Source of the DNA: Microbacterium sp. ProA8
GTDB taxonomy: Bacteria > Actinomycetota > Actinomycetes > Actinomycetales > Microbacteriaceae
Assembly: GCF_039905635.1 (NCBI RefSeq)
Contig: NZ_CP157000.1
Coordinates: 310,001-374,000, forward strand
Length of the DNA stretch: 64,000 bases
Direction of reading: 5' to 3'
Below, in pieces: positions 1 through 64,000 of the stretch. The notes beneath the pieces were generated by a model. It was given only the letters and a program-made list of their open reading frames with translations. It did no database searches and was not told the origin of the DNA. The translations under genes and the position numbers were made by a program. Positions within the stretch are counted from its first letter, which is position 1. Each line of letters opens with the position of its first letter.

Positions 1-1580
1 TCGACCACGCGCAGGCCCGTGACGCCGCGGACGCGGAGTTCCGGGTCGACGACGGAGGCGGCATCCGTCCCCATCCGCGCCGTGCCGACCGGGTGGTAGA
101 GCGTGTGCGAGTAGCGGCGCAGCGACATCTCGGCGCGCTCGGCGGGCGTCATGCTGTCGCCGTCAGGGGGCTGTACCCAGCCGCCGGTCGTGACCGCGCG
201 CAGCGCCTCGGTGTCGATGAGACGCTCGCACTCGGCGAGTCCGGCGAGCATCGTCTCGGCGTCCACGCCGTCGGGATCCGACAGGTACGCCGGATCGATG
301 AGCGGCGGCGCGGCCGGGTCGGCCGACGCGAGCCGGATCGTGCCGCGGCTGCGCGGGCGCAGCAGGATCGCGCCGATCGTGAGGCCGTGCGCGGGCGTCG
401 GGATGAGCCCCTCGCCCACGTACGGCACCGGGGCGAAGATGATCTCGATGTCGGGCAGCCCCTCGGGTGCGCCGGCGCGATCGGCGACCTCGGTGCGGAC
501 GAACCCGTAGGCCTCGGCGACGTTGGAGGTCAGCATCCCCGTCCGCTTCGTCAGATACCGTACGACTTCGGCCGGCCTCTCGGCGTCGTGCAGGGTGCTG
601 CTGTGCGCGGCCGGTGCGAGGCCCGCGACGAGGTGGTCCTGCAGGTTGGCGCCGACGTCGGGGGCCTCCACCACGGCGTCGATCCCGTGCTCGGCGAGGT
701 GCTCGGCCGGGCCGATGCCGCTCAGCATGAGCAGCTGCGGCGTGTTGATCGCACCGCCCGACAGCACGACCTCGCGCCGTGCGCGGACGTGGCGGGTGAT
801 CCCGTCGATGTCGACGTACACGCCCGTCGCACGCGGCGCGGGGGAGCCGGAATCGAAGGTGACGCGCCGGACGTACGCGCCCGTCATGACCCGGAGGTTC
901 GAGCGCCCCTTCGCGGGCCGCAGGTACACGTCGGCGGTCGAGGCGCGCGCACCGCGGCTCTCGCTCACCATCGTCTGCGAGAAGCCCTGCCCGGTCGGCA
1001 GATTCGCGGGGGTGACAGGATGCCCCGCCTGCTGCGCCGCCGTCAGGAACGCGGCCGTCTGAGACCGGGGATCCCGCTGGTGCTCGACGGGCTGGGGTCC
1101 GTGGGTGCCCTGCGAGCCGTCGGCCGGATCGGCCGTGCGCTCCACACGTCGGAAGTAGGGGACCAGGGCGTCCCACGACCAGATCGGGCCGGCGGCATCC
1201 GCCCACTCGTCGTAGTCGGCGGCGAAGCCCCGCACCCACATCATGGCGTTGAGCGACGACGACCCGCCCAGCGTCTTGCCGCGCGGCCAGTACACCGTGC
1301 GACCCTCGAGGGCGGGCTGGGGGACGGTGTCGTAGTTCCAGTCGTACGGTCCGCGGAAGAGCTTGGAGAACGCCGCAGGCACGTGCAGCCGGATCGAGCG
1401 GTCGGGTCCCCCCGCCTCGAGCAGCAGCACCGAGACGGCGGGGTCCTCGCTCAGTCGCGCCGCGACGGCGGCGCCCGACGATCCCGCACCGACGACGACG
1501 TAGTCGGCCTCCCACCCGTCGGCGCCGAAGCCGGCCGACGCGGACGCACCAGCGCGCCCGCGGGCGACCCGCCGCCTCAC
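1..1580 (-). CDS. GMC family FAD-dependent oxidoreductase (choline/alcohol dehydrogenase-like), C-terminus cut by window edge
   Basis: The protein reads through to the window edge without a stop, so its last residues are missing. It should oxidise an alcohol to an aldehyde using FAD. An FAD-binding motif VVVGAGSSGAAVAARL lies near residue 30, followed by the GMC signature around GGSSSLNAMMW and the second signature GGAINTPQLLMLSGIGP. The catalytic His region YHPVGTARMG is present near the end. The start is GTG, overlapping the stop of the upstream aldehyde dehydrogenase by four bases (GTGA), which implies translational coupling. The pair would convert an alcohol to a carboxylate in two steps. 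Choline is the best known GMC substrate, but nothing here fixes the substrate. Confidence 0.9.
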   Translation of the reverse strand, partial: MRRRVARGRAGASASAGFGADGWEADYVVVGAGSSGAAVAARLSEDPAVSVLLLEAGGPDRSIRLHVPAAFSKLFRGPYDWNYDTVPQPALEGRTVYWPRGKTLGGSSSLNAMMWVRGFAADYDEWADAAGPIWSWDALVPYFRRVERTADPADGSQGTHGPQPVEHQRDPRSQTAAFLTAAQQAGHPVTPANLPTGQGFSQTMVSESRGARASTADVYLRPAKGRSNLRVMTGAYVRRVTFDSGSPAPRATGVYVDIDGITRHVRARREVVLSGGAINTPQLLMLSGIGPAEHLAEHGIDAVVEAPDVGANLQDHLVAGLAPAAHSSTLHDAERPAEVVRYLTKRTGMLTSNVAEAYGFVRTEVADRAGAPEGLPDIEIIFAPVPYVGEGLIPTPAHGLTIGAILLRPRSRGTIRLASADPAAPPLIDPAYLSDPDGVDAETMLAGLAECERLIDTEALRAVTTGGWVQPPDGDSMTPAERAEMSLRRYSHTLYHPVGTARMGTDAASVVDPELRVRGVTGLRVV

Positions 1581-3388
1581 GCCTGCATCGCTTTGGCGAG
1601 CGTCTTGACCAACCCGGGCACCTTGCCGTCGACGAGGTAGCGCGTGAGTCCGGCGCTCACCTCCGCACCGGTGCGAGAGCTCACGAACCACGGCGGCGTC
1701 GGCAGGATCGTTCCCTGAGCCCGGCGCCGCAGCCGGAGCGTATCGCCCACGGAGCGCGGGAAGGGACGGAACGGCCCGCGACCCACCGACCGCTCGACGC
1801 GGTCGAGGAGGAGCGCGTTGTGCACGACGCCGATGCCGCTCGACACGTCGGCCGGCGTCGCGCCGGGGTACCCGCCCCACGTCAGGCGGGCGGTGAGGAA
1901 GTTGAAGGCGGTCCAGGTGTTGATCGCGATGTCGCCGTAGCGCAGGTCGGCGATCGCGCGCTCGAAGCCGTCGCCGAGCGCCTGCTCGGTGGCGGGGTCG
2001 ATGAGCACGTTGGCGCCGAGCGTGCCGGTCAGCCTCTCGTTGGCGTGCGCCACCGCCGCGTCGAGGAACTCCTGCCCGGTGCCGGCGAGCTCCGCGACCC
2101 CGAGGATCGGCGCGAAGTACTCGACCGACTCGACGGGGTCGGGCCCGCCCCCGCGGCCCACCTCGACGATCGCGCGGGTGCGGTCGGCCGACCAGACGGC
2201 GTCCGGATAGGCGGATGCCGCGGCCTCGAGTCGCTCGTCGCTGCGGGGGTACCAGACCGGGCGCTCGGGTGCGGCGGCGTAGGCCGTGTGCAGTGCCTGC
2301 AGGAACTCGGCCCGCTGCGGCCAGTCCGAGCTCAGGATCACGACCTGACCGGCGATGCAGTTGTGTCCGGCGTTCACGAGCCGCATCGTCGCGACGTGCT
2401 GGGCCTGGTACTTCAGGTCGGCGGCCGACCATTCGCCGGGCACCACGATGATCGGCGAGACCCCGCCCAACTCGGCGGTGATGGGCACCTTCAGTCGCGG
2501 CTCGCCGGCCGCGCGGGCGGCGTCCGTGCCGGTGCCCCACACGATCGCGTCGAATGTCGGGGCAGAGCCGGTGATGTGGACGTGCGCGATGCGCGGGTGC
2601 GATGTCAGGTGCGCGCCCGTTGCGGCGCCGCCGCGCACGATGCGCACCAGCCCCGGCTCGATGAGCGGTGCCAGCGCGCGCTCGAACACCGGGATGAGGG
2701 CGTCCTGCGTCGGGTTGACCTTCAGCAGGGCGACGCGGTTGTGCGCGAACAGCTCGTACAGCACGTCGGCGACGGGGATCGAGGTGACGTTGCCCGCACC
2801 GAGCACCAGTCCGATGCCGCCGGATTCGGTCGGCGCCCGCTGCGCCAGCCCGGCCTCGTGGCGCGCCTGATCGGCGGTCACGCCGGGCTCGAACCAGACC
2901 TCGCCGCTGAACCCCGACAGCAGGAACTTCTCGGTGCCGTTCAGCGGGAACGTGTGCGCACGCAGGCGCCCGCCCGGCGCGGGGTCGATCGTCACGCCGT
3001 CGAGCGGGCTCCGGCCCGTCGCGAGGGCCTCGAGGGTCTCGCGGAGCGCGTCGAGCAGTCCGATGACGGCGTAGGGCCCGCCGAGCCATTCCTCTGCCGA
3101 GTACGGATCCCCCGGCTCGAGCCCCTTCGAGATCGTGGCGGTGTCGGCCCACTCCTCGGCGACCGCGCCCACGGCGTCCCGCACGCGGCCGAGCAGCCGC
3201 GCCCGCTGGTCGAGGGTGAGCGCGACCCACAGGCGCGTGCCCTCCTCGAGCCGGGTGATCGCGTCGTCGAGGGCGGCACGCTCCTCGTCCGGCAGCCCGC
3301 CATCGGAGGCACGGCCGACAGGGGCCTTCGGCCGCTTCGCAGGCGTCTTCCGGGGCGTGGCCGGCGTCGTCGACGACGTGGGTGACAT
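1577..3388 (-). CDS. aldehyde dehydrogenase family protein
   Basis: A 603-residue NAD(P)-dependent aldehyde dehydrogenase, longer than the usual 480-500 residues because of a Pro/Lys-rich N-terminus and a C-terminal extension. The general-base Glu (E306 in ITAELGG) and the catalytic Cys (C344 in NAGHNCIAGQ) are both present. I chose the ATG at 3386-3388 because AAGGAG lies six bases upstream; a longer reading from 3445 has no such support. The gene is coupled to the GMC oxidoreductase by a 4-base overlap, so the aldehyde made by one enzyme is probably oxidised by the other. The substrate cannot be read from the sequence. Confidence 0.9.
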   Translation of the reverse strand: MSPTSSTTPATPRKTPAKRPKAPVGRASDGGLPDEERAALDDAITRLEEGTRLWVALTLDQRARLLGRVRDAVGAVAEEWADTATISKGLEPGDPYSAEEWLGGPYAVIGLLDALRETLEALATGRSPLDGVTIDPAPGGRLRAHTFPLNGTEKFLLSGFSGEVWFEPGVTADQARHEAGLAQRAPTESGGIGLVLGAGNVTSIPVADVLYELFAHNRVALLKVNPTQDALIPVFERALAPLIEPGLVRIVRGGAATGAHLTSHPRIAHVHITGSAPTFDAIVWGTGTDAARAAGEPRLKVPITAELGGVSPIIVVPGEWSAADLKYQAQHVATMRLVNAGHNCIAGQVVILSSDWPQRAEFLQALHTAYAAAPERPVWYPRSDERLEAAASAYPDAVWSADRTRAIVEVGRGGGPDPVESVEYFAPILGVAELAGTGQEFLDAAVAHANERLTGTLGANVLIDPATEQALGDGFERAIADLRYGDIAINTWTAFNFLTARLTWGGYPGATPADVSSGIGVVHNALLLDRVERSVGRGPFRPFPRSVGDTLRLRRRAQGTILPTPPWFVSSRTGAEVSAGLTRYLVDGKVPGLVKTLAKAMQA

Positions 3389-3626
3389 GGGTTCTCCTTC
3401 GAACTCGCGCCGGGAACCCGGGTCGGGTGAGTCCGTCCCGGGCATCTTACGTCACCGCCCGCGGCACGCGGCACGCGGTGTCATGCTCGGTGCGACTCGA
3501 TGCCATGGGTGCGCGCACAGCGTCGGAGGTTCTGCGCGACCCGACTCCGCGTCGCGGCGTGTCGGCGAGACTCTCCGATCCTGTGCCTCCGCTGTCGTGC
3601 TCATCTCCGCCGGGCGGGTGGCCGCG

Positions 3627-5057
3627 TCAGCGGCGCTCGATGTCGGCCCGGCGCAGCGGGTACCGCGCGAGCGTGAGCAGGCTCAGCCCGATCAGCACGG
3701 CGGGGGCGAGGCTGAAGCTCACGACGATGCCGGTGATGGCGGCATCCGGCTGCTCCACCATCTGTCCGCCCACCGACGAGACGTAGCCGGTCGCCGCGAG
3801 GATGAGCGCCAGCGTCGTCGCGCCGAGCGCGAAGCCGACGGTCTCGCCGGCGGTCCAGACCCCGCTGAACGACCCGGCGCGGCCCGTGTTCCCCTCCACC
3901 GCATCCGGCTCGGTGCGCTCGTCGTGCGAGATGACGTCGGGCAGCATCGCCATCGGCAGCGACTGCATACCGGCGTAGGCGATGCCCGCGATGGCCACGG
4001 GCACGTAGATCCAGTCGCCCGGCGCCCACAGCATGCCGAGGATCGACAACGCCGCGACCGCGAAGACGACGCTCGCGATGGCGAAGGTGCGCTCCTTGCC
4101 GAGGCGGCGTGCGACCACACCCCACGCCGGCGCGGCCAGCAGCGCCGGGGCGATGAGCGCGATGAACAGCAGCTCGACCGCCGCCTGCGAGTGCAGCACC
4201 CATGTCGCGACGTACTGCGCGCCGGCCAGCATGAGACCGGTCGCGAGGGCCTGCAGCACGAAGGTCGACAGCAGCATGCGGAACGGCCGGCTGCGGCGGA
4301 GGGCGCGGATGCCGGACGCGTAGTGCTCGCGGATCCCGACCGCCGGCGCGCTCGCCGCCGGCACGTCGGTCGAAGCCTCCGGGGGCGTGGGCCCCGCCGC
4401 GCCGCGGCGCGCGACGGCCGTGGCCACGAGCATCCCGATGCCGATCACGACACCGCAGACGACTCCCATCACCAGGTACTGGACGAAGGGGTCGTCCGAG
4501 ACGCGGCGCAGCGCAGGGCCGCCCGCCCCGAACAGCAGGATCGCGAAGGTGAGCACCACGACGCGCCAGGTCAGCAGGCGCGTGCGCTCGTCGTAGCTGG
4601 GTGTGAGCTCGGCGGGCAGCGCGATGTAGGGCACTTGGAACAGGCTGAAGGCGGTCGCCGTGAGGGTGAAGGCGAGCAGCACCCAGATGCCTGCGACGAC
4701 GGGTCCGAGCGAGGGCGGCACCGCGAACGTCAGCGCGAACAGCACCGGCAGTGCGAGGGCGCCGATGAGCATCAGCCGCCGTCGGCTGCCATGCCGCGCG
4801 AGGTCGCGGTCGGTCAGTGCGCCGATGACGGGGTCGATGACGACGTCCCACACCTTCGCCACCGTGATGACCGCGCCGGCGGCGAGCGCCGCGACGCCGA
4901 GCGAGTCGGTGAGGTAGTAGGTGAGCACGAGTCCGGGCAGCGTCGCGAAGCCGCCTGTGCCGAGTGATCCGGCCGCGTAGCGGGCGATGGTGGCACGCGT
5001 CAGGCGCGCCGGATGGATGCCGGTGGCTTCGGGTGCCGCCGGAGCCTCATTGCTCAT
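3627..5057 (-). CDS. MFS transporter of the glycoside-pentoside-hexuronide:cation symporter type
   Basis: A 476-residue inner-membrane carrier with about twelve hydrophobic segments. The N-terminal region AKVWDVVIDPVIGALTDRD matches the GPH symporter signature (an Asp-rich stretch after the second segment with D..DP..G...D). Known family members import sugars or glycosides with Na+ or H+; the substrate here is unknown. I start at ATG 5055-5057, not at the longer reading from 5189, because a TACACT -10 box sits six bases before it, which suggests a leaderless transcript. It follows kynU on the same strand but has its own promoter, so a role in kynurenine metabolism is not implied. Confidence 0.85.
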   Translation of the reverse strand: MSNEAPAAPEATGIHPARLTRATIARYAAGSLGTGGFATLPGLVLTYYLTDSLGVAALAAGAVITVAKVWDVVIDPVIGALTDRDLARHGSRRRLMLIGALALPVLFALTFAVPPSLGPVVAGIWVLLAFTLTATAFSLFQVPYIALPAELTPSYDERTRLLTWRVVVLTFAILLFGAGGPALRRVSDDPFVQYLVMGVVCGVVIGIGMLVATAVARRGAAGPTPPEASTDVPAASAPAVGIREHYASGIRALRRSRPFRMLLSTFVLQALATGLMLAGAQYVATWVLHSQAAVELLFIALIAPALLAAPAWGVVARRLGKERTFAIASVVFAVAALSILGMLWAPGDWIYVPVAIAGIAYAGMQSLPMAMLPDVISHDERTEPDAVEGNTGRAGSFSGVWTAGETVGFALGATTLALILAATGYVSSVGGQMVEQPDAAITGIVVSFSLAPAVLIGLSLLTLARYPLRRADIERR

Positions 5058-5063
5058 CGCGCC

Positions 5064-5069
5064 AGTGTA
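5064..5069 (-). promoter_or_regulatory. -10 box of the MFS transporter, leaderless start
   Basis: TACACT on the minus strand, followed by GGCGCG and then ATG. With initiation 6-7 bases after the box, transcription would begin at the start codon. No Shine-Dalgarno sequence is present. Confidence 0.6.
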
Positions 5070-5096
5070 GGTCAGCGCCGTGCCGGCGCCGATTCC

Positions 5097-5193
5097 GGTC
5101 GTTGAGCGAGGGAGCGCCAGCGACCGAGACGAAACGCGTCGAGCTTCACGACTGCGCCGGGTGCGGGCGTTTCGTCTCGCTCGTTCCACGACC
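5097..5193. repeat. inverted-repeat element, copy 1 (overlaps the kynU 3' end)
   Basis: Left arm 5097-5136 begins GGTCGTTGAGCGAGGGAG and ends GAGACGAAACG. The inverted arm 5168-5193 is CGTTTCGTCTCGCTCG followed by TTCCACGACC. The right arm lies inside the kynU reading frame and encodes its last residues. The same core occurs near 8335, 31609 and 39034. Confidence 0.8.
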
Positions 5194-6453
5194 GCGCTCG
5201 GCGCGCACCGCGGCCTCGACCGCCCGGAGGCCGGCGAGCGTCTCGGTGAACGAGGTCGAGAGGGGGGACAGCCCGATGCGCAGGCCGCCGGGGTCGCGGT
5301 AGTCGGGGATGACGTCCTGCGCCCACAGCCGGGCGGTGACCGCCCGCATCGCGGGGTGCGCGAGGGTGACGTGGCCGCCGCGGGCGGCGGGGTCGCGGGG
5401 CGACGCCACCGAGACGCCGAGCGGGGCCAGCAGCTCGTCGGCCACGCGCACGGCGAACTCCGTCAGCGCGATCGACTTGGCGCGGATGGCGCCGATCCCG
5501 ACCTCCTCGATGAGTGCGAGGGTGTCCTGCATGGCGAGCATGCCGACGATCGGCGGCGTGCCCGAGAGGAACCGCCGCATGCCCTCGGCGGGCCGGTACT
5601 CCGGACCCATCGCGAACACGTCGGCCGTGCCCATCCAGCCCTGGATCGGCTGGGCGAGGCGGTCCTGCAGGCGCGCGGCGACGTAGGCGAAGGCGGGGGA
5701 GCCCGGGCCGCCGTTCAGGTATTTGTATGTGCAGCCGACCGCGATGTCGAACTCCCAGGCGTCGGCCTCGACCGGCACCGAGCCGGCCGAATGGCAGAGG
5801 TCCCACACGATGAGCGCGCCGGCCTCGTGGGCGATGCGGGTGAGGGCCGCGGCATCCGTGAGATAGCCCGATCGGTAGGCGACGTGCGAGAGCAGCACGA
5901 CGGCCGTCTCGCGTCCGACGGCCGCACGCAGCGCCTCGGCCGAGACTCCGCCGGCCGTGTCGACGTCGATCCAGCGCACGCGACCGCCGCGCTCCGCGGC
6001 GATGCCGTCGACGAGGTAGCGGTCGGTGGGGAAGTTGTCGCGATCGACCACGATCTCGACGCGCGCCGCGTCGGCCGCGACGGCGGCATCGAACGCGGCC
6101 CGGACCATCTTGTAGAGCAGTACGGTGGTCGAGTCACCGATCACGGTCTGGCCCGGCGCGGCGCCGATCGCGGCGCGGCCCACGGCGTCGCCGATGTCGA
6201 AGGGGAGCTGCATCCACGACTCGTCCCAGCCGCGGATGAGGCGCCCGCCCCATTCATCGCGCGCGAACGCGGTGAGCCGGTCGATGCTCGCGCGCAGCGG
6301 CCGGCCGAGGGAGTTGCCGTCGAAGTAGACCAGCGACGTCTCGGCGCCGACGAAGGCGTCACGGTGGATTCGAAGCGCGTCCGACGCGTCGAGGGCGGAT
6401 GCCTCGGCCTCGAGGTTCGACGCGGTGGTCCGGGCGGGGTCAGTGGTCGTCAT
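5146..6453 (-). CDS. kynU: kynureninase
   Basis: A 435-residue PLP enzyme that cleaves L-kynurenine to anthranilate and L-alanine. The family signature FDGNSLGRPL lies near the N-terminus, WDLCHSAGSVPVE in the middle, and the PLP-binding Lys is K244 in CTYKYLNGGPGSPAF. The ATG lies inside the last codons of the amidohydrolase gene (14-base overlap), with GAGGAG seven bases upstream. The final residues (GRGTSETKRPHPAQS) are encoded by an arm of the dispersed inverted repeat, so the natural C-terminus has probably been replaced by repeat-derived sequence. It forms an operon with kynA and the amidohydrolase. Confidence 0.95.
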   Translation of the reverse strand: MTTTDPARTTASNLEAEASALDASDALRIHRDAFVGAETSLVYFDGNSLGRPLRASIDRLTAFARDEWGGRLIRGWDESWMQLPFDIGDAVGRAAIGAAPGQTVIGDSTTVLLYKMVRAAFDAAVAADAARVEIVVDRDNFPTDRYLVDGIAAERGGRVRWIDVDTAGGVSAEALRAAVGRETAVVLLSHVAYRSGYLTDAAALTRIAHEAGALIVWDLCHSAGSVPVEADAWEFDIAVGCTYKYLNGGPGSPAFAYVAARLQDRLAQPIQGWMGTADVFAMGPEYRPAEGMRRFLSGTPPIVGMLAMQDTLALIEEVGIGAIRAKSIALTEFAVRVADELLAPLGVSVASPRDPAARGGHVTLAHPAMRAVTARLWAQDVIPDYRDPGGLRIGLSPLSTSFTETLAGLRAVEAAVRAERGRGTSETKRPHPAQS

Positions 6454-7417
6454 GGATGAGCTCCTCGGTGGGGACGACGGCCGCGCCGCGCAGCCACTCG
6501 GCGATCTCTGCGGACTCCGCCGGGGGCGCGCCGGGCACGAAGGTGCAGACGCCCGTGGGCGGATCGGCGAAGGGCCACGGGTCGGCGAGGGAGGCGATGA
6601 GCGCGGGGCCGCGGACCCCCGCCCGGTGCAGAGCCGCGACCTCGTCCGGGTTGACGCCGACGGGCTGATCGCCGTTGCCGAGGTCGGTGCCGTACAGCAC
6701 GCGCCCGCCGGCGGCGGCGAAGCCGGCGAGGTTCACGCGGGCGAACTCGGCCGCCTCGGGGTCGTGGCGATGGATGGCGAGCGTCGAGATCCAGACCTGT
6801 CCCGCCGCCACCGCGTGAGCCGTGAAGGTGCGCCCGACGAACGCGCTGAAGGGCGTGTGGGCGAAGCCGGCGACCCCGGCGTCGAGCGCGAGCTGCGGCA
6901 TCCCCTCGCCTTCCGCATGCGCGACGACCGGCAGACCGCGCTCGCGGGCAACCTCGATGATCGCCGCCAGCGCGGCGCTGTCGAGAACCGGTCCCGCGGT
7001 GCTGTTGAGCGAGGCCTTGATGACGGATGCCCCGAACGACGCCTGCTCGTCGACTGCCGTCGCCGCACCGCCGGGAACGCCGGGGTGGGTCGAGGGATCC
7101 GAGATCTCGCGAGTGATCTCGGGCGGCGCCCATGAGCGCCCGACCGGATAGCCGCCGACCGCCGTGAGGAAGGCGCCGGCATACGCGACGCGCGGGATGC
7201 CGTCATCGCGGCGCGCGAGGGCGACCGGGTCGCCGCCGAGGTCGACGACCCCGGCGATGCCGCCCGCGGCGAGAGCCTGCTCGTCGATGAGATGCAGGTG
7301 CACGTGGTGGTCGGTGAAGGGCGGGAGCGACACGCCCTGCTCGCCCGTGAGAGCCCGGTGGCAGAGCGCCGCGTCGGGGCCGAGCAGCTCGCGCAGCGCC
7401 TCCGGGTCGTGCGACAT
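6440..7417 (-). CDS. amidohydrolase-superfamily protein in the kynurenine operon; candidate N-formylkynurenine hydrolase
   Basis: A 325-residue metal-dependent amidohydrolase. HxH is in FTDHHVHLHL (residues 35-42 or so), a Lys follows in SVIKASLNS, further His residues occur in VVAHAEGEG and AHTPFSAF, and the terminal Asp is in YGTDLGNGD, which is the usual TIM-barrel metal-site order. It sits between kynA and kynU, where N-formylkynurenine must be hydrolysed, and it overlaps both genes. It is neither the KynB cyclase-like formamidase nor an alpha/beta-hydrolase arylformamidase. The formamidase role is my inference from position. The ATG at 7415-7417 forms TGATG with the kynA stop; a GTG at 7418-7420 is an equally possible start. 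Confidence 0.8.
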   Translation of the reverse strand: MSHDPEALRELLGPDAALCHRALTGEQGVSLPPFTDHHVHLHLIDEQALAAGGIAGVVDLGGDPVALARRDDGIPRVAYAGAFLTAVGGYPVGRSWAPPEITREISDPSTHPGVPGGAATAVDEQASFGASVIKASLNSTAGPVLDSAALAAIIEVARERGLPVVAHAEGEGMPQLALDAGVAGFAHTPFSAFVGRTFTAHAVAAGQVWISTLAIHRHDPEAAEFARVNLAGFAAAGGRVLYGTDLGNGDQPVGVNPDEVAALHRAGVRGPALIASLADPWPFADPPTGVCTFVPGAPPAESAEIAEWLRGAAVVPTEELIHDDH

Positions 7418-8277
7418 CACAGCTCTGTCCGCACCGCGTACAGCTCGGGGAAGAAGGTCAGGTCGAGCGCGCGCTGAAGGAACGGCACGCCGCTCGATCC
7501 GCCGGTGCCGGTCTTGAAGCCGATGATGCGCTCAACCGTCTTGAGGTGGCGGAAGCGCCAAAGCTGGAAGTTGTCTTCCAGGTCGACGAGCTCCTCGCAC
7601 GTCTCGTACGCCGCCCAGTGGGTCTGCGGGTCGCGGTAGATCTCCACGAACACCGGCACCAGCTCCGGGGCGTAGGTCCACGCCGTCGTCACATCGCGCT
7701 CGAGCAGGGCGGTGGGGATCGGGTAGCCCGACCGCGCGAGCAGCCCGAGGAACTCGTCGTAGAGGCTCGGCGCCTCGAGCGCCCCTTCGATGAGAGCATG
7801 CGCGGCCGGGTCGGCGGCGAACACGCGCAGCATGGCGGCGTTCTTGTTGCCGAGGGTGAACTCGACGGCGCGGTACTGCGCCGACTGGAAGCCGCTCGCG
7901 TTGCCGAGCACACCGCGGAACTGCCCGTACTCGGCGGGCGTGAGGGTCGCCAGCACCGACCACTGCTCGGTGAGCGTCTTCTGGATGTGCTTGACGCGGG
8001 CGATGCACTTGAGCGCGGGCGCCAGCTGGTCCTCGCGCAGCAGACGACAGGCGGCGCCGAGCTCGTGCAGCACGAGCTTCAGCCACAGCTCGGTGGTCTG
8101 GTGCTGCACGATGAACAGCAGCTCGTCGTGGTGCTCGGGCTTCCCGTCGCTGCCGCTGAGGGGCCGCTGGGCCGACAGCAGGGTGGGCAGATCGAGGTAC
8201 CCGCCGTAGCTCATGCGGTCTTCGAAGTCGGTGACGACCGTTCCCTCGATCGCGCGGGTATTGCGTTCGACGCTCAC
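7417..8277 (-). CDS. kynA: tryptophan 2,3-dioxygenase
   Basis: A 286-residue haem dioxygenase that opens the tryptophan indole ring to give N-formylkynurenine, the first step of the kynurenine route. Characteristic stretches are HDELLFIVQHQTTELWLK, ESGFQSAQYRAVEF-like sequence (here SGFQSAQYRAVEFTLGNKN), and FRHLKTVERIIGFKTGTGGS, which holds the haem-ligand His and the substrate-binding loop. The length matches bacterial family members. The start is GTG, six bases after a TAGGCT box, so the operon mRNA is probably leaderless. The stop overlaps the amidohydrolase start. The operon ends in anthranilate, which could feed degradation, tryptophan recycling or NAD-independent metabolism; no NAD genes are here. 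Confidence 0.96.
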   Translation of the reverse strand: MSVERNTRAIEGTVVTDFEDRMSYGGYLDLPTLLSAQRPLSGSDGKPEHHDELLFIVQHQTTELWLKLVLHELGAACRLLREDQLAPALKCIARVKHIQKTLTEQWSVLATLTPAEYGQFRGVLGNASGFQSAQYRAVEFTLGNKNAAMLRVFAADPAAHALIEGALEAPSLYDEFLGLLARSGYPIPTALLERDVTTAWTYAPELVPVFVEIYRDPQTHWAAYETCEELVDLEDNFQLWRFRHLKTVERIIGFKTGTGGSSGVPFLQRALDLTFFPELYAVRTEL

Positions 8278-8283
8278 GGCCTC

Positions 8284-8289
8284 AGCCTA
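8284..8289 (-). promoter_or_regulatory. -10 box of the kynA-amidohydrolase-kynU operon
   Basis: TAGGCT on the minus strand, then GAGGCC and the GTG start of kynA. This spacing fits a leaderless transcript. I see no convincing -35 hexamer and no operator-like repeat between it and the inverted-repeat element upstream. Confidence 0.55.
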
Positions 8290-8334
8290 ATGACGAAGGA
8301 TGCCGCGCCGTCAGGGCCTGCGCCGGGTTAGGCC

Positions 8335-8450
8335 CGTTTCGTCTCGCTTCGCTCGCTCAACGACCGGATCCGGCGTTTCCGGTCGTTGAGCGAGCGAGGA
8401 ACGTGGTCGTTGAGCGAGCTTGCGAGTCGAAACGCAGCGACGAAACGCCC
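8335..8450. repeat. inverted-repeat element, copy 2
   Basis: CGTTTCGTCTCGCTTCGCTC begins at 8335 and runs to GACC near 8374. Two inverted copies follow, one from 8381 (GGTCGTTGAGCGAGCGAGG) and one from 8405 (GGTCGTTGAGCGAGCTTGCG, ending CGAAACG), with a further GACGAAACG near 8440. The unit lies just downstream of the glutaredoxin gene and upstream of the kynA promoter, where its long hairpin could stop transcription. Confidence 0.8.
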
Positions 8451-8462
8451 CAGAGGACGGTG

Positions 8463-8720
8463 TCAGATGAGGGAGAGCTCCCGCAGCTTGGTCTCGACGT
8501 CGGCGTTGGACGGCTCGACGTGGTGCGAGGCATCCGGGTATACGACGACGGGAATGTTGGTGCGCCCGGAGATCTCGCGGGCGACGTCGGCAGCGGCGGG
8601 ATCGACGACGAGGTCCACGTAGGTGTACGAGACGCCGAGCTGGTCGAGCTGCTTCTTGGTGCGGATGCAGTCGCGGCACCAGTCCGCGCCGAACATGGTG
8701 ATGGTCGAGGGGGAGGTCAT
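8463..8720 (-). CDS. glutaredoxin-family protein (mycoredoxin-like)
   Basis: An 85-residue thioredoxin-fold protein. The active site WCRDC lies near residue 14, and the cis-Pro motif is in TNIPVVVYPD. Size and sequence fit actinobacterial mycoredoxins, which reduce mycothiol mixed disulfides, but NrdH-like roles cannot be excluded. The start is ATG 8718-8720; GGAAGG directly abuts it, too close for a normal ribosome binding site, and GAGAAT six bases upstream could be a weak -10 box of a leaderless mRNA. The upstream M1 peptidase gene stops 61 bases away. Confidence 0.85.
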   Translation of the reverse strand: MTSPSTITMFGADWCRDCIRTKKQLDQLGVSYTYVDLVVDPAAADVAREISGRTNIPVVVYPDASHHVEPSNADVETKLRELSLI

Positions 8721-8781
8721 CCTTCCATTCTCACCCGGGAATCCTGGACGGGCGCCGGGCGCCGAGCGCCCGGCGGACGTG

Positions 8782-10242
8782 CTACCAGACCGTCGGCTTC
8801 GGGGGCTGGTAGGCCCACACGTCGAAGAACGTGGTGAGGTCCTGGCCCGAGATCTCCTCGGACAGTGCGATGAAGTCGGCCGTCGTCGCGGTTCCGCCGC
8901 CGAAGCGCGCGACCCACTCCTGGGCGATGCCGAAGAACGCCTCGTCGCCGACCTCCACCCGCAGCGCGTGGAGAAGCGCCGCACCGCGGTTGTACACCGG
9001 GGTGCCGAAGAGCCCGAGCGGACCGGGATCGGCCAGCACCGTGTTCCAGGCCGACTGCGACGGCGAGTTCATCAGATTCGAGAACCGCGTGGCGGCCGTC
9101 GTGCCGCCGTTGTGCTCCGTCCACATCCACTCGGAGTACGTCGCCCAGCCCTCGTTGAGCCAGATGTCGGCCCAGCGACCAGGGCTGACCTGGTTGCCCA
9201 TCCACTGGTGCGCGAGCTCGTGGGCGACCGTGCCGAGGCTGGCGGACGTCGAGAAGAACGATCGGGTCTGGGTCTCGAGCGCGTAGGACACCGAGTCGTT
9301 GTCGACGATGGCGCCGTACGAGACGAACGGGTAGTCGCCGTAGAGGCCCTCGAAGAACGTGAGCATGTCACCGGTGCGCGCGAGGTTCGCGTACTGGGCC
9401 GGGGTGCGCGTCACGTCGATCGCGTCGATGATCGGCGTGCCGTTGGGCGCCGTGTACTGCTCGAGCCGGAAGTTCCCGATCGTCGAGGTGGCGAGGTACG
9501 ACGCCATCGGGTCGGGGGCGTCCCACGTCCACGTCGTCTTGCCGTCGGCGGTCTCCGAGCCGACGAGCAGCCCGTTGGCGACCGCGGTCAGCCCCTCCGG
9601 CACGGTGATCTCGAACGAGTACGTCGCCTTGTCGGTGGGGTGGTCGTTCACTGGGAACCACGTCGACGAGCCGTCGGGCTCGCTCACCACCATCGCCCCG
9701 TCGCGGGTCGTGACCCAGCCGTACAGCGCGTCCTCGATGTCTCGGGGGCGCGTGGTGGTTCCGCCGTACGTCACGACCACGCTCGCGGACTGGCCCGTCT
9801 TGAGCTTCGGGCGCGGCGTGACGACGAACTCGCCGCCCTGCTGCGCGAACGCGGCGGGCTTGCCGTTCACGACCACCGACGACACGGTGAGGTCGCGGAG
9901 GTCGAGGTTGAAGCGGTCGAGGTCGGCAGTGGCCACGATGTCGAGCGTCGCCACCGCCGCCAGGTCGCCTTCGAGCGGTGCGGGATCCGCCGCGGGCGGC
10001 GTGTAGTCGAGGTCGAGGGCGTAATGCCTGACGTCGATGCCGCCGTTGCCCGAGACCGGGAAGTACGGATCCCCGATGCCATCGGCACCGGGAGCGTAGC
10101 GCTCCGCCGGGCGGGCGGCGGCCGCCGTCGCGGCGGTCGAGCCCGCCAGCGAGGCGACGAGCACTCCGGCGGCGAGAGCACCGGCGACGACCGACCTCGC
10201 CGTCTTCGACGACGGTGTGCGGCGGAACAGACGAGTGGGCAC
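8782..10242 (-). CDS. secreted M1-family metallopeptidase
   Basis: A 486-residue zinc peptidase of the aminopeptidase N clan, shorter than full-length PepN (about 850) and lacking its C-terminal superhelical domain. After a signal peptide (residues about 1-40, RR followed by an Ala/Val-rich core) comes the beta-saddle domain. The zinc motif HELAHQW has H341, E342 and H345, and the third ligand Glu is in NEGWATYSE. The start is GTG 10240-10242 with GGGGAGG upstream; readings from further upstream run into intergenic repeats. It should trim extracellular peptides. It stands alone between the glutaredoxin gene and a divergent glycosyltransferase gene. Confidence 0.9.
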   Translation of the reverse strand: MPTRLFRRTPSSKTARSVVAGALAAGVLVASLAGSTAATAAAARPAERYAPGADGIGDPYFPVSGNGGIDVRHYALDLDYTPPAADPAPLEGDLAAVATLDIVATADLDRFNLDLRDLTVSSVVVNGKPAAFAQQGGEFVVTPRPKLKTGQSASVVVTYGGTTTRPRDIEDALYGWVTTRDGAMVVSEPDGSSTWFPVNDHPTDKATYSFEITVPEGLTAVANGLLVGSETADGKTTWTWDAPDPMASYLATSTIGNFRLEQYTAPNGTPIIDAIDVTRTPAQYANLARTGDMLTFFEGLYGDYPFVSYGAIVDNDSVSYALETQTRSFFSTSASLGTVAHELAHQWMGNQVSPGRWADIWLNEGWATYSEWMWTEHNGGTTAATRFSNLMNSPSQSAWNTVLADPGPLGLFGTPVYNRGAALLHALRVEVGDEAFFGIAQEWVARFGGGTATTADFIALSEEISGQDLTTFFDVWAYQPPKPTVW

Positions 10243-10322
10243 GGCATCCTCCCCAGGGTGCGACAGCAGGCGGTTCACGCTAGCTTCCTCGTGTTTCCCT
10301 TCCATGTCGAGGATGCGTCCGA

Positions 10323-10453
10323 CGGATCGCGGGCGGCGGAGGCGGCATCCGTCGCCAGAGGTTCGGAAGCCGTTCAACGCTGCGTCGCACGGATCGCGGG
10401 GCGGCGGAGGCGGCATCCGTCGCCAGAAGTTCGAAAGCCGTTCAGCGCTGCAT
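10323..10453. repeat. two direct copies of a ~64 bp sequence, period 67
   Basis: Copy 1 (10323-10386) and copy 2 (10390-10453) both run CGGATCGCGGG, GGCGGAGGCGGCATCCGTCG, CCAGA, then TTCG-AAGCCGTTCA-CGCTGC with a few substitutions. The pair fills the space between the divergent M1 peptidase and glycosyltransferase genes, so it sits over both promoter regions. Confidence 0.8.
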
Positions 10454-10469
10454 GGCAGGATGGCGGGCG

Positions 10470-11627
10470 ATGCAGCTGTCGATCATCGTCCCGACGTACA
10501 ACGAGGCTCCCAACGTGGCGGAGCTCGTCCGCCGTGTCGCCGCCGCGCTCGACGCGGTGCCCGGTGGCATCGACGCCGAGATCGTCTTCGTGGACGACAG
10601 CACGGATGCCACGCCCGACGTGATCCGCGAAGTGGCGGCGTCCGCCCCGCTGCCGGTGCGCCTGCTGCACCGCGAGAAGGCCGCCGGCGGTCTCGGCGGG
10701 GCGGTGCTCGAGGGCTTCGCGGCGGCCGAGTCGGACGCGTGCCTCGTCATCGACGGTGATCTGCAGCATCCGCCCGAGAAGATCCCCGAGGTGTGGCGCA
10801 GGTTCTCGCGCGGCGACGTCGACGTCGTCATCGCCTCGCGCTACGCCGGCGGCGGGACGGCGCACGGCCTCGCCGATCGCACGCGCGTGATGGTGTCGAA
10901 GGCGTCGACGGCCGTGACCCGCGCGATGTTCCCGATCCGGCTGCGCGATGTGACCGACCCGATGACCGGGTTCTTCCTCATCGACCGCCGCAGCGTCGAT
11001 CAGGCGCTCCTGCGGCCGCGCGGCTTCAAGATCCTGCTCGAGCTGCTCGCGCGCCGGCCGATGCGCGTCGCCGAGGTGCCGTTCGACTTCGCCGACCGCC
11101 ACTCCGGCGAGTCGAAGGCGTCGGTGCGCCAGGGCCTGCACTTCCTCACGCAGCTGACCGCGCTGCGCTTCGGCAAGATGTCGCTGTTCGCCGTGATCGG
11201 CGGTCTGGGCGCGGTCGCCAACGTCGGCATCGTGTGGGCGCTCACCCAGCTCGGTGTGGACGACATCATCGCCGCGATCATCGCCGCCGAGGTGACGATC
11301 ATCGCCAACTTCCTGCTGCACGAGCGCTTCGTCTTCCACGACATGCGCGAGAACGCGTCGGGTGTCTGGCAGCGCTTCGGCAAGTCGTTCGCCTTCAACA
11401 ACGCCGAGGCGCTGGTGCGCATCCCGATCGTGGCGGTGATGGTGTCGACGGGCCACATCTCCGCGGTCGTCGCGACCGCGATCACCCTCGTGCTGGCGTT
11501 CTTCGTGCGCTTCCTGTTCCACTCGCTCGTCGTCTACGCGCCCCGCAAGCCCGGCCTCGCGCCGACCGCCGCCCGCCGCTTCGTCGAAGAGCTCGACGCG
11601 CAGGCGACAGCCCCCGGCGAGCTCTAG
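10470..11627 (+). CDS. GT2 glycosyltransferase (polyprenol-phosphate sugar synthase type) fused to a GtrA domain
   Basis: A 385-residue protein. Residues about 1-230 form a GT-A fold like dolichol-phosphate mannosyltransferase: SIIVPTYNEAPNVAELV at the N-terminus, the nucleotide-binding VFVDDSTD, and DGDLQHPPE. The remainder has four hydrophobic segments of the GtrA family (LFAVIGGLGAVANVGIVWAL onward). Such fusions load a sugar onto undecaprenyl phosphate and help move it across the membrane. I use ATG 10470, seven residues inside the longest reading, since AGGA precedes it at a workable distance and homologues usually begin just before the SIIVP strand. A terminator follows at 11634. Confidence 0.9.
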   Translation: MQLSIIVPTYNEAPNVAELVRRVAAALDAVPGGIDAEIVFVDDSTDATPDVIREVAASAPLPVRLLHREKAAGGLGGAVLEGFAAAESDACLVIDGDLQHPPEKIPEVWRRFSRGDVDVVIASRYAGGGTAHGLADRTRVMVSKASTAVTRAMFPIRLRDVTDPMTGFFLIDRRSVDQALLRPRGFKILLELLARRPMRVAEVPFDFADRHSGESKASVRQGLHFLTQLTALRFGKMSLFAVIGGLGAVANVGIVWALTQLGVDDIIAAIIAAEVTIIANFLLHERFVFHDMRENASGVWQRFGKSFAFNNAEALVRIPIVAVMVSTGHISAVVATAITLVLAFFVRFLFHSLVVYAPRKPGLAPTAARRFVEELDAQATAPGEL

Positions 11628-11633
11628 CGGGAT

Positions 11634-11656
11634 GGATGCCGCAGCCCGCGGCATCC
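11634..11656. terminator. bidirectional hairpin terminator between convergent genes
   Basis: GGATGCCGC, loop AGCCC, GCGGCATCC: nine perfect pairs and no T-run, as is common in actinobacteria. It separates the GT2-GtrA gene from the convergent deacetylase gene. Confidence 0.6.
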
Positions 11657-11689
11657 GGATCCCCTCCCGCTCGCACGGGGCGGCGGACG

Positions 11690-12859
11690 TCAGCCGATGA
11701 GGTTCACCAGCGCGTCGAGGCCCATGCCGTAGTTGATGCGCACCGTCGGCAGGGCGAGCTTGTCGGTGCCGATCGTCACGTAGCCGGGTTCGATGGTGCG
11801 GGCCATCTCCCAGCCGGCCTGGCGGAGGCCCTCTTTGGAGGTGTCGTTGTAGTGGCCGAAGGGATACGCCACGACCTCTTTGACGCCGAGCACGCCAGCG
11901 GACGCCGTCATGTCGGCGATGATCTCGGGCACGCCGAGGTTGGTGATGAGTCCGTCGCCGTTCGCACCGGCGCGGTGCATGTCGTGGGTGTGCGAGCGGC
12001 GGAGCACGTACATGTTCGGCGGCGGATCCTGCCGGTAGGCAGTGATCATGAACGACGTCGAGAGCACCTTGTACTTGTCGACGACGGGCACGGCGAGGTC
12101 GAACCAGGTCTGGTCGGCATCGTCGTCGGTCACGATCACCGAGTGGTTCGGCAGGAACAGCCGCCCGTCGATGAACGCCGACAGCTCGTCCCAGGTCGGC
12201 AGGTAGAAGCCGGTCGTCGCGATGTGGTTCAGGTGAGCGTCGAAGTCGCCGATGTACGCGTAGTTGCCGCGCAGCCATCCGCTCTCGCCCTGGGGGTTCG
12301 CGGTGAACTGGTGGTACATGAGGATCGGGATGCGGGCGTCCTCCGCCGCATTCTGCTCGGGGCTCATCCACGCGCCGTGGAGCGTCACACGGCGGTCGGT
12401 GCAGACGACGGGTTCGGAGCCGTTCACGCGTCCCGGGATGGCCAGAGTCGCGGCATCCGCCGGCGTCGCGTACCACCCGGCGAACACGAGCCCGTCGCGC
12501 GCGGGGATGGGCAGGCCCGCATACAGCGCGCCCTGGGTCTGGAGCATCGGGGCGTCGCCGATGCCGTCGCCGGTGAAGCTCACGGCGCAGGCGGCGGGAT
12601 CCGTGGCGGTGCCCAGCAACTGCTCCTCGGGTGTCAGCGGGGTCTTCCCGGGGTCGGGCGTCGCCCGGGGCGAGGCGTCGGGCGTGACGGCCGCGGCATC
12701 CGGCTCGCGACTCTCGACGCCGGCGCGCGCGAACCCGATCGCCGCGACGGTGCCGCCGATGGCGGCGAGCACGACGACGGCGCCGGCGACGCCCACGAAC
12801 AGGCGCCGGCGACGCACCCGCGCGGAAGGCCGCGCGGGACCTGTGCCGAAAGTGGCCAT
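11690..12859 (-). CDS. membrane-anchored polysaccharide deacetylase-like protein with an InlB-type repeat
   Basis: A 389-residue protein with an Arg-rich cytoplasmic start and one membrane segment (residues about 20-45), then a Pro/Thr linker. Residues about 85-150 (ending LVFAGWYATPADAA ... GAWMSP) resemble a Listeria-Bacteroides (InlB B) repeat. The NodB-type part begins with IPILMYHQF, has VIVTDDDADQTW where the family normally has TFDDG, and SHTHDMH where PgaB-type enzymes have an SHTxDxH metal motif. It may deacetylate a surface glycan, but the altered TFDDG motif leaves activity uncertain. The ATG at 12857-12859 has GGGGGAG upstream. Confidence 0.8.
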   Translation of the reverse strand: MATFGTGPARPSARVRRRRLFVGVAGAVVVLAAIGGTVAAIGFARAGVESREPDAAAVTPDASPRATPDPGKTPLTPEEQLLGTATDPAACAVSFTGDGIGDAPMLQTQGALYAGLPIPARDGLVFAGWYATPADAATLAIPGRVNGSEPVVCTDRRVTLHGAWMSPEQNAAEDARIPILMYHQFTANPQGESGWLRGNYAYIGDFDAHLNHIATTGFYLPTWDELSAFIDGRLFLPNHSVIVTDDDADQTWFDLAVPVVDKYKVLSTSFMITAYRQDPPPNMYVLRRSHTHDMHRAGANGDGLITNLGVPEIIADMTASAGVLGVKEVVAYPFGHYNDTSKEGLRQAGWEMARTIEPGYVTIGTDKLALPTVRINYGMGLDALVNLIG

Positions 12860-12999
12860 ACGACTCCCCCAAGAGTCCGGACCTCGCGTCCCCCAACGCT
12901 CGGCCCCTGAGGGGATGGTAGCGGGATGCCGCCGCCGCGGCCCGCTGAAAAGCCCCGGTTGTGGAGAATGCCGGCGTGACGTGCGAGAGGTGCAGTCGC

Positions 13000-13005
13000 T
13001 ACGCT
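13000..13005 (+). promoter_or_regulatory. -10 box of the 122-residue conserved protein
   Basis: TACGCT, eight bases before a GTG start, with no Shine-Dalgarno sequence between. This decides the start at 13014 over longer readings. Confidence 0.5.
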
Positions 13006-13013
13006 CGGATGCC

Positions 13014-13382
13014 GTGCTGCCCCTGGACTGGATCGAACATCGTCGCGCCGACGGCGAGCTGCTGGGGTGGATGGCCGCCGACGGCGAGGGCTTCCGCGTC
13101 TTCGACCTGCTCGGGCGGGAACGCACGTCGACCCGAGGCGACGACGCCATGGACTGGCTGGCCGCCGAGGAGCTGCTCGACGAGCTGGGCATCGCTTACC
13201 TCGCCGATCGATGGACCTTGCGCTTCGCGGACGGTGTCGAGCGACCGGTGCGCATCGCCGAGGCCAGCACGCGGGGTATCACCGTGGTCGCCGACGAGTA
13301 CGGCGCCGCATCCGCCGTCGGCGGGGATCCGGAGCGCTTCCGGCTGCCCTTCCCGGTCACGGACGAGCTCAGACCGCGCTGA
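13014..13382 (+). CDS. conserved hypothetical protein, 122 residues
   Basis: I do not recognise a family. The protein is acidic and soluble, begins VLPLDWIEHRRADGELLGWM, and reads like a small all-beta/alpha protein with repeated strand-turn units (ERTSTRGDDAMDWLAAEELL, then RWTLRFADGVERPVRIAEAS). There is no signal peptide, membrane segment or obvious catalytic motif. Third-position G/C bias matches its neighbours, which supports it as a real gene, as do a TACGCT box eight bases upstream of GTG and a strong terminator after the stop. It is transcribed alone, between two minus-strand genes. Confidence 0.75.
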   Translation: MLPLDWIEHRRADGELLGWMAADGEGFRVFDLLGRERTSTRGDDAMDWLAAEELLDELGIAYLADRWTLRFADGVERPVRIAEASTRGITVVADEYGAASAVGGDPERFRLPFPVTDELRPR

Positions 13383-13426
13383 CCCGCGACCGGTTGCGGA
13401 CGTCGACCATCGGCATCCGTCCCGAT

Positions 13427-13466
13427 ACGACGCTGCCCGGTGACCGAAGTCACCGGGCAGCGTCGT
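13427..13466. terminator. bidirectional terminator, 18 bp perfect stem
   Basis: ACGACGCTGCCCGGTGAC, loop CGAA, GTCACCGGGCAGCGTCGT. It lies between the convergent 122-residue gene and the first LVIVD gene and would stop both. Confidence 0.85.
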
Positions 13467-13479
13467 GCGAGGTCAGGCG

Positions 13480-15264
13480 TCAGCTGAACGTGGCCATGAG
13501 GGCTGCGATCGCCTGCGCCACGTCGGAGTCGGGCGCCGCACCCGACTTCTTCACGGCGTTGTCGAGCTGGGCGGCCACGGCGCGGGCGTTGCTGCCGTCG
13601 CCGGAGAGCAGCTCCGCCTCGTCGATGTGCTTGCGCACCTGCGTGAGCTCCTGAGCTCCGAGCTTTCCGGCGCGTTCGGCCTGATCGACGTACGACCGGA
13701 CCACCGCGAAGCTCGGCGCGTGCTCGTACCGCGGCTGGGCCTGTGCGTTGAACAGGTCCACCGTGTACTCGCCGGCGGCGGCGATCTCGTTGGCGCTCAG
13801 CTGCGCGCTCGGCTGCAGTGCGAGGCTGTCGAACCCGCGGCCGATCTCGTTGCCGAAGACGTTGCCGTTGTACCAGTACGTCGACCAGTAGCCGCCGGTG
13901 ACGAGACGCGTCGCGTCGTTCGGGCCGCGGTCGAAGTACGCGATCTCTACCGGGTTGGCGCTGTCGGTGAAGTCGAACACCGAGAGGCCGCCCTGGTACC
14001 AGGCCTGCACCATGATGTCGCGACCGGGCACCGGGATGAGCGAGCCGTTGTGCGCGACGCAGTTCTCCTGCGCGGTCTGGATCGCCGGCATCTTGTAGTA
14101 GCTCGCGAACTGCAGCTTGCCGTCCACGATGTCGAAGATCGCGTTGGCGCCCCAGTTCTTCGGGTCCTCCGCGCGGCAGCGCGGCGAGCTTCCGCCGCCC
14201 CACTCGTCGGTGAAGACGACCTTGGTGCCGTCGTTGTTGAACGTCGCCGAGTGCCAGTACGCGAACCGCGGGTCGGTCACGGCATCCAGGCGCACCGGGT
14301 TCACCGGGTCGCTGATGTCGATCAGGATGCCGTTGCCCTCGCACGCGCCGGCCGCGAGGCCGATCTCGGGGTAGGCCGTGATGTCGTGGCACGCATCCGT
14401 TGCCGACGTGCTCTGGAGCCCTTCGCCGTGGCTGCCGCCCGGCCACAGGCCCGCAGGGCTGCCGCTCTCGGCGACGAACAGGCGCGCCTCGTTCACGACG
14501 GCCGCGGAGGCCGGGTCGGCGAGCGGAACCTTGATGACCTCGACCTGGAAGCGGGCGGTGTCGATCGGGTTGCCGTTGGCGTCCAGGTAGGCCGCCTCGG
14601 TGTTGGCGTTCGTCGGGTTGACGCAGCCTTCGAGCGCCGTGGTCGTCGTGCGGACGCCCGCGGTGCCCGACACGTAGACGTACACGTTCTCGGCGTCGTC
14701 GGGGTCTTCCACGACGGTGTGGGTGTGCGATCCGCGGCACGTCTGGACCGCGGCGACCTGCACCGGGCTCGTGATGTCGGAGATGTCGAACACGCGCACG
14801 CCGCGGAAGGTCTGCGGGTCGGTCGCGGGCACCGAGACGGTGCCGCAGTCGAGGCGGCCGGGGCCGGACTCGACCGACATGAACAGCAGGTCGCCGAAGA
14901 CCGAGACATCACCCTGGCCGCCGGGGCAGACGAAGGTGCCGTCGAGGGTCGGGGCCGCCGGGTCGGAGATGTTGTAGATCTGGAAGCCGTAGTAGTTCCC
15001 GGCGATCGCGTAGTCGCCGGTGAAGGCCAGGTCGGAGTTGGTGGTGAACGGCGAGGTCTTCTGCTGCGCCGACAGGAGGGCGATGTTGCTCGCCGCCTGC
15101 TCCGCGTCGTGCAGGCCGGCGGCCAGGCCTTCTCGGGGGTCGGAGTCCGGGACATCGGCGAGTGCCGCGGTCGCCGTCATCATGGAGAATCCGAGCGCCA
15201 GCGAGCCGACAGCGGCGAGCGTGCGGGTCCTCCAGCGTGATCTGTGGGGAGATCGTGTCGTCAT
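13480..15264 (-). CDS. secreted LVIVD-repeat protein, paralogue A
   Basis: A 594-residue exported protein. A signal peptide (RTRTLAAVGSLALGF... to ATAALAD) is followed by a beta-propeller-like region with LVIVD repeats such as IYNISDPAAPTL, VRVFDISDITSPVQV and LIDISDPVNPVRLDAV. Conserved patches shared with the second paralogue include GSHTHT, CHDITAYPEIGLAAG and YWHSATFNNDGTKV, and paired Cys residues. The C-terminal ~80 residues are helical. The function of the family is unknown; a surface-bound or secreted propeller is likely. I start at ATG 15262-15264 (GGAAGG ten bases upstream), not the TTG 18 bases earlier. Confidence 0.9.
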   Translation of the reverse strand: MTTRSPHRSRWRTRTLAAVGSLALGFSMMTATAALADVPDSDPREGLAAGLHDAEQAASNIALLSAQQKTSPFTTNSDLAFTGDYAIAGNYYGFQIYNISDPAAPTLDGTFVCPGGQGDVSVFGDLLFMSVESGPGRLDCGTVSVPATDPQTFRGVRVFDISDITSPVQVAAVQTCRGSHTHTVVEDPDDAENVYVYVSGTAGVRTTTTALEGCVNPTNANTEAAYLDANGNPIDTARFQVEVIKVPLADPASAAVVNEARLFVAESGSPAGLWPGGSHGEGLQSTSATDACHDITAYPEIGLAAGACEGNGILIDISDPVNPVRLDAVTDPRFAYWHSATFNNDGTKVVFTDEWGGGSSPRCRAEDPKNWGANAIFDIVDGKLQFASYYKMPAIQTAQENCVAHNGSLIPVPGRDIMVQAWYQGGLSVFDFTDSANPVEIAYFDRGPNDATRLVTGGYWSTYWYNGNVFGNEIGRGFDSLALQPSAQLSANEIAAAGEYTVDLFNAQAQPRYEHAPSFAVVRSYVDQAERAGKLGAQELTQVRKHIDEAELLSGDGSNARAVAAQLDNAVKKSGAAPDSDVAQAIAALMATFS

Positions 15265-15372
15265 GCGGGGATGGCCTTCCAAATCAGCATTGCATCATCG
15301 ATATGTCGGTTTGTTCCTCAGGCCGAAGTGCATTCCGCGCCGTCTGGGGGCGACACCGATCGCACTTCGCAT

Positions 15373-15390
15373 ACTGCATGCGTATGCAGT
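15373..15390. promoter_or_regulatory. inverted repeat, possible operator between LVIVD-A and DUF305 genes
   Basis: ACTGCAT-GCGT-ATGCAGT, seven perfect pairs, in an unusually AT-rich divergent intergenic region. It is about 110 bases upstream of LVIVD-A and 130 bases upstream of the DUF305 gene. The binding protein is unknown. Confidence 0.4.
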
Positions 15391-15518
15391 TATATGAATG
15401 GAACGTATCGGTGCCGCATGAGCCACCGCTACAGAAATCGTTAACTTTCTGTTTCCGTCGCTCGCTTCCGGCCGCTCGGCCGCGCATGATGGAGCAACCC
15501 CCTACGAGAGGTTCGATC

Positions 15519-16184
15519 ATGTCGACGCCGACCCGATTGGTCTCGCTCGGTGCCGCCGTGCTCCTCATCGTCGGGCTCTCCGCCTGTACGGCGGAGCCCG
15601 AAGAGGCAGCGCCGCTGCCGACGAGTCCTGTCGTGCAGCTGGGCGCTCCGGGCGAGCCGAACCGGACACTGTCTCCGGAGGAGGCGGCCGGACTCGGTTC
15701 GCCGACGTACGTCGAGCAGGATGTGCTCTTCGTGCGCGACATGCTCCACCACCACTCGCAGGCGATCCAGATGACCGGCTACGTCGACGAGCGCACGACG
15801 GACGAAGACATCCGGCTGCTCGCCGAGCGCATGAACGTGAGCCAGGCCGACGAGATCACCCAGCTCGAGACCTGGCTGCAGACACGGGGCGAACCCGTGC
15901 GCGATCCGGACGACTCCCACGCGCACAGCGCGGAGTCGATGCCGGGACTCCTCACCGATGCCGAGCTCGCCCAGCTCGAGGCAGCCGAGGGCGAGGAGTT
16001 CGAGCGGCTCTTCCTGGCGTACATGATCAGGCACCACGAGGGCGCGATCCAGATGGTGACCGAGCTCTACGCCGACGGCGGCGGCCAGGAATCCGACATC
16101 GATGCGTTCGCCCGCCATGTCGAGGCCGACCAGGGCATCGAGATCGCCCGCATGAAGGAGCTGCTCGCCGAGCGCGAGGGCTGA
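15519..16184 (+). CDS. DUF305 lipoprotein
   Basis: A 221-residue exported protein. The signal sequence ends in the lipobox LSAC, so Cys near residue 24 should carry lipid. Two DUF305 helical repeats each begin with a His pair: DMLHHHSQAIQM and YMIRHHEGAIQMVTEL. His- and Met-rich helices of this family bind copper or other metals in some characterised members, for example cyanobacterial CopM; metal binding here is inferred. The start ATG 15519-15521 has GAGAGG upstream. The gene is divergent from LVIVD-A and convergent with LVIVD-B, and ends in a perfect terminator. Confidence 0.9.
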   Translation: MSTPTRLVSLGAAVLLIVGLSACTAEPEEAAPLPTSPVVQLGAPGEPNRTLSPEEAAGLGSPTYVEQDVLFVRDMLHHHSQAIQMTGYVDERTTDEDIRLLAERMNVSQADEITQLETWLQTRGEPVRDPDDSHAHSAESMPGLLTDAELAQLEAAEGEEFERLFLAYMIRHHEGAIQMVTELYADGGGQESDIDAFARHVEADQGIEIARMKELLAEREG

Positions 16185-16224
16185 TCCCGCGGGGATCGGC
16201 CGGCGGGTTCACCCCGAGACGATG

Positions 16225-16260
16225 GGATGCCCCCGCGATCCGTGGATCGCGGGGGCATCC
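16225..16260. terminator. bidirectional terminator, 17 bp perfect stem
   Basis: GGATGCCCCCGCGATCC, two-base loop GT, GGATCGCGGGGGCATCC. It lies between the convergent DUF305 and LVIVD-B genes. Confidence 0.85.
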
Positions 16261-16289
16261 GTGTGCGACCCGCAGGCCGGGGCGTCGCC

Positions 16290-18098
16290 TCAGCTGAACG
16301 TGCCCGCCAGTGCGGCGATCGCCTGCGCCAGGTCGGAGTCGGGCGCCGCACCCGACTTGCGCGCGGCGTTGGCCAGCTGGTCGAGGACCGACTGGTCGTT
16401 GCCCTTGGCGGCGAGAGCCTCGGCCTTGTCGAGGTGTCCGCGCACCTCGCTCAGCGCCTTGCCCGTGAGCGTTCCGGCCCGCTCCGCCTGGTCGACGTAC
16501 GAGCGCACGACCGCGAAGCTGGGCGCGTGCACGAGCATCGTCTGCAGCTGGGCGTTGAACTCGCTCTGCTGGATCTCACCGGCCGCGGCGATCTCGTTCG
16601 CCGACATCATCGCGCTCGGCGTGAGCCCGAGCGTCTCGAAGCCGCGGGCGATCTCGCTGCCGAGCACATGGCCGTTGTACCAGTACGTCGACCAGTAGCC
16701 ACCGAGGTTCAAGCCGGTCGCATTCGGCTCGTCGATCGGACCACGGTCGAGGTAGGCGATCTCGACCGGTTTGGCGGTGTCGGTGAAGTCGATCACCGAG
16801 ACGCCGCCCTGGTACCAGGCCTGCACCAGGATGTCGCGACCCGGCACCGGCACGATCGATCCGTTGTGGGCGACGCAGTTCTCCTGGGTCGTCTGCACGG
16901 CCGGGAGCTTGTAGTAGCTCGCGAACTGCAGCTTGCCGTCGACGATGTCGAACAGGGCGTCGGCGCCCCACTGGGGCTGATCGGTCGCGCGGCAGCGCGC
17001 TGACGTGCCGCCGCCCCACTCGTCGGTGAAGATGACCTTGGTGCCGTCGTTGTTGAACGTCGCCGAGTGCCAGTACGAGAAGTTCGGGTCGGAGACCGCG
17101 TCCAGCCGCACCGGGTTCGCCGGGTCGGAGATGTCGATCAGGATGCCGTTGCCCTGGCACGCGCCGGCGGCCAGGCCGATCTCGGGATAGGCCGTGATGT
17201 CGTGGCACGTGTTGGTGTTCGGCACCGGGCCGTAAGGCACGCCCGACGGGTGCAACGTGCCGGTCAGCGTGTTCTGCAGGCCGTTGAAGGCGCCGGTGTC
17301 GGGATCGGCGAAGATCCGCGGCTGGTTCACGATCGCCGCCGTCGCGGGTGCCGCGAGCGGCACCTTGATGACGTCGATCCGCCACTGGGTGGGGTTGCCC
17401 TCCGTGATCGGCGCCTGCGTGTTCGACGACACGTTCTCGCACCCGGCGAGCTCGAGTGGCGAGCGCACGTTCGACGTGCCGGAGTTGTAGATGTAGATGT
17501 TCGCAGGGTCGTCGGGATCGGTGACGAGCGTATGCGTGTGCGATCCGCGGCAGGTCTGCACACCCGGCAACTGCACCGGGTTGTCGATGTCGGTGATGTC
17601 GAAGATGCGCACGCCGCGGAACCGCTCGAGGTTGACGGGGCCGGGTGCTCCCTGCGTGCCGCAGTCGATGCGGCCGCGGGTCTCTTCGACCGACATGAAC
17701 AGCAGGTTCCCGTAGACCGACACGTCACCCTGGCCGCCGGGGCACACGAACGAGTTCCGCAGCGTCGGGGCGCCGGCATCCGTCACGTCGTAGACCTGGA
17801 AGCCGTTGAAGTTGCCGACGACGGCGTGGTCGCCGGTGAAGGCGAGGTCGGAGTTGACGAAGCCGAAGTTGCCCGGAGGGGCGTCGAACGGAGCGACGCG
17901 GGGGAGGCTGGCGAGCAGCTCGATATTGCTCGCGGCGACCTCGGCGTCGAAGTATCCGGGAGCGAGCCCCTCACGGGGGTCGTCCTCGGCGGCTGCGGTG
18001 GCTGCGGTGGCGCTCATCAGCGACGCGCCGAGCAGGAGTGCTCCTGCTGCGGCGAGCGTGCGCTTGCGCCATCGCGTGGGTTGGCGGGTGAACTTCAT
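16290..18098 (-). CDS. secreted LVIVD-repeat protein, paralogue B
   Basis: A 602-residue exported protein closely related along its whole length to the protein encoded at 13480-15264. It has the same signal-peptide style (KRTLAAAGALLLGASLMSAT), the same propeller patches (GGQGDVSVYGNLLFMSVEE, CRGSHTHT, FTDEWGGGTSARCRA) and the same helical tail ending AAPDSDLAQAIAALAGTFS. It differs in an insertion near PPGNFGF and in the central region after CENVSSN. The start is ATG 18096-18098 with GAGGGG upstream. Its function is unknown. The two copies and the DUF305 gene between them look like the result of a local duplication. Confidence 0.9.
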   Translation of the reverse strand: MKFTRQPTRWRKRTLAAAGALLLGASLMSATAATAAAEDDPREGLAPGYFDAEVAASNIELLASLPRVAPFDAPPGNFGFVNSDLAFTGDHAVVGNFNGFQVYDVTDAGAPTLRNSFVCPGGQGDVSVYGNLLFMSVEETRGRIDCGTQGAPGPVNLERFRGVRIFDITDIDNPVQLPGVQTCRGSHTHTLVTDPDDPANIYIYNSGTSNVRSPLELAGCENVSSNTQAPITEGNPTQWRIDVIKVPLAAPATAAIVNQPRIFADPDTGAFNGLQNTLTGTLHPSGVPYGPVPNTNTCHDITAYPEIGLAAGACQGNGILIDISDPANPVRLDAVSDPNFSYWHSATFNNDGTKVIFTDEWGGGTSARCRATDQPQWGADALFDIVDGKLQFASYYKLPAVQTTQENCVAHNGSIVPVPGRDILVQAWYQGGVSVIDFTDTAKPVEIAYLDRGPIDEPNATGLNLGGYWSTYWYNGHVLGSEIARGFETLGLTPSAMMSANEIAAAGEIQQSEFNAQLQTMLVHAPSFAVVRSYVDQAERAGTLTGKALSEVRGHLDKAEALAAKGNDQSVLDQLANAARKSGAAPDSDLAQAIAALAGTFS

Positions 18099-18460
18099 CG
18101 GTCGTGCCCCTCTCACTGCGCTGGAAACGAATGCCTCCGGCAGGAGTCCTCGCGCACGACGACGTGCGAGGGGGCAGGCCCTGGGGGAGGCCGTTGATCG
18201 GAATCTATCGGCTCCCGGCGACGGTGGCTAGGACCGGTTTCACACAATTCCCGTCGGCCTGCCCCGCCCGGCCAAGCGTTCTGCGAACCCGGTCGTCGCC
18301 CGGCTGAGCGTTGTGCTCACCCCGGTGAGCGCTCCTGCGCTCGCTGGCGTATCGCGCGCCGAATGCCCGATCGTCGAGCCTCAGACCGCGATCCTGGCGG
18401 AGTGCACGATGGACGGGCGTACCCCGGGTGGCCGCTTCGGGCGCTCGCTACAGTGAACGC
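18099..18460. other. intergenic region between LVIVD-B and the ACT-domain gene
   Basis: No gene is supported here. It must hold the promoter of LVIVD-B (minus strand). One palindrome, GCTCACC-CC-GGTGAGC at 18315-18330, could be an operator for either gene. The -10 box of the ACT-domain gene lies at the right end. Confidence 0.5.
18449..18454 (+). promoter_or_regulatory. -10 box of the ACT-domain gene
   Basis: TACAGT followed by GAACGC and ATG at 18461, a leaderless arrangement. This is why I reject the longer reading from 18428. Confidence 0.6.
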
Positions 18461-18973
18461 ATGACGACGTTCGTGCTCACCGTGGTCGGCGACGACCGCT
18501 CAGGACTCGTGGCGGCGGTCGCCGACGTCGTCGGAGACCACGGCGGGAACTGGGAGAACAGCCAGCTCGCCGAGCTGTCGGGCGCCTTCGCCGGCATCAT
18601 CGAGGTGTCGGTCCCCGCCGAGCGCGCCGATGAGCTGCGGGCGGCGCTCACGGCCCTCGAGGGTCTGCTCAAGGTCACGGTCCACCCCGGCGCCGCCGAG
18701 CCGCCGCGGGCCCCGTCTCGCCCGCTCACGCTGCAGGTGATCGGCAACGATCATCCCGGCATCGTGCGCGACATCTCCGCCGTGCTGCGCAACCACGACG
18801 TCTCGATCGACCACCTCACGACGCGCACCGCCGAGGCCGCCATGTACGGCGGACGGCTCTTCGAGGCCACGGTCGTCGCCCGGGTTCCGGCATCCGTCGA
18901 TCTCGATGCCCTCACCGGCGAACTCGAGCGCCTCGCCACCGAGATCCAGGTGGACGTCACGCTCGCACCCTGA
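18461..18973 (+). CDS. ACT-domain protein resembling the glycine cleavage repressor GcvR
   Basis: A 170-residue cytoplasmic protein made of two ACT domains. The first starts VLTVVGDDRSGLVAAVADVV (residues about 4-75), the second LTLQVIGNDHPGIVRDISAVL (about 88-165). ACT pairs bind amino acids and control enzymes or regulators. In enterobacteria GcvR has this layout and antagonises GcvA, but no GcvA or gcv gene is nearby, so the name gives only the architecture. It is a single-gene unit with its own leaderless promoter. Confidence 0.85.
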   Translation: MTTFVLTVVGDDRSGLVAAVADVVGDHGGNWENSQLAELSGAFAGIIEVSVPAERADELRAALTALEGLLKVTVHPGAAEPPRAPSRPLTLQVIGNDHPGIVRDISAVLRNHDVSIDHLTTRTAEAAMYGGRLFEATVVARVPASVDLDALTGELERLATEIQVDVTLAP

Positions 18974-19084
18974 GCCGGCGTCCGGCCCTCGGAGCCCGCT
19001 CGCCTTCAGGCTGCGCGGACCGGTCAGGCCCGTGCAAGCGTCAGCAAACGCCAGGCCCGTCTAAACGTCAGGCCCGTCTGAACA

Positions 19085-22000
19085 TCAGGCGAGGTCGCGC
19101 AACCGCGCGGCGAGACCGGTGCCGTCGCCCGCCCGCCGCTCGTAGCCGACGGCGATGATGAGCAGCACCGCGCCGACGACCGACAGGGTGATCCACCAGG
19201 GCATCGCCTCGATGCCGCGGCCGATCTGCACCATGAACGCGAGCAGGTTCTCGATCGGCAGCACGACGATGCCGATGAGGAACGGCGCGGCGAGGCGCTG
19301 GGTGGCGCCGACGAGGATCGCCACGAGTGCGATCGCCATGACGAGGATCGCGCGCCACGTGCGGGGGTCGGTGTAGGTCGCGGCGACCGAGGCGCTCAGC
19401 ATCGTCACGAGCCCGGGCGCGAGCAGCGGCCACGATCCGGTCCAGCCCGCGGGCCATGCGGTGAGGGACCTGATCGGCGCCTCCACCGCCGGCCGGCGCA
19501 GCGCGATCGCGCCGGCGGTGAGGAGGAACAGCCCGAGGGGCAGCGAGAACCATTCGACGCGCAGGTCGCGGGGGCTCCACGCGACCACCGCCGTCACGAA
19601 CGACACGGCGAACAGGAACCACACCGGCGGCAGCCCCGTCGGCCCGCGCAGGCCGCGAGCCGCGACCGCCACCATCAGCGTCAGGAAGCCGAGCAGCAGC
19701 GCCCACATGGTCCAGACGACGAACCAGTCCCGTTCGATCGCCGGCCAGGTCGCCACCCCCAGGATCAGGACGGCCGGAGCCCCGAGCCATCGCGTGTCGG
19801 CGAGCAACGACCCCTGGGGCGCGCTTCGGCGCAGGGCGCGCGCGGCGCTCGCCGCAGCCCCGCCGCCGATCAGGCCGAACGCCAGCGCCGCCACGATGGC
19901 CGGGTCGGTGGGCGCGGCATCGAGGCCGGCGCTCCACCGCACGCCTTGCACCGCCGCCGCCGTCGCGGCCAGGATCGCGACGCCGAGCGTCGGGGCGCGC
20001 AGCGCACGGAGCCGGCGCACGCGGGGAGTGGACGCGCGTGTGACGATGACGGATGCCGCCACCAGCGCCCACGCGGCGGCCACCAGCGCGTATGCCCGGG
20101 CGGGGAAGCCGGACTCGATCGACAGCGCCGGGATCACGGCATCCGTCCGGTCGAGGGCCAGCGCGACCAGCACCGGCACCACCGCGATCGCCAGCCCGGC
20201 GGTGTACATGCCCACCGCGCGGCGACCGCGCGCCGTGAGCACCGCGGCGACGACCGCGGCGCCGAGCGCCGGCGGCAGCAGGTAGGGCTCGAGCCCCGTG
20301 ACGCCGGCGATGCCCCAGGCGCTCCACAGCGCGCCGGTGAACGCCGCGCCCGCGAGCGGCCACGCGTAGCGGCGCGGCGCGGTGAGGGCGGTCGCGGTGA
20401 ACCCGACGCCCAGGATCACGAGCACGAGCAGGGTCGTCGGCAGCCCGGCCGACGTCCGGACGAGCGAGAGTGCGACGGCGATCGCCGCGGTGAGAAGAGC
20501 GGATGCCTCGACAGCCAGCCCTGCGGCGTGCGCCTGGGCGTGCGGCAGGCGCCGGTTGAGCGCACCGCCGATCAGGTCGGCCGACGTGAGTACTCCGGCG
20601 ACGATCGCGGCGATGACCGGGAGCACGACCGGCGAACCGCTCATCGGCAGGAGCTGCGCGCCAAGGCAGACCGCCACCACTGCGACGGCGGGCACGAGCG
20701 TCGCGGCGGCGAACGTGCGCACGACGACCCCGAGACCCTCGCGCGTCGTGGTGACCAGGGTGAGCGCCAGGCCGAAGATCACGGCGGTCGACAGCGCCGT
20801 CCAGCCGCTGCGCTCGAACACCACCTGCAGCACGCCGATCGCGAAGGGCACCGCCGTCACGACGAGCACGGCGTACCACTCGCGCGAGGGCACGCGTCGG
20901 GCGAACGTCACCGCGATGGCGACCGCGCCCGCGGCGCAGGTGGTGAGGCACACCACGATGAGGGGATCCGCGCCCGCCTGGGCGAGTGCGGTGGCGAGCA
21001 CCACCAGCGCGTACGCGAAGCCGACGCCGACGTGCACGAACCGTGCCCCGCGCGGCACAGTGAGAGCGAGCACGCCGATCGACGCGACGACGGCGGCGCC
21101 GGCCCAGACGGTGAGGTCGTCCTCCCGCCACGACAGCACCGCCGCGAACACCACCGCCGCGTGCGCGCCGGCGACGAGCGGCATGCGCACGGCGGCCGAG
21201 GCGCCTCGCAGCGCGGTCGTGACGACCGCACCCGCGATCACCGCGGCGGCGAGGCCGAGCGCGACGCGCGCCCACACCTCGAGCCCCGGCAGCGACAGCA
21301 CCGTGAGGAAGGCGAGCACCGCGTACCAGGCGCCGAGGAACCCGAGCCATCGCGTGCCGAGCGGCTGCGGCATCCGTTCCCCGGCGAGGTCTGATGCGAG
21401 CGAGGTGCCACCCAACGCGTCGTCGACGGGTACGGCGATTCCGGCACCCGACACCGCCGGGGTGTGGGGCGTGCCGGGCGCATTCGGGGCGTGCGCCGCG
21501 CGCCCCGAATGCACGGTGTGCGCCCCAAACCTGTGGGGAGTGGATGCCGCGACATCGGCTGCGGCCGTGGGCGCGTAGTCGCGCCAAGTGAGGGCGGCGA
21601 ACGAGGCGAGCGACAGGGCGAGGGCCGCGAGTCCCGTCGTCAGTCCGATCGCGTTGCCGGGCAGCAGGAACATGCGATCGGTGGACGGGCTCGCGAGGGC
21701 GCCGGCGAGCGACAGCAGCGCCGTGAGCGTCGGGATGACGGCGATCACCGCGACGACGGCGACCGCGCCGCTGAACAGGGCTCCGCGTGCGACGACGCGA
21801 TGAAGCGGCGTGGCCGCGCCGACGGCGACGAGTCCGATGCCGGCGGCGGCAGGGAACGCCGCGAACCACGTGCCGACTCCGAGCGGCGGCATGGCGATGG
21901 GCAGCACCGTCGTCGCGCCGACGAGCGCGGCGCCCGCGACGCCGCTCCACAGCTGTCCCGCGGGGTGGTGCGCCGAAGCGACGGCGATCGCCGCGATCGA

Positions 22001-22996
22001 GACCAGGGTGGCGCTCGCCAGGTACGCGGTCGGCACGGCGGTGGCGGCCTCCGTCCCCCACACCGTGACCAGCGCGGCGGCCGCGAAGCCGAACTGCGCG
22101 ACCGTCAGTGCCGTGCGCTCGGCCCTGAGCGGGCCGGCGAAGCCCGCGGATCCGCGCGCGGCGAAGGCCACCAGCGCACTCGCGGCCGCGGCCGACGTGA
22201 GCCAGCCCGCGGTCGTGGCGAGCGCCGAGCCCGCCCCGAGGGCGAGCAGGAGCGGAACGAACGAGAGCGCGAGCAGGCCGGTCCAGAGCCAGGCACGGAT
22301 GCCGGCCCGCGGGCCGAGCGCCGCCAGCGCGCCGCCCGCGATCAACGTCGCGAGCGCGGTGAACACCCAGCCGTTCGACTCCGGGGGCAGGAGCGGAAGC
22401 GCCGCGGTCACCGTGAGCGCCAGGAAGACGACGCCGAGCGAGCCGATCGCCTCGGCCGAGAACCGCAGCCGCCGGCGAGCCAGCAGTGCCGAGCCGCCGA
22501 GGAACGCCGCCGCGATCGTGCCGACGATCGCCGCTCGCGGCCATGGGTCGGCGAGATCGGGGTTGAAGAACGTGAACACCACGGCGGCGACGGCCACGAG
22601 CGCCGCCCCGGCGACCGCGAGAACGGACTGCACCGTCGCGGATGCCCGTGCTGCGACCGCGTCGCCGGGGCCGCGCGACGGCGCGACCACGGAGGCTGCG
22701 TGCTGCGGCGCGGTGCCCGCTGCTTCGGCGGCGGCGCTCGCCGGCGCAGAGATCGGGACGAGGGGCACCTGCTCGAGCAGAGCCTGTCGCGCCCGCAGTG
22801 CGTCGGCGGCGTTCCGAGAGGCCAGCCAGAGGTCGCGGCCGATGGCGCCGGCGAAGTCCGCACCGCAGGCGGGGCAGCGCTGGTCGTCGACGATCCCCGT
22901 GGCGCAGACCGGGCAGCGCGCGACGTCGAGCAGCTCGGCGATCGCCGTGTCGCTCCAGGCGTGCGTGCGCGGCGCGCTCGCCGTTGCGGCAGTCAC
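19085..22996 (-). CDS. very large polytopic membrane protein with N-terminal zinc ribbon (SCO7613-like)
   Basis: A 1303-residue protein. Residues 28-44 hold a zinc ribbon with C28, C31, C41 and C44 (RCPVCATGIVDDQRCPACGA). After a Ser/Ala-rich linker come several tens of hydrophobic segments up to the C-terminus, largely Ala/Val/Leu repeats with short polar loops. Streptomyces homologues are named only after SCO7613, and the function is unknown. The GTG start overlaps the stop of the XRE regulator by four bases, so it is translated with it. Possible roles in envelope lipid or polymer metabolism are not supported by any motif I can see. Confidence 0.85.
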   Translation of the reverse strand: MTAATASAPRTHAWSDTAIAELLDVARCPVCATGIVDDQRCPACGADFAGAIGRDLWLASRNAADALRARQALLEQVPLVPISAPASAAAEAAGTAPQHAASVVAPSRGPGDAVAARASATVQSVLAVAGAALVAVAAVVFTFFNPDLADPWPRAAIVGTIAAAFLGGSALLARRRLRFSAEAIGSLGVVFLALTVTAALPLLPPESNGWVFTALATLIAGGALAALGPRAGIRAWLWTGLLALSFVPLLLALGAGSALATTAGWLTSAAAASALVAFAARGSAGFAGPLRAERTALTVAQFGFAAAALVTVWGTEAATAVPTAYLASATLVSIAAIAVASAHHPAGQLWSGVAGAALVGATTVLPIAMPPLGVGTWFAAFPAAAGIGLVAVGAATPLHRVVARGALFSGAVAVVAVIAVIPTLTALLSLAGALASPSTDRMFLLPGNAIGLTTGLAALALSLASFAALTWRDYAPTAAADVAASTPHRFGAHTVHSGRAAHAPNAPGTPHTPAVSGAGIAVPVDDALGGTSLASDLAGERMPQPLGTRWLGFLGAWYAVLAFLTVLSLPGLEVWARVALGLAAAVIAGAVVTTALRGASAAVRMPLVAGAHAAVVFAAVLSWREDDLTVWAGAAVVASIGVLALTVPRGARFVHVGVGFAYALVVLATALAQAGADPLIVVCLTTCAAGAVAIAVTFARRVPSREWYAVLVVTAVPFAIGVLQVVFERSGWTALSTAVIFGLALTLVTTTREGLGVVVRTFAAATLVPAVAVVAVCLGAQLLPMSGSPVVLPVIAAIVAGVLTSADLIGGALNRRLPHAQAHAAGLAVEASALLTAAIAVALSLVRTSAGLPTTLLVLVILGVGFTATALTAPRRYAWPLAGAAFTGALWSAWGIAGVTGLEPYLLPPALGAAVVAAVLTARGRRAVGMYTAGLAIAVVPVLVALALDRTDAVIPALSIESGFPARAYALVAAAWALVAASVIVTRASTPRVRRLRALRAPTLGVAILAATAAAVQGVRWSAGLDAAPTDPAIVAALAFGLIGGGAAASAARALRRSAPQGSLLADTRWLGAPAVLILGVATWPAIERDWFVVWTMWALLLGFLTLMVAVAARGLRGPTGLPPVWFLFAVSFVTAVVAWSPRDLRVEWFSLPLGLFLLTAGAIALRRPAVEAPIRSLTAWPAGWTGSWPLLAPGLVTMLSASVAATYTDPRTWRAILVMAIALVAILVGATQRLAAPFLIGIVVLPIENLLAFMVQIGRGIEAMPWWITLSVVGAVLLIIAVGYERRAGDGTGLAARLRDLA

Positions 22997-23238
22997 GCGT
23001 CACCCTCTCTCGCCGCAATCGCGGCGGGATGGTCGTCGGGCACCCACTCGAGGATGTCGCCCGGCTGACAATCCAGCACTCGGCAGATCGCGTCGAGGGT
23101 CGTGAAGCGCACCGCCTTCGCGCGCCCGTTCTTGAGCACCGAGACGTTGGCGGGGGTGATGTCGATCGCCGCCGCGAAGTCGGTGACCGACATCTTCTTC
23201 TTCGCCAGCTGCACGTCGAGGGTGATGATGATCGGCAT
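22993..23238 (-). CDS. small XRE-family HTH regulator (YozG-like)
   Basis: An 81-residue DNA-binding protein that is almost entirely one helix-turn-helix. The helices are LAKKKMSVTDFAAAIDIT, PANVSVLKNGRAKAVRF and TTLDAICRVLDCQPGDIL, followed by a short tail. The last motif is typical of the small YozG/XRE regulators that sit beside DUF2975 membrane proteins. GGAGGTGG precedes the ATG, which overlaps the DUF2975 stop by one base (TGATG). It probably controls its own operon through the repeats at 23720-23754, with the membrane partner as sensor; that is inference. Confidence 0.9.
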   Translation of the reverse strand: MPIIITLDVQLAKKKMSVTDFAAAIDITPANVSVLKNGRAKAVRFTTLDAICRVLDCQPGDILEWVPDDHPAAIAAREGDA

Positions 23239-23714
23239 CAGACCACCTCCGAGAGATCGTGCTCAAGCTGCGACGCCTTGCGCAGCAGCCCGCGCAGCAC
23301 GACGAGCAGGAGTGAGAGCCCCGCGCCCACCACGATGCCGAGCAGGCACAGCAGCACGATCGACGGCGATCCCGCCGGGGCGGTGATCAGGAAGCCGAGG
23401 GTCGTGACGACGAGCACTGTGGCAAACACGACGGCCCAGAGGCTCACATCCACCCAGACGAACGCGCGCGGCGTGAAGATGCTGTCCGCCCGCACGAGGG
23501 TCAGCAGCCGCCAGACGCAGACGAGCACCACCTGGGCGCAGAGGGTGAAGACCACGCCGATGACGATTCCGGGCACCTCGAGGTAGGCGAGGTACGGGTA
23601 CATTCCGGCGAGCGATCGCGCCATTCCCGGCAGCACCACCACCTGGCAGAGCAGCAGCAGGCCGATCAGCACGGCGATGATCGCCTTCAGGACGACGATC
23701 GTGGTGGGGCGCAT
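23238..23714 (-). CDS. DUF2975 four-helix membrane protein
   Basis: A 158-residue protein with four hydrophobic segments (IIAVLIGLLLLCQVVVLPG, VVFTLCAQVVLVCVWRLLTL, WAVVFATVLVVTTLGFL, IVLLCLLGIVVGAGLSLLLV). The stretch RADSIFTPRAFVWVDVSLWA between segments two and three is typical of DUF2975. The family regularly forms two-gene modules with a small XRE regulator, and here that regulator follows with a one-base overlap. I start at ATG 23712-23714 rather than the longer reading, whose extra residues are encoded by the operator repeats. Confidence 0.85.
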   Translation of the reverse strand: MRPTTIVVLKAIIAVLIGLLLLCQVVVLPGMARSLAGMYPYLAYLEVPGIVIGVVFTLCAQVVLVCVWRLLTLVRADSIFTPRAFVWVDVSLWAVVFATVLVVTTLGFLITAPAGSPSIVLLCLLGIVVGAGLSLLLVVLRGLLRKASQLEHDLSEVV

Positions 23715-23719
23715 CGCAA

Positions 23720-23754
23720 ACCTATCGATAAACGGCAAGGACCTATCGACAAAC
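23720..23754. promoter_or_regulatory. two direct 14 bp repeats with 21 bp period, likely operator of the DUF2975-XRE operon
   Basis: ACCTATCGATAAAC at 23720-23733 and ACCTATCGACAAAC at 23741-23754, both just upstream of the operon start. The 21-base period puts both on one face of the helix, as expected for tandem binding of a small XRE dimer. A TATTGT sequence at 23753-23758 (minus strand) could be the -10 box, which would place the repeats over the transcription start. Confidence 0.6.
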
Positions 23755-23843
23755 AATAGCCCTGGCATCCGTCTTCGGCGCAAGAGGGAACCCTGAGAAG
23801 CGCCTGGCAACCGCCGGGGTGGCCGGCCGGGGGCGTGCGGGAG

Positions 23844-23849
23844 TAACGT
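23844..23849 (+). promoter_or_regulatory. -10 box of the RibD-like reductase gene
   Basis: TAACGT, eight bases before GTG at 23858. The GGAGG between them is too close to the start to act as a normal ribosome binding site. Confidence 0.45.
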
Positions 23850-23857
23850 GCGGAGGC

Positions 23858-24439
23858 GTGGGCTCCCTGATCTACTTCAACTCCGCGTCGCTCGACGGCT
23901 ACATCGCCGGTCCCGACGGGCGGTGGGACTGGGCGACCCCCGACGCCGAGGTGCACTCGTTCGTCAACGAGCTCATGGCTCCCGCGACCACGCACCTGCT
24001 CGGGCGCCGCGTGTACGAGGTCATGAAGGTGTGGGACGAATTCGCGCTCGAGGAGCTGTCTCCTGCCGAGCGCGAGTTCGCGCTGCAGTGGCGCGACGTC
24101 GACAAGGTCGTCTACTCCCGGTCTCTCGAGTCCGTGTCGACCGACCGCACCGAGCTGCGCTCGCACTTCGACCCCGCCGAGGTTCGGGCGATGACGGATG
24201 CCTCGTCCTCCCCGATCGCGATCGGCGGCGGCGAGCTCGCCTCGGCGGCGGCACGCGCCGGCGTGCTCGACGAGGTGCACATCATCGTGGCACCGGCGGT
24301 GGTCGGCGGCGGCATCCGCTTCCTCGACGAAGGGCTGCGGCTCGATCTGGAGCTCTTCGACGAGCGCCGCTTCGCGAACGGCTCGGTGTACCTCGGCTAC
24401 CGCGTGCGGCGGGGAAATGAAGAAACCCCCTCCATGTAG
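23858..24439 (+). CDS. dihydrofolate reductase-family (RibD C-terminal-like) protein
   Basis: A 193-residue cytoplasmic protein with the RibD-C/DHFR fold. The substrate-site stretch is IYFNSASLDGYIAGPDG, and THLLGRRVYEVM and SPIAIGGGELASAA form the NADPH-binding face. HIIVAPAVVGGGIRFLDEG is the usual closing motif. Members reduce unknown substrates with NADPH; this is not a true folA. The GTG start follows a TAACGT box. The last five codons overlap the left arm of the terminator serving the convergent tRNA cluster. Confidence 0.85.
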   Translation: MGSLIYFNSASLDGYIAGPDGRWDWATPDAEVHSFVNELMAPATTHLLGRRVYEVMKVWDEFALEELSPAEREFALQWRDVDKVVYSRSLESVSTDRTELRSHFDPAEVRAMTDASSSPIAIGGGELASAAARAGVLDEVHIIVAPAVVGGGIRFLDEGLRLDLELFDERRFANGSVYLGYRVRRGNEETPSM

Positions 24440-24457
24440 AAGCTAGGAGAGGGTTTC
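24422..24457 (-). terminator. terminator of the tRNA cluster, overlapping the reductase 3' end
   Basis: Arms GAAACCCCCTCC (24422-24433) and GGAGAGGGTTTC (24446-24457) pair with one mismatch around a 12-base loop. On the minus strand the stem is followed by TTCATTT. The left arm lies inside the last codons of the convergent reductase gene. Confidence 0.65.
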
Positions 24458-24459
24458 AG

Positions 24460-24532
24460 TGGCTCCGACGGGCGTCGATCCCGTGACCTCACGATTTTCA
24501 GTCGTGCGCTCTACCAACTGAGCTACAGAGCC
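24460..24532 (-). tRNA. tRNA-Phe (GAA)
   Basis: 73 bases on the minus strand. The acceptor arms GGCTCTG and CGGAGCC pair (one G-T), the D-arm has AGCTCAGTTGGTAGAGC, the anticodon loop is CTGAAAA with anticodon GAA, and the T-arm contains GGGATCGACGCCC. The 3' CCA is not encoded. Confidence 0.95.
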
Positions 24533-24591
24533 GCGCGGCATCCGTGCGAGGAATACTCCTCTATACAAGACCTGCCGCGTCCTAGACGAAA

Positions 24592-24613
24592 GGCCCTCTT
24601 CGAAAAAAGGGCC
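24592..24613 (-). terminator. weak hairpin between tRNA-Asp and tRNA-Phe
   Basis: GGCCC and GGGCC flank a 12-base loop containing six T on the minus strand, with TTT after the stem. It may be a partial terminator or processing site. Only five pairs are certain. Confidence 0.3.
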
Positions 24614-24625
24614 CGTCGCTCGGAG

Positions 24626-24699
24626 CGACCCTGACGGGACTTGAACCCGCGACCTCCGCCGTGACAGGGCGGCACGCTAACCAACTGCGCTACAGGGCC
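24626..24699 (-). tRNA. tRNA-Asp (GTC)
   Basis: 74 bases on the minus strand. Acceptor arms GGCCCTG and CAGGGTC, the anticodon stem CCGCC/GGCGG encloses CTGTCAC with anticodon GTC, and the T-arm has CGGGTTCAAGTCCCG. The discriminator base is G, as expected for Asp. Confidence 0.95.
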
Positions 24700-24719
24700 A
24701 TGCTTTTTAATTGTGGGAG

Positions 24720-24792
24720 TGACCCCAACGGGATTCGAACCCGTGCTACCGCCGTGAAAGGGCGGCGTCCTAGGCCGCTAAACGATGGGGCC
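24720..24792 (-). tRNA. tRNA-Glu (TTC)
   Basis: 73 bases on the minus strand. Acceptor arms GGCCCCA and TGGGGTC, the anticodon stem CCGCC/GGCGG encloses CTTTCAC with anticodon TTC, and the T-arm has CGGGTTCGAATCCCG. It is first in the Glu-Asp-Phe cluster, an order common in actinobacteria. Confidence 0.95.
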
Positions 24793-24950
24793 GGGTGAAC
24801 CCTGGGGCTCACTGCCGAGGACCAAGCATACGTAATGACTGGGCAAAACGCCAATCGAGCGCGTGGCGCTCTTGTGGATCGAGCGATCCGGGCGCACACT
24901 GGCCGGGTGGCCGCTGCCCGAGGCGGCGGTCGCTCTGCGCCACTGGGGGT

Positions 24951-24978
24951 TTGCGCATGTTACTGATGTTGCTAGTGT
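24951..24978 (+). promoter_or_regulatory. possible promoter of the M23 peptidase gene
   Basis: TTGCGC at 24951-24956 and TAGTGT at 24973-24978 with a 16-base spacer. The predicted 5' leader is only about 25-30 bases, too short for a riboswitch. Confidence 0.4.
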
Positions 24979-25011
24979 GAAACGAGTTGACGCCGCAGGG
25001 GGGAGGACCCG

Positions 25012-26448
25012 GTGCAGCCCGAGAACGTCACCGTGAAGGCCATGGCCGATGACGCCGCGGAGTGCGGGTGCGCCCCTTCCGCGAGTGAGCAGCAGCGGCT
25101 CTGGCCCGCGATGAACCGGCGCACAGCGCTCGGGCTCGGGATTCTGGGCGTGGCCGCGCTGGGCGCGGTGGGCGGCTCGATCGGCCCGCTCGCCAGTCCC
25201 GCCTTCGCCGCCGACTATCCGTCGTGGGACGACGTCGTCGCCGCGAAGAGCAACGAACAGGCAAAGGCTGCCGAGGTCACTCGGATCCAGGAGCTGATCG
25301 CCGGGCTCGAGGCGGATGTCGCGGCCAAGAAGCAGATCGCCCAGCAGCTGTCCGACGAGTTCTATGTCGCGCAGCAGGAGTACTTCGATGCGGCGCTGCG
25401 GGCCGACCAGCTGCAGCAGCAGGCCGACGCTCAGGCGGCAGCCGCGGTGGATTCCGCGAACAAGGCCGGCCGCGTGGCGGCACAGCTGTACCGCAACGGC
25501 GGCGACGACACGTCGCTCGAACTCTTCTTCGCCGGCTCCGCCGCGTCGGCCGACGACCTGCTCGCCCGCCTCGGCACGATGGACAAGCTCGTCCAGCGCA
25601 ATCAGGACGTGTACGCGGAGGCGGTGACGGCCCGCGACTCGGCGCAGAGCCTGAGCGATCAGGCGGCGGTGCAGCGCGTCGAGCGCGACCGGCTGCAGAA
25701 GATCGCCGAAGAGAAGATGGTCGCCGCGCAGAAGGCGGCCGACGAGGCCCAGGCCGCGCTGGACACCCAGAACGCCAAGCGGGGCGAGCTCGAGGCACAG
25801 CTCGCCGCGCTTCAGGACACCGTGGCCAAGACCGTCGCCGACTACGAAGAAGGCGAACGCGTCCGCAAGGCGGCCGAAGAAGCGGCTCGCGTCGCGGCGG
25901 CCGCTGCCGCGCGCGCCGAAGCCGAACGCATCGCCCGCGCGAACGCCGCCGCCGCCGCGGCGGGTGGCGGCGGCGGTGGTGGCGGCGGTGGCGGAGGCGG
26001 CGGTGGCGGAGGCGGCGGAGCCGTCGTCGGCTCCGGCTGGGCCCGTCCGTCGTCGGGCTGGCGCAGCTCCGGCTATGGCCCCCGCACGGTGCAGTGCGGC
26101 AACAGCTACTGCTCCAGCGGGTTCCACTACGGCGTCGACCTCGCTGCCGGCTGCGGGGCCGGTATCTACGCGGCCTCAGCCGGACGCATCGTGTACGCCG
26201 GCGGGAACGGCGGCTACGGCAACTACATCAAGATCGACCACGGCGGCGGCATCGGCTCGGGCTACGGGCACATCCGCAGCGGAGGCATCTTCGTCGGCGT
26301 CGGTCAGTGGGTCAACGCCGGTCAGCTCATCGCGAGCGAGGGCAACACCGGCAACTCGTTCGGCTGCCACCTCCATTTCGAGGTCTACGTCAACGGCGGG
26401 ACCGTGAACCCGATCGACTTCATGGGCGCGCGGGGCATCGGCGTCTGA
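25012..26448 (+). CDS. exported M23 peptidase with coiled-coil and 19-glycine linker
   Basis: A 478-residue cell-wall hydrolase. A long N-region ends in NRRTALGLGILGVAALGAVGG, which looks like a Tat-type signal. Residues about 75-310 form a coiled coil rich in Ala, Glu and Lys, as in EnvC/NlpD-like and actinobacterial peptidoglycan hydrolases. Nineteen consecutive Gly codons (25963-26019) link it to the LytM/M23 domain, where HYGVDLAAG and CHLHFEV supply the zinc ligands. The likely target is peptidoglycan cross-bridges. GTG at 25012 has GGGAGG five bases upstream. The convergent ppa gene is separated by a perfect palindrome. Confidence 0.92.
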   Translation: MQPENVTVKAMADDAAECGCAPSASEQQRLWPAMNRRTALGLGILGVAALGAVGGSIGPLASPAFAADYPSWDDVVAAKSNEQAKAAEVTRIQELIAGLEADVAAKKQIAQQLSDEFYVAQQEYFDAALRADQLQQQADAQAAAAVDSANKAGRVAAQLYRNGGDDTSLELFFAGSAASADDLLARLGTMDKLVQRNQDVYAEAVTARDSAQSLSDQAAVQRVERDRLQKIAEEKMVAAQKAADEAQAALDTQNAKRGELEAQLAALQDTVAKTVADYEEGERVRKAAEEAARVAAAAAARAEAERIARANAAAAAAGGGGGGGGGGGGGGGGGGGAVVGSGWARPSSGWRSSGYGPRTVQCGNSYCSSGFHYGVDLAAGCGAGIYAASAGRIVYAGGNGGYGNYIKIDHGGGIGSGYGHIRSGGIFVGVGQWVNAGQLIASEGNTGNSFGCHLHFEVYVNGGTVNPIDFMGARGIGV

Positions 26449-26470
26449 GCCCGCACGCCGTCTGAAACGA

Positions 26471-26502
26471 CGAGAACCGGATGCCGCGGCATCCGGTTCT
26501 CG
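26471..26502. terminator. bidirectional terminator, 16 bp perfect palindrome
   Basis: CGAGAACCGGATGCCG joined directly to CGGCATCCGGTTCTCG. It lies between the convergent M23 peptidase and ppa genes. Confidence 0.85.
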
Positions 26503-26517
26503 CGTGAAAGCCCTGCG

Positions 26518-27051
26518 TCAGAGCGTGTTCGGGGCGACGCCCTCACCCTGGGTGCGGGTCTCGCCCTCGTGCTGCTTGAAGCGGTCGAAGGCCTCGCCGA
26601 CGAGGCGCTCGGCCTCGGCCGCACCGGCCCACTCGTCGACCTTGACCCATTTGTTGGGCTCGAGATCCTTGTAGTGCTCGAAGAAGTGCTCGATCTCCTT
26701 GCGCGTGTACTCGGGGATGTCGTTCACGTCCTGGACGTGCGACCAGCGCGGGTCCTTGCCGAGCACCGCGACCACCTTGTCGTCGCCGCCGGCTTCGTCG
26801 CTCATCTTGAGCACGCCGACGGGGCGCACGCTCGCGAGCACACCGGGCGCGAGATCGAAGTCGAGCAGCACCAGCACGTCGAGCGGGTCGCCGTCCTCGC
26901 CGAGGGTGTTCTCGAAGAACCCGTAGTTGGTGGGGTACCCGAACGCGGTGTAGAGGATGCGGTCGAGGAAGACGCGGCCGGTGCCGTGGTCGACCTCGTA
27001 CTTCACGCGGCTGCCGCGCGGGATCTCGATGACGGCGTCGTACGCGCCCAT
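26518..27051 (-). CDS. ppa: inorganic pyrophosphatase, family I
   Basis: A 177-residue cytoplasmic enzyme that hydrolyses pyrophosphate and pulls biosynthetic reactions forward. The metal-binding signature [10 protein letters not shown] lies near residue 53, with [12 protein letters not shown] and [11 protein letters not shown] before it and the active-site Lys/Tyr region [17 protein letters not shown] after. The ATG at 27049-27051 has AAGGAG upstream. It opens the block ppa/tilS/hpt/ftsH known from other actinobacteria, on the opposite strand to tilS. Confidence 0.97.
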
Positions 27052-27244
27052 AGTGGTGCTCCTTCGGAAAGACGGTGGGATGCCGCGACAAGCCTAGTCG
27101 CGGGACTCTTTCCGTCGTGCGTCGGTCTTCGGCCGATGGCTCGCGGGGTTGTTCGGTGAAAGAATCGGGCCGAATCGGCTCGAGAGGCCGCTTTCGGCGC
27201 GGCTGTCGCGGATCCAGCCCGACACTTTCACGCAGGTGGCGGGA

Positions 27245-27250
27245 TAGCGT
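27245..27250 (+). promoter_or_regulatory. -10 box of tilS
   Basis: TAGCGT, then GGGCGG and the GTG start of tilS; leaderless. Confidence 0.6.
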
Positions 27251-27256
27251 GGGCGG

Positions 27257-28252
27257 GTGGATGAGCGCCGACCCGGACTGCACCCCGCCGTCGCCGAAGT
27301 GCGGCTCGCCGTGCGCCGTGCGCTGACGACGCTCCCGTCGGGCGCGACGGCGATCGTCGCCCTGTCCGGCGGAGCCGACTCGCTCGCCCTGGCGGCGGCG
27401 ACGGCGTTCGAGGCGCCGAAGCTCGGTCTGCGCGCGGCAGCGGTCACCGTCGACCACGGACTGCAGGACGGATCGACGGATGCCGCAGCCGCCGCGGCGG
27501 CGAAGGCCGAGGCCCTCGGGTTCGAGGCCCGCGTGGTCCGCGTCGAGGTCGGCGCAGACGGCGGGCCGGAGGCGGCCGCTCGCGAGGCGCGCTACGCCGC
27601 GTTGCGAGACGCCGCCCGCGACACCGGGGCGGCGGCGATCCTCCTCGGCCACACGCTCGACGACCAGGCCGAGACGGTGCTGCTCGGCCTCGCGCGCGGC
27701 GCGGGCGCCGCCAGCCTGCAAGGCATGGCCGACGCCGCCGAGCTCGACGGCGTCGCCCTCCTGCGGCCGCTGCTCGCGGTGCGGCGGTCCACAACCCGGG
27801 CGGCGTGCGCGGCCGAAGGCCTCGAGCCGTGGGACGACCCGCAGAACGCCGACCCCCGCTTCGCGCGGGTGCGCGTGCGCGAGACGGTGCTGCCCGTCCT
27901 CGAAGCCGAGCTCGGCCCCGGCATCGCCGACGCCCTCGCCCGCACCGCGGCGCAGCTGCGTGAGGACGCCGAGGCCTTCGACGAGATGATCGACGAGACG
28001 ATCGAGGACATCGTCGAGCACGCCGAAGCGGGGATCTCCGTCTCGGCGCCCGCGCTCGCCGCGAACCCCGCAGCCCTGCGCAACCGCATCATCCGGCACG
28101 TGGTGGCGAGCGAGTTCCACCAGAGCCTGACGCGGACGCAGACGATCGAGGTGGCGCGCCTGGTCACCGACTGGTCGGGCCAGGGACCCATCGACCTTCC
28201 CGGATGCCGCGCCCGCCGCGTCGGCGGGCGCATCGAGTTCACGGCGCGCTGA
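27257..28252 (+). CDS. tilS: tRNA(Ile)-lysidine synthase
   Basis: A 331-residue enzyme that converts C34 of the CAU-anticodon isoleucine tRNA to lysidine with ATP and lysine, so that the tRNA reads AUA. The PP-loop SGGADS is at residues 37-42, and VDHGLQDGS, GHTLDDQAETVLLGLARG and RPLLAVRRSTTR are the usual family motifs. The C-terminal domain is short, as in other actinobacterial TilS. The start is a GTG six bases after TAGCGT. In relatives tilS precedes hpt directly; here three extra genes lie between. Confidence 0.95.
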   Translation: MDERRPGLHPAVAEVRLAVRRALTTLPSGATAIVALSGGADSLALAAATAFEAPKLGLRAAAVTVDHGLQDGSTDAAAAAAAKAEALGFEARVVRVEVGADGGPEAAAREARYAALRDAARDTGAAAILLGHTLDDQAETVLLGLARGAGAASLQGMADAAELDGVALLRPLLAVRRSTTRAACAAEGLEPWDDPQNADPRFARVRVRETVLPVLEAELGPGIADALARTAAQLREDAEAFDEMIDETIEDIVEHAEAGISVSAPALAANPAALRNRIIRHVVASEFHQSLTRTQTIEVARLVTDWSGQGPIDLPGCRARRVGGRIEFTAR

Positions 28253-28341
28253 GTCGCGGGCGGACGCTCACAGGCGCAGTGGTCGCAAACCCCGGGCGGG
28301 CATGGGGAATTGTCCCCTCCGAACCCCGGCCCGCGCCCGGA

Positions 28342-28347
28342 TATGGT
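28342..28347 (+). promoter_or_regulatory. possible -10 box of the small helical protein / DUF1023 module
   Basis: TATGGT, nine bases before ATG at 28357. The spacing is slightly long for a leaderless mRNA, and no Shine-Dalgarno sequence is visible. Confidence 0.4.
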
Positions 28348-28356
28348 GGGGCGATC

Positions 28357-28626
28357 ATGGCAGACGTCGAGTTCGAAGACTCGGATCTCACCGAGGCGGT
28401 CCTGAACCTGCAGAAGGCGGGCGACGTCCCGGGCGACGGGTTCTGCCAGGCCTTCGGCGTGCTCGGGTCGCCCGTCGTCGAATCGGCCCTCGGCGACGCG
28501 GACGCCATCATCCGGCAGGCGATGAGCGCGCTCGCCGGTGTCGGCCACGACCTGTCGGTGGACGTCGACACCGTCCACACCGAGCTCCGCGCACTCGACG
28601 CCCAGCTGGCCGGGGCATCCGGATGA
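28357..28626 (+). CDS. small helical WXG100-like protein, 89 residues
   Basis: An all-helical, acidic protein of 89 residues with no signal peptide (ADVEFEDSDLTEAVLNL ... ALDAQLAGASG). Its size and helix-turn-helix hairpin shape resemble WXG100/ESX proteins, but there is no WXG motif; the turn is around SPVVESALGDAD. It overlaps the next gene by four bases (ATGA), so the two products are probably made together and may bind each other. Function unknown. The start at 28357 removes a Pro/Arg-rich upstream reading that has no coding character. Confidence 0.75.
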   Translation: MADVEFEDSDLTEAVLNLQKAGDVPGDGFCQAFGVLGSPVVESALGDADAIIRQAMSALAGVGHDLSVDVDTVHTELRALDAQLAGASG

Positions 28627-30521
28627 CGGTGCCGGGCCTGGCGGCCGACCCCGGCGAGGGCAGTGTCGACGGCATCCGCGATCTCGCCGCGTTGTTCCGC
28701 ACCCGAGCCGGTGCGGAGCGCGATCGCAGCACGCACGCGCACAGCGCGCTGCGCGCGCTCACCCCCGTCACGGCCGTCAGCGTGGACGCGCTGCGGCCGC
28801 GCATCACCGTGGTCGCCGGCCGCTTCACCGACGTCGCGGATGCCGCCGACGAGGCGGCCGGGGTGCTCGACGAGTACGCGGACGCGCTGGCCGATCTGCA
28901 GCGCCGCGCCGCGTCTGCGCGGGAACAGGCGGAGGGCGACTACGCGGCGATCCAGACCCGGCGTTCCATCGCGCTCAACGCCGCGTCGGAGTTCGTCGTG
29001 GGCTGGTCGCTGGAGTGGGACGAGGTGCTCCCGTCGTGGTCGTACCTCGACGACCCGTCGCTCCTCGACCGCTGGCAGGGGGCGATCGACGACTATCGCG
29101 CGGCACGGGACGCGTACAACGCGCTGCGCGACGAACGAGACCAGCTCGACCACGACACGGCCGCGCGGCTGGCCGGCATCCCGCTCATCGCCGAGATCAC
29201 CCACGACGGTGTCGTAGGTGCGGGCGGCTTCGTCGCGGCGACGGCGCTGTGGGCCGGCGACACCGACGCCGTGACGGCCGAGCAGATCGCGGCGCTCGGG
29301 GACCCCGAGCTCATCAGGCAGGTCTGGGACAGCCTCGACCGGGCGGAGAAGGATGCGCTGATCGCCGTGTCGCCTGACGTCATCGGCAATCTCGACGGCA
29401 TCCCCATCGGCGACCGCGTCGCCGCCAACCGTCTCAACATCGAGGACGAGATCGCCGCCCGCGAGGCCGAGATCGAACGGCTGGAACGGCTGCGCGACGC
29501 CGCGGTCGACCGCTCCTACCACGGCCAGGGCTCGGTCGAGCAGGAGTACGACGACCTCATCGCCGAGCAGCAGCGCCTGATCGACTACTACCAGGGGCTC
29601 CTGACGCAGGAGATCCAGGTCGTCGACGAGACCGGCGCGGTGCGCACCGAGACCGGCGCCCGGGTGGTGGTCTTCGACCCGTCGCACCAGGCCATCGCCA
29701 CGTATCACGGGCCCCTCGACCCCGTGACCGGCGACATCCCGTCGTGGGTGCGCTCCGTGGCCATCTCGGTCCCCGGCACCGGATCGAACATGACCGACTT
29801 CGGCGACGAGCGTGCCGCCGACCTGCAGGCGGCCGCCGGCCCCGGCACCGCGGTGTTCCAGTGGGCGGGCGGCGCGTTCCCGCAGTCCATCCCCGAGGCG
29901 ATGAGCGCGTCCTACTCGCACGACCTCGCGCCGCGGCTGCGCGACTTCGCCGCCGGCATCGCCGTGCCCGGCAGTGCGACGCTGACCGTGCTGGGCCACA
30001 GCTACGGCGGCGCGGCCGTCGGACTCGCCGAAGCGGCGGGGCTGCGCGCCGACCGGGTGCTCTACGTCGCCGCGGCGGGCATGGGCGACGGCGTCTCGAG
30101 CGTGGACGACTTCCCGCATACTTCAGACGTGCCCCATTACGCGATGATGAGCCGAAACGACATGGTCGTCGGACTCATCCAGGGCCGCGAGGGCGACCTG
30201 CACGCCCTTCACGGGCAGTCGACGCTCACCGCCGACGGGGTCACGCGCCTCGAGACGGGTGCGATCGACGCGTCCCGCCCCGACAGCGACGACATCGAGG
30301 ACTACAACGTCCCCGGCAACGGCACGCCGTCGGCGATCGACAGTCACAGCTCGCTCTACACGCCCGGCTCGACGGCCTTCGAGAACATGGTGGCGGTGAT
30401 CACGGGCGGGCAGGCCGAGGTGTACGCCGAGAACGAGATCATCGTCGCGGGCGGGCGGCCCATCACGATCGACGGCATCGACCGTGACGATTACGAACCC
30501 GTCTACACGGAGGTCGACTGA
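28623..30521 (+). CDS. DUF1023 alpha/beta hydrolase with T7SS-substrate-like helical N-terminus
   Basis: A 632-residue protein. Residues about 1-140 form the long helical hairpin seen in proteins that pair with WXG100-like partners. Residues about 170-330 are charged helices. The C-terminal part is a DUF1023 alpha/beta hydrolase with nucleophile elbow GHSYGG (residues 458-463, Ser460) preceded by SVPGTGSN. A C-terminal His occurs in DSHSSLYTPGS. No signal peptide is visible, so if exported it would need an ESX-like route; no ESX machinery lies in this window. A lipase or esterase activity is possible but unproven. It is coupled to the small gene upstream and followed by a lipoprotein gene. 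Confidence 0.8.
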   Translation: MTVPGLAADPGEGSVDGIRDLAALFRTRAGAERDRSTHAHSALRALTPVTAVSVDALRPRITVVAGRFTDVADAADEAAGVLDEYADALADLQRRAASAREQAEGDYAAIQTRRSIALNAASEFVVGWSLEWDEVLPSWSYLDDPSLLDRWQGAIDDYRAARDAYNALRDERDQLDHDTAARLAGIPLIAEITHDGVVGAGGFVAATALWAGDTDAVTAEQIAALGDPELIRQVWDSLDRAEKDALIAVSPDVIGNLDGIPIGDRVAANRLNIEDEIAAREAEIERLERLRDAAVDRSYHGQGSVEQEYDDLIAEQQRLIDYYQGLLTQEIQVVDETGAVRTETGARVVVFDPSHQAIATYHGPLDPVTGDIPSWVRSVAISVPGTGSNMTDFGDERAADLQAAAGPGTAVFQWAGGAFPQSIPEAMSASYSHDLAPRLRDFAAGIAVPGSATLTVLGHSYGGAAVGLAEAAGLRADRVLYVAAAGMGDGVSSVDDFPHTSDVPHYAMMSRNDMVVGLIQGREGDLHALHGQSTLTADGVTRLETGAIDASRPDSDDIEDYNVPGNGTPSAIDSHSSLYTPGSTAFENMVAVITGGQAEVYAENEIIVAGGRPITIDGIDRDDYEPVYTEVD

Positions 30522-30524
30522 GCC

Positions 30525-31040
30525 GTGCGCCGAATCGTTGCCGCCGTCGCCGTCGCCCTCTTCGCGCTCGCCCTGGGAGGATGCAGCATGACGCCCGAAA
30601 GCCGGCTCGCCGAATACGAGACCGAGGCGGACCGCCTCCTCGGCGAGACCGTCGCGCTGATTCCGGCGGCCCTCGATCCCGCGTCGGGCTTCTCCGAGTC
30701 CGAGCCGAGGTACGCGCCGACGGAGGGAGCGGCGTCCGCGTCGGACCCCGCCTGGTGGCAGGCCCGCGAGAGTCTCAACCTCGCGGCAGAGACGGATGCC
30801 TCGGCCGACGCCGCGGCCGCGATCGCCGCCGGACTCACCGATGACGGCTGGCGCGAGTCGAAGGTGCGCGAGACCGAGGGCGGGGCCCGCATCACCGACG
30901 GGTTCCGCAAGGATCTCGACGGCGGCGAGTGGTACATCGAGGTGACGTGGGTGCAGACGCGGCCGGAGATGGCCGAAGTCGTCGAGGTGCTCGTGGTCAG
31001 CCCGCAGACCGTCCGCGGCGCCGACGCCGCCGGCACGTAG
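30525..31040 (+). CDS. lipoprotein of unknown function
   Basis: A 171-residue exported protein. The signal peptide ends in ALGGC, with the lipidated Cys near residue 20. The mature part is a small alpha/beta domain with an amphipathic helix after the Cys (TPESRLAEYETEADRLLGETV) and a final strand IEVTWVQTRPEMAEVVEVLVV. I recognise no family. It starts with GTG three bases after the hydrolase stop, with GGAGG 11 bases upstream, so it belongs to the same operon. It could be a partner or immunity-like protein for the hydrolase. Its TAG stop forms part of the hpt -10 box. Confidence 0.8.
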   Translation: MRRIVAAVAVALFALALGGCSMTPESRLAEYETEADRLLGETVALIPAALDPASGFSESEPRYAPTEGAASASDPAWWQARESLNLAAETDASADAAAAIAAGLTDDGWRESKVRETEGGARITDGFRKDLDGGEWYIEVTWVQTRPEMAEVVEVLVVSPQTVRGADAAGT

Positions 31041-31043
31041 ACT
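31038..31043 (+). promoter_or_regulatory. -10 box of hpt, sharing its TAG with the upstream stop codon
   Basis: TAGACT, then CATCCCC and the ATG of hpt. The first three bases are the stop codon of the lipoprotein gene. Confidence 0.6.
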
Positions 31044-31050
31044 CATCCCC

Positions 31051-31602
<552 letters not shown>

Positions 31603-31608
31603 TCAGCG

Positions 31609-31708
31609 CGTTTCGTCTCTGCGTTTCGTCTCGCTTCGCTCGCTCAACGACCGTCGCTCGCTCAACGACCGGTCGTTGAGCGAGGGAGGAACGACCGAGA
31701 CGAAACGC
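31609..31708. repeat. inverted-repeat element, copy 3
   Basis: The most complete set: CGTTTCGTCTC occurs twice, followed by GCTTCGCTCGCTCAACGACC, a partial repeat CGCTCGCTCAACGACC, then the inverted arm GGTCGTTGAGCGAGGGAGG ending GAGACGAAACG. It fills most of the space between hpt and the ftsH promoter region and could end hpt transcription. Confidence 0.85.
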
Positions 31709-31847
31709 CCTGGATTCGGCGATTACGCCCGGGGCGAATGCACAGTCGACGCCTAGGAACCGCGCGATACCCTGATTCAACCGTCGACGGGCGCTTTCCT
31801 GTCCACGACGGCACGTCGACGAAAGGGGTCGGGCTGTCGCCCGCGCC

Positions 31848-33854
<2,007 letters not shown>

Positions 33855-33863
33855 GCTCGGCCC

Positions 33864-34469
33864 GTGGCCGTAGACCGTGAGCGCATCGCCGCGCTCGTGC
33901 GCGAGCTGCTGGAGGCGATCGGCGAAGACCCCGACCGCCCCGGCTTGAGGCAGACGCCCGAGCGTGTGGCCGACGCGTACGGCGAGTTCTTCGCGGGAGT
34001 GGGAGAGGATGCCGGGGCGCCGCTCGCCCGCACCATCTCGGTGTCGCGGGGCCCGGCCCCCGACACGCTCCCTTCCGGCGCGGTGATGCTGCGCGACATC
34101 CTGTTCCGTTCGGTGTGCGAGCATCACCTGCTGCCCTTCCGCGGCCATGCGCATCTCGCGTACCTCCCCGGCGAGCAGGTCGTGGGCCTCGGCGCCCTGC
34201 CGAAGGTCGTCGAGATCCTGTCGTCGCGTCCTCAGGTGCAGGAACGCCTCGGCGAGCAGATCGCCGATGTGATCGCCGCATCCCTCGACGCGCGGGGCGT
34301 GCTGGTGGTGCTGGAGGCGACGCACGAGTGCGTGACGATGCGCGGCGGGAGGCAGCCGGATGCCTCGACCGTGACGATCGCGGCGCGCGGCGAGCTGGCC
34401 GAGCCTGCGGCGCGTGCCGAGCTGGTCGCGCTGCTCGGGACGGCGCGGCCGTCAGGGATGCGCGCATGA
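33864..34469 (+). CDS. folE: GTP cyclohydrolase I
   Basis: A 201-residue enzyme that turns GTP into 7,8-dihydroneopterin triphosphate, the first pterin step of folate synthesis. The zinc ligands are in SVCEHHLLPFRGHAH (Cys and His) and in ATHECVTMRG (second Cys). The N-terminal DRPGLRQTPERVADAY is typical. Codons overlap folP by four bases (ATGA). A leaderless promoter precedes it, so folE and the genes after it can be expressed apart from ftsH. Confidence 0.97.
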   Translation: MAVDRERIAALVRELLEAIGEDPDRPGLRQTPERVADAYGEFFAGVGEDAGAPLARTISVSRGPAPDTLPSGAVMLRDILFRSVCEHHLLPFRGHAHLAYLPGEQVVGLGALPKVVEILSSRPQVQERLGEQIADVIAASLDARGVLVVLEATHECVTMRGGRQPDASTVTIAARGELAEPAARAELVALLGTARPSGMRA

Positions 34470-35326
34470 CCCTCATCATGGGCGTCGTGAATGTGACGCC
34501 CGACTCGTTCAGCGACGGCGGACGCCATGCGGATGCCGATGCCGCCGTCGCCCATGGCCTCGCGCTGCACGCGCAGGGCGCCGACATCCTCGATATCGGC
34601 GGCGAGTCGACGAGGCCTGGTGCGGAGCGCGTGGATCCGCGCGTGGAGCAGGACCGCGTGCTTCCCGTCGTGCGCGCCCTCGCCGACGCCGGCGTCCTCG
34701 TGAGCATCGACACGATGAACGCGTCGACGGCCCTCGCCGCAGTGACGGCCGGGGCGCGCATCGTCAACGACGTGTCGGGCGGCATGGCCGACCCCGAGAT
34801 GCTGCCGACGGTCGCGTCGACGGACGCGGACGTGGTTCTGCAGCACTGGCGCGGCCACTCGGCCGACATGTACGCGCGCGCCGTCTACGACGACGTCGTG
34901 ACCGAGATCGCCGCAGAGCTGCGAGCCCGCGTCGAGGCGGCCGCAGTGGCCGGAATCGCACCCGACCGGGTGATCGTCGACCCGGGCATCGGCTTCGGCA
35001 AGCGCGGCGAGCAGAACTGGCAGACGCTGCGGGGGCTCGACCGCTTCGTCGCACTGGGCCCGCGGGTGCTGATCGGCACGAGTCGCAAGCGCTTCCTCGC
35101 CGACGCGCTCGCCGGTGGCCTCGACGGGGATCCCGCCGAGGGTTCCGAGCAACCGTCCGAGGCTCGCCGCGACCTGGCGACCGCGGTGACGAGCGTGCTC
35201 GCCGCGCAGGCGGGGGTGTGGGCGGTGCGTGTCCACGATGTCGTCGCCACGCGAGATGCTCTCGTGGTGGCCCAGCGCTGGGCAGGCTCGCGACAGCACG
35301 ACCGATCGGGCAGCCGGGAGGGCTGA
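34466..35326 (+). CDS. folP: dihydropteroate synthase
   Basis: A 286-residue TIM-barrel enzyme that joins 4-aminobenzoate to dihydropterin pyrophosphate and is the sulfonamide target. Motifs in order: MGVVNVTPDSFSDGGRH at the N-terminus, DIGGESTRPGAERVD, SIDTMNASTA, VNDVSGGM, VDPGIGFGKRGEQNW and the loop GTSRKRFL. The start at 34466 overlaps the folE stop, and the stop overlaps folB (TGATG). The much longer upstream reading is the folE region in another frame. Confidence 0.97.
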   Translation: MTLIMGVVNVTPDSFSDGGRHADADAAVAHGLALHAQGADILDIGGESTRPGAERVDPRVEQDRVLPVVRALADAGVLVSIDTMNASTALAAVTAGARIVNDVSGGMADPEMLPTVASTDADVVLQHWRGHSADMYARAVYDDVVTEIAAELRARVEAAAVAGIAPDRVIVDPGIGFGKRGEQNWQTLRGLDRFVALGPRVLIGTSRKRFLADALAGGLDGDPAEGSEQPSEARRDLATAVTSVLAAQAGVWAVRVHDVVATRDALVVAQRWAGSRQHDRSGSREG

Positions 35327-35721
35327 TGGACTTCATCGACGAGATCACGCTGACCGGGGTGCGCGCATTCGGGCACCACGGCGTGTTCGAGGAAGAGCGG
35401 CGGGAGGGCCAGGAGTTCGTCGTCGACGCGACCCTGTACGTCAGCACCGCGCAGGCTGCGGCATCCGACGACGTCGCCGACACCGTCCACTACGGAGAGG
35501 TGGCCGAGCGCATCGTCGATCTGGTGGGCCGCGAGCCGCTGAATCTGATCGAGGGCGTCGCGGCGCGGATCGCCGACGACCTCCTCGCGCACGAAGGAGT
35601 GAAGATGGTGGCGGTCACGGTCCACAAGCCGCAGGCGCCCATCACGGTGCCGTTCGCCGACGTGTCGGTCACGATCCGTCGTGCCCGGCGCGAAGAGCCG
35701 TCGTGGAGGGAGGGATCGTGA
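35326..35721 (+). CDS. folB: dihydroneopterin aldolase
   Basis: A 131-residue enzyme that releases glycolaldehyde from 7,8-dihydroneopterin to give 6-hydroxymethyl-dihydropterin. TGVRAFGHHGVFEEERREGQ is the family signature with the substrate-binding residues, DTVHYGEVAERI the second, and the catalytic Lys lies in VHKPQAPI. GGGAGG precedes the ATG. The gene shares one base with folP and four (GTGA) with folK. Confidence 0.96.
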   Translation: MDFIDEITLTGVRAFGHHGVFEEERREGQEFVVDATLYVSTAQAAASDDVADTVHYGEVAERIVDLVGREPLNLIEGVAARIADDLLAHEGVKMVAVTVHKPQAPITVPFADVSVTIRRARREEPSWREGS

Positions 35722-36278
35722 ACCGACGCCTGGCACAGGGCTTCGACGGCGATGCCGAGCGTCACCCGCGCGGACCGGTCGAGGCCGTCATCGCCCTGGG
35801 TGCGAATCTCGGCGACCGCAGCGCCACGATGGGCGCCGCGATCAAGGACCTCGCCCGCGTGCCGCTGGTCGACGCCGTGCGCGTGTCGGAGCCGATCGAG
35901 TCGGTCGCCATGAAGCCGGAGGGACCGGATGCCGAGGCCCCGGCCTATCTGAACGCCGTGGCGATCCTCACCACACGCCTTGCGCCGTCGGTGCTCCTGA
36001 GCTACCTCCATGCCATCGAGCAGCGGCACGGCCGTGTGCGCTCGGCGGCACGCTCCGCCGGCGAGCCCGGCTGGGAGGATCGCACGCTGGACCTGGACCT
36101 CATCGCGTACGGCTCTGTCGTCAGCGACGATCCCCGCCTGCTGCTGCCGCACCCCCGGGCCGCCGAGCGCGACTTCGTGCTCGGGCCCTGGCTGGCGGTG
36201 GATCCGGACGCAGTGCTTCCGGGCGCGGGCCGTGTCGACGAGGTTCTCCGCCGGCTGCGGGAGGGCGGACGCCGATGA
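35718..36278 (+). CDS. folK: 2-amino-4-hydroxy-6-hydroxymethyldihydropteridine diphosphokinase
   Basis: A 186-residue kinase that pyrophosphorylates 6-hydroxymethyl-dihydropterin for FolP. ALGANLGDRSATM is the N-terminal signature, YLNAVAILTTRLAP binds the pterin, and the signature RTLDLDLIAYG with the following LLLPHPRAAERDFVLGPW is intact. GTG 35718 overlaps folB, and AGGGA lies upstream. The first 20 residues before the conserved region are somewhat longer than usual. Confidence 0.96.
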   Translation: MNRRLAQGFDGDAERHPRGPVEAVIALGANLGDRSATMGAAIKDLARVPLVDAVRVSEPIESVAMKPEGPDAEAPAYLNAVAILTTRLAPSVLLSYLHAIEQRHGRVRSAARSAGEPGWEDRTLDLDLIAYGSVVSDDPRLLLPHPRAAERDFVLGPWLAVDPDAVLPGAGRVDEVLRRLREGGRR

Positions 36279-36772
36279 AGCGCACCGGTGCCGGTGTTCT
36301 CGCGATCTCGGCGATCCTCGGGGTCGCCGCAGGCTTCCTCGTCGACCAGCTGCTGACATCGGCGGGGCGCCCCACCTTCACGCCGGCCGTGACGCTGCCG
36401 ATTCTCCTGGTGCTGCTGGGGGCCTTCGTGATCGCGCTCGCCATCCCCATCCGACGTGCCACGCGCGGCACCACGACGTCGAAGGTCGACCCGTTCCGCG
36501 CCGTGCGCATCGCGATGCTGGCGAAGGCCTCGAGCATCGTCGGTGCGGCGGTCGGCGGGGTGGGAGCGGGGCTGTGGGTCTTCCTGGCGACCCGGCCCGT
36601 CACACCCTCGCTAGGCTCGTTGGGAGCGGTCATCGCGACGACCGTGAGCGGCGCCCTGCTGGTCGCCGCTGGTCTGGTCGCGGAGCACCTCTGCACCATC
36701 CGGAAGGACGACGATGACGAACAGCCCGGAGGCGACGACCCCGGACTCGAGCCCCGACTCCACGACCACTGA
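36275..36772 (+). CDS. DUF3180 membrane protein
   Basis: A 165-residue protein with four hydrophobic segments (VLAISAILGVAAGFLVDQLL, VTLPILLVLLGAFVIALAI, SIVGAAVGGVGAGLWVFLA, VIATTVSGALLVAAGLVAEH) and an acidic cytoplasmic tail (DDDDEQPGGDDPG). DUF3180 proteins follow folK in many actinobacteria, including M. tuberculosis Rv3605c; the role is unknown. It starts on ATGA with folK. Its last 59 bases overlap, in another frame, the start of the next gene, so its acidic tail and the neighbour's disordered N-terminus share DNA. Confidence 0.9.
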   Translation: MKRTGAGVLAISAILGVAAGFLVDQLLTSAGRPTFTPAVTLPILLVLLGAFVIALAIPIRRATRGTTTSKVDPFRAVRIAMLAKASSIVGAAVGGVGAGLWVFLATRPVTPSLGSLGAVIATTVSGALLVAAGLVAEHLCTIRKDDDDEQPGGDDPGLEPRLHDH

Positions 36773-37295
36773 GGCCGGGGGCACGTTCGAGCGGATCGTC
36801 GAGCCGCGCTCCGAGAACCGGCTGGTGCTGGAGGGCGGGGTCTGGCATCAGATCTCGCCGAAGTACGTGACCGTGCAGCTGATCTCCACCGGCTCGTTCC
36901 TCGTGCTCGTCGTCGCAGCCACGCTGGTGCTCGCGCTGCTCATGCATCAGCTGTGGGCGTGGATCCCCGGCGGGATCCTGACCTTGATCCTCGTGTGGAC
37001 CCTCGTCATCCTTCCGCGCCAGGCGCGCTCCATCGGGTACCAGCTGCGCGACGACGATCTGGTCTTCCGGCGCGGCATCCTGTGGCAGCGCTTCGTGGCG
37101 GTGCCGTACGGCCGCATGCAGCTCATCGACATCACCCACGGTCCGCTGGACCGGGGCTTCGGCATCGCCCAGCTGAAGTTCGTCACCGCGGCCGCGGCGA
37201 CCGGCGTCGTCATCCCCGGGCTCGAGCAGTCCACCGCCGAGACGCTCCGCGACCACCTCGTCGGAGTCGCCGAGAGCCGGCGCACGGGGCTATGA
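36714..37295 (+). CDS. bacterial PH-domain membrane protein (YdbS-like)
   Basis: A 193-residue protein. After a disordered Ser/Thr-rich N-terminus come two membrane segments (about 50-95) and a bacterial PH domain (bPH2) beginning GYQLRDDDLVFRRGILWQR, with MQLIDITHGPLDRGFGIAQL its most typical part. In Firmicutes paired YdbS/YdbT proteins of this type lie in one operon; the next gene is the larger partner. AAGGA precedes ATG 36714. The 59-base overlap with the DUF3180 gene is unusual for this tightly packed operon. Confidence 0.88.
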   Translation: MTNSPEATTPDSSPDSTTTEAGGTFERIVEPRSENRLVLEGGVWHQISPKYVTVQLISTGSFLVLVVAATLVLALLMHQLWAWIPGGILTLILVWTLVILPRQARSIGYQLRDDDLVFRRGILWQRFVAVPYGRMQLIDITHGPLDRGFGIAQLKFVTAAAATGVVIPGLEQSTAETLRDHLVGVAESRRTGL

Positions 37296-39163
37296 CGTCC
37301 ACCCCCGAGCCTGTGCACCGGGTCCCTGAATCCGGGGACCGGGTGCCCGAGCCTGCCAACCCGGTGCCTGAGCCGGTGAACCCGGTGCCTGAGCCCGTCG
37401 AAGGGCCGCTCGCGCCCGGCGCACCGCCGCCGCAGCTGGTGCGGTCGCCGCTCAGCGACGGCGAGTGGCATCGCCTGCACCCGCTCACGCCCCTCCTGCG
37501 CGGCGGACTGTTCCTGATCGTCGTCATCGGCATCGTGCTCGCGAATCTGCGCGATCGCCTCGTCTTCATCTTCCTGCCGTGGCTCGCTCCCGACATCGAG
37601 GACGAGGTCGGGGAGTGGGAGGTATCGGGCGGCGACCCCATCGACTTCATCGTCGCGAACAACCTCTACGTGCTGGCGGGGCTCGCGGTCCTCGCGGCGC
37701 TCATCGTGCTCGTCGCGGTGTTCTACACGTCGTGGCGCTTCCACACGTTCCGCATCACCGACGACGACGTCGAGGTGCGCAGCGGCATCCTGTTCCGCAC
37801 GCAGCGTCGCGCGCCGCTCGACCGGGTGCAGGGCGTCAACCTCACCCGCCCGATGATCGCGCGACTGCTGGGCATGGCGAAGCTCGAGGTCGTCGGGGCA
37901 GGGGCCGACGCGAACGTCAAGCTCGAGTACCTCTCCACCGCCAACGCCGAGGCGGTGCGCGCCGACATCCTGCGTCTCGCATCCGGGCGTCGTCTCGCGA
38001 TGACCGCGGGACCGGCCGCGGTCAGGCCCGTCGGCAGGGCCGCGATGCTCAGCCAGACCGTGGGGCGCGAGATCACCGGCATGATCGAGGGGCCGGAGGC
38101 GCCGGTCGCCGAGCTCGAGTCCGTCGTGAACATCCCGGTCGGCCGGCTCGTGGCATCCCATGTCCTCAGCATGGGGACCGTCTTCCTCGTCCTCGGCACG
38201 GCCGCCGTGATCGTCGGCGCAGCCCAAGGCGTGACGTGGCTGCTGTTCGCGTGGATCCCCGGCATCATCGGCTTCATCGCGTACTGGTTCCGATCTGTCG
38301 TCCGGTCGCTGCGGTACGCGATCGCGCCGACGCCTGACGGCGTGCGGATCACGTTCGGCCTCTTCACGACCATCACCGAGATCGTGCCGCCGGGCCGGGT
38401 GCACGCCGTCGAGGTGACGCAGCCCATCCTCTGGCGGCCCGCCGGCTGGTGGATGGTGCGCATCAACCGCCTCACCGGACGCAGCGCCGCCGACGGCAGC
38501 ACGGATCAGTTCACCACGGCCCTGCCGGTGGGCACCGCGGCCGACGTCGAACGCGTGCTGCGACTGCTGCAGCCTTCTCTCTCCGACGAGGAGCGGGCGC
38601 TCGTCGTGCAGGAAGGCATGTTCGGACCGGGCGAGGGCGACACGTTCACGAACACGCCGAAGCGCGCCCGGTGGATCGTCCCGCTGTCGTATCAGCGCAA
38701 CGGCTTCCGACTCACCGCCGACGCGCTGCTGATGCGACGCGGCGTCGTGTGGCGCAAGCTGGTCATCCTGCCGCTCGCGCGTCTGCAGAGCATCGGCCTG
38801 TACCAGGGCCCCCTCGATCGGGCGTCGGGCGTGACGAACGTGCGGGCGCACGTCGTCACCGGTCCGGTGTCGCCGTTCCTGGCCGCCGTCGACCGCGACC
38901 ACGCGCTCGCGCTGTTCGACGACGTCGCGCGCGGTTCGGTGCGCGAGGCGCTCGCCGACCGCACGCACCGGTGGGCGGAGGACGAGACCGTCCCCGCACC
39001 CGTCGGATCCACCGCAGCGGACGAGGCCGGCGACGTTTCGTCTCGCTTCGCTCGCTCAACGACCGAACCTCTGATTCCGGTCGTTGAGCGAGCGAGCGCC
39101 AGCGAGCGAGACGAAACGGGCCGAGCCTCCGAGAGGACGCCCGGCGAGGAGGACCGCGGATGA
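37292..39163 (+). CDS. large multi-PH-domain membrane protein (YdbT-like)
   Basis: A 623-residue partner of the preceding PH protein. It has an N-terminal Pro-rich stretch made of 7-residue repeats (VPEPVNP), two membrane segments (about 70-165), a bPH2 domain (FRITDDDVEVRSGILFRTQR), two further segments near 290-335, and two more PH domains (IAPTPDGVRITFGLF; GFRLTADALLMRRGVVWRK). Residues about 581-609 are encoded by copy 4 of the dispersed inverted repeat, and the N-terminal heptads by a 21-base tandem repeat, so both ends look secondarily altered. It overlaps both neighbours by four bases. Confidence 0.88.
   Translation: MTSTPEPVHRVPESGDRVPEPANPVPEPVNPVPEPVEGPLAPGAPPPQLVRSPLSDGEWHRLHPLTPLLRGGLFLIVVIGIVLANLRDRLVFIFLPWLAPDIEDEVGEWEVSGGDPIDFIVANNLYVLAGLAVLAALIVLVAVFYTSWRFHTFRITDDDVEVRSGILFRTQRRAPLDRVQGVNLTRPMIARLLGMAKLEVVGAGADANVKLEYLSTANAEAVRADILRLASGRRLAMTAGPAAVRPVGRAAMLSQTVGREITGMIEGPEAPVAELESVVNIPVGRLVASHVLSMGTVFLVLGTAAVIVGAAQGVTWLLFAWIPGIIGFIAYWFRSVVRSLRYAIAPTPDGVRITFGLFTTITEIVPPGRVHAVEVTQPILWRPAGWWMVRINRLTGRSAADGSTDQFTTALPVGTAADVERVLRLLQPSLSDEERALVVQEGMFGPGEGDTFTNTPKRARWIVPLSYQRNGFRLTADALLMRRGVVWRKLVILPLARLQSIGLYQGPLDRASGVTNVRAHVVTGPVSPFLAAVDRDHALALFDDVARGSVREALADRTHRWAEDETVPAPVGSTAADEAGDVSSRFARSTTEPLIPVVERASASERDETGRASERTPGEEDRG
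37318..37401 (+). repeat. four tandem 21 bp units inside the PH-protein gene
   Basis: Units start at 37318, 37339, 37360 and 37381, with the pattern CCSGGTGCCTGAGCC plus six variable bases. They encode heptads of the form RVPESGD, RVPEPAN, PVPEPVN, PVPEPVE. Because the period is a multiple of three, changes in copy number keep the frame. Confidence 0.85.
39034..39118. repeat. inverted-repeat element, copy 4, inside a coding sequence
   Basis: CGTTTCGTCTCGCTTCGCTC to CAACGACC (39034-39064), a 13-base spacer, then GGTCGTTGAGCGAGCGAGCG to GAGACGAAACG (ending 39118). The two arms form a long hairpin and are read as part of the PH-domain protein without a stop codon. Confidence 0.85.
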
Positions 39164-39876
39164 CCCGCGACGGACGGCTCGGAGTCGGCATCATCGGCGC
39201 GGGCCGTGTCGGACCGGTGCTGGGGGCCGCGCTCGGCGGTGCCGGGCACGCGCTGGTCGGGATCACCCAGGGCTCCGACCAGGAGCGGGTCGAGGCGATC
39301 CTTCCGGGCGTGCCCGTGCTGGATGCGACCGAGGTCGCCCGGCGCAGCGAGCTCGTGATCGTCGCCGTGCCCCACGACCAGCTCGAGGGACTCGTGCGGG
39401 GTCTCGCCGAGGTCGGCGCGTGGCAGCCGGGGCAGCTCGTCCTGCACACCGACCCGGCCTGGGGCGCCGGCATCCTCTCTCCCGCCGTCGCGAAGGGCGC
39501 CATTCCACTGGCCGTGCATCCCGCGATCGAGTTCAGCGGAACGTCGATGGATCTGCGCGCGCTGGCCAGCGCGTACGCGGCCGTCACCGCGCCCGGGCCG
39601 GTGCTGCCGATCGCGCAGGCGCTCGCCGTGGAGCTGGGCTGCGAACCCGTGGTCGTCGAGGAGTCGGCCCGCGCGGCCTACGGCGAGGCGATCGCGACGG
39701 CACGGGTCTTCTCGCGCTCCATCGTCCACCAGGCGGCCGCGCTCCTCGCGGAGGCAGGTGTGCCGTATCCGGGGTCGTTCCTCTCGGCGTTGGCGCACAC
39801 CACGCTCGACCACGCGCTCACCGAGGCCGGCTCTGGTCCGGCGGGTGGCGAGCCTCCCGCTACGATCCAAGGATGA
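39160..39876 (+). CDS. Rossmann-fold/DUF2520 protein
   Basis: A 238-residue soluble dehydrogenase-like protein. The NAD(P)-binding start GVGIIGAGRVGPVLGAAL is clear, and the C-terminal helical DUF2520 domain includes FSRSIVHQAAALLAEAGV. The family resembles 6-phosphogluconate and ketopantoate reductases. It lies beside panC in many actinobacteria (M. tuberculosis Rv3603c), which makes ketopantoate reduction a reasonable but unproven role. It overlaps both neighbours by four bases. Confidence 0.88.
   Translation: MTRDGRLGVGIIGAGRVGPVLGAALGGAGHALVGITQGSDQERVEAILPGVPVLDATEVARRSELVIVAVPHDQLEGLVRGLAEVGAWQPGQLVLHTDPAWGAGILSPAVAKGAIPLAVHPAIEFSGTSMDLRALASAYAAVTAPGPVLPIAQALAVELGCEPVVVEESARAAYGEAIATARVFSRSIVHQAAALLAEAGVPYPGSFLSALAHTTLDHALTEAGSGPAGGEPPATIQG
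39861..39866 (+). promoter_or_regulatory. internal -10 box before the panC-like gene
   Basis: TACGAT, then CCAAGG and the ATG at 39873. It lies inside the DUF2520 gene and could give a leaderless panC transcript in addition to operon read-through. Confidence 0.45.
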
Positions 39877-40718
39877 TCAGCACCATCGACGAGCTGCGTG
39901 CTCGGCTCGCCGAGGTCCGCGCCGCCGCCCCCGAAGCCCGTGTCGCCCTCATCTCGACGATCGGCTCCCTCCACGACGGGCATATCGACCTGGTCCACCG
40001 GGCACGCGAGGTCGCCGACATCGTCGTGGTGTCCGTGTTCGTCAATCCGCTGCGGTTCGCATCGCCGGCGGATTTCGCCGCCTATCCGCGCACTCCCGAG
40101 GACGACGCCCGCCTGCTCGCGTCGCTCGGCGTCGACGTCGTCTTCGCGCCCGGAGCGGACGAACTGCTCCCCGACGGCTCCGCGACGACGAAGGTCACCG
40201 CGGGCGATCTGGGCCTGCGGTACGAGGGGCGGTTCCGTCCGTACTACTTCGACGGTCTCCTCACCGTCGAGGCCAAGCTGTTCCACCTCGTCCGGCCCGA
40301 TGTCGCCGTCTACGGCGAGCGGGACCGGCAGCGCGTCTTCCTGGTGCGCCGGATGATCCGCGACCTGTTCTTCGACGTCGAGGTCGCGACGGTCGAGACC
40401 GTCCGCGGCGACAACGGTCTTCCGGTGTCCACTCGCGTCGGGATGCTCGAGCACCGCGACCTCGCCGCCGCCGCGCTCCTCCCCGCGGCCCTCGATGCCG
40501 CAGCGGCCAACGCCGACCGCGGCATCGACGCCTGCATCGCCGCGGCGCAGTCGACGCTCATGGGGGAGCCCCGCATCCGCCTCGAGTATCTGAGCGTCGT
40601 CGATCCGGCGACGTTCCTCCCGGTCGACGAGGGCACCAGCGGGCCCGCGCTCGCGCTCATCGCCGCGACGGTGGCGGGCCACCGACTCATCGACAACGCC
40701 GAGATCTACCTCGGCTGA
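39873..40718 (+). CDS. panC: pantothenate synthetase-family protein with altered active-site residues
   Basis: A 281-residue member of the PanC family by fold, length and position. The ATP-binding HxGH is kept as HDGH (H34, H37), as are N58 and D151. Several residues usually invariant in PanC are changed: the Gln of the FVNPxQF motif is R61, GEKD is GERD (R150), the following QQ is QR (R154), and SSRN is STRV (186-189). In M. tuberculosis PanC the equivalents of R61 and R154 are Gln72 and Gln164, which hold pantoate. The gene is where panC belongs, so it may still make pantothenate, or it may act on another acid. panD does not follow. Confidence 0.85.
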   Translation: MISTIDELRARLAEVRAAAPEARVALISTIGSLHDGHIDLVHRAREVADIVVVSVFVNPLRFASPADFAAYPRTPEDDARLLASLGVDVVFAPGADELLPDGSATTKVTAGDLGLRYEGRFRPYYFDGLLTVEAKLFHLVRPDVAVYGERDRQRVFLVRRMIRDLFFDVEVATVETVRGDNGLPVSTRVGMLEHRDLAAAALLPAALDAAAANADRGIDACIAAAQSTLMGEPRIRLEYLSVVDPATFLPVDEGTSGPALALIAATVAGHRLIDNAEIYLG

Positions 40719-40745
40719 GCAGAGATACCGGGCCCAGGAGACGAC

Positions 40746-41540
40746 ATGCGCATCACACGGATCGGCGGTCCCACCGCCCTCGTCGAGTGGGAGGGGTGGC
40801 GGATCCTCACCGACCCCACCTTCGATCCGCCGGGCCGCACCTATTCCTTCGCGGCGGGCACGTCGTCCCGCAAGACGACGGGACCCGCGGTGGCGCTCGC
40901 CGACATCGGCGAGGTCGACCTCGTGCTGCTGAGCCACCACCACCACGCCGACAACCTCGACGATGCGGGCCGCGCGGGCCTCGGCGTGGCGCGCACGGTG
41001 CTGACGACGAGCGCCGGCGCGAAGAGCCTGTCGGCGTCGGGCGCGCACCGCGACGTGAGGGGTCTGGGCGCCGGCGACACCATCACCCTGACAGCCGAGG
41101 GCAAGCCCGACCTCGTGATCACGGCGACGCCGTGCAGGCATGGCGCGCGCTTCACTCGTCCCATCGTCGGTCCGGTCATCGGATTCACGCTGTCCCGCGT
41201 GGGCGGCGCGCACCCCGTGCTCTGGATGACCGGTGACACGGTGATGTACGGCGCGCTGCGTCGCGTCGCCGCAGGCATGCACCCGGACGTCGCCCTCGTG
41301 CACATCGGCGCGGTGAAGTTCCCGCTCACCGGTCCGCTGGCTTACACGATGGACGCCGACGACGCCGTCGAGCTGATCGGGCTGGCCGAACCCGATACGG
41401 CGGTGCCCGTGCACGTCGAGGGCTGGAGCCACTTCTCCCAGCAGGAGGAAGCGGCGGCGCGCGTGCTGGATGCCGCGCCCGGCCCGGTGCGCGAGCGCGT
41501 CCGCTGGGCGCCCCTGGGGGAGCCGATCGACCTGCCCTGA
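40746..41540 (+). CDS. MBL-fold metal-dependent hydrolase (UlaG-like)
   Basis: A 264-residue cytoplasmic metallo-beta-lactamase-fold protein. The metal site is SHHHHADNLDD (residues about 63-73), with later ligands in TPCRHG, WMTGDTVMYG and PVHVEGW. UlaG-type lactonases share this layout, but the substrate is not evident. AGGAG lies five bases before the ATG, 28 bases after the panC stop, so it may be co-transcribed. It occupies the space where panD lies in relatives. Confidence 0.88.
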   Translation: MRITRIGGPTALVEWEGWRILTDPTFDPPGRTYSFAAGTSSRKTTGPAVALADIGEVDLVLLSHHHHADNLDDAGRAGLGVARTVLTTSAGAKSLSASGAHRDVRGLGAGDTITLTAEGKPDLVITATPCRHGARFTRPIVGPVIGFTLSRVGGAHPVLWMTGDTVMYGALRRVAAGMHPDVALVHIGAVKFPLTGPLAYTMDADDAVELIGLAEPDTAVPVHVEGWSHFSQQEEAAARVLDAAPGPVRERVRWAPLGEPIDLP

Positions 41541-41631
41541 CCGACGCCGACGCCGGCGCGCGCCGAGGCGCGGGCCCGCGGCATCCACTGGTCTGCATGG
41601 GCTGTTCAGAAAGGCCCGAGGTCGCCGCCGA

Positions 41632-41637
41632 TACACT
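41632..41637 (+). promoter_or_regulatory. -10 box of lysS
   Basis: TACACT, giving a predicted leader of about 45 bases before the GTG start. Unlike most promoters here this one is not leaderless: GAGGAG is present eight bases before the start. Confidence 0.5.
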
Positions 41638-41685
41638 GGGGGGTCCGCGTTCTGCGGAGAACATCCCCACCGAGGAGCACATCCC

Positions 41686-43209
41686 GTGACCGACACGACC
41701 TCGCCCGCCGAGACCGCCGAGCCCACCGAAGAAGAGATCTTCGAGCAGAAGGCCGTGCGTCTGGCCAAGCGCGAGCGGCTGATCGCGGAGCGGACGGATG
41801 CTGCGGGCGGCGCGTACCCCGTCAGCCTGCCGATCACCGACACGATCCCGGCGCTGCGGGAGCGGTTCGCCGACCTGGAGGCGGGAGCCGAGACCGGCAT
41901 CACCGCCGCCGTCGCGGGGCGTGTCGTCCTGAGCCGCAACGGCGGCAAGCTCTGCTTCGCCACCCTGCAGGCGGGCGACGGCAGCCGCATCCAGGCGATG
42001 GTGTCCCTTGCCGCCGTCGGCGACGAGTCGCTGCAGGCGTGGAAGGAGCTCGTCGACCTCGGCGACCACGTGTTCGTGAACGGCGAGGTCATCTCGAGCC
42101 GTCGCGGCGAGCTGTCGATCATGGTCTCGGACTGGCGCATCGCCTCGAAGGCCGTCCTGCCGCTGCCGAACCTGCACAACGAGCTGAGCGAGGAGAACCG
42201 CGTCCGCAGCCGCTTCCTCGATCTCATCGTGCGCGATCGCGCGCGCGAGACCGTCGTCGCCCGCGCCAAGGCGACCGCCAGCGTGCGGCAGACGTTCGCG
42301 AACCACGGATTCCTCGAGGTGGAGACGCCGATGCTGCAGGTGCAGCACGGCGGCGCGTCGGCGCGTCCCTTCATCACCCACTCGAACGCCTTCGACACCG
42401 ACCTCTACCTGCGGATCGCGCCCGAGCTCTTCCTCAAGCGCGCCGTCGTCGGCGGCATCGACCGGGTCTTCGAGATCAATCGCAACTTCCGCAACGAAGG
42501 CGCCGACTCGACCCACAGCCCCGAGTTCGTGATGATCGAGGCCTACCAGGCGTACAGCGACTACAACGGCATCGCCGACCTGACGCAGGAGCTGATCCAG
42601 AACGCGGCCGTCGCGGTCACCGGATCGACGACGGTGACCTGGGCGGACGGCACGGAGTACGACCTGGGCGGCGAATGGGAGCGCCTCCCGATGTACGGCT
42701 CGCTCTCGGAGGCGTCCGGCCGCGAGGTCACGCCCCAGACCCCGCTCGCGGAGCTCGTCGCGTTCGCGAACGAGGTGGGCGTCGACATCCCGCCGCACGC
42801 CACCCACGGCAAGCTGGTCGAAGAGCTGTGGGAGCACTTCGTCAAGCCCGGCCTCACCCGCCCGACGTTCGTCATGGACTTCCCTCTCGACACCAGCCCG
42901 CTCGTGCGCGAGCACCGCTCGATCCCGGGCGTGGTCGAGAAGTGGGATCTCTACACCCGCGGCTTCGAGCTCGCGACCGGCTACTCCGAACTCGTCGACC
43001 CCGTGATCCAGCGGGAGCGCTTCGAGGAGCAGGCCAAGCTCGCGGCGCGCGGCGACCTCGAGGCGATGCGCATCGACAACGAGTTCCTGCGGGCGCTCGA
43101 GCACGGGATGCCGCCGACCGGCGGCATGGGCATGGGCATCGACCGTCTGCTGATGGCGATCACCGGTCTCGGCATCCGCGAGACGATCCTCTTCCCGCTC
43201 GTCAAGTAG
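41686..43209 (+). CDS. lysS: lysyl-tRNA synthetase, class II
   Basis: A 507-residue synthetase. The N-terminal OB-fold anticodon domain spans about 60-160 (GRVVLSRNGGKLCFATL). The class II motifs are present: motif 1 near FLEVETPMLQ, motif 2 FEINRNFRNEGADSTHSPEF and motif 3 GGMGMGIDRLLMAITG. The start is GTG 41686 with GAGGAG upstream; the longer reading is not coding. The gene ends the panC region, as in M. tuberculosis. Confidence 0.97.
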   Translation: MTDTTSPAETAEPTEEEIFEQKAVRLAKRERLIAERTDAAGGAYPVSLPITDTIPALRERFADLEAGAETGITAAVAGRVVLSRNGGKLCFATLQAGDGSRIQAMVSLAAVGDESLQAWKELVDLGDHVFVNGEVISSRRGELSIMVSDWRIASKAVLPLPNLHNELSEENRVRSRFLDLIVRDRARETVVARAKATASVRQTFANHGFLEVETPMLQVQHGGASARPFITHSNAFDTDLYLRIAPELFLKRAVVGGIDRVFEINRNFRNEGADSTHSPEFVMIEAYQAYSDYNGIADLTQELIQNAAVAVTGSTTVTWADGTEYDLGGEWERLPMYGSLSEASGREVTPQTPLAELVAFANEVGVDIPPHATHGKLVEELWEHFVKPGLTRPTFVMDFPLDTSPLVREHRSIPGVVEKWDLYTRGFELATGYSELVDPVIQRERFEEQAKLAARGDLEAMRIDNEFLRALEHGMPPTGGMGMGIDRLLMAITGLGIRETILFPLVK

Positions 43210-43247
43210 CGGGAGCGCGCCGTCACCGCGGCGCGATGTGCTCCCGC
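43209..43247 (+). terminator. lysS terminator
   Basis: GCGGGAGC pairs with GCTCCCGC, and inside them CGCGCCG pairs with CGGCGCG, separated by a short bulge. The stem starts at the lysS stop codon and has no T-run. Confidence 0.6.
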
Positions 43248-43294
43248 GACGGCTGCGGCTCGACGGTCGAGGGCGACAGATGAGACCATCTCGC

Positions 43295-46240
43295 ATGGTC
43301 AACCGCTCGGACGCGAACTCCCTCCCGATCTCCACGCCGCACTTCGTCGGTCGCGATCGCGAGTTGAACGCACTCCGCGCTGCCGTCTCGCGGCGGCCAG
43401 CCATCGTGCTGGTCGAGGGTGAGGCGGGAATCGGGAAGAGCCGACTGCTGCAGGAGTGGATCGCCGGCGAACAGGCGCTCACCGCCCTGGTGTCGGTGTG
43501 CCCGCCGCTGCGGGAATCACTGACCTTGGGGCCGATCGTCGACGCCTTCCGAGGGATCGACCGACTCGTCGCGGGGCTGCGGCTCACCGACCTGGCGGGA
43601 GCCCTGCGGCCGCTGTTTCCGGAGTGGTCCGGCGACCTGCCGCCCGCCCTCGAACCCCTCGAGGACGCGAAGGCCGCGCGGCATCGCCTGTTCCGCGCCC
43701 TCGACGAGCTGCTCAGGGCGCTGGGCGTGGACGTCCTCGTGCTGGAGGACGCGCACTGGGCTGACGAGGTGACGCTGGAGTTCCTCCTGTTCCTCACCTC
43801 CCGGCAGCGTGCGGACGGACCGAGCCTGGTGATCTCCTACCGCCCGGAGGAGGTGGACGCCGGGTCGCTGCTGCTGCGGCTGACGTCCCGTCTGCCCGTC
43901 GGGGTCACCGGGTCGAGGATCGCCCTCGCGTCGGTAGCGCCGGACGACACGGCGTCGCTGGTGTCGTCGATGCTGGGCGGAGAGCCCATCTCCCACGAGT
44001 TCCGCAGCTTTCTGCACGAGCGGACCGGGGGCATCCCCCTGGCGATCGAGGAGTCCGTGCGGCTCATGTGCGATCGCGCGGACATCGTCTTCCGCGACGG
44101 GCAGTGGGTCCGTCTGGCGCTCACGGAGCTCCAGGTGCCGCCCACCGTCCGCGACTCCACCCGCGAGCGGGTGGACCGCCTGTCGCCCGCGGCGCAGCAG
44201 ACGCTGCGCGCCGCGGCGGTCCTGGCGGAGTGGTCGTCCGAGGCTGCGATCGCCGGGACCGCGGGCCTCACGCCGGAGGATGCCCGCGCCGGCATCGCTG
44301 AAGCGGCCGACGCCAGGATCCTGTCCGGCGACGACCGCGGCCGGTGGCGATTCCGGCACGTCCTGGTCGCGACGGCGGTCTACGAGGCCGTCGCGCGCAC
44401 GGATAGGGCTCTCCTGCACCGCCGAGCAGGCGAGGCGTTGGAGTCCGTGGACCCGCAGCCCGTCGCGCGACTGGCCCACCACTTCCGTGAGGCCGGTGTG
44501 ACCGCGCCCTGGGCCCGGTACGCCGAGCAGGCGGCAGCGCAGGCGCTGGCCTCGGGGGACAACACCACCGCCGTCGTCGTGCTCGTCGACCTTCTGAGCG
44601 AGACGGCGCTCCCGCCGGCAGACCTGGCGCGGATCGCGCGCACCACCGGCCTCGCCGCCTTGGGGCGCCGAGAGCCGGTCGACGAGGTCTATCATCGCGT
44701 CGTGCGCGGCCTGCGCGCGGTGCTCGACGGCCCCGGCCTCTCCGCCCGCGAGCAGGCTGAGATCCGCAACCCGTTGGGCCGGCTCCTCATCACCGGCGGC
44801 GAGGCGGCGGCCGCGCGTGTGGAGCTGGAGCGGGCGGTGACGGACCTGGGCCACGACCCGGCCGAGGCCGCCAAGGCCATGACGTACCTCGGCTGGGCCT
44901 ACGGGTCGCCGTGGCCGGCCTCGACCCATCGACGCTGGCTGCGGCGCGCAGCCGACCTCGCGGCCGGTATCGAGTCGCCTGCGGTTCGACTCAACCTGAC
45001 GGGCAACCGCGCGGCCGCGTTCCTCATGCTCGGCGACGACGAGGCCTGGGACGTCGTCGCCGGGCTGCCGTTCGACGGCGCGACCGCCCCGGAGCGGCTC
45101 GACGTCGCCCGCATCCACACGAACATCGGCACAGGCGCGGTGATGTGGGGGAGGTACGCCGACGCGGAGCGGCACCTCGCCGTCGCGCTGAGGCTCGCCG
45201 ACGCCGAGGAGTCGTCGCGGCTGCTCTTCAACGTCCAGCTCGAACTCGCGAACCTCGACTGGTTCCGCGGACGGTGGGAAGGTCTGGCCGAGCGCAGCGC
45301 CGCGCTCGCCGAGGCCAACGCTGACCGGCCGGCGATCCATCTGGCCGGCGTCCGGCTGATCGCCCGGCTGGCCGCCGCGGCCGGACGCCGCCGGGAGGCG
45401 GAGGAGCAGTTCCGATTCGTCCTCGATGAGGCCACACGGCTCGGCGCCGCCGACGATGCGATGGAGCCGGCCGCCGAGCTGGCCAGGCTGTGGCGGGCGG
45501 ACGGCGACATCCCGCGGGCGCTGCAGATCACGGATGCGCCGCTTCGCACCATTCGGGGCAAGGGCATCTGGCTGTGGGCCACCGACGTCGCTCCCGTGCG
45601 GGTCGAGGCGCTGTTGGCGGCGGGGGAGGCCGAGGCCGCGAGAGCACTCACCGAGGAGTTCGCGCGGGGGCTGCGCGGCCACACCGCCCCGGCCCCTCGG
45701 GCCGGGCTTGCACTTTGTCGGGCGCACGTCGCTGCCGCGGGGGACGACCCGGCCCGGGCCGCCTCCGCTTACGCGCGGGCGGCGCAGGCGTGGGAGGCGC
45801 TGCCGCGGCCGTACGACGCCCTGCGTGCGCGCGAGGGCCAGGCCATTGCGCTTCTGGCCGCGGATCGGGTCGCCGAGGGGCGCCAGATGCTGTCCGTTCA
45901 GTACGAGGAGCTGTTCCGGCTCGGCGCCCGGGGAGACGCCGACCGCGTCGCCCAGCGGCTCCGCGACCACGGCGCGGACGTGCCCCGCCTGTGGCGCGGT
46001 GGCCGCAAGGGGTATGGCGACCGCCTCTCGCCCCGCGAGCTGGAGGTGGTCCGGCTGGTGGTCGCGGGCAGGACGAACCGGCAGATCAGCGAGATCCTCG
46101 CCAAGTCGCCGGCCACGGTGGACCAGCAGCTGAGGTCAGCCATGCGCAAGGCCGAGGTGACGTCGCGCACCGCTCTCGCCGTCAAGGTGACAGAGGCGGG
46201 AATGCTCGAGGACGACGACTCAGGTGTGACGCTCTCGTAA
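43295..46240 (+). CDS. large LuxR-family (MalT/LAL-type) ATP-binding regulator
   Basis: A 981-residue cytoplasmic regulator. The NTPase part has HFVGRDRELNALRAA, Walker A GEAGIGKS (42-49) and Walker B VLVLEDAHWAD (about 145). A long all-helical TPR-like region follows. A LuxR-type helix-turn-helix lies at the C-terminus (LSPRELEVVRLVVAGRTNRQ then ISEILAKSPATVDQQLRSAM). Proteins of this design activate target genes on binding an inducer. The nearest downstream target is the giant subtilase 245 bases away on the same strand. ATG 43295 is my choice; ATG 43280 is also possible, and neither has a clear ribosome binding site. Confidence 0.88.
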   Translation: MVNRSDANSLPISTPHFVGRDRELNALRAAVSRRPAIVLVEGEAGIGKSRLLQEWIAGEQALTALVSVCPPLRESLTLGPIVDAFRGIDRLVAGLRLTDLAGALRPLFPEWSGDLPPALEPLEDAKAARHRLFRALDELLRALGVDVLVLEDAHWADEVTLEFLLFLTSRQRADGPSLVISYRPEEVDAGSLLLRLTSRLPVGVTGSRIALASVAPDDTASLVSSMLGGEPISHEFRSFLHERTGGIPLAIEESVRLMCDRADIVFRDGQWVRLALTELQVPPTVRDSTRERVDRLSPAAQQTLRAAAVLAEWSSEAAIAGTAGLTPEDARAGIAEAADARILSGDDRGRWRFRHVLVATAVYEAVARTDRALLHRRAGEALESVDPQPVARLAHHFREAGVTAPWARYAEQAAAQALASGDNTTAVVVLVDLLSETALPPADLARIARTTGLAALGRREPVDEVYHRVVRGLRAVLDGPGLSAREQAEIRNPLGRLLITGGEAAAARVELERAVTDLGHDPAEAAKAMTYLGWAYGSPWPASTHRRWLRRAADLAAGIESPAVRLNLTGNRAAAFLMLGDDEAWDVVAGLPFDGATAPERLDVARIHTNIGTGAVMWGRYADAERHLAVALRLADAEESSRLLFNVQLELANLDWFRGRWEGLAERSAALAEANADRPAIHLAGVRLIARLAAAAGRRREAEEQFRFVLDEATRLGAADDAMEPAAELARLWRADGDIPRALQITDAPLRTIRGKGIWLWATDVAPVRVEALLAAGEAEAARALTEEFARGLRGHTAPAPRAGLALCRAHVAAAGDDPARAASAYARAAQAWEALPRPYDALRAREGQAIALLAADRVAEGRQMLSVQYEELFRLGARGDADRVAQRLRDHGADVPRLWRGGRKGYGDRLSPRELEVVRLVVAGRTNRQISEILAKSPATVDQQLRSAMRKAEVTSRTALAVKVTEAGMLEDDDSGVTLS

Positions 46241-46288
46241 AGATTGACGTATTCGCGGGATAGCGACGTGCGGGCTGTGTGCCGAAGC

Positions 46289-46468
46289 ATGACCTGCATG
46301 TCCCACGTCCCGGAGTCAGCCGCGCGCCACGAGGCCGCCGCGAGTGACGACTCGAGCACCGAGCCCGCGCTGCCCCCGCAGGGTGGAGCCCCCACCGACG
46401 GCTCCGTCGATCCCGACGGCGCCGCCGACCGTTCGCGCCACAGCCACGATCCTTACCAACCCCTGTAG
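46289..46468 (+). CDS. possible small disordered protein, 59 residues
   Basis: An open frame between the regulator and subtilase genes with strong G/C third-position bias. The product would be disordered and rich in Asp, Ser, Pro and His (TEPALPPQGGAPTDGSVDPD), with no signal peptide or known motif. There is no ribosome binding site before the ATG. It stops 16 bases before the subtilase start, so it could be a leader peptide gene or an accidental frame. Confidence 0.3.
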   Translation: MTCMSHVPESAARHEAAASDDSSTEPALPPQGGAPTDGSVDPDGAADRSRHSHDPYQPL

Positions 46469-46484
46469 ACCGGAGACCCCACCC

Positions 46485-49400
46485 ATGAGACTCACCGCCC
46501 TCGCCACGTCGCTGGCCGTCATGGCCGGCCTGACCATGGGTGCGCCGCTCCCGGCGGCCGCCGCCGAACCGGATGCCGGTCCGCCCGAAGCCAAGATCGC
46601 GAGCGACCTGAAGGACCGCTTCGACGAGGACCCGGTCGCCGATTTCTGGATCACCTTCAGCACCAACGCCGACCTGGCACCCGCGAAGGAGATCACCGAC
46701 TGGGACGAGCGCGGCCAGTTCGTCTACGACGCGCTCGAGAAGTCGGCCAAGGCTTCCGAGGCGGCCGTCGCCGCCGAACTCGAGGCAGCGGGCGTGAAAT
46801 ACACGTCCTACCCCCTTGTCAACGCCGTGCTCGTCAAGGGCGGCACGCAAGAACTCGCGCTCGACGTCGCCTCGGTGGGGCAGGTCGCCGAGATCCACGC
46901 GTCGCCGCAGGTCGCGCTCGTCGAACCCGTTGACGAGAAGGCGCCGGGTGACGAGGCCGTCCGCCCCGACGACGCCGCGGTCGCAGGTGAGGCGGGCGTC
47001 AACGCGTGGGGCGTGGACGCCATCCGTGCACCCGAGGCCTGGGCGATGGGCGCCACAGGCGCCGGCATCACCGTGGCCAACCTCGACTCGGGTGTCCAGT
47101 TCGATCACGCGGCGCTGGTGTCGAAGTACCGGGGCGCGAAGCCGGACGGCACCTTCGACCATGACTACAACTGGATGGCCACCCGGACCACCTGCTCGGA
47201 CGCGCCGTGCGACGACAACGGCCACGGCACGCACACCATGGGCACGATGGTCGGCGACGACGGCACCGAGCACGTCGGCGTCGCCCCGGGTGCGAACTGG
47301 ATCGCCACCGACGGCTGCTGCAGCAGATCCGGGGCGGAGTCGCTGCTGGCCTCCGGCTGGTGGTTGCTGGCTCCCACCGATCTGCAGGGTGACAACGCGG
47401 ATCCCTCGAAGCGTCCTCACGTCATCAACAACTCGTGGGGCCAGGACACCGAGCACGACTTCCACACCTTCTTCAATGCCATCGACGAGGCGTGGACGGC
47501 TGCCGGCATCTTCAGCGTCTGGTCGTCGGGCAACACCTCGCCGTACGCGGCCTGTGACACCGTCTCCTCGCCGGGGGCGGCCCCGGGCGCATACTCCGTC
47601 GGCGCCTACGACGTGAGCGGCAACCTGGGGGCGTTCTCGCGCAAGGGGGAGGGTGAGAACGGACAGATCAAGCCCGAGATCTCGGCGCCCGGGGTGGGCG
47701 TCCGCTCGTCGTACCCCGGCAACCAGTACGTCGAGATGTCCGGCACCTCGATGGCGTCGCCGCATGTCGCCGGCGCCATCGCCGACCTGTGGAGCTACGA
47801 CCCGACACTCATCGGGCAGGTCGAGGAGACCCGTCGCCTGCTCGGCGAGTCGGCCGTCGACGTGGACAACACGTCATGCGGCGGCACCGCCGACTTCAAC
47901 AACATGTACGGCGAGGGTCGACTGGACCTGCCCCGCCTGCTGGAGCTCGCGCCCCGTCAGGGAGGCACGCTGACCGGAGCGGTCACCGCGAACGGTGAGC
48001 CGGTCGTCGGCGCCGAGTTGACGATCAGCGGACCGTTCACGCGCTCCGTCGGGACGGACGACGCCGGCCGGTTCTCCGTGAACCTGCCCGTGGGCGATTA
48101 CGAGCTGAGCACGAAGGTCTTCGGCTACCTGTCCGCGACCGTCGAGGTCTCGATCGCCCTCGGCGAGGAGTCCTCCGCCGACCTCGCGCTCACGGCCGCC
48201 CCGCGCCACGACATCCGCGGCACGGTGGTCGACGAAGACGGCGACGCCGTTCCGAACGCCGACGTCTCGGTCAGGGGGACGCCGCTGGATGCCGTCCGCA
48301 CGGACGCCGACGGCGCGTTCGCGATCGCCGACGTGCCCGAGGGCCAGTACGGCATCGCCGTCACGCCGAATGCCTGCTTCTCGCCGACGTCCGTTCCGCT
48401 GACGGTCGGCGCCGAGAACGAGCGGCTGGAGATCCCGGTCGGGCTCATCGTCGACGGCGGCGGCTACAGCTGCGCCGTCTCCGAGGGGGAGCACCTGCGC
48501 GGCACCGACCCCGTCACCTTCACGGAAGGTGTCTGGGCGATGGTGGAGCTGCCGTTCCCGATCGCGCTCTACAACGGGAGTCACGACACGCTCGGCATCG
48601 GTCTGCGAGGCAACATCTCTCCCGTCGATTCCACGGGACCGGGCTACGGCGGCGCCGGCGCCTTCCCGTTCTCCGTCGAGACCCCGGTCGAGTTCGCCCC
48701 GGGCGGTGGCGTGTTCACGGCGGCGACGAAGCTCGACGGGGAGGACGCGTTCGTCGTCGAGTACCGTGACGCCAAGATCTGGTCGTACCCGATCCGGTCG
48801 GAGTACACGGAACCGGTCGACTTCTCGGCCACGTTCACGCGCTCGGGCAAGATCGTCTTCGGGTACGGCGACGGCATCGGCACCGACGACCCGGTGACGG
48901 CCGGTGCCCGCGCCATCACCGGCATCCAGGGCTGGGCGGGTGTGGACGGCATCCGGTTCTCCGACAACGCGCCGGTGCTCGAGGACGGGATGATCGTCAC
49001 CTACGATCTGCCCGACTGGGGCTACCTCGATGCCACCGTCATCGACAAGAACGACGGGCTGCCGGTGTCCGGGGCCACCGTCTCGTTCACCGATGAGGAC
49101 GGACTCGTCGAGCGCGTCACGACCGGCGGGACGGGCGTCGTGCACCGCCAGCTTCCCGTCGCCGAGTACACGATGACGGTCGAGGCGCCGAACTACACGA
49201 TCGGGTCGTACGACTTCACGCTCGACGAGCTTTACGCGAAGGCCAAGATCGATGCGCGCCTGACCACCGGCGTCGCGGACCTGAAGGCCGACGGCCTGGA
49301 CGTCCTGATGGGCACGGACCAGAACGGCGTCGGCTCGCTGACGCTGACCAACACCGGTTCCGCCCCGCTCACGTACGACCTGGCAGAGGCCGAACGCCAT

Positions 49401-52400
49401 CCCGAGCTCGACGCCGCGGGCGCCACGACGCGCACCGAGACGGGGGCGGACAGCACCATCGACCTCACCGCGTGGACGGCCGGTGCAAGCGACATGACGG
49501 CGTCGAACGTCGACGGCGAGTCGGCGGCATCCGCCGCCGCGGAGGCGGATGCCGCCCTCAAGGTCGGCGCGACCGCCGGCGGCGAGGTCATCACCCGCAT
49601 CGAGATTCCGGGCACCATCGCGGAGAAGGAGCCCTCGGGCGTCGGATACGACGGAGACGTGTGGGTCCACGACTACGACAAGCGGACCAACACCGCCTAC
49701 ACGGTGACGGGCAGGTCCACGGGCAAGGTCTTCGACGCGGCGTGGAACCCCGACTACCGGGCGTTCGACATGGCGCTCGACACCGAGACCGGTGACATGT
49801 GCCAGATGGAGGACAGCCCTGACAGCTACATCCACTGCTTCGACCGGGAGGCGGGTAAGGAGACCCGGCAGATCAAGGGTGACTGGTCCACGCTGCCTCT
49901 GACCGGGCTCGCCTACAACCCCGAGGAGGACGTGTTCTACGTCGGCGGCCGGAGCAACGGCATGATCGGGACTGTCGCGGGCACGTCTCACGACGACGCC
50001 GGCGCACTGCGCTCGTTCTGCGCCCCGCCGCTGCCGGAGATCATGGGCCTCGCCTACAACCAGGCGTCCGACACCATCTGGTACTCGGACCGGACCTCCA
50101 ACCGGCCCACCCGCCTGCTGCAGGTCGACCCCGAGGACTGCTCGCTCGTCAACGCGTGGTGGTTCCCAGGCATGAAGCTGGGCGCGGGAGGCGGCCTCGA
50201 GACCGACTCGACCGGCGCGCTGTGGGCCGTAGACCAGCTTAGCGACGAGGTGCTGCTCGTCGACGTCGAGGACGACCTGGTCACCGACCTGCCGTGGCTG
50301 TCGCTCTCCTCCACCGGCGGCACCCTCGCCCCGGGAGAGTCGACCACGGTCGAGGTCTCGATCACCTCGAAGGATGTCGACCCCGGCACGCGGGCCGCCA
50401 ACGTCATCGTGCGATCGGATGCCGGACGGCAGTCGAAGGCCTACGTCCCGGTGACGCTCACGACCACCGCCTTCCAGGCGGCGGTCGAGGTCGGCGGGAC
50501 GTCGTTCACCGATGCCAGCGGCTTCACCTGGTCCGCCGACCAGGCGGCCGGGGAAGGCACGTGGGGCTACCAGGGCAAGGACAAGGTGACCTCCACGCGC
50601 GCCCCGATCGCGGGCACCGAGGACGACGCGCTGTTCCAGTCCCAGCGCACCACGCCGGACAACGGCCTCGTCTACACCTTCCCCGATGCGCCGAAGGGCA
50701 CCTACAACATCGACCTCGGGTTCGCGGAGACCGACAAGGTGGAGCCGGGCAAGCGGGTGTTCGACGTCCTCGTCGGCGACGAGCTGACGCAGTACGCCTA
50801 CGACGCCGCCTCCGCCGTGGGTCCCGACGCCGCCGACTGGCACACCGCCGTGGTGGAGCACGAGGGCGGCCCGCTGACTGTCGAGCTGCGGGGTGCGAAG
50901 GGCCTCCGGGCTCCGAGCATCGCGGCCCTGCGTGTGACGCTCGACCCGCGCGCGACCGAAGCCGAACCGGAGCCTCAGCCCCAGCAGCCGGAACCGGGCC
51001 CCGTGCCGGTGGCGCCGGCGGGTCGCTCCTACTCGATGCAGGTGACCGAGGGGCTCTACCGGCAGGGAACCACGGACTCCGAGTGGCAGGGCGACGACCT
51101 CTGCGGCGTCCTGTGGTTCGACTCCAGCTTCGTGTTCCCGTTCTACGACACGGCCTGGGACGGCGTGTGCGTGACGACGAACGGGTCGCTGGTCTTCGAC
51201 CGGTCGAGCAACAATGCGAGCAACACGGCGCTGCCCTCGCGGACCCCGGTCGACGCCATCTACCCGCTGTGGGACGACTTGATCGTCGATGACCAGGCCG
51301 GCATCTACTTCGGTATGACCGAGGTGGACGGGATGGCGGCGGAGGTCATCGAATGGCGCAACGCCACCTTCTACAGCGACCGGACGGCCAGGGTGAGCTT
51401 CTCCGTCACCCTGATCGCGGACGGCCGCATCCAGATCGGCTACGGCGACGGCGTCGGCGGTGACAACCCCCTCACCCACGGGTCGTCGGCGACGGTCGGC
51501 CTGGAGAGCCTGACGCGCAACCCCGCGAGCCAGTACTCCTTCAATCAGCCGGTGCTGACTGCCGGGCTGGGGATCGAGTACACGCTCCCGGCGTCGGGCA
51601 CGATCGAAGGGACGGTCACCGACAAGAACGACGGCACGCCGGTCGCCGGCGCGATCATCACGCTGCGGGGTCCCGCCGGCGACCGGGTCATCACGGCCGA
51701 CGAGCTGGGCCGATGGAAGGCCCAGGCGCTGGTCGGCGAGAACACCGTGGAGGTCTCGGCGCCGAACTACGTCACTTCCAGCCACCCGGTGACCATCGCC
51801 GCGAAGGACCAGGCCGAGGTGGTCGACACCGCGCTGGCCACCGGCATCGCGACGGTCACCCGAGGCGAGCTCGATTGGCTGCTCGGCCCCGGCCAGACGG
51901 CGACGGCCGACGTGACCGTCACGAACACGGGCTCCGCCCCGCTCCAGCTGGAGCTGAGTGAACAGCGGCGCACCGACGACGGCGGGCACGAGGCCGCCGA
52001 CCTGCCGTGGCTGACCCTCACAGGAAAGGCCGCGGACGGCACCGTCGAGCTCGGGATCGGTGAGTCCACCACGGTCACCGCGAAGGTCGACAACGCCGGC
52101 ATCGAGCCCGGCGTGCTCGTCGGGGATGTGCTCGTCGCGTCCAGCACCGGCAAGGAGGTGGCGCAGTTCGCGCCGGTCCGACTGGCGACCTCCGCCTACT
52201 GGCAGGGCGTCGATGCCGGTGGGGCCGGGTTCGTCGGCGCGGACGGCTTCGTCTGGTCGCCCGACCGCGCGTTGGGCTCGGAGCCGTGGGGGTACGTCGG
52301 TGGTACCGACGGCGCCACCAAGGCCGACATCGGCGGCACGGAGGACGACGACCTGTTCCGCACCCAGCGGACCGGAAAGGCGTTCAGCTACGTGTTCAAG

Positions 52401-52673
52401 GACGTACCCGCCGGGACGTACCGGATCGGCCTCGACTTCGCCGAGATCGACAAGGTCAAAGCCGGTATGCGGGCGTTCGACGTCCTGGTGAACGGGACTC
52501 CCGTGCTCCACGACCACGACGTCCAGGCCACCGTGGGCGCGCTCACCGCCGACCTTCAGGAGGTCATCGTCGAGCACACGGGAGGCGATCTCACGATCGA
52601 GTTCACGGGCGAGATCAGTGAGCGGGACCCGATCCTGAATGCCGTCAAGGTTCGGGAGGACCCGCGCCTCTGA
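46485..52673 (+). CDS. giant secreted S8 (subtilisin-family) peptidase with repeated C-terminal modules
   Basis: A 2062-residue exported protease. Residues 1-27 are a signal peptide, and an I9-like propeptide runs to about 155. The catalytic triad is complete: D201 (ANLDSG), H247 (NGHGTH), S422 (GTSMASPH), with the oxyanion Asn in SSGNTS. Four carboxypeptidase-regulatory-like beta domains lie near 493, 573, 845 and 1705. A propeller-like region covers about 1030-1310. Two malectin-like domains are at about 1326-1490 and 1903-2060. Two modules ending FGYGDGIGTDDP and IGYGDGVGGDNP are duplicates. There is no LPXTG sortase signal, so it is probably released or held by carbohydrate binding. GGAGA lies eight bases before ATG. 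Confidence 0.92.
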   Translation: MRLTALATSLAVMAGLTMGAPLPAAAAEPDAGPPEAKIASDLKDRFDEDPVADFWITFSTNADLAPAKEITDWDERGQFVYDALEKSAKASEAAVAAELEAAGVKYTSYPLVNAVLVKGGTQELALDVASVGQVAEIHASPQVALVEPVDEKAPGDEAVRPDDAAVAGEAGVNAWGVDAIRAPEAWAMGATGAGITVANLDSGVQFDHAALVSKYRGAKPDGTFDHDYNWMATRTTCSDAPCDDNGHGTHTMGTMVGDDGTEHVGVAPGANWIATDGCCSRSGAESLLASGWWLLAPTDLQGDNADPSKRPHVINNSWGQDTEHDFHTFFNAIDEAWTAAGIFSVWSSGNTSPYAACDTVSSPGAAPGAYSVGAYDVSGNLGAFSRKGEGENGQIKPEISAPGVGVRSSYPGNQYVEMSGTSMASPHVAGAIADLWSYDPTLIGQVEETRRLLGESAVDVDNTSCGGTADFNNMYGEGRLDLPRLLELAPRQGGTLTGAVTANGEPVVGAELTISGPFTRSVGTDDAGRFSVNLPVGDYELSTKVFGYLSATVEVSIALGEESSADLALTAAPRHDIRGTVVDEDGDAVPNADVSVRGTPLDAVRTDADGAFAIADVPEGQYGIAVTPNACFSPTSVPLTVGAENERLEIPVGLIVDGGGYSCAVSEGEHLRGTDPVTFTEGVWAMVELPFPIALYNGSHDTLGIGLRGNISPVDSTGPGYGGAGAFPFSVETPVEFAPGGGVFTAATKLDGEDAFVVEYRDAKIWSYPIRSEYTEPVDFSATFTRSGKIVFGYGDGIGTDDPVTAGARAITGIQGWAGVDGIRFSDNAPVLEDGMIVTYDLPDWGYLDATVIDKNDGLPVSGATVSFTDEDGLVERVTTGGTGVVHRQLPVAEYTMTVEAPNYTIGSYDFTLDELYAKAKIDARLTTGVADLKADGLDVLMGTDQNGVGSLTLTNTGSAPLTYDLAEAERHPELDAAGATTRTETGADSTIDLTAWTAGASDMTASNVDGESAASAAAEADAALKVGATAGGEVITRIEIPGTIAEKEPSGVGYDGDVWVHDYDKRTNTAYTVTGRSTGKVFDAAWNPDYRAFDMALDTETGDMCQMEDSPDSYIHCFDREAGKETRQIKGDWSTLPLTGLAYNPEEDVFYVGGRSNGMIGTVAGTSHDDAGALRSFCAPPLPEIMGLAYNQASDTIWYSDRTSNRPTRLLQVDPEDCSLVNAWWFPGMKLGAGGGLETDSTGALWAVDQLSDEVLLVDVEDDLVTDLPWLSLSSTGGTLAPGESTTVEVSITSKDVDPGTRAANVIVRSDAGRQSKAYVPVTLTTTAFQAAVEVGGTSFTDASGFTWSADQAAGEGTWGYQGKDKVTSTRAPIAGTEDDALFQSQRTTPDNGLVYTFPDAPKGTYNIDLGFAETDKVEPGKRVFDVLVGDELTQYAYDAASAVGPDAADWHTAVVEHEGGPLTVELRGAKGLRAPSIAALRVTLDPRATEAEPEPQPQQPEPGPVPVAPAGRSYSMQVTEGLYRQGTTDSEWQGDDLCGVLWFDSSFVFPFYDTAWDGVCVTTNGSLVFDRSSNNASNTALPSRTPVDAIYPLWDDLIVDDQAGIYFGMTEVDGMAAEVIEWRNATFYSDRTARVSFSVTLIADGRIQIGYGDGVGGDNPLTHGSSATVGLESLTRNPASQYSFNQPVLTAGLGIEYTLPASGTIEGTVTDKNDGTPVAGAIITLRGPAGDRVITADELGRWKAQALVGENTVEVSAPNYVTSSHPVTIAAKDQAEVVDTALATGIATVTRGELDWLLGPGQTATADVTVTNTGSAPLQLELSEQRRTDDGGHEAADLPWLTLTGKAADGTVELGIGESTTVTAKVDNAGIEPGVLVGDVLVASSTGKEVAQFAPVRLATSAYWQGVDAGGAGFVGADGFVWSPDRALGSEPWGYVGGTDGATKADIGGTEDDDLFRTQRTGKAFSYVFKDVPAGTYRIGLDFAEIDKVKAGMRAFDVLVNGTPVLHDHDVQATVGALTADLQEVIVEHTGGDLTIEFTGEISERDPILNAVKVREDPRL

Positions 52674-52704
52674 CCACGTCCTGACGGGCCGCCGCCCATC
52701 TCGG

Positions 52705-52734
52705 AGCCTCCCCTGGTCATCGCCGGGGGAGGCT
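52705..52734. terminator. terminator between the subtilase and DUF4192 genes
   Basis: AGCCTCCCC and GGGGAGGCT pair perfectly around a 12-base loop, in the gap between convergent genes. Confidence 0.75.
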
Positions 52735-52737
52735 TCG

Positions 52738-52769
52738 GCGCGTGGGCGCGTGGGCGCGTGGGCGCGTGA
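52738..52769. repeat. 8 bp tandem repeat, four copies
   Basis: GCGCGTGG three times then GCGCGTGA, directly after the terminator hairpin. Such short GC repeats vary in number by slippage. Confidence 0.8.
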
Positions 52770-52799
52770 GCGCGGCGCTTCACGGTGCACCCGCCCTCG

Positions 52800-54194
52800 T
52801 CACGCGCCCGCGGCGCCCGTGCGACGGAAGGCCCAGTCGGGCAGATGGCCGGCGCTCACGAACGACAGCACGATCTGGGACAGGCCGTGCTCGGGCTCGA
52901 TCTCACAGGCACGCTCGGCGTACGTGGCGGCGTGGGTCGAGCGTCCGAGGGCCCACGACAGCCAGGCGCACATCGCGAGGGCACCCGGTCGCGACGTCCG
53001 CGGCGCGACCGCGGCGGCAGCCCGCGCCAACGCGAGTGCCGCCTCGAGTCGGGAGACCTGCGGCGGATCTCCCTCGCCCCACATGCGCATCGCGAGGTCG
53101 GCCGGGTACTCCTCGCCGGCCTCCCAGCGCAGCTGCGCGTCGAACGCCTCGTCGCCCTGCGCGAGGTTGCCGCTCCACTGCACCAGCGCGACGTCGCGCA
53201 GAGCGGGACGGGCCAGGCACCACACCAGGGCGGCGGTGTCATACACGTCCGCGCGCTCGAGTGGGCGCGCGAGGGCGTCTTCGAAGAACTGCGGCAGGTC
53301 ATCGAGCCGGCAGACGGCCGCGAGTGCGCGCGGGTCGAGCCGCGACGACGCGTCGGTGACGGATGCCTCGTCCTCCACGACCCCCGACACCGGCGCCGGC
53401 ACGGGACCAAGGTCGCTGACGCGCGTGCGCGGCGCGGCGTGGGCAGTCGCGCCGCCTGCGGGTCGATCGATCGGCAGACCGAAGGCGTCCCGCTCGTGGG
53501 TGGACGTCGCGGAACCGCGAGGCACGGCCGCGGCTCGCGACGGTGCGGCAACGTTCTCGGATGTGGTTGGGCGAGGACTGCGCGCCGCTCGACCCGAGCG
53601 TCCGGCGGTGGCGCCATGCCCTTCCGGCCCGCACAGCACCGCGACGGCCTCGTTCAGAGCGCCCATCGCTTTCTCGACGCTCGTGCGCTCCTCCGCGGAG
53701 CACGCGGGAAGGTCGGCACCCGTCGCCTGGTCGCCGTCCGGAGCCGGGACGTCTCCCGGTCCTGTCCACGTGAGCTCGGCCAGCGGTCTGCCCTCGGCGG
53801 GACAGTCGGCGTCGAGGAACGATCCCCATCCATCGGCGGCGACGCACAGCACATCGGTGACGCGCAGGCCGCACGCGTGGGCGCGGCGCTCGAAGGCGGC
53901 GAAGAGCTCGCGATGCGGCATCCGTCCGTCCTCGTGGAACCGTGCGTCGGTGTACGCGATCGCGGCGACGGCATCGGCCTCGGGCAGTCGGCACGCCGTG
54001 CCGGTCACCGTCGCAGCGATGCGGTCGACGGACTCGGAGTCGCCCTCGGGCAAGTCGAACCTCATCGCTCCGAGGCTGCTTCCGCCGTGGAACGGGATCA
54101 CGACGAGGCTGCGGGTGGGGTGGTAGCCCAGCATGCGGGGGACGATGGACAGGAACTGCGCGGCATCCGCGGCTTTCACGACGGTGGGGGTCAT
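52800..54194 (-). CDS. DUF4192 domain-containing protein
   Basis: A 464-residue soluble protein. The N-terminus AADAAQFLSIVPRMLGYHPT followed by SLVVIPFHG is the DUF4192 signature, and the C-terminal half contains ALARAAAAVAPR and CAWLSWALGRSTHAATYAER, typical of the family's helical end. The central 120 residues are disordered (Pro/Ala/Arg-rich). The family is found across actinobacteria and has no known function. The start is ATG 54192-54194; I see no clear ribosome binding site. The coding direction is opposite to both neighbours. Confidence 0.88.
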   Translation of the reverse strand: MTPTVVKAADAAQFLSIVPRMLGYHPTRSLVVIPFHGGSSLGAMRFDLPEGDSESVDRIAATVTGTACRLPEADAVAAIAYTDARFHEDGRMPHRELFAAFERRAHACGLRVTDVLCVAADGWGSFLDADCPAEGRPLAELTWTGPGDVPAPDGDQATGADLPACSAEERTSVEKAMGALNEAVAVLCGPEGHGATAGRSGRAARSPRPTTSENVAAPSRAAAVPRGSATSTHERDAFGLPIDRPAGGATAHAAPRTRVSDLGPVPAPVSGVVEDEASVTDASSRLDPRALAAVCRLDDLPQFFEDALARPLERADVYDTAALVWCLARPALRDVALVQWSGNLAQGDEAFDAQLRWEAGEEYPADLAMRMWGEGDPPQVSRLEAALALARAAAAVAPRTSRPGALAMCAWLSWALGRSTHAATYAERACEIEPEHGLSQIVLSFVSAGHLPDWAFRRTGAAGA

Positions 54195-54367
54195 GGTGGA
54201 TGAGCTTCGCGGCCAGACTGCCGCGCCGGAGCGCGAATGACGGGGTGGTGAGGAAGCCGGCGGGAACAGGCTCTGGAGCGCAGCTGGGGAGGAACCGGCA
54301 ACGGTGGATAAGGGCGCTTCGCGGCCCGCACGATCCCCTCTGGGGAGGAGCCGATACCCGCACCGCG

Positions 54368-54373
54368 TATCCT
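54368..54373 (+). promoter_or_regulatory. -10 box of the 64-residue membrane protein
   Basis: TATCCT, then GGAGAT and ATG at 54380. GGAG is present but abuts the start too closely for a usual ribosome binding site, so the mRNA is likely leaderless. Confidence 0.5.
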
Positions 54374-54379
54374 GGAGAT

Positions 54380-54574
54380 ATGGATTACTGGGTCGCGGTG
54401 CTGTGGACGCTCCTGCCGACCGTCCTGGTGTCGTTGATCTTCTTCTTCGTGCTGCGCAGCATCATCCGCTCGGACCGCACCGAGCGGCGCGTCTACGCGA
54501 AGATGGAGGCGGAGGAGCGCGCCAAGCGCGGACTGCCGCCGATCGCCCCCGGCGCCACCTCTGCCGACAGCTGA
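54380..54574 (+). CDS. small single-span membrane protein, 64 residues
   Basis: MDYWVAVLWTLLPTVLVSLI begins a single hydrophobic segment, followed by FFFVLRSIIRSDRTERRV and a charged cytoplasmic helix (YAKMEAEERAKRGL). Actinobacteria carry similar short proteins of unknown role. The upstream frame continues without coding character, and the TATCCT box fixes the start. It lies 190 bases before the cardiolipin synthase gene on the same strand and might be co-transcribed. Confidence 0.8.
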   Translation: MDYWVAVLWTLLPTVLVSLIFFFVLRSIIRSDRTERRVYAKMEAEERAKRGLPPIAPGATSADS

Positions 54575-54764
54575 GGCGGCCGCGCCACTCCAGGCTTCCG
54601 GCAGCACCCGCCACCCCGGCGGGCTCCTTCCGCAATCGCCCGCCGTGGCGAAATTCCCGCGTGCCGGGCGGCGTCGGTCGGCCCCGATAGTGTGAGGACA
54701 CCGTCCGGTTCGCTGGCCGCTCCGCCCGTCCGATCCGCCCGACCCTGTCGAGAGGCGCCCGTAG

Positions 54765-56231
54765 ATGATCACCATCACGTTCGATGCGACGTGGTGGGTG
54801 GTGCTCGTCTTCATCGTCGACATCGTGATCCGCGTGGCGGCGATCATCATCGTCCCGCGCAACCGCCGCCCGACCGCGGCGATGGCGTGGCTGCTCGCGA
54901 TCTACTTCATCCCGATCATCGGCGTCTTCCTGTTCCTGCTGATCGGCAACCCCCGGCTGCCGCGCCCGCGCCGGCGCAAGCAGGAGCGCATCAACGACTA
55001 CATCCACGACACCAGCGCGTCGCTCGATTTCGGCACGCTGCGTCCGCACGCCCCGCAGTGGTTCACCTCGCTGGTCACGCTGAACCGCAACCTCGGTGCC
55101 ATGCCCCTCGCGGGCGACAACGCCGCGCACCTGATCCCCGACTACCAGGAGAGTCTCGACGCGATGGCGGACGCCATCCGGCAGGCGGAGCACTTCGTGC
55201 ACGTGGAGTTCTACATCCTCCAGGCGGATGCCGCGACCGACAACTTCTTCCGCGCGCTCGAAGAGGCGGCGGCGCGCGGTGTGACCGTGCGGGTGCTGCT
55301 CGACCACTGGGCGAACCGCGGCAAGCCGTTCTACAAGAAGACGCTGCGGCGCCTGGATGCGATGGGCGCGCAGTGGCACCTCATGCTGCCCGTGCAGCCG
55401 TTCAAGGGGAAGTACCAGCGGCCCGATCTGCGCAACCACCGAAAGCTCGTCGTGGTCGACGGACGCGTCGCGTTCACCGGGTCGCAGAACGTCACCGACT
55501 CCACCTACAACCTGCGCAAGAACATCCGCCGCGGCCTGCACTGGGTCGATCTCATGGTGCGCATCGAAGGCCCGGTCGTGGCATCCGTCAATGCCGTGTT
55601 CCTCAGCGACTGGTACAGCGAGACCGACGAGGTGCTCACCGAGCAGATCGACCTCTTCGACGTGACGAGCGGGCCGGGCGATCTCGACTGCCAGATCGTG
55701 CCGTCCGGACCCGGGTTCGAGTTCCAGAACAACCTCAAGCTGTTCGCCGGGCTGCTCTACGCCGCGCACCGCAAGATCATCGTGGTCAGCCCGTATTTCG
55801 TGCCCGATGAGGCGCTGCTTCTCGCCATCACGACGGCGTGCCAGCGTGGCATCCATGTCGAGCTCTTCGTGTCGGAGGAGGGCGACCAGGCGATCGTCTA
55901 CCACGCGCAGCGCAGCTACTACGAGGCGCTGCTGAGGGCGGGCGTGAAGATCTGGATGTACAAGAGGCCGTACATCCTGCACACGAAGAGTCTCACCATC
56001 GACGACGAGGTGGCGATCGTCGGCTCGAGCAACATGGACATGCGCTCCTTCGGTCTCAACATGGAGATCTCCCTGTTCGTGCGAGGCGAGGAGTTCGTGC
56101 GCCAGATGCGGACGGTGGAGGACAGGTACCGCTCGCTGAGCCGGAAGCTCACGCTCGAGGAATGGGAGAAGCAACCACTGCGCTCGACCGTGCTGGACAA
56201 CCTCGCGCGGCTCACGTCGGCGCTGCAGTAG
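54765..56231 (+). CDS. cls: cardiolipin synthase (phospholipase D family)
   Basis: A 488-residue membrane enzyme that makes cardiolipin from phosphatidylglycerol. Two N-terminal membrane segments (WWVVLVFIVDIVIRVAAIII and MAWLLAIYFIPIIGVFLFLL) precede two HKD motifs: NHRKLVVVDGRVAFTGSQN (near 225) and LHTKSLTIDDEVAIVGSSN (near 410). The length fits bacterial Cls. GAGAGG lies upstream of the ATG at 54765. The 3' end overlaps the convergent kinase-like gene by 20 bases. Confidence 0.94.
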   Translation: MITITFDATWWVVLVFIVDIVIRVAAIIIVPRNRRPTAAMAWLLAIYFIPIIGVFLFLLIGNPRLPRPRRRKQERINDYIHDTSASLDFGTLRPHAPQWFTSLVTLNRNLGAMPLAGDNAAHLIPDYQESLDAMADAIRQAEHFVHVEFYILQADAATDNFFRALEEAAARGVTVRVLLDHWANRGKPFYKKTLRRLDAMGAQWHLMLPVQPFKGKYQRPDLRNHRKLVVVDGRVAFTGSQNVTDSTYNLRKNIRRGLHWVDLMVRIEGPVVASVNAVFLSDWYSETDEVLTEQIDLFDVTSGPGDLDCQIVPSGPGFEFQNNLKLFAGLLYAAHRKIIVVSPYFVPDEALLLAITTACQRGIHVELFVSEEGDQAIVYHAQRSYYEALLRAGVKIWMYKRPYILHTKSLTIDDEVAIVGSSNMDMRSFGLNMEISLFVRGEEFVRQMRTVEDRYRSLSRKLTLEEWEKQPLRSTVLDNLARLTSALQ

Positions 56232-57312
56232 GCGCGACGCGCAGCAGACCCTCCGTCACGAGCCGCTCCACCGAGGCGCGAACCAGTCCGGTGGCATCCG
56301 CGCCGTCGGGTGCGCCATGCGCCGCGGTCGCGGCCGCGACGAGCGCCTCGAGGGGGACGCCCGATGCCGCGGCCCACAGTGTCGGCGCGATGCCGTCCAG
56401 GACGCGCACGGTGCCACGGCCGGCCGCGTCAGCGGTCAGCACGGCGATGCGGTCGGAGCCCACGAGCTCGAGCTCGTCGACGCAGGCGGCGCGGAAGAAC
56501 CGAGGTTCTTCGCGGCTGTCGTCCGCCGTTCCCGGGTCGCGTGTGGTCGGCGGAGCGATCGACGGAATCGCGATGGGACTGGAGAGGAGTTGTGGGACGA
56601 TGCCCATGAGATCACTCGCCTCGCGGTAGCGCACCGCGCGGATCCCGCCGGTCGCTTCCGCGACAGCGGCGATGAGCCGCAGCGAGTCGGGCCGTTCGGC
56701 GAGGTGGCTGGACTGGGTCACGAGGCCATCGAGCGCGTCGGCCAGATCGATTGCCGTGAGGACCGGAGGGCCATCATGTTCTGCTTCCCGGTTCAGCAGC
56801 ACGATTGCGCGCAGTCGCAGGTCGGCGGGAATCGTGCCGAGCCCGAGGGATGACGGTCGCTGCTCGACCTTCGGCGCACGGGGCTCTTCGATGACCGACA
56901 GCGGCTTGCGGTAGGCGAAGACGCGGCCATCTCGGGCGATGCCGACCGTCTCATCGGAGACGTAGCCGTAGCCACGGGCCAGTTGGCGGGATGCCGTCGT
57001 CTTGCCGCGCCCCGACGGCCCGACGAGCGCCAAGACGTCTCCCGCGGACGTCGCGATGCCGGCCGCATGAATCATCCAGAGGTCTGCTCGCCTGGCGTCT
57101 ATCGCGACGCGCGTCACCTGCCGGGACAGCGACTGCAGCATCCGGATGCGCCCCGAGTCGCGGGGGACGACGATAGCCGCGGGATCGTCGACCGCGCCGG
57201 CGACGGCATCGGCCCACACGTGCCGCACGGCTTCTGCGTCATCGGGATCGAGAGCCGACAGGTCGATGGCGACCGTCGCTCCGACGGCGCTGACGTAGAG
57301 CAGGTCGGTCAT
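56212..57312 (-). CDS. HprK-like P-loop kinase fused to a C-terminal PqqD-like domain
   Basis: A 366-residue cytoplasmic protein. Residues about 80-210 resemble the HPr kinase/phosphorylase core: MIHAAGIATSAGDVLALVGP, Walker A GPSGRGKT (98-105) and GYVSDETVGI. The last ~75 residues (ELVGSDRIAVLTAD to VERLVTEGLLRVA) look like a PqqD winged-helix domain. HprK-like proteins with PqqD and nucleotidyltransferase partners are known as an uncharacterised system and from lasso-peptide loci; both partners occur here at 62453-63582. No HPr is nearby. A TACACT box six bases before the ATG makes it leaderless. It overlaps cls tail to tail. Confidence 0.78.
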   Translation of the reverse strand: MTDLLYVSAVGATVAIDLSALDPDDAEAVRHVWADAVAGAVDDPAAIVVPRDSGRIRMLQSLSRQVTRVAIDARRADLWMIHAAGIATSAGDVLALVGPSGRGKTTASRQLARGYGYVSDETVGIARDGRVFAYRKPLSVIEEPRAPKVEQRPSSLGLGTIPADLRLRAIVLLNREAEHDGPPVLTAIDLADALDGLVTQSSHLAERPDSLRLIAAVAEATGGIRAVRYREASDLMGIVPQLLSSPIAIPSIAPPTTRDPGTADDSREEPRFFRAACVDELELVGSDRIAVLTADAAGRGTVRVLDGIAPTLWAAASGVPLEALVAAATAAHGAPDGADATGLVRASVERLVTEGLLRVAPTAAPT

Positions 57313-57318
57313 CCTCGC

Positions 57319-57324
57319 AGTGTA
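57319..57324 (-). promoter_or_regulatory. -10 box of the HprK-like gene
   Basis: TACACT on the minus strand, then GCGAGG and ATG. It is divergent from the acyltransferase promoter 65 bases away. Confidence 0.6.
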
Positions 57325-57388
57325 GGCGAGGCCCGGTGTGCGCCCGTGCGCGTGCGGACCGCTCCCACGCGTGAAACGCGGCGTGCTC

Positions 57389-57394
57389 TACTCT
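57389..57394 (+). promoter_or_regulatory. -10 box of the acyltransferase gene
   Basis: TACTCT, then GGGGCG and GTG at 57401. This spacing fixes the start and excludes the 21-residue upstream extension. Confidence 0.6.
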
Positions 57395-57400
57395 GGGGCG

Positions 57401-58657
57401 GTGACATCCGCACCTGCTGGGGAGCGAACGGAGCGCATCGCGGCCATCGACGGCCTGCGCGCGTTGGCGTTCCTGCTGGTGTTCGCGTTCCACTCGTGGC
57501 AGTTCGCGGGGACGCCGGACATCCCGGTGATCTCCACCGTGGTGGCCCAGAACATCCGTCCGGACTTCTTCGTGGTCCTGACGGGCTTCGTGCTGTTTCT
57601 GCCGTTCGCCCGGGATCCGTCGCGCCTCGGGCGATTTCGTGCGGGGCCGTACCTCAATCGGCGCCTGCGCCGGATCGTGCTGCCCTACTACGCCGCTCTC
57701 GCTTACGCGATCCTCCTGCCGCAGACGCTGGTGCTGCTGATGAAGCTGCTCGGTCGGGAGGCATCGTGGCAGCCCTGGCCGAGCGTGGGCGACGTGCTGA
57801 GCCACGTCACCTTCACGCACATGTTCTTCCCGCAGTACTGGTCGACGATCAACGGCAGCCTGTGGACGATGGCGCTCGAGATGCAGTTGTACCTGCTCTT
57901 CCCGCTGGTGATGCTCGCCGCCGCCCGGTGGGGGCTGCGCGCGATCGTCGGCGCGATCGTCGTGTCGGTGCTCTTCCGCATCGGCGTCGACCTCTTCCTG
58001 GGGGACGCCGACTTCTCCGTCGTGTTCCTCTGGGCCGCCTCGGGGTTGGGCCGGCTGACCGAGTTCGCCTTCGGCATGCTCGCCGCGGTGGTGGGCTTCC
58101 GGGTTGCCGGCCGGGTGCGACCGCCGCACGCGCTCGCGGTGTTGGCCGTCATGGTCGCGGCCTACTTCGTCGCCACCGAGCCCTTCTTCCGCGGGACGGT
58201 GCTGCCCATCCGCGACTTCGGGCTCTCCGTGCTGTTCGGCGGCCTCATCGTCCTCGTTCTGACGGTGCGTCCGTTCGGGGCGGCGTTCGCGTGGCGGCCG
58301 GTGTCCTGGCTCGGCTACCGGTCGTACAGCCTCTTCCTCATCCACCAGCCGACCCTCTGGTACGCCTCGGAGTTCCTGCAGAAGTTCCTCCGCGTGCCCG
58401 AGGGGGTGCTGCTGCTCATCCTGCTGTGGACCGTCGGGTTCGCTGCGGTGCTCGGCGTCGGCCTCCTGCTCTTCGTCACCGTGGAGCGTCCGTGCATCAC
58501 GTGGGCGAAGCGGGTGCCGTCGAGCCGGGCACCCGCGCCGGCCTCGGTGGTCGAGGCGCCCGGCGCGGCGGAAGCCCCCGTGACCGACACCGCGGCCGAC
58601 GGTGACGCGGGCGATGCTCCCCGTCCCGCCGAGGGAGAACGGCCGCCGAGTGCCTGA
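57401..58657 (+). CDS. acyltransferase 3 family membrane protein
   Basis: A 418-residue polytopic enzyme with about ten membrane segments. IAAIDGLRALAFLLVFAFH carries the catalytic His at the end of the first segment, and PDFFVVLTGFVLFLPFARDP with the Arg-rich loop LNRRLRRIVLPYY is typical. A disordered Pro/Ala tail of about 40 residues follows. Family members transfer acetyl or other acyl groups to sugars of surface polysaccharides. It starts with GTG after a TACTCT box and overlaps the next glycosyltransferase gene by eight bases. Confidence 0.9.
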   Translation: MTSAPAGERTERIAAIDGLRALAFLLVFAFHSWQFAGTPDIPVISTVVAQNIRPDFFVVLTGFVLFLPFARDPSRLGRFRAGPYLNRRLRRIVLPYYAALAYAILLPQTLVLLMKLLGREASWQPWPSVGDVLSHVTFTHMFFPQYWSTINGSLWTMALEMQLYLLFPLVMLAAARWGLRAIVGAIVVSVLFRIGVDLFLGDADFSVVFLWAASGLGRLTEFAFGMLAAVVGFRVAGRVRPPHALAVLAVMVAAYFVATEPFFRGTVLPIRDFGLSVLFGGLIVLVLTVRPFGAAFAWRPVSWLGYRSYSLFLIHQPTLWYASEFLQKFLRVPEGVLLLILLWTVGFAAVLGVGLLLFVTVERPCITWAKRVPSSRAPAPASVVEAPGAAEAPVTDTAADGDAGDAPRPAEGERPPSA

Positions 58658-59510
58658 GCTTTCGGTACTCATGCCGGTCCGCAACGGCCAGGCCACGGTG
58701 GGCCGTGCGGTGGCGTCGACGCTGCGGGCCATGCCGCGCGACGCGGAGTTGGTCATCTGGGACGATGCGTCCAATGACAGCACGGTCCGGCTGATCGAGC
58801 AGATCGACGACCGCCGCTTGCGGCTCATGCCGAATGATCGGACGGTGGGCGTCGGGGCAGCGCTGCGGGCGCTGTGTGACCAGACGGATAGCCGATTCGT
58901 CGCACGCATGGACGCGGACGACGTGTGCCTGCCGTGGCGGTTCGCCGCGCAATCCGCGGCGCTGCGCGTGCAGCGGTGCGAGATCCTCTTCTCGCCCGTG
59001 CTGCGGTTTCGCACGTCACCCCTGCGGGTCGCGCTGTCCGCGCCGGTCGCGATCCCGCCGGCGGCGCTGCCACTGCACCTGGCGGTGATGTGCGTGGTGA
59101 TGCATCCCACGATGTTCGCCGCACGGCGCGCCATCGAGACGGCGGGCGGCTACCGGGGCGTGCTCGCCGAGGACTACGACCTGTGGCTGCGTGCCGCGAC
59201 CCAGGGGGCGCCGATGGCCAGGATGCCGCTGCCGACGCTCGCCTACCGACGCCACCCAGGCCAGGTGTCGCTGACCGGTGAGTATGCGCGTCGAGTGAGC
59301 ACCGACGCCGGGCTCGCTCAGTCGTACCGCGATTTCGTGCGCGCGACGCTCGACCTCGACCTCGACTGGATGCCGGGTCAGCGCCCGGACTCCCCTCGGA
59401 CCGCAGAGGCCGCGCGGGAGTTGCGCGCGCGCCTGGAAGCGCGATCGGCGCGCCTGTCGGCGTGGCAGCGGCGTCTGCTTCAGCGCACGATGCGGCGGCT
59501 CCCCTCCTAG
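58650..59510 (+). CDS. GT2 family glycosyltransferase
   Basis: A 286-residue cytoplasmic enzyme. PELSVLMPVRNGQATVGRAV opens the GT-A fold, VIWDDASNDSTV binds the nucleotide sugar, and RFVARMDADDVCLPWR holds the metal-binding DxD. GVLAEDYDLWLRAA is the ED motif that supplies the catalytic base, and a C-terminal helix follows. GTG 58650 is chosen because homologues begin just before ELSVLMPV and the gene then overlaps the acyltransferase by only eight bases. It converges on the pyruvyl transferase gene. Confidence 0.88.
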   Translation: MPELSVLMPVRNGQATVGRAVASTLRAMPRDAELVIWDDASNDSTVRLIEQIDDRRLRLMPNDRTVGVGAALRALCDQTDSRFVARMDADDVCLPWRFAAQSAALRVQRCEILFSPVLRFRTSPLRVALSAPVAIPPAALPLHLAVMCVVMHPTMFAARRAIETAGGYRGVLAEDYDLWLRAATQGAPMARMPLPTLAYRRHPGQVSLTGEYARRVSTDAGLAQSYRDFVRATLDLDLDWMPGQRPDSPRTAEAARELRARLEARSARLSAWQRRLLQRTMRRLPS

Positions 59511-59541
59511 CCCCGTGTGACCGCGCGGCTCACCGCATGGC

Positions 59542-60552
59542 TCACCGCGGGGGCTGCAGCAGCTCGCGGACGTGGTCGTCGGCCTCCTCTGCCGTGTGCG
59601 CGAAGCGGACGAGCGGGAACCGCCCGAGATAGTCGGCGAAGACCGAGGCGAGCTTGCCGTTGGCGTTGTCCCTGGCCACCACGGGTCGGCCCAGCAGGGT
59701 GGCGAGCACGGCGGCATGAAGCCGATCGGTGACGACGACCCGACCCCGCAGCAGTGTGTCCTCGGCGGCGCGGACGAGGGTGCGAGCGGCCAGGGCGTAC
59801 CCGGGATCGACAAGAGCACGGGAGAAGCGGGGAAGCGCTCTGGGAGCCCGTTTGGCGACGGAGCCGGGCGCCTTGGCGAGGTTCCAGGTCAGCTTCTCGA
59901 GCGGGGAGTAGTTCCAGTCGACGGTCTCCTGCGACCACGAGCCGCCGCCGGCGACCAGCGGCATCCCCGTCGACTCGCTGTCGGCGCGTCGCAGCTGAAC
60001 GATATCGACGCGTGCCCGTCGGGTCCTCGTCGGGCGATAGCCGAACGCGAGGTCGGGGCAGTAGTCCACTCGCACGCCCTCGAGCAGGTCGGCCGCCCGG
60101 CGCAGGCTGTGGGTGTCGCGCAGGAGCACCGTCAGGTCGGGGTGTGGCAGGTACGCGGAACGCACCCGGGCGGCGGTCCCGGGAGACATCTCGACGCTCT
60201 GCGGGAGCTGGACGATCCGGCGGTCGGGGAAGTCCGCGATCACGCGCTCACGGAAGTGCTGGAAGAGCGCCCAGCGATCTCCGAAGTTGCCCCCGCCGTG
60301 AAGGAGGATCGGCCCCTCGGGGTGCAGGCCTGCGAGATCGGCCGGCCGGTACCGCCCGACCGAGGTCTGGTATCGCACCGGGATGCCCAGCCGACGGAGG
60401 TACGCGCGTTCGCCCAGGTAGATGAGCGAGTCGCCGGCGTTGTCGTGCAACGGGAAGTCGACCAGGGCCACCGGCATGCCCGGCTCGAGGAGCGGACGGA
60501 GGACGTCCAGCGATTCACGTTGAAGGTGCTCGTGGACGGGGGCGAGTGTCAT
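59542..60552 (-). CDS. polysaccharide pyruvyl transferase family protein
   Basis: A 336-residue enzyme with the pyruvyl transferase fold. Key stretches are DNAGDSLIYLGERAYLRRLG, ILLHGGGNFGDRW, RIVQLPQSV and VVTDRLHAAVLATLLGRPVV, all typical of the family. It should place a pyruvyl ketal on a polysaccharide sugar, giving it negative charge. The ATG overlaps the stop of the upstream glycosyltransferase gene by four bases (ATGA), so the longer reading from 60681 is not used. Confidence 0.9.
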   Translation of the reverse strand: MTLAPVHEHLQRESLDVLRPLLEPGMPVALVDFPLHDNAGDSLIYLGERAYLRRLGIPVRYQTSVGRYRPADLAGLHPEGPILLHGGGNFGDRWALFQHFRERVIADFPDRRIVQLPQSVEMSPGTAARVRSAYLPHPDLTVLLRDTHSLRRAADLLEGVRVDYCPDLAFGYRPTRTRRARVDIVQLRRADSESTGMPLVAGGGSWSQETVDWNYSPLEKLTWNLAKAPGSVAKRAPRALPRFSRALVDPGYALAARTLVRAAEDTLLRGRVVVTDRLHAAVLATLLGRPVVARDNANGKLASVFADYLGRFPLVRFAHTAEEADDHVRELLQPPR

Positions 60553-61454
60553 CCTGGCTGCCCGCGGCGCAGCACCCGACGGGCGACCGCGCCCGCCGAG
60601 TCGACGGGTGCGCTTCGCACCGCCCACCAGGAGAGGGCGAGGACGTCGCTCAATCGACCCGCCTTGGCTGCGGCCGCCCATTCTGCGAGGTTCTCGTCGG
60701 CCGCATCGTGCCGGTAGCGGCGAAGGTTCCGCGCCAGCAGGTCCGCGAGCTGTCGGTCCCCGCGGCGGCGCGCGCGGTTCACGTGCCCGCGCAGCCCCCG
60801 CATCGCCGCCTCACGGCCCGGTAGCCCACGATTGGTGACATTGGCGCTGTGCCGGCGATACCCGACGAGCTGCCGGTCCACCGCGGCGAATCCGCCCTGC
60901 TGCAGCAGGCGGAGGATGAGCTCGTTGTCCTCCGCAGGCTCCATCTCGCTGCGGCACCCCCCGACGGCGACGTAGGCGCTGCGCCGGATCAGCAGCGTGG
61001 TGATACGGGGAAAGGTGACCTCACCGGCAAGCATGTCGTGGGCGGAGGCCGCGGGGGCGGGCCAGCCCTGGCCGAACGGCTTCCCCTCCGCGTCCATGTA
61101 CCAGCCGCCCGTGTACGCCGCGATCGCTTCCGGCGCGGCGGTCAGTGCGTCGAGCTGGCTCCGGGTGCGCTCGGGATGCCACACGTCGTCGTCGTCGAGG
61201 AACGCGATCCAGTCGCCGTGCGCCGCCGCGACGCCCGTGTTGCGGGCGACGGACAGGCCGGAGGCATCCTGTCGCACGTACGTCACGCCCAGCTCCGCCG
61301 CGATGGCGGCGAGGCCGGGTGCAGGGGCACCGTCGTCGATGAGCAGTATCTCGCCCACCGGCGCGGTTTGCGCGCGCACGGAGGCCACCGTCTCGCGAAG
61401 GTACCGACCGTCGCGGTTCGTGGGGATGATGACGCTGACCGACCGTGAGTCCAC
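60549..61454 (-). CDS. GT2 family glycosyltransferase
   Basis: A 301-residue enzyme. SVIIPTNRDGRYLRETVASV and ILLIDDGAP lead the GT-A fold, and IAFLDDDDVWHPERTRSQL contains the DxD metal site. EPAEDNELILRLLQQGGF is the acidic base motif. The C-terminal 60 residues are helical and Arg-rich. GTG 61452-61454 has GGGGAGGA upstream. It is the first gene of a two-gene unit with the pyruvyl transferase, divergent from the fucosyltransferase-like gene. Confidence 0.88.
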   Translation of the reverse strand: MDSRSVSVIIPTNRDGRYLRETVASVRAQTAPVGEILLIDDGAPAPGLAAIAAELGVTYVRQDASGLSVARNTGVAAAHGDWIAFLDDDDVWHPERTRSQLDALTAAPEAIAAYTGGWYMDAEGKPFGQGWPAPAASAHDMLAGEVTFPRITTLLIRRSAYVAVGGCRSEMEPAEDNELILRLLQQGGFAAVDRQLVGYRRHSANVTNRGLPGREAAMRGLRGHVNRARRRGDRQLADLLARNLRRYRHDAADENLAEWAAAAKAGRLSDVLALSWWAVRSAPVDSAGAVARRVLRRGQPG

Positions 61455-61531
61455 GCTTCCTCCCCGGTTGCTCCCGCCTCGCACGACTCCCGCGGCGAGT
61501 CCTGCATAGTGTAGACGGGAGGACGAACCGG

Positions 61532-62431
61532 ATGGGTGCAGTCAAGCAGGCGGTGTGGCGGGCGTCCCGGCCGTTGCGGAGGGTCGTCGGGCATGTCCGC
61601 TGGCGCGCGCGGCGGACGACGGGGGACGTCGTGGACCGGTTCCGCCGTGGCGACCGCACCGTGATCGCCACGCCGGGCGGGATGCGCTTCGGGAACTGGC
61701 TGTACCTCTGGCTCGCCTCCCACCAGCGCACGGCCGAGGGCAGCCCGACGCTCGTGCTCGAGGTGCCGGGGATGGCTCCGTGGCTGGAGCAGTTCCCCGC
61801 GCTGTCCGCGCTCACGATCCGCAAGCAGGATCTCGGCTTCCACGATCGACGCGAGTGGAAAGGTGGTTTCGCGCTGCAGCGCTTCGGCGTCGACTTCACG
61901 CGCGAGGCGCTGCAGCGGTTCGTCCGCGAGGTGCTGGCTCCCGGACTTCCGACGACGGCGCCGGCGCCCGTCGCCGTCAACGTCCGGCGCGGCGACTACT
62001 ACGCCTATGACGGCTTCCGCTCGAGGTACGGCATGGACATCGAGGGGTTCGTGCGCGAGGCGCTCGTCCAGGTCGGACCGGTCCCTGGCATCCTCGTCGT
62101 GTCGGACGACCCCCAGTGGTGCCGGGAGCATCTCGGTGAGATGCTGCGGGCAGCGGCGCAGGAGGTCTCGTTCGCCGAGCGCGACCCGGTCGCGAACTTC
62201 CTGGCGATCGCCTCGGCCCCCATCCTGATCGGCACCAACTCAACCTTCTCGTACTGGGGCGGCTACGTCACCGATGCCATCCAGGATGGCGCGCGCGTCG
62301 TCATGCCGAGGTTCCACGCGCGGATGGACGATGGATGGGACGCGTATCAGCTCGACCCCGCATGGACGGCGCTCGAGGGCTTCGACGGGCGGGGGGACCC
62401 CGCCGCACGAACGGCCGCCGACGGGGCGTGA
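61532..62431 (+). CDS. alpha-1,2-fucosyltransferase-like (GT11) protein
   Basis: A 299-residue cytoplasmic enzyme. The GDP-sugar motif VAVNVRRGDYYAYDG matches the HxRRGDY motif of GT11 with the first His replaced by Asn. GTNSTFSYWGGYVTDAI matches the third motif (NSTFSWW), and ATPGGMRFGNWLYLW is the N-terminal motif. The donor is probably GDP-fucose, but no fucose biosynthesis genes lie here, so another deoxy sugar is possible. A TAGTGT sequence lies near 61507 with GGGAGG before the ATG. Confidence 0.85.
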   Translation: MGAVKQAVWRASRPLRRVVGHVRWRARRTTGDVVDRFRRGDRTVIATPGGMRFGNWLYLWLASHQRTAEGSPTLVLEVPGMAPWLEQFPALSALTIRKQDLGFHDRREWKGGFALQRFGVDFTREALQRFVREVLAPGLPTTAPAPVAVNVRRGDYYAYDGFRSRYGMDIEGFVREALVQVGPVPGILVVSDDPQWCREHLGEMLRAAAQEVSFAERDPVANFLAIASAPILIGTNSTFSYWGGYVTDAIQDGARVVMPRFHARMDDGWDAYQLDPAWTALEGFDGRGDPAARTAADGA

Positions 62432-62440
62432 GGCGCTGGA

Positions 62441-62446
62441 TAGAGT
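62441..62446 (+). promoter_or_regulatory. -10 box of the nucleotidyltransferase-PqqD unit
   Basis: TAGAGT, then GTGACG and GTG at 62453. Transcription would start at or next to this codon. Confidence 0.5.
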
Positions 62447-62452
62447 GTGACG

Positions 62453-63322
62453 GTGATGCAGTCCGAGGCAGCCGAGGTTGCGGTGCCGCTCGCGGTGCGG
62501 CTGCTCCTCGGACGGGCCGCCGTGCAGGTGATCGCATCGGATGCCGGCGCGGATCTGCTCCATATCAAGGGGAACGCGGTCGACATGTCGCTGCGGGCGC
62601 TGGACGCGCCAGGGTCCGACATCGACGTCATGGCCCGCCCTACCCACGTGCCCAGGCTGCATGACGCGCTCGTGCGGCGAGGCTGGGTGGTGTACAGCTC
62701 CTTCCGCTACGGGTCCCCGTTCGGCCACGCGCAGACCTACCGCCACCCCGACTGGGGGTACCTGGACCTCCATCGCATGTTCCCGGGCATCCGCCTCGAC
62801 CCCGAGGCGGCGTTCGACGAGCTGTGGTGCGACCGCGGCACGAGGGACTTCGCGGGCACCGACGGCGCCGTCCCTTCCCTGACCGGTCAGGCGGTGCTCT
62901 TGGTGCTCAACGACGTCCGGTCTCGCCGGGGAACCCGGGCGATCGCCACGTGGATCGACGGGCCGGGGCTGGATCGCTCGGAGGTGACGGCGCTGGTGGA
63001 GCGACTCGACGCACGCGTGGCCTTCGCAGCGGCGACCGGTGATCTCGAGCGGTATCGCGGCGAACGCGACTACCGCCTGTGGAAGGGCATCACCCAGGGC
63101 AGCACGCGCACCGGGGAATGGCGGGCGCGGGTGCAGGCGGCACGCACGCTGCCGGAGGCGCTCGGCATCGTCGTGCGCGCACCGCTGGCCAACGTGGAGC
63201 GACTCACCCATCAGCTCGGACGCAGCCCCACGCGTGCGGATGTGCTGCGCGCGATGGCGATGCGCCCGGTGCGCGCGGTGCGCGAGCTCGTGGCAGGCGT
63301 GCGACGGCGGGTGCGGCCGTGA
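62453..63322 (+). CDS. nucleotidyltransferase-family protein (NTP_transf_5 type)
   Basis: A 289-residue cytoplasmic protein. LLHIKGNAVDMSLRALDAPG leads to the catalytic GSDIDVMA (GSDID at 54-58), followed by HVPRLHDALVRRGW, as in the uncharacterised nucleotidyltransferases found beside PqqD proteins, lasso-peptide genes and HprK-like kinases. A C-terminal helical domain completes it. Substrate unknown. GTG 62453 fits the TAGAGT box; ATG 62456 is the alternative. The stop overlaps the PqqD start (TGATG). Confidence 0.82.
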   Translation: MMQSEAAEVAVPLAVRLLLGRAAVQVIASDAGADLLHIKGNAVDMSLRALDAPGSDIDVMARPTHVPRLHDALVRRGWVVYSSFRYGSPFGHAQTYRHPDWGYLDLHRMFPGIRLDPEAAFDELWCDRGTRDFAGTDGAVPSLTGQAVLLVLNDVRSRRGTRAIATWIDGPGLDRSEVTALVERLDARVAFAAATGDLERYRGERDYRLWKGITQGSTRTGEWRARVQAARTLPEALGIVVRAPLANVERLTHQLGRSPTRADVLRAMAMRPVRAVRELVAGVRRRVRP

Positions 63323-63582
63323 TGCGCGTCGGTCCTCGCGTGGCGGCCACCGAGTACGAGGGCAAGGTGTTCCTCGCGCAGCTGCCGGACGGTCCGATCC
63401 GGGTGCTGGAGGGCACGGCCGCGCTGATCTGGACGCAGGCCCTCGCCGTGCCGCGCTCCGGCCTGGTGGCGGCGCTGGCGGAAGAGGTCGTCGGAGACCC
63501 CGCGACGGTCGGCGCCGAGTTGTCGGCGTTCGTCGACGCGCTGCTGGAGCAGCGGCTGCTGGTCGACGACGAGGAGGCGTGA
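63322..63582 (+). CDS. PqqD-family protein
   Basis: An 86-residue winged-helix protein: VFLAQLPDGPIRVLEGTAAL then IWTQAL, and a final helix ALLEQRLLVDDEEA. PqqD proteins bind the leader of a peptide substrate and present it to a modifying enzyme. No radical SAM enzyme, lanthipeptide gene or precursor peptide is visible in the window. It is coupled on both sides by TGATG overlaps, so it is made with the nucleotidyltransferase and the membrane protein. Confidence 0.85.
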   Translation: MRVGPRVAATEYEGKVFLAQLPDGPIRVLEGTAALIWTQALAVPRSGLVAALAEEVVGDPATVGAELSAFVDALLEQRLLVDDEEA

Positions 63583-64000
63583 TGCCCGCGCGCGCCACCG
63601 CGATCGCGATCGGCGTGCTCGCCGTCGCGGCCGGCATCCTGGCGATGACGGCCGCCCTCGTGGTGCCGGCCGGGCTGCCCTACGACGAGCCGGCGCACTG
63701 GTCGAACGTCCTCTTCTACGCCGAGCACCTCGGCCCTCCGGTGCTCGGAGCTCCCGGGGTGTCTTACCAGGGCCAGCAGACGCCCCTCTACTACGCGCTC
63801 GCCGCGGTCGTCGTGAGCGTGGTCGGCGACCCGGATGCCGCGTTCCTCACCGTGCGGCTGCTCGGGGTCGCGGGTGCCGTCGCGCTGACCCTGCTGACAG
63901 CGGGGACGCTGGCGCGCAGCATCCCGAGCCGTCCTGCGGTGATCGTCACCGGCACCGCCTTCATCGCGCTCAATCCGATCTTCGCCGTCATCGCAGGGTC
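63582..64000 (+). CDS. polytopic membrane protein, probably GT-C glycosyltransferase; cut by window edge
   Basis: Only the first 139 residues are present. A first membrane segment (IAIGVLAVAAGILAMTAALV) is followed by an extracytoplasmic loop with LPYDEPAHWSNVLFYAEH, resembling the acidic DExxH-type loop of GT-C enzymes and DUF2142 proteins, then QTPLYYALAAVVVSVVG and further segments. It would use a lipid-linked sugar at the outer face of the membrane. The family cannot be settled without the rest. Start by TGATG overlap with the PqqD gene. Confidence 0.7.
   Translation, partial: MPARATAIAIGVLAVAAGILAMTAALVVPAGLPYDEPAHWSNVLFYAEHLGPPVLGAPGVSYQGQQTPLYYALAAVVVSVVGDPDAAFLTVRLLGVAGAVALTLLTAGTLARSIPSRPAVIVTGTAFIALNPIFAVIAG

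Follow-up and report, generated by a model that had tools for sequence, protein, structure and literature searches.

The question raised by this locus of Microbacterium sp. ProA8 is what a kinase with a fused PqqD/RRE domain, a nucleotidyltransferase (NTase) and a second PqqD act on in the middle of polysaccharide genes. Comparison of the sequences with those of relatives suggests that the set modifies secreted proteins of the Tat type, using the enzyme kit of phosphorylated RiPPs such as paeninodin-like lasso peptides and the linear polyphosphorylated peptides (LPPs) of Bacillota (Popov et al. 2026, PMC13381572), and we put the probability of this reading at about 0.72. An earlier sequence-only reading of the window, by which we mean the whole analysed stretch of 64,000 nucleotides, had described the three genes within a polysaccharide locus, and all three were found at their positions with matches to their families. 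The neighbouring glycosyltransferase, acyltransferase and pyruvyl transferase genes were likewise as described by Pfam, and the GT-C-like protein corresponds to a sub-threshold DUF2142 match.

56212..57312, minus strand: HprK/PEPCK-type kinase with C-terminal PqqD/RRE fusion, 366 aa (kinase about residues 1-245, PqqD/RRE about 271-360)
57338-58657, plus strand: Acyl_transf_3 acyltransferase (context, not core)
58602-59510, plus strand: GT2 glycosyltransferase (context, not core)
59542-60681, minus strand: pyruvyl transferase (context, not core)
60549-61484, minus strand: GT2 glycosyltransferase (context, not core)
61445-62431, plus strand: Glyco_transf_11 (GT11-like) protein (context, not core)
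62453..63322, plus strand: NTP_transf_5-like nucleotidyltransferase with a Pol-beta NTase fold; has the catalytic DxD and DxH
63322..63582, plus strand: discrete PqqD/RRE, PF05402 E 2.6e-6, above the cut-off
63.58-64.78 kb, plus strand: sub-threshold DUF2142 match

The kinase carries the Walker A sequence GPSGRGKTT, which starts at residue 98. Its NCBIfam matches to HprK_rel_B (TIGR04355, E 1.2e-4) and HprK_rel_A (TIGR04352, E 1.3e-3) are partial and lie around the P-loop, and 17.9 and 21.3 bits for HprK_rel_A and HprK_rel_B, respectively, against curated cut-offs of 200, do not place it in either family. With the AlphaFold2 model of the kinase (pLDDT 93.9, pTM 0.90), all 50 matches listed were PEPCKs, and HPr kinase was not among the matches listed. 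The C-terminus of the ProA8 kinase alone gives no match to Pfam PqqD. We nevertheless accept a C-terminal PqqD, because homologues, the structure model and profiles of solved structures agree despite this null result: PF05402 is matched by 12 of 21 scanned members of the kinase family (E<=0.1), the model has a four-strand/three-helix domain at residues 271-360, and the kinase-family profile matches the solved leader-binding RREs LppB (9x8z, E 4.9e-5, profile positions 266-356) and TbiB1 (5v1u, E 8.5e-5). As judged from model and profiles, the kinase C-terminus thus is a winged-helix PqqD/RRE domain related to leader-bound RREs, in agreement with the initial assignment.

The start codon of the NTase is uncertain (GTG at 62447 or 62453, ATG at 62456), and its match to NTP_transf_5 (E 2.8e-4, 21.0 bits) is under the cut-off of 31.2. 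KG, DxD and DxH are invariant in the NTase family, and catalytic-type residues are conserved in both enzymes; a sequence search with the NTase profile (E<=0.1) retrieved no solved relative. Among solved structures, the ProA8 discrete PqqD by itself found no RRE, and a profile of four discrete PqqDs matched PbaB1 (1.1e-6), TbiB1 (2.8e-6) and LppB (7.3e-4); leader-bound PbaB1, TbiB1 and LppB are the solved structures that the RRE profiles match best. The pocket phenylalanine that packs on the motif proline in LppB and PbaB1 is kept in 20 of 26 discrete PqqDs and in 0 of 25 kinase-fused RREs, which have alanine (15), valine (5) or other residues (5) at this position. In 14 of 80 loci of relatives, the second PqqD forms a tandem fusion with the kinase, and it is a separate gene in 27. 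A search of four of the proteins against PHROGs gave no match.

Candidate substrates are encoded in the kinase loci themselves. These encode secreted proteins with a twin-arginine signal that contains the RRE consensus W-x-x-P-x-[IVL], the pattern being RR-x(7)-W-x-x-P-x-[IVL]-x(6)-P-x-A-x-A followed by a serine, which lies at +17 from the tryptophan. With a profile in which the tryptophan, the first proline and the serine were masked and RR and the second proline were left unmasked, we found 67 signals across 44 of the 80 kinase loci, in which the tryptophan is present in 65, the proline in all 67 and the serine in 62, with five signals lacking it. The consensus occurs in 61 of the 67 signals, as compared to a mean of 4.2 and a maximum of 11 in shuffled sequences. 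RR was found in 69 of 69 signals, a column that the profile itself requires, and the cleavage site is A-rich; by their RR, hydrophobic stretch and A-x-A site the signals are of the Tat type, which is the predicted export route. The candidate substrate of ProA8 is the single match in its genome and is encoded 12 kb past the end of the window (window coordinates 75874-76518). An N-terminal signal class is thereby defined: of the 68 candidate substrates, 64 were scanned with Pfam and NCBIfam (that of ProA8 and 63 of the 67 from relatives), and neither recognised the signal, except for one marginal match to an NCBIfam Tat-region family.

The kinase, the NTase and the signal occur together. We surveyed 249 genomes of the family with profiles for all three and counted strong kinase matches (E<=2.2e-19; next best genome 2.0e-5), strong NTase matches (E<=7.4e-53; next best genome 5.4e-35) and signal matches at E<=1e-4. 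Only strong kinase matches were counted because the A1 kinase profile, at the looser threshold of E<=0.001, picked up P-loops in all 12 genomes tried. The matches left out were those weaker than 2.2e-19 for the kinase (64 of 88 genomes), those at E 5.4e-35 and weaker for the NTase (12 of 36 genomes), and those with a best E of 1.9e-3 to 7.1e-3 for the signal (11 of 38 genomes). The kinase was found in 24 of the 249 genomes and the NTase in exactly the same 24, a joint occurrence that exceeds chance, and the second PqqD in 22 of the 24 as well as in 9 of the 225 kinase-negative genomes; the co-occurrence that the sequence-only reading had called for is therefore seen. The signal is present in 24 of 24 kinase genomes versus 3 of 225 others (Fisher p 1.8e-30, genomes taken as independent), or, with weaker signal matches kept, in 24 of 24 versus 14 of 225 (p 5.8e-24). 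Eleven of the 24 kinase genomes had supplied no sequence to the signal profile, and all 11 were signal-positive. A table made by hand of 23 genomes, part of the members of seven genera that have both kinase-positive and kinase-negative members, shows the signal in step with the kinase for 21, the other two, G085 and G199, being signal-only; these two and G165 are the genomes with a signal and no recognisable kinase, and they speak against the tagging reading. Where a signal gene is local (43 loci), its reading frame lies within 500 bp of that of the kinase in 28 loci and within 2 kb in 38. The stretches of the other 37 of the 80 kinase loci hold no signal gene, and all 27 genomes of this group that were searched whole carry the signal elsewhere.

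Among the neighbours of the kinase, parts of polysaccharide control are frequent, namely low-molecular-weight protein phosphatases (37/80 loci) and Wzz/CpsD (58/80), and a signal peptidase I gene is present in 37 of the 80 loci. The ProA8 locus (window coordinates 30001-94000) encodes no relative of these signal peptidases. One may ask whether the tryptophan, proline and serine represent a special signature for Tat or signal peptidase recognition, with the kinase set acting on something else, for example as a regulator of polysaccharide synthesis. The invariant RR, albeit demanded by the profile, the recurrent signal peptidase, phosphatase and Wzz/CpsD genes, and the three genomes with a signal but no kinase would agree with this, and yet we regard it as improbable: the signal peptidase gene is not universal, whereas all 24 genomes with kinase and NTase have the signal, and W-x-x-P-x-[IVL] is the consensus of RREs, domains that the set includes. 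To our knowledge, W-x-x-P is not needed for ordinary Tat or signal peptidase recognition. It could also be that the RRE is a mere chaperone that holds the signal until folding, as redox enzyme maturation proteins do for Tat substrates, and that the targets of kinase and NTase are other sites of the protein, or that the two serve as ATP-driven release factors. Tat exports folded proteins, small proteins that bind Tat signals have been described, and the PqqD is a separate gene in 27 of the 80 loci; however, the catalytic-type residues of kinase and NTase are conserved, their linkage to the signal is as strict as that of the RRE, and 62 of 67 signals keep the serine at +17. We know of no requirement of signal peptidase for a serine near the cleavage site. 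We consider a pure chaperone very unlikely.

Other classes of Actinobacteria have a variant of the signal with a W-x-A-P core near distant kinases. Among the seven distant loci fetched first, six encode a Tat-type protein with such a signal, the distance to the kinase being at most 1.5 kb in five and 6.6 kb in the sixth. In a phylum sample of 296 genomes, the kinase profile (E<=1e-12) matched 10, and the first signal profile, A2, matched two at E<=1e-4 (ProA8 and G333) and one more at 5.9e-4. The variant profile, A7, matched 21, including all eight of the distant kinase genomes. The A7 training sequences came from six of these eight; G299 and G377, outside the training set, have the variant signal beside the kinase. 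Thirteen A7-positive genomes had no match to the kinase profile, and eight of these were fetched: a kinase is present in G273 and in G478, in which signal protein, NTase and kinase lie within 2.2 kb, G503 and G532 have a weak PqqD match only on the fetched stretch, and neither kinase, NTase nor PqqD was found on the fetched stretches of G382, G513, G420 and G285, those of G420 and G513 being short contigs. The five further genomes, outside the fetched eight, had best E-values of 5.1e-5 to 9.8e-4. In the distant variant, the serine position is often threonine or absent, and two of the distant genomes have a small signal protein, its open frame being 104 aa in one and 106 aa in the other.

Such small proteins would suit another explanation, by which the product of the enzymes is a small RiPP of the conventional kind (LPP or phosphorylated lasso peptide) and the signal proteins are co-inherited matrix proteins of the exopolysaccharide. 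The enzyme kit is also that of LPP and paeninodin clusters, which likewise occur in capsule loci of Bacilli (PMC13381572). However, we found no LPP-like precursor near the set, and the full LPP motif YxxPxVLxHQxIxFETxxS is absent from 50 kb of the ProA8 region and from 106 loci of relatives, each read in all six frames. The loosest of four precursor-motif patterns had three matches in these 106 loci. When 27 loci were scanned for small open reading frames that combine a ribosome-binding-like site with [YW]xxPx[hydrophobic] in the N-terminal part, the only class that recurred across genera were secreted proteins with the WxxPx[IVL] signal (10 matches, 7 loci); the remaining matches were single, except for two same-genus pairs (L039/L058 and L047/L058) that resemble frames over another gene. 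Neither a lasso macrolactam cyclase (Asn synthase) nor a B2 peptidase was seen in 27 Pfam-scanned reading frames of the ProA8 region, which do not cover every gene. Furthermore, the signal genes are dispersed, with at least 30 and up to 33 matches in some genomes. A small-RiPP product is therefore unlikely in our view. The sequence-only reading had left open a peptide or a protein as the target, and it is the protein form that is favoured, in the shape of signal-bearing secreted proteins. Its other idea, a PqqD reused to carry something that is not a leader, finds no support, because the candidate substrates bear the consensus of lasso and LPP RREs within a Tat-type signal.

We propose that the RREs, kinase-fused as well as discrete or fused, would bind W-x-x-P-x-[IVL] in the hydrophobic part of the signal in the cytoplasm before export, and that this would place the serine 17 residues downstream of the tryptophan, at the signal peptidase cut, into the active site of the kinase. 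The kinase would phosphorylate this serine beside the cleavage site, and the NTase may add a sugar, a sugar-phosphate or a nucleotide to the serine phosphate; we infer these steps from characterised relatives, whereas the parts, the conserved motif, the co-occurrence and the adjacency are observed. The mature protein, once exported by Tat and cut by signal peptidase I, would then begin with the modified serine or carry it next to its new N-terminus; speculatively, this serine might anchor the protein to the polysaccharide of the same locus. Several further points weigh against such tagging: deletion of the NTase of LPP was described to have no visible effect (PMC13381572), the signal peptidases of the two relatives tested are of the bacterial type (TIGR02227) and not of the archaeal type of LPP, the ProA8 locus showed no relative of them, the serine is missing in some signals, the kinase-fused RREs lack the pocket phenylalanine, the ProA8 PqqD by itself matches no solved RRE, the second PqqD does not follow the kinase strictly, and six of the eight fetched genomes with the variant signal showed no kinase.

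These data suggest that bacteria have turned the chemistry of peptide modification to the tagging of surface proteins, and that RRE recognition is perhaps not limited to peptide natural products but could mark dozens of exported proteins per cell. For kinase/PqqD/NTase sets, for which we found no substrates described, there are now candidates defined by sequence, and the role of such sets in polysaccharide loci becomes a testable question. Possible, albeit doubtful, is a proteome-wide tagging in Actinobacteriota in which the RRE reads Tat signals, the serine at the future N-terminus receives a phosphate and then a sugar or nucleotide, all before export, and an N-terminal phosphodiester links the mature protein covalently to exopolysaccharide, as a Gram-positive counterpart of PEP-CTERM/exosortase.

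Several known systems share parts of this arrangement. In paeninodin-like and pseudomycoidin lasso peptides, an HprK-type kinase phosphorylates a serine, and the nucleotidyltransferase PsmN is required for the hexose on the phosphorylated serine (PMC9266682). The lasso WxxP leader is read by a PqqD-type RRE (PMC13381572), but the serine is the C-terminal one of a threaded peptide, made with a cyclase and a B2 peptidase (PMC9266682) that were unseen in the ProA8 frames scanned. LPP clusters share with the ProA8 set an HprK-like kinase, an NTP transferase and an LppB-related discrete RRE, and their capsule loci also hold a signal-peptidase-like protease and an MsbA-like exporter (PMC13381572). 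The LPP leader has Y-x-x-P-x-V, cleavage after motif position +15 and at +18 the conserved serine, which bears multiple phosphates, and the clusters, as described for Bacillota, have from one to three precursors, each 35-200 aa long, a tyrosine motif, an archaeal-type peptidase and a discrete RRE (PMC13381572). Here, by contrast, we find in Actinobacteriota W-x-x-P-x-[IVL] with its tryptophan in a twin-arginine signal, a likely cleavage near +15/+16, the serine at +17, a kinase-fused RRE, a bacterial-type peptidase and many dispersed secreted proteins.

DmsD and TorD are redox enzyme maturation proteins, and their fold differs from that of RREs. Proteins of this group are small and cytoplasmic and bind the Tat signal prior to export, as is proposed here, but the role described for them is cofactor insertion, with no kinase (PMC3316669). 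The DUF2063-type RREs with DUF2282 precursors are a precedent for precursors of RRE systems with export signal peptides, which are Sec-dependent and followed by variable leader regions with no specific RRE motif described (PMC12710340), whereas here the motif lies inside a twin-arginine signal and the enzymes are others. PEP-CTERM/EpsH exosortase sorting systems have a short terminal homology domain and a phylogenetic-profile tie to components of exopolysaccharide loci, as is the case here, but the PEP-CTERM signal is C-terminal (PMC1569441), and here it is an N-terminal Tat signal that goes along with a kinase, an NTase and RREs.

The exopolysaccharide locus extends past the end of the window, which corresponds to positions 310001-374000 of contig C1 of the genome. 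Between the kinase and NTase genes, Pfam matches identify genes for an acyltransferase, two GT2 proteins, a GT11-like protein and a pyruvyl transferase, and downstream of the window the locus encodes more glycosyltransferases and another pyruvyl transferase, together with the features listed below.

Features downstream of the window (window coordinates; contig C1 coordinates; strand; description)
66225-67868; C1 376225-377868; plus strand; Wzz/CpsD
73763-75574; C1 383763-385574; minus strand; MsbA/PglK-like ABC exporter
75874-76518; C1 385874-386518; plus strand; 214-aa secreted protein, candidate substrate, divergent from the ABC exporter

Within the window itself, the plus strand also encodes a large AAA_16/LuxR-type regulator (43154-46240) and a subtilase of 2109 aa that contains carboxypeptidase-regulatory-like repeats as well as two malectin stretches (46344-52673).

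Our own locus and the loci of 26 relatives were scanned for small ORFs that combine a ribosome-binding-like site with an N-terminal [YW]xxPx[hydrophobic] motif. The scan yielded no small precursor family and led to secreted proteins with signals like SRRTVTKAMAWAVPVIAIAAPAPAFALSG (10 hits in 7 loci). In two pairs of loci from one genus, L039/L058 and L047/L058, it gave small ORFs that resemble each other and have a YxxP/WxxP-like motif; these are probably frames over another gene. Further secreted proteins were found with a signal-specific pattern, and a profile built from 22 signals served as the probe. The signal is of Tat type, RR-x(7)-W-x-x-P-x-[IVL]-x(6)-P-x-A-x-A followed by Ser, and in the 214-aa protein it comprises R13 R14, W22-A-V-P25-V-I27, P34, A35-F-A37 and Ser39. 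To make the test less circular, we masked three profile columns, those of W (position 0), the first P and Ser, and left others, RR and P(+12) among them, unmasked. In the best 80 of 218 loci from a genome collection scan, the masked profile found 67 signals in 44 loci, and the masked residues were W in 65, P(+3) in all 67 and Ser(+17) in 62 of them. Among the unmasked columns, RR and P(+12) were present in 67/67 and A(+16) in 61/67; position +5 was I, V or L in 62/67. The published RRE consensus [YW]xxPx[LVIAFY] occurred in 61 of the 67 signals, as compared with a mean of 4.2 and a maximum of 11 in 1000 shuffles of the segments.

Across 249 genomes of the family, the kinase (profile E<=2.2e-19; next match 2.0e-5) and the NTase (E<=7.4e-53; next 5.4e-35) were found in the identical 24 genomes. 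The signal was found at E<=1e-4 in 27, namely all 24 kinase genomes and G085, G165 and G199, which gives a kinase-by-signal table of 24/0/3/222 (Fisher p 1.8e-30, genomes taken as independent). Training sequences of the signal profile came from 13 of the 24 kinase genomes, and the remaining 11 were all signal-positive versus 3 of 225 genomes (p 1.5e-16), with the weakest matches in G163 (1.5e-5) and G214 (6.1e-5). In a hand table covering part of the members of seven genera that have both kinase-positive and kinase-negative genomes, including that of our strain, signal and kinase agree in presence or absence in 21 of 23 cases, and the two exceptions, G085 and G199, belong to one genus. A PqqD besides the kinase's first is present in 22 of the 24 kinase genomes (absent from G070 and G214) and in 9 of 225 kinase-negative ones, at E-values of 3.7e-10 to 6.6e-4 that overlap the weakest of the 22 (G227, 6.1e-6). 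A full-length kinase was not found in the three signal-only genomes. At loci L200, L201 (G085) and L202 (G165), intact WxxP signals stand without a recognisable kinase; the enzymes may have been lost, or another enzyme may act there. One genome, G045 (loci L039 and L059), contains two kinase, three NTase and 19 signal matches.

The best 80 of 218 loci belong to Microbacterium, Herbiconiux, Rathayibacter, Subtercola, Agromyces, Pseudoclavibacter, Arthrobacter, Paenarthrobacter, Pseudarthrobacter, Sinomonas, Tessaracoccus, Brevibacterium, Glutamicibacter and other genera. Signal gene and NTase are each present in 43 of these 80, Wzz/CpsD in 58, signal peptidase I and a low-molecular-weight phosphatase in 37 each, and a relative of our ABC exporter in 4. 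The signal frame lies less than 500 bp from the kinase frame in 28 and less than 2 kb in 38 of the 43 signal-bearing loci. For the 37 loci without a signal gene, whole-genome searches covered 27 genomes and recovered the signal in every one (1 to 33 matches each; weakest best E 6.7e-10). Ten Microbacterium loci (L127-L129, L132, L133, L135-L137, L150, L155) have a kinase and no NTase or Wzz on the examined stretch, and the signal was found in 9/9 of their genomes searched whole (all but that of L136). A discrete PqqD occurs in 27 of the 80 loci. Another 14 loci encode a kinase that carries a second PqqD in tandem (i-Evalue <=1e-3); the discrete PqqD is therefore linked to the kinase. Of the two PqqD domains in these tandem kinases (L112, L114-L117, L119-L122, L124, L125, L131, L145, L157), it is the second that resembles the discrete one. 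The record of L116 (JACEFY010000021.1) is titled Stenotrophomonas maltophilia, and its Microbacterium-like kinase/NTase/signal locus is probably on a contaminating contig.

In a sample of 296 genomes of the phylum, the strong kinase matches were those of our own genome and of G333, which belongs to a different family in the order and has kinase, PqqD and signal protein as neighbours. Eight further, distant kinase genomes lie outside the class (E 5.9e-22 to 2.9e-13). In six of the seven distant loci fetched first, a Tat-type protein carries a variant signal, RR...W-x-A-P-x-[IVL], in which Ser is not strictly conserved, and its gene lies less than 1.5 kb from the kinase in five loci and 6.6 kb away in one (G264); in the seventh, from G299, the variant signal stands beside a second kinase gene. 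A profile of the variant matches all eight distant kinase genomes, six of which were its training source (G299 and G377 were not), and also 13 other genomes of the 296. Eight of these 13 were examined: kinase and NTase are near the signal gene in G273 and G478, and were not seen near it in the other six. In G478, signal protein (an open frame of 106 aa), NTase and kinase lie within 2.2 kb. The smallest candidate substrates of the distant group are small Cys-containing signal proteins adjoining kinase and NTase at L194 (G306) and L238 (G478).

Kinase and signal co-occur, their genes often adjoin, and the signals carry the motif; the simplest account is a signal peptide that doubles as a RiPP-type leader. 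The RRE would bind the signal peptide in the cytoplasm, the serine at the future N-terminus would then be phosphorylated, the NTase would modify it further, and Tat export and cleavage would follow. We infer the binding and the chemistry by analogy with LppB/PbaB1/TbiB1, LppK and PsmN. Tat exports folded proteins, which fits a modification before export; attachment to a glycan is a guess based on the surrounding genes. The foremost point against this account is that the kinase-fused RRE lacks the pocket Phe, which points to the discrete PqqD, or the second one, as the main binder.

Pfam domains are few among the 64 candidate substrates: Big_1 occurs in 3 and each of six further families in one, and no Pfam signal model matches. 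The NCBIfam matches, at E about 0.004, are to two families, one of them a formate-dehydrogenase-region Tat target model that matches a single candidate. In the open text of PubMed Central, we found no account of the signal or of Tat proteins on which such kinases act.

Popov et al. 2026 describe linear polyphosphorylated peptides (LPPs) of Bacillota, encoded in capsule loci with an RRE, an HprK-like kinase, an NTP transferase, a signal-peptidase-like protease and an MsbA-like exporter; according to these authors, LPPs and paeninodins occur in Bacillota alone, and what they do biologically is unknown (PMC13381572). The LPP precursor consensus is given there as YxxPxVLxHQxIxFETxxS, and in the tested case T is the last residue before cleavage and S is phosphorylated. 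In pseudomycoidin, according to a review, the hexose on the phosphorylated Ser requires PsmN, an annotated nucleotidyltransferase (PMC9266682). The full LPP motif was not found in six frames of our own 50 kb and 106 relatives' loci, and, unlike in LPPs, neither a small precursor nor an archaeal-type peptidase was found in the loci searched here; because of these two features, we regard the kinase/NTase/PqqD set as related to the LPP/phosphorylated-lasso kind and not as a member of it. The closest known case in which an RRE goes with an export signal is the DUF2063/DUF2282 pair: according to an RRE survey, RREs of DUF2063 type have DUF2282 precursors with Sec-dependent signal peptides and without a specific RRE motif (PMC12710340). 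The registers can be set side by side: our signal has W at 0, P at +3, a hydrophobic residue at +5, likely cleavage near +15/+16 and Ser at +17, and the LPP consensus, as counted from its published form, has Y at 0, P at +3, V at +5, cleavage after +15 and Ser at +18 (PMC13381572).
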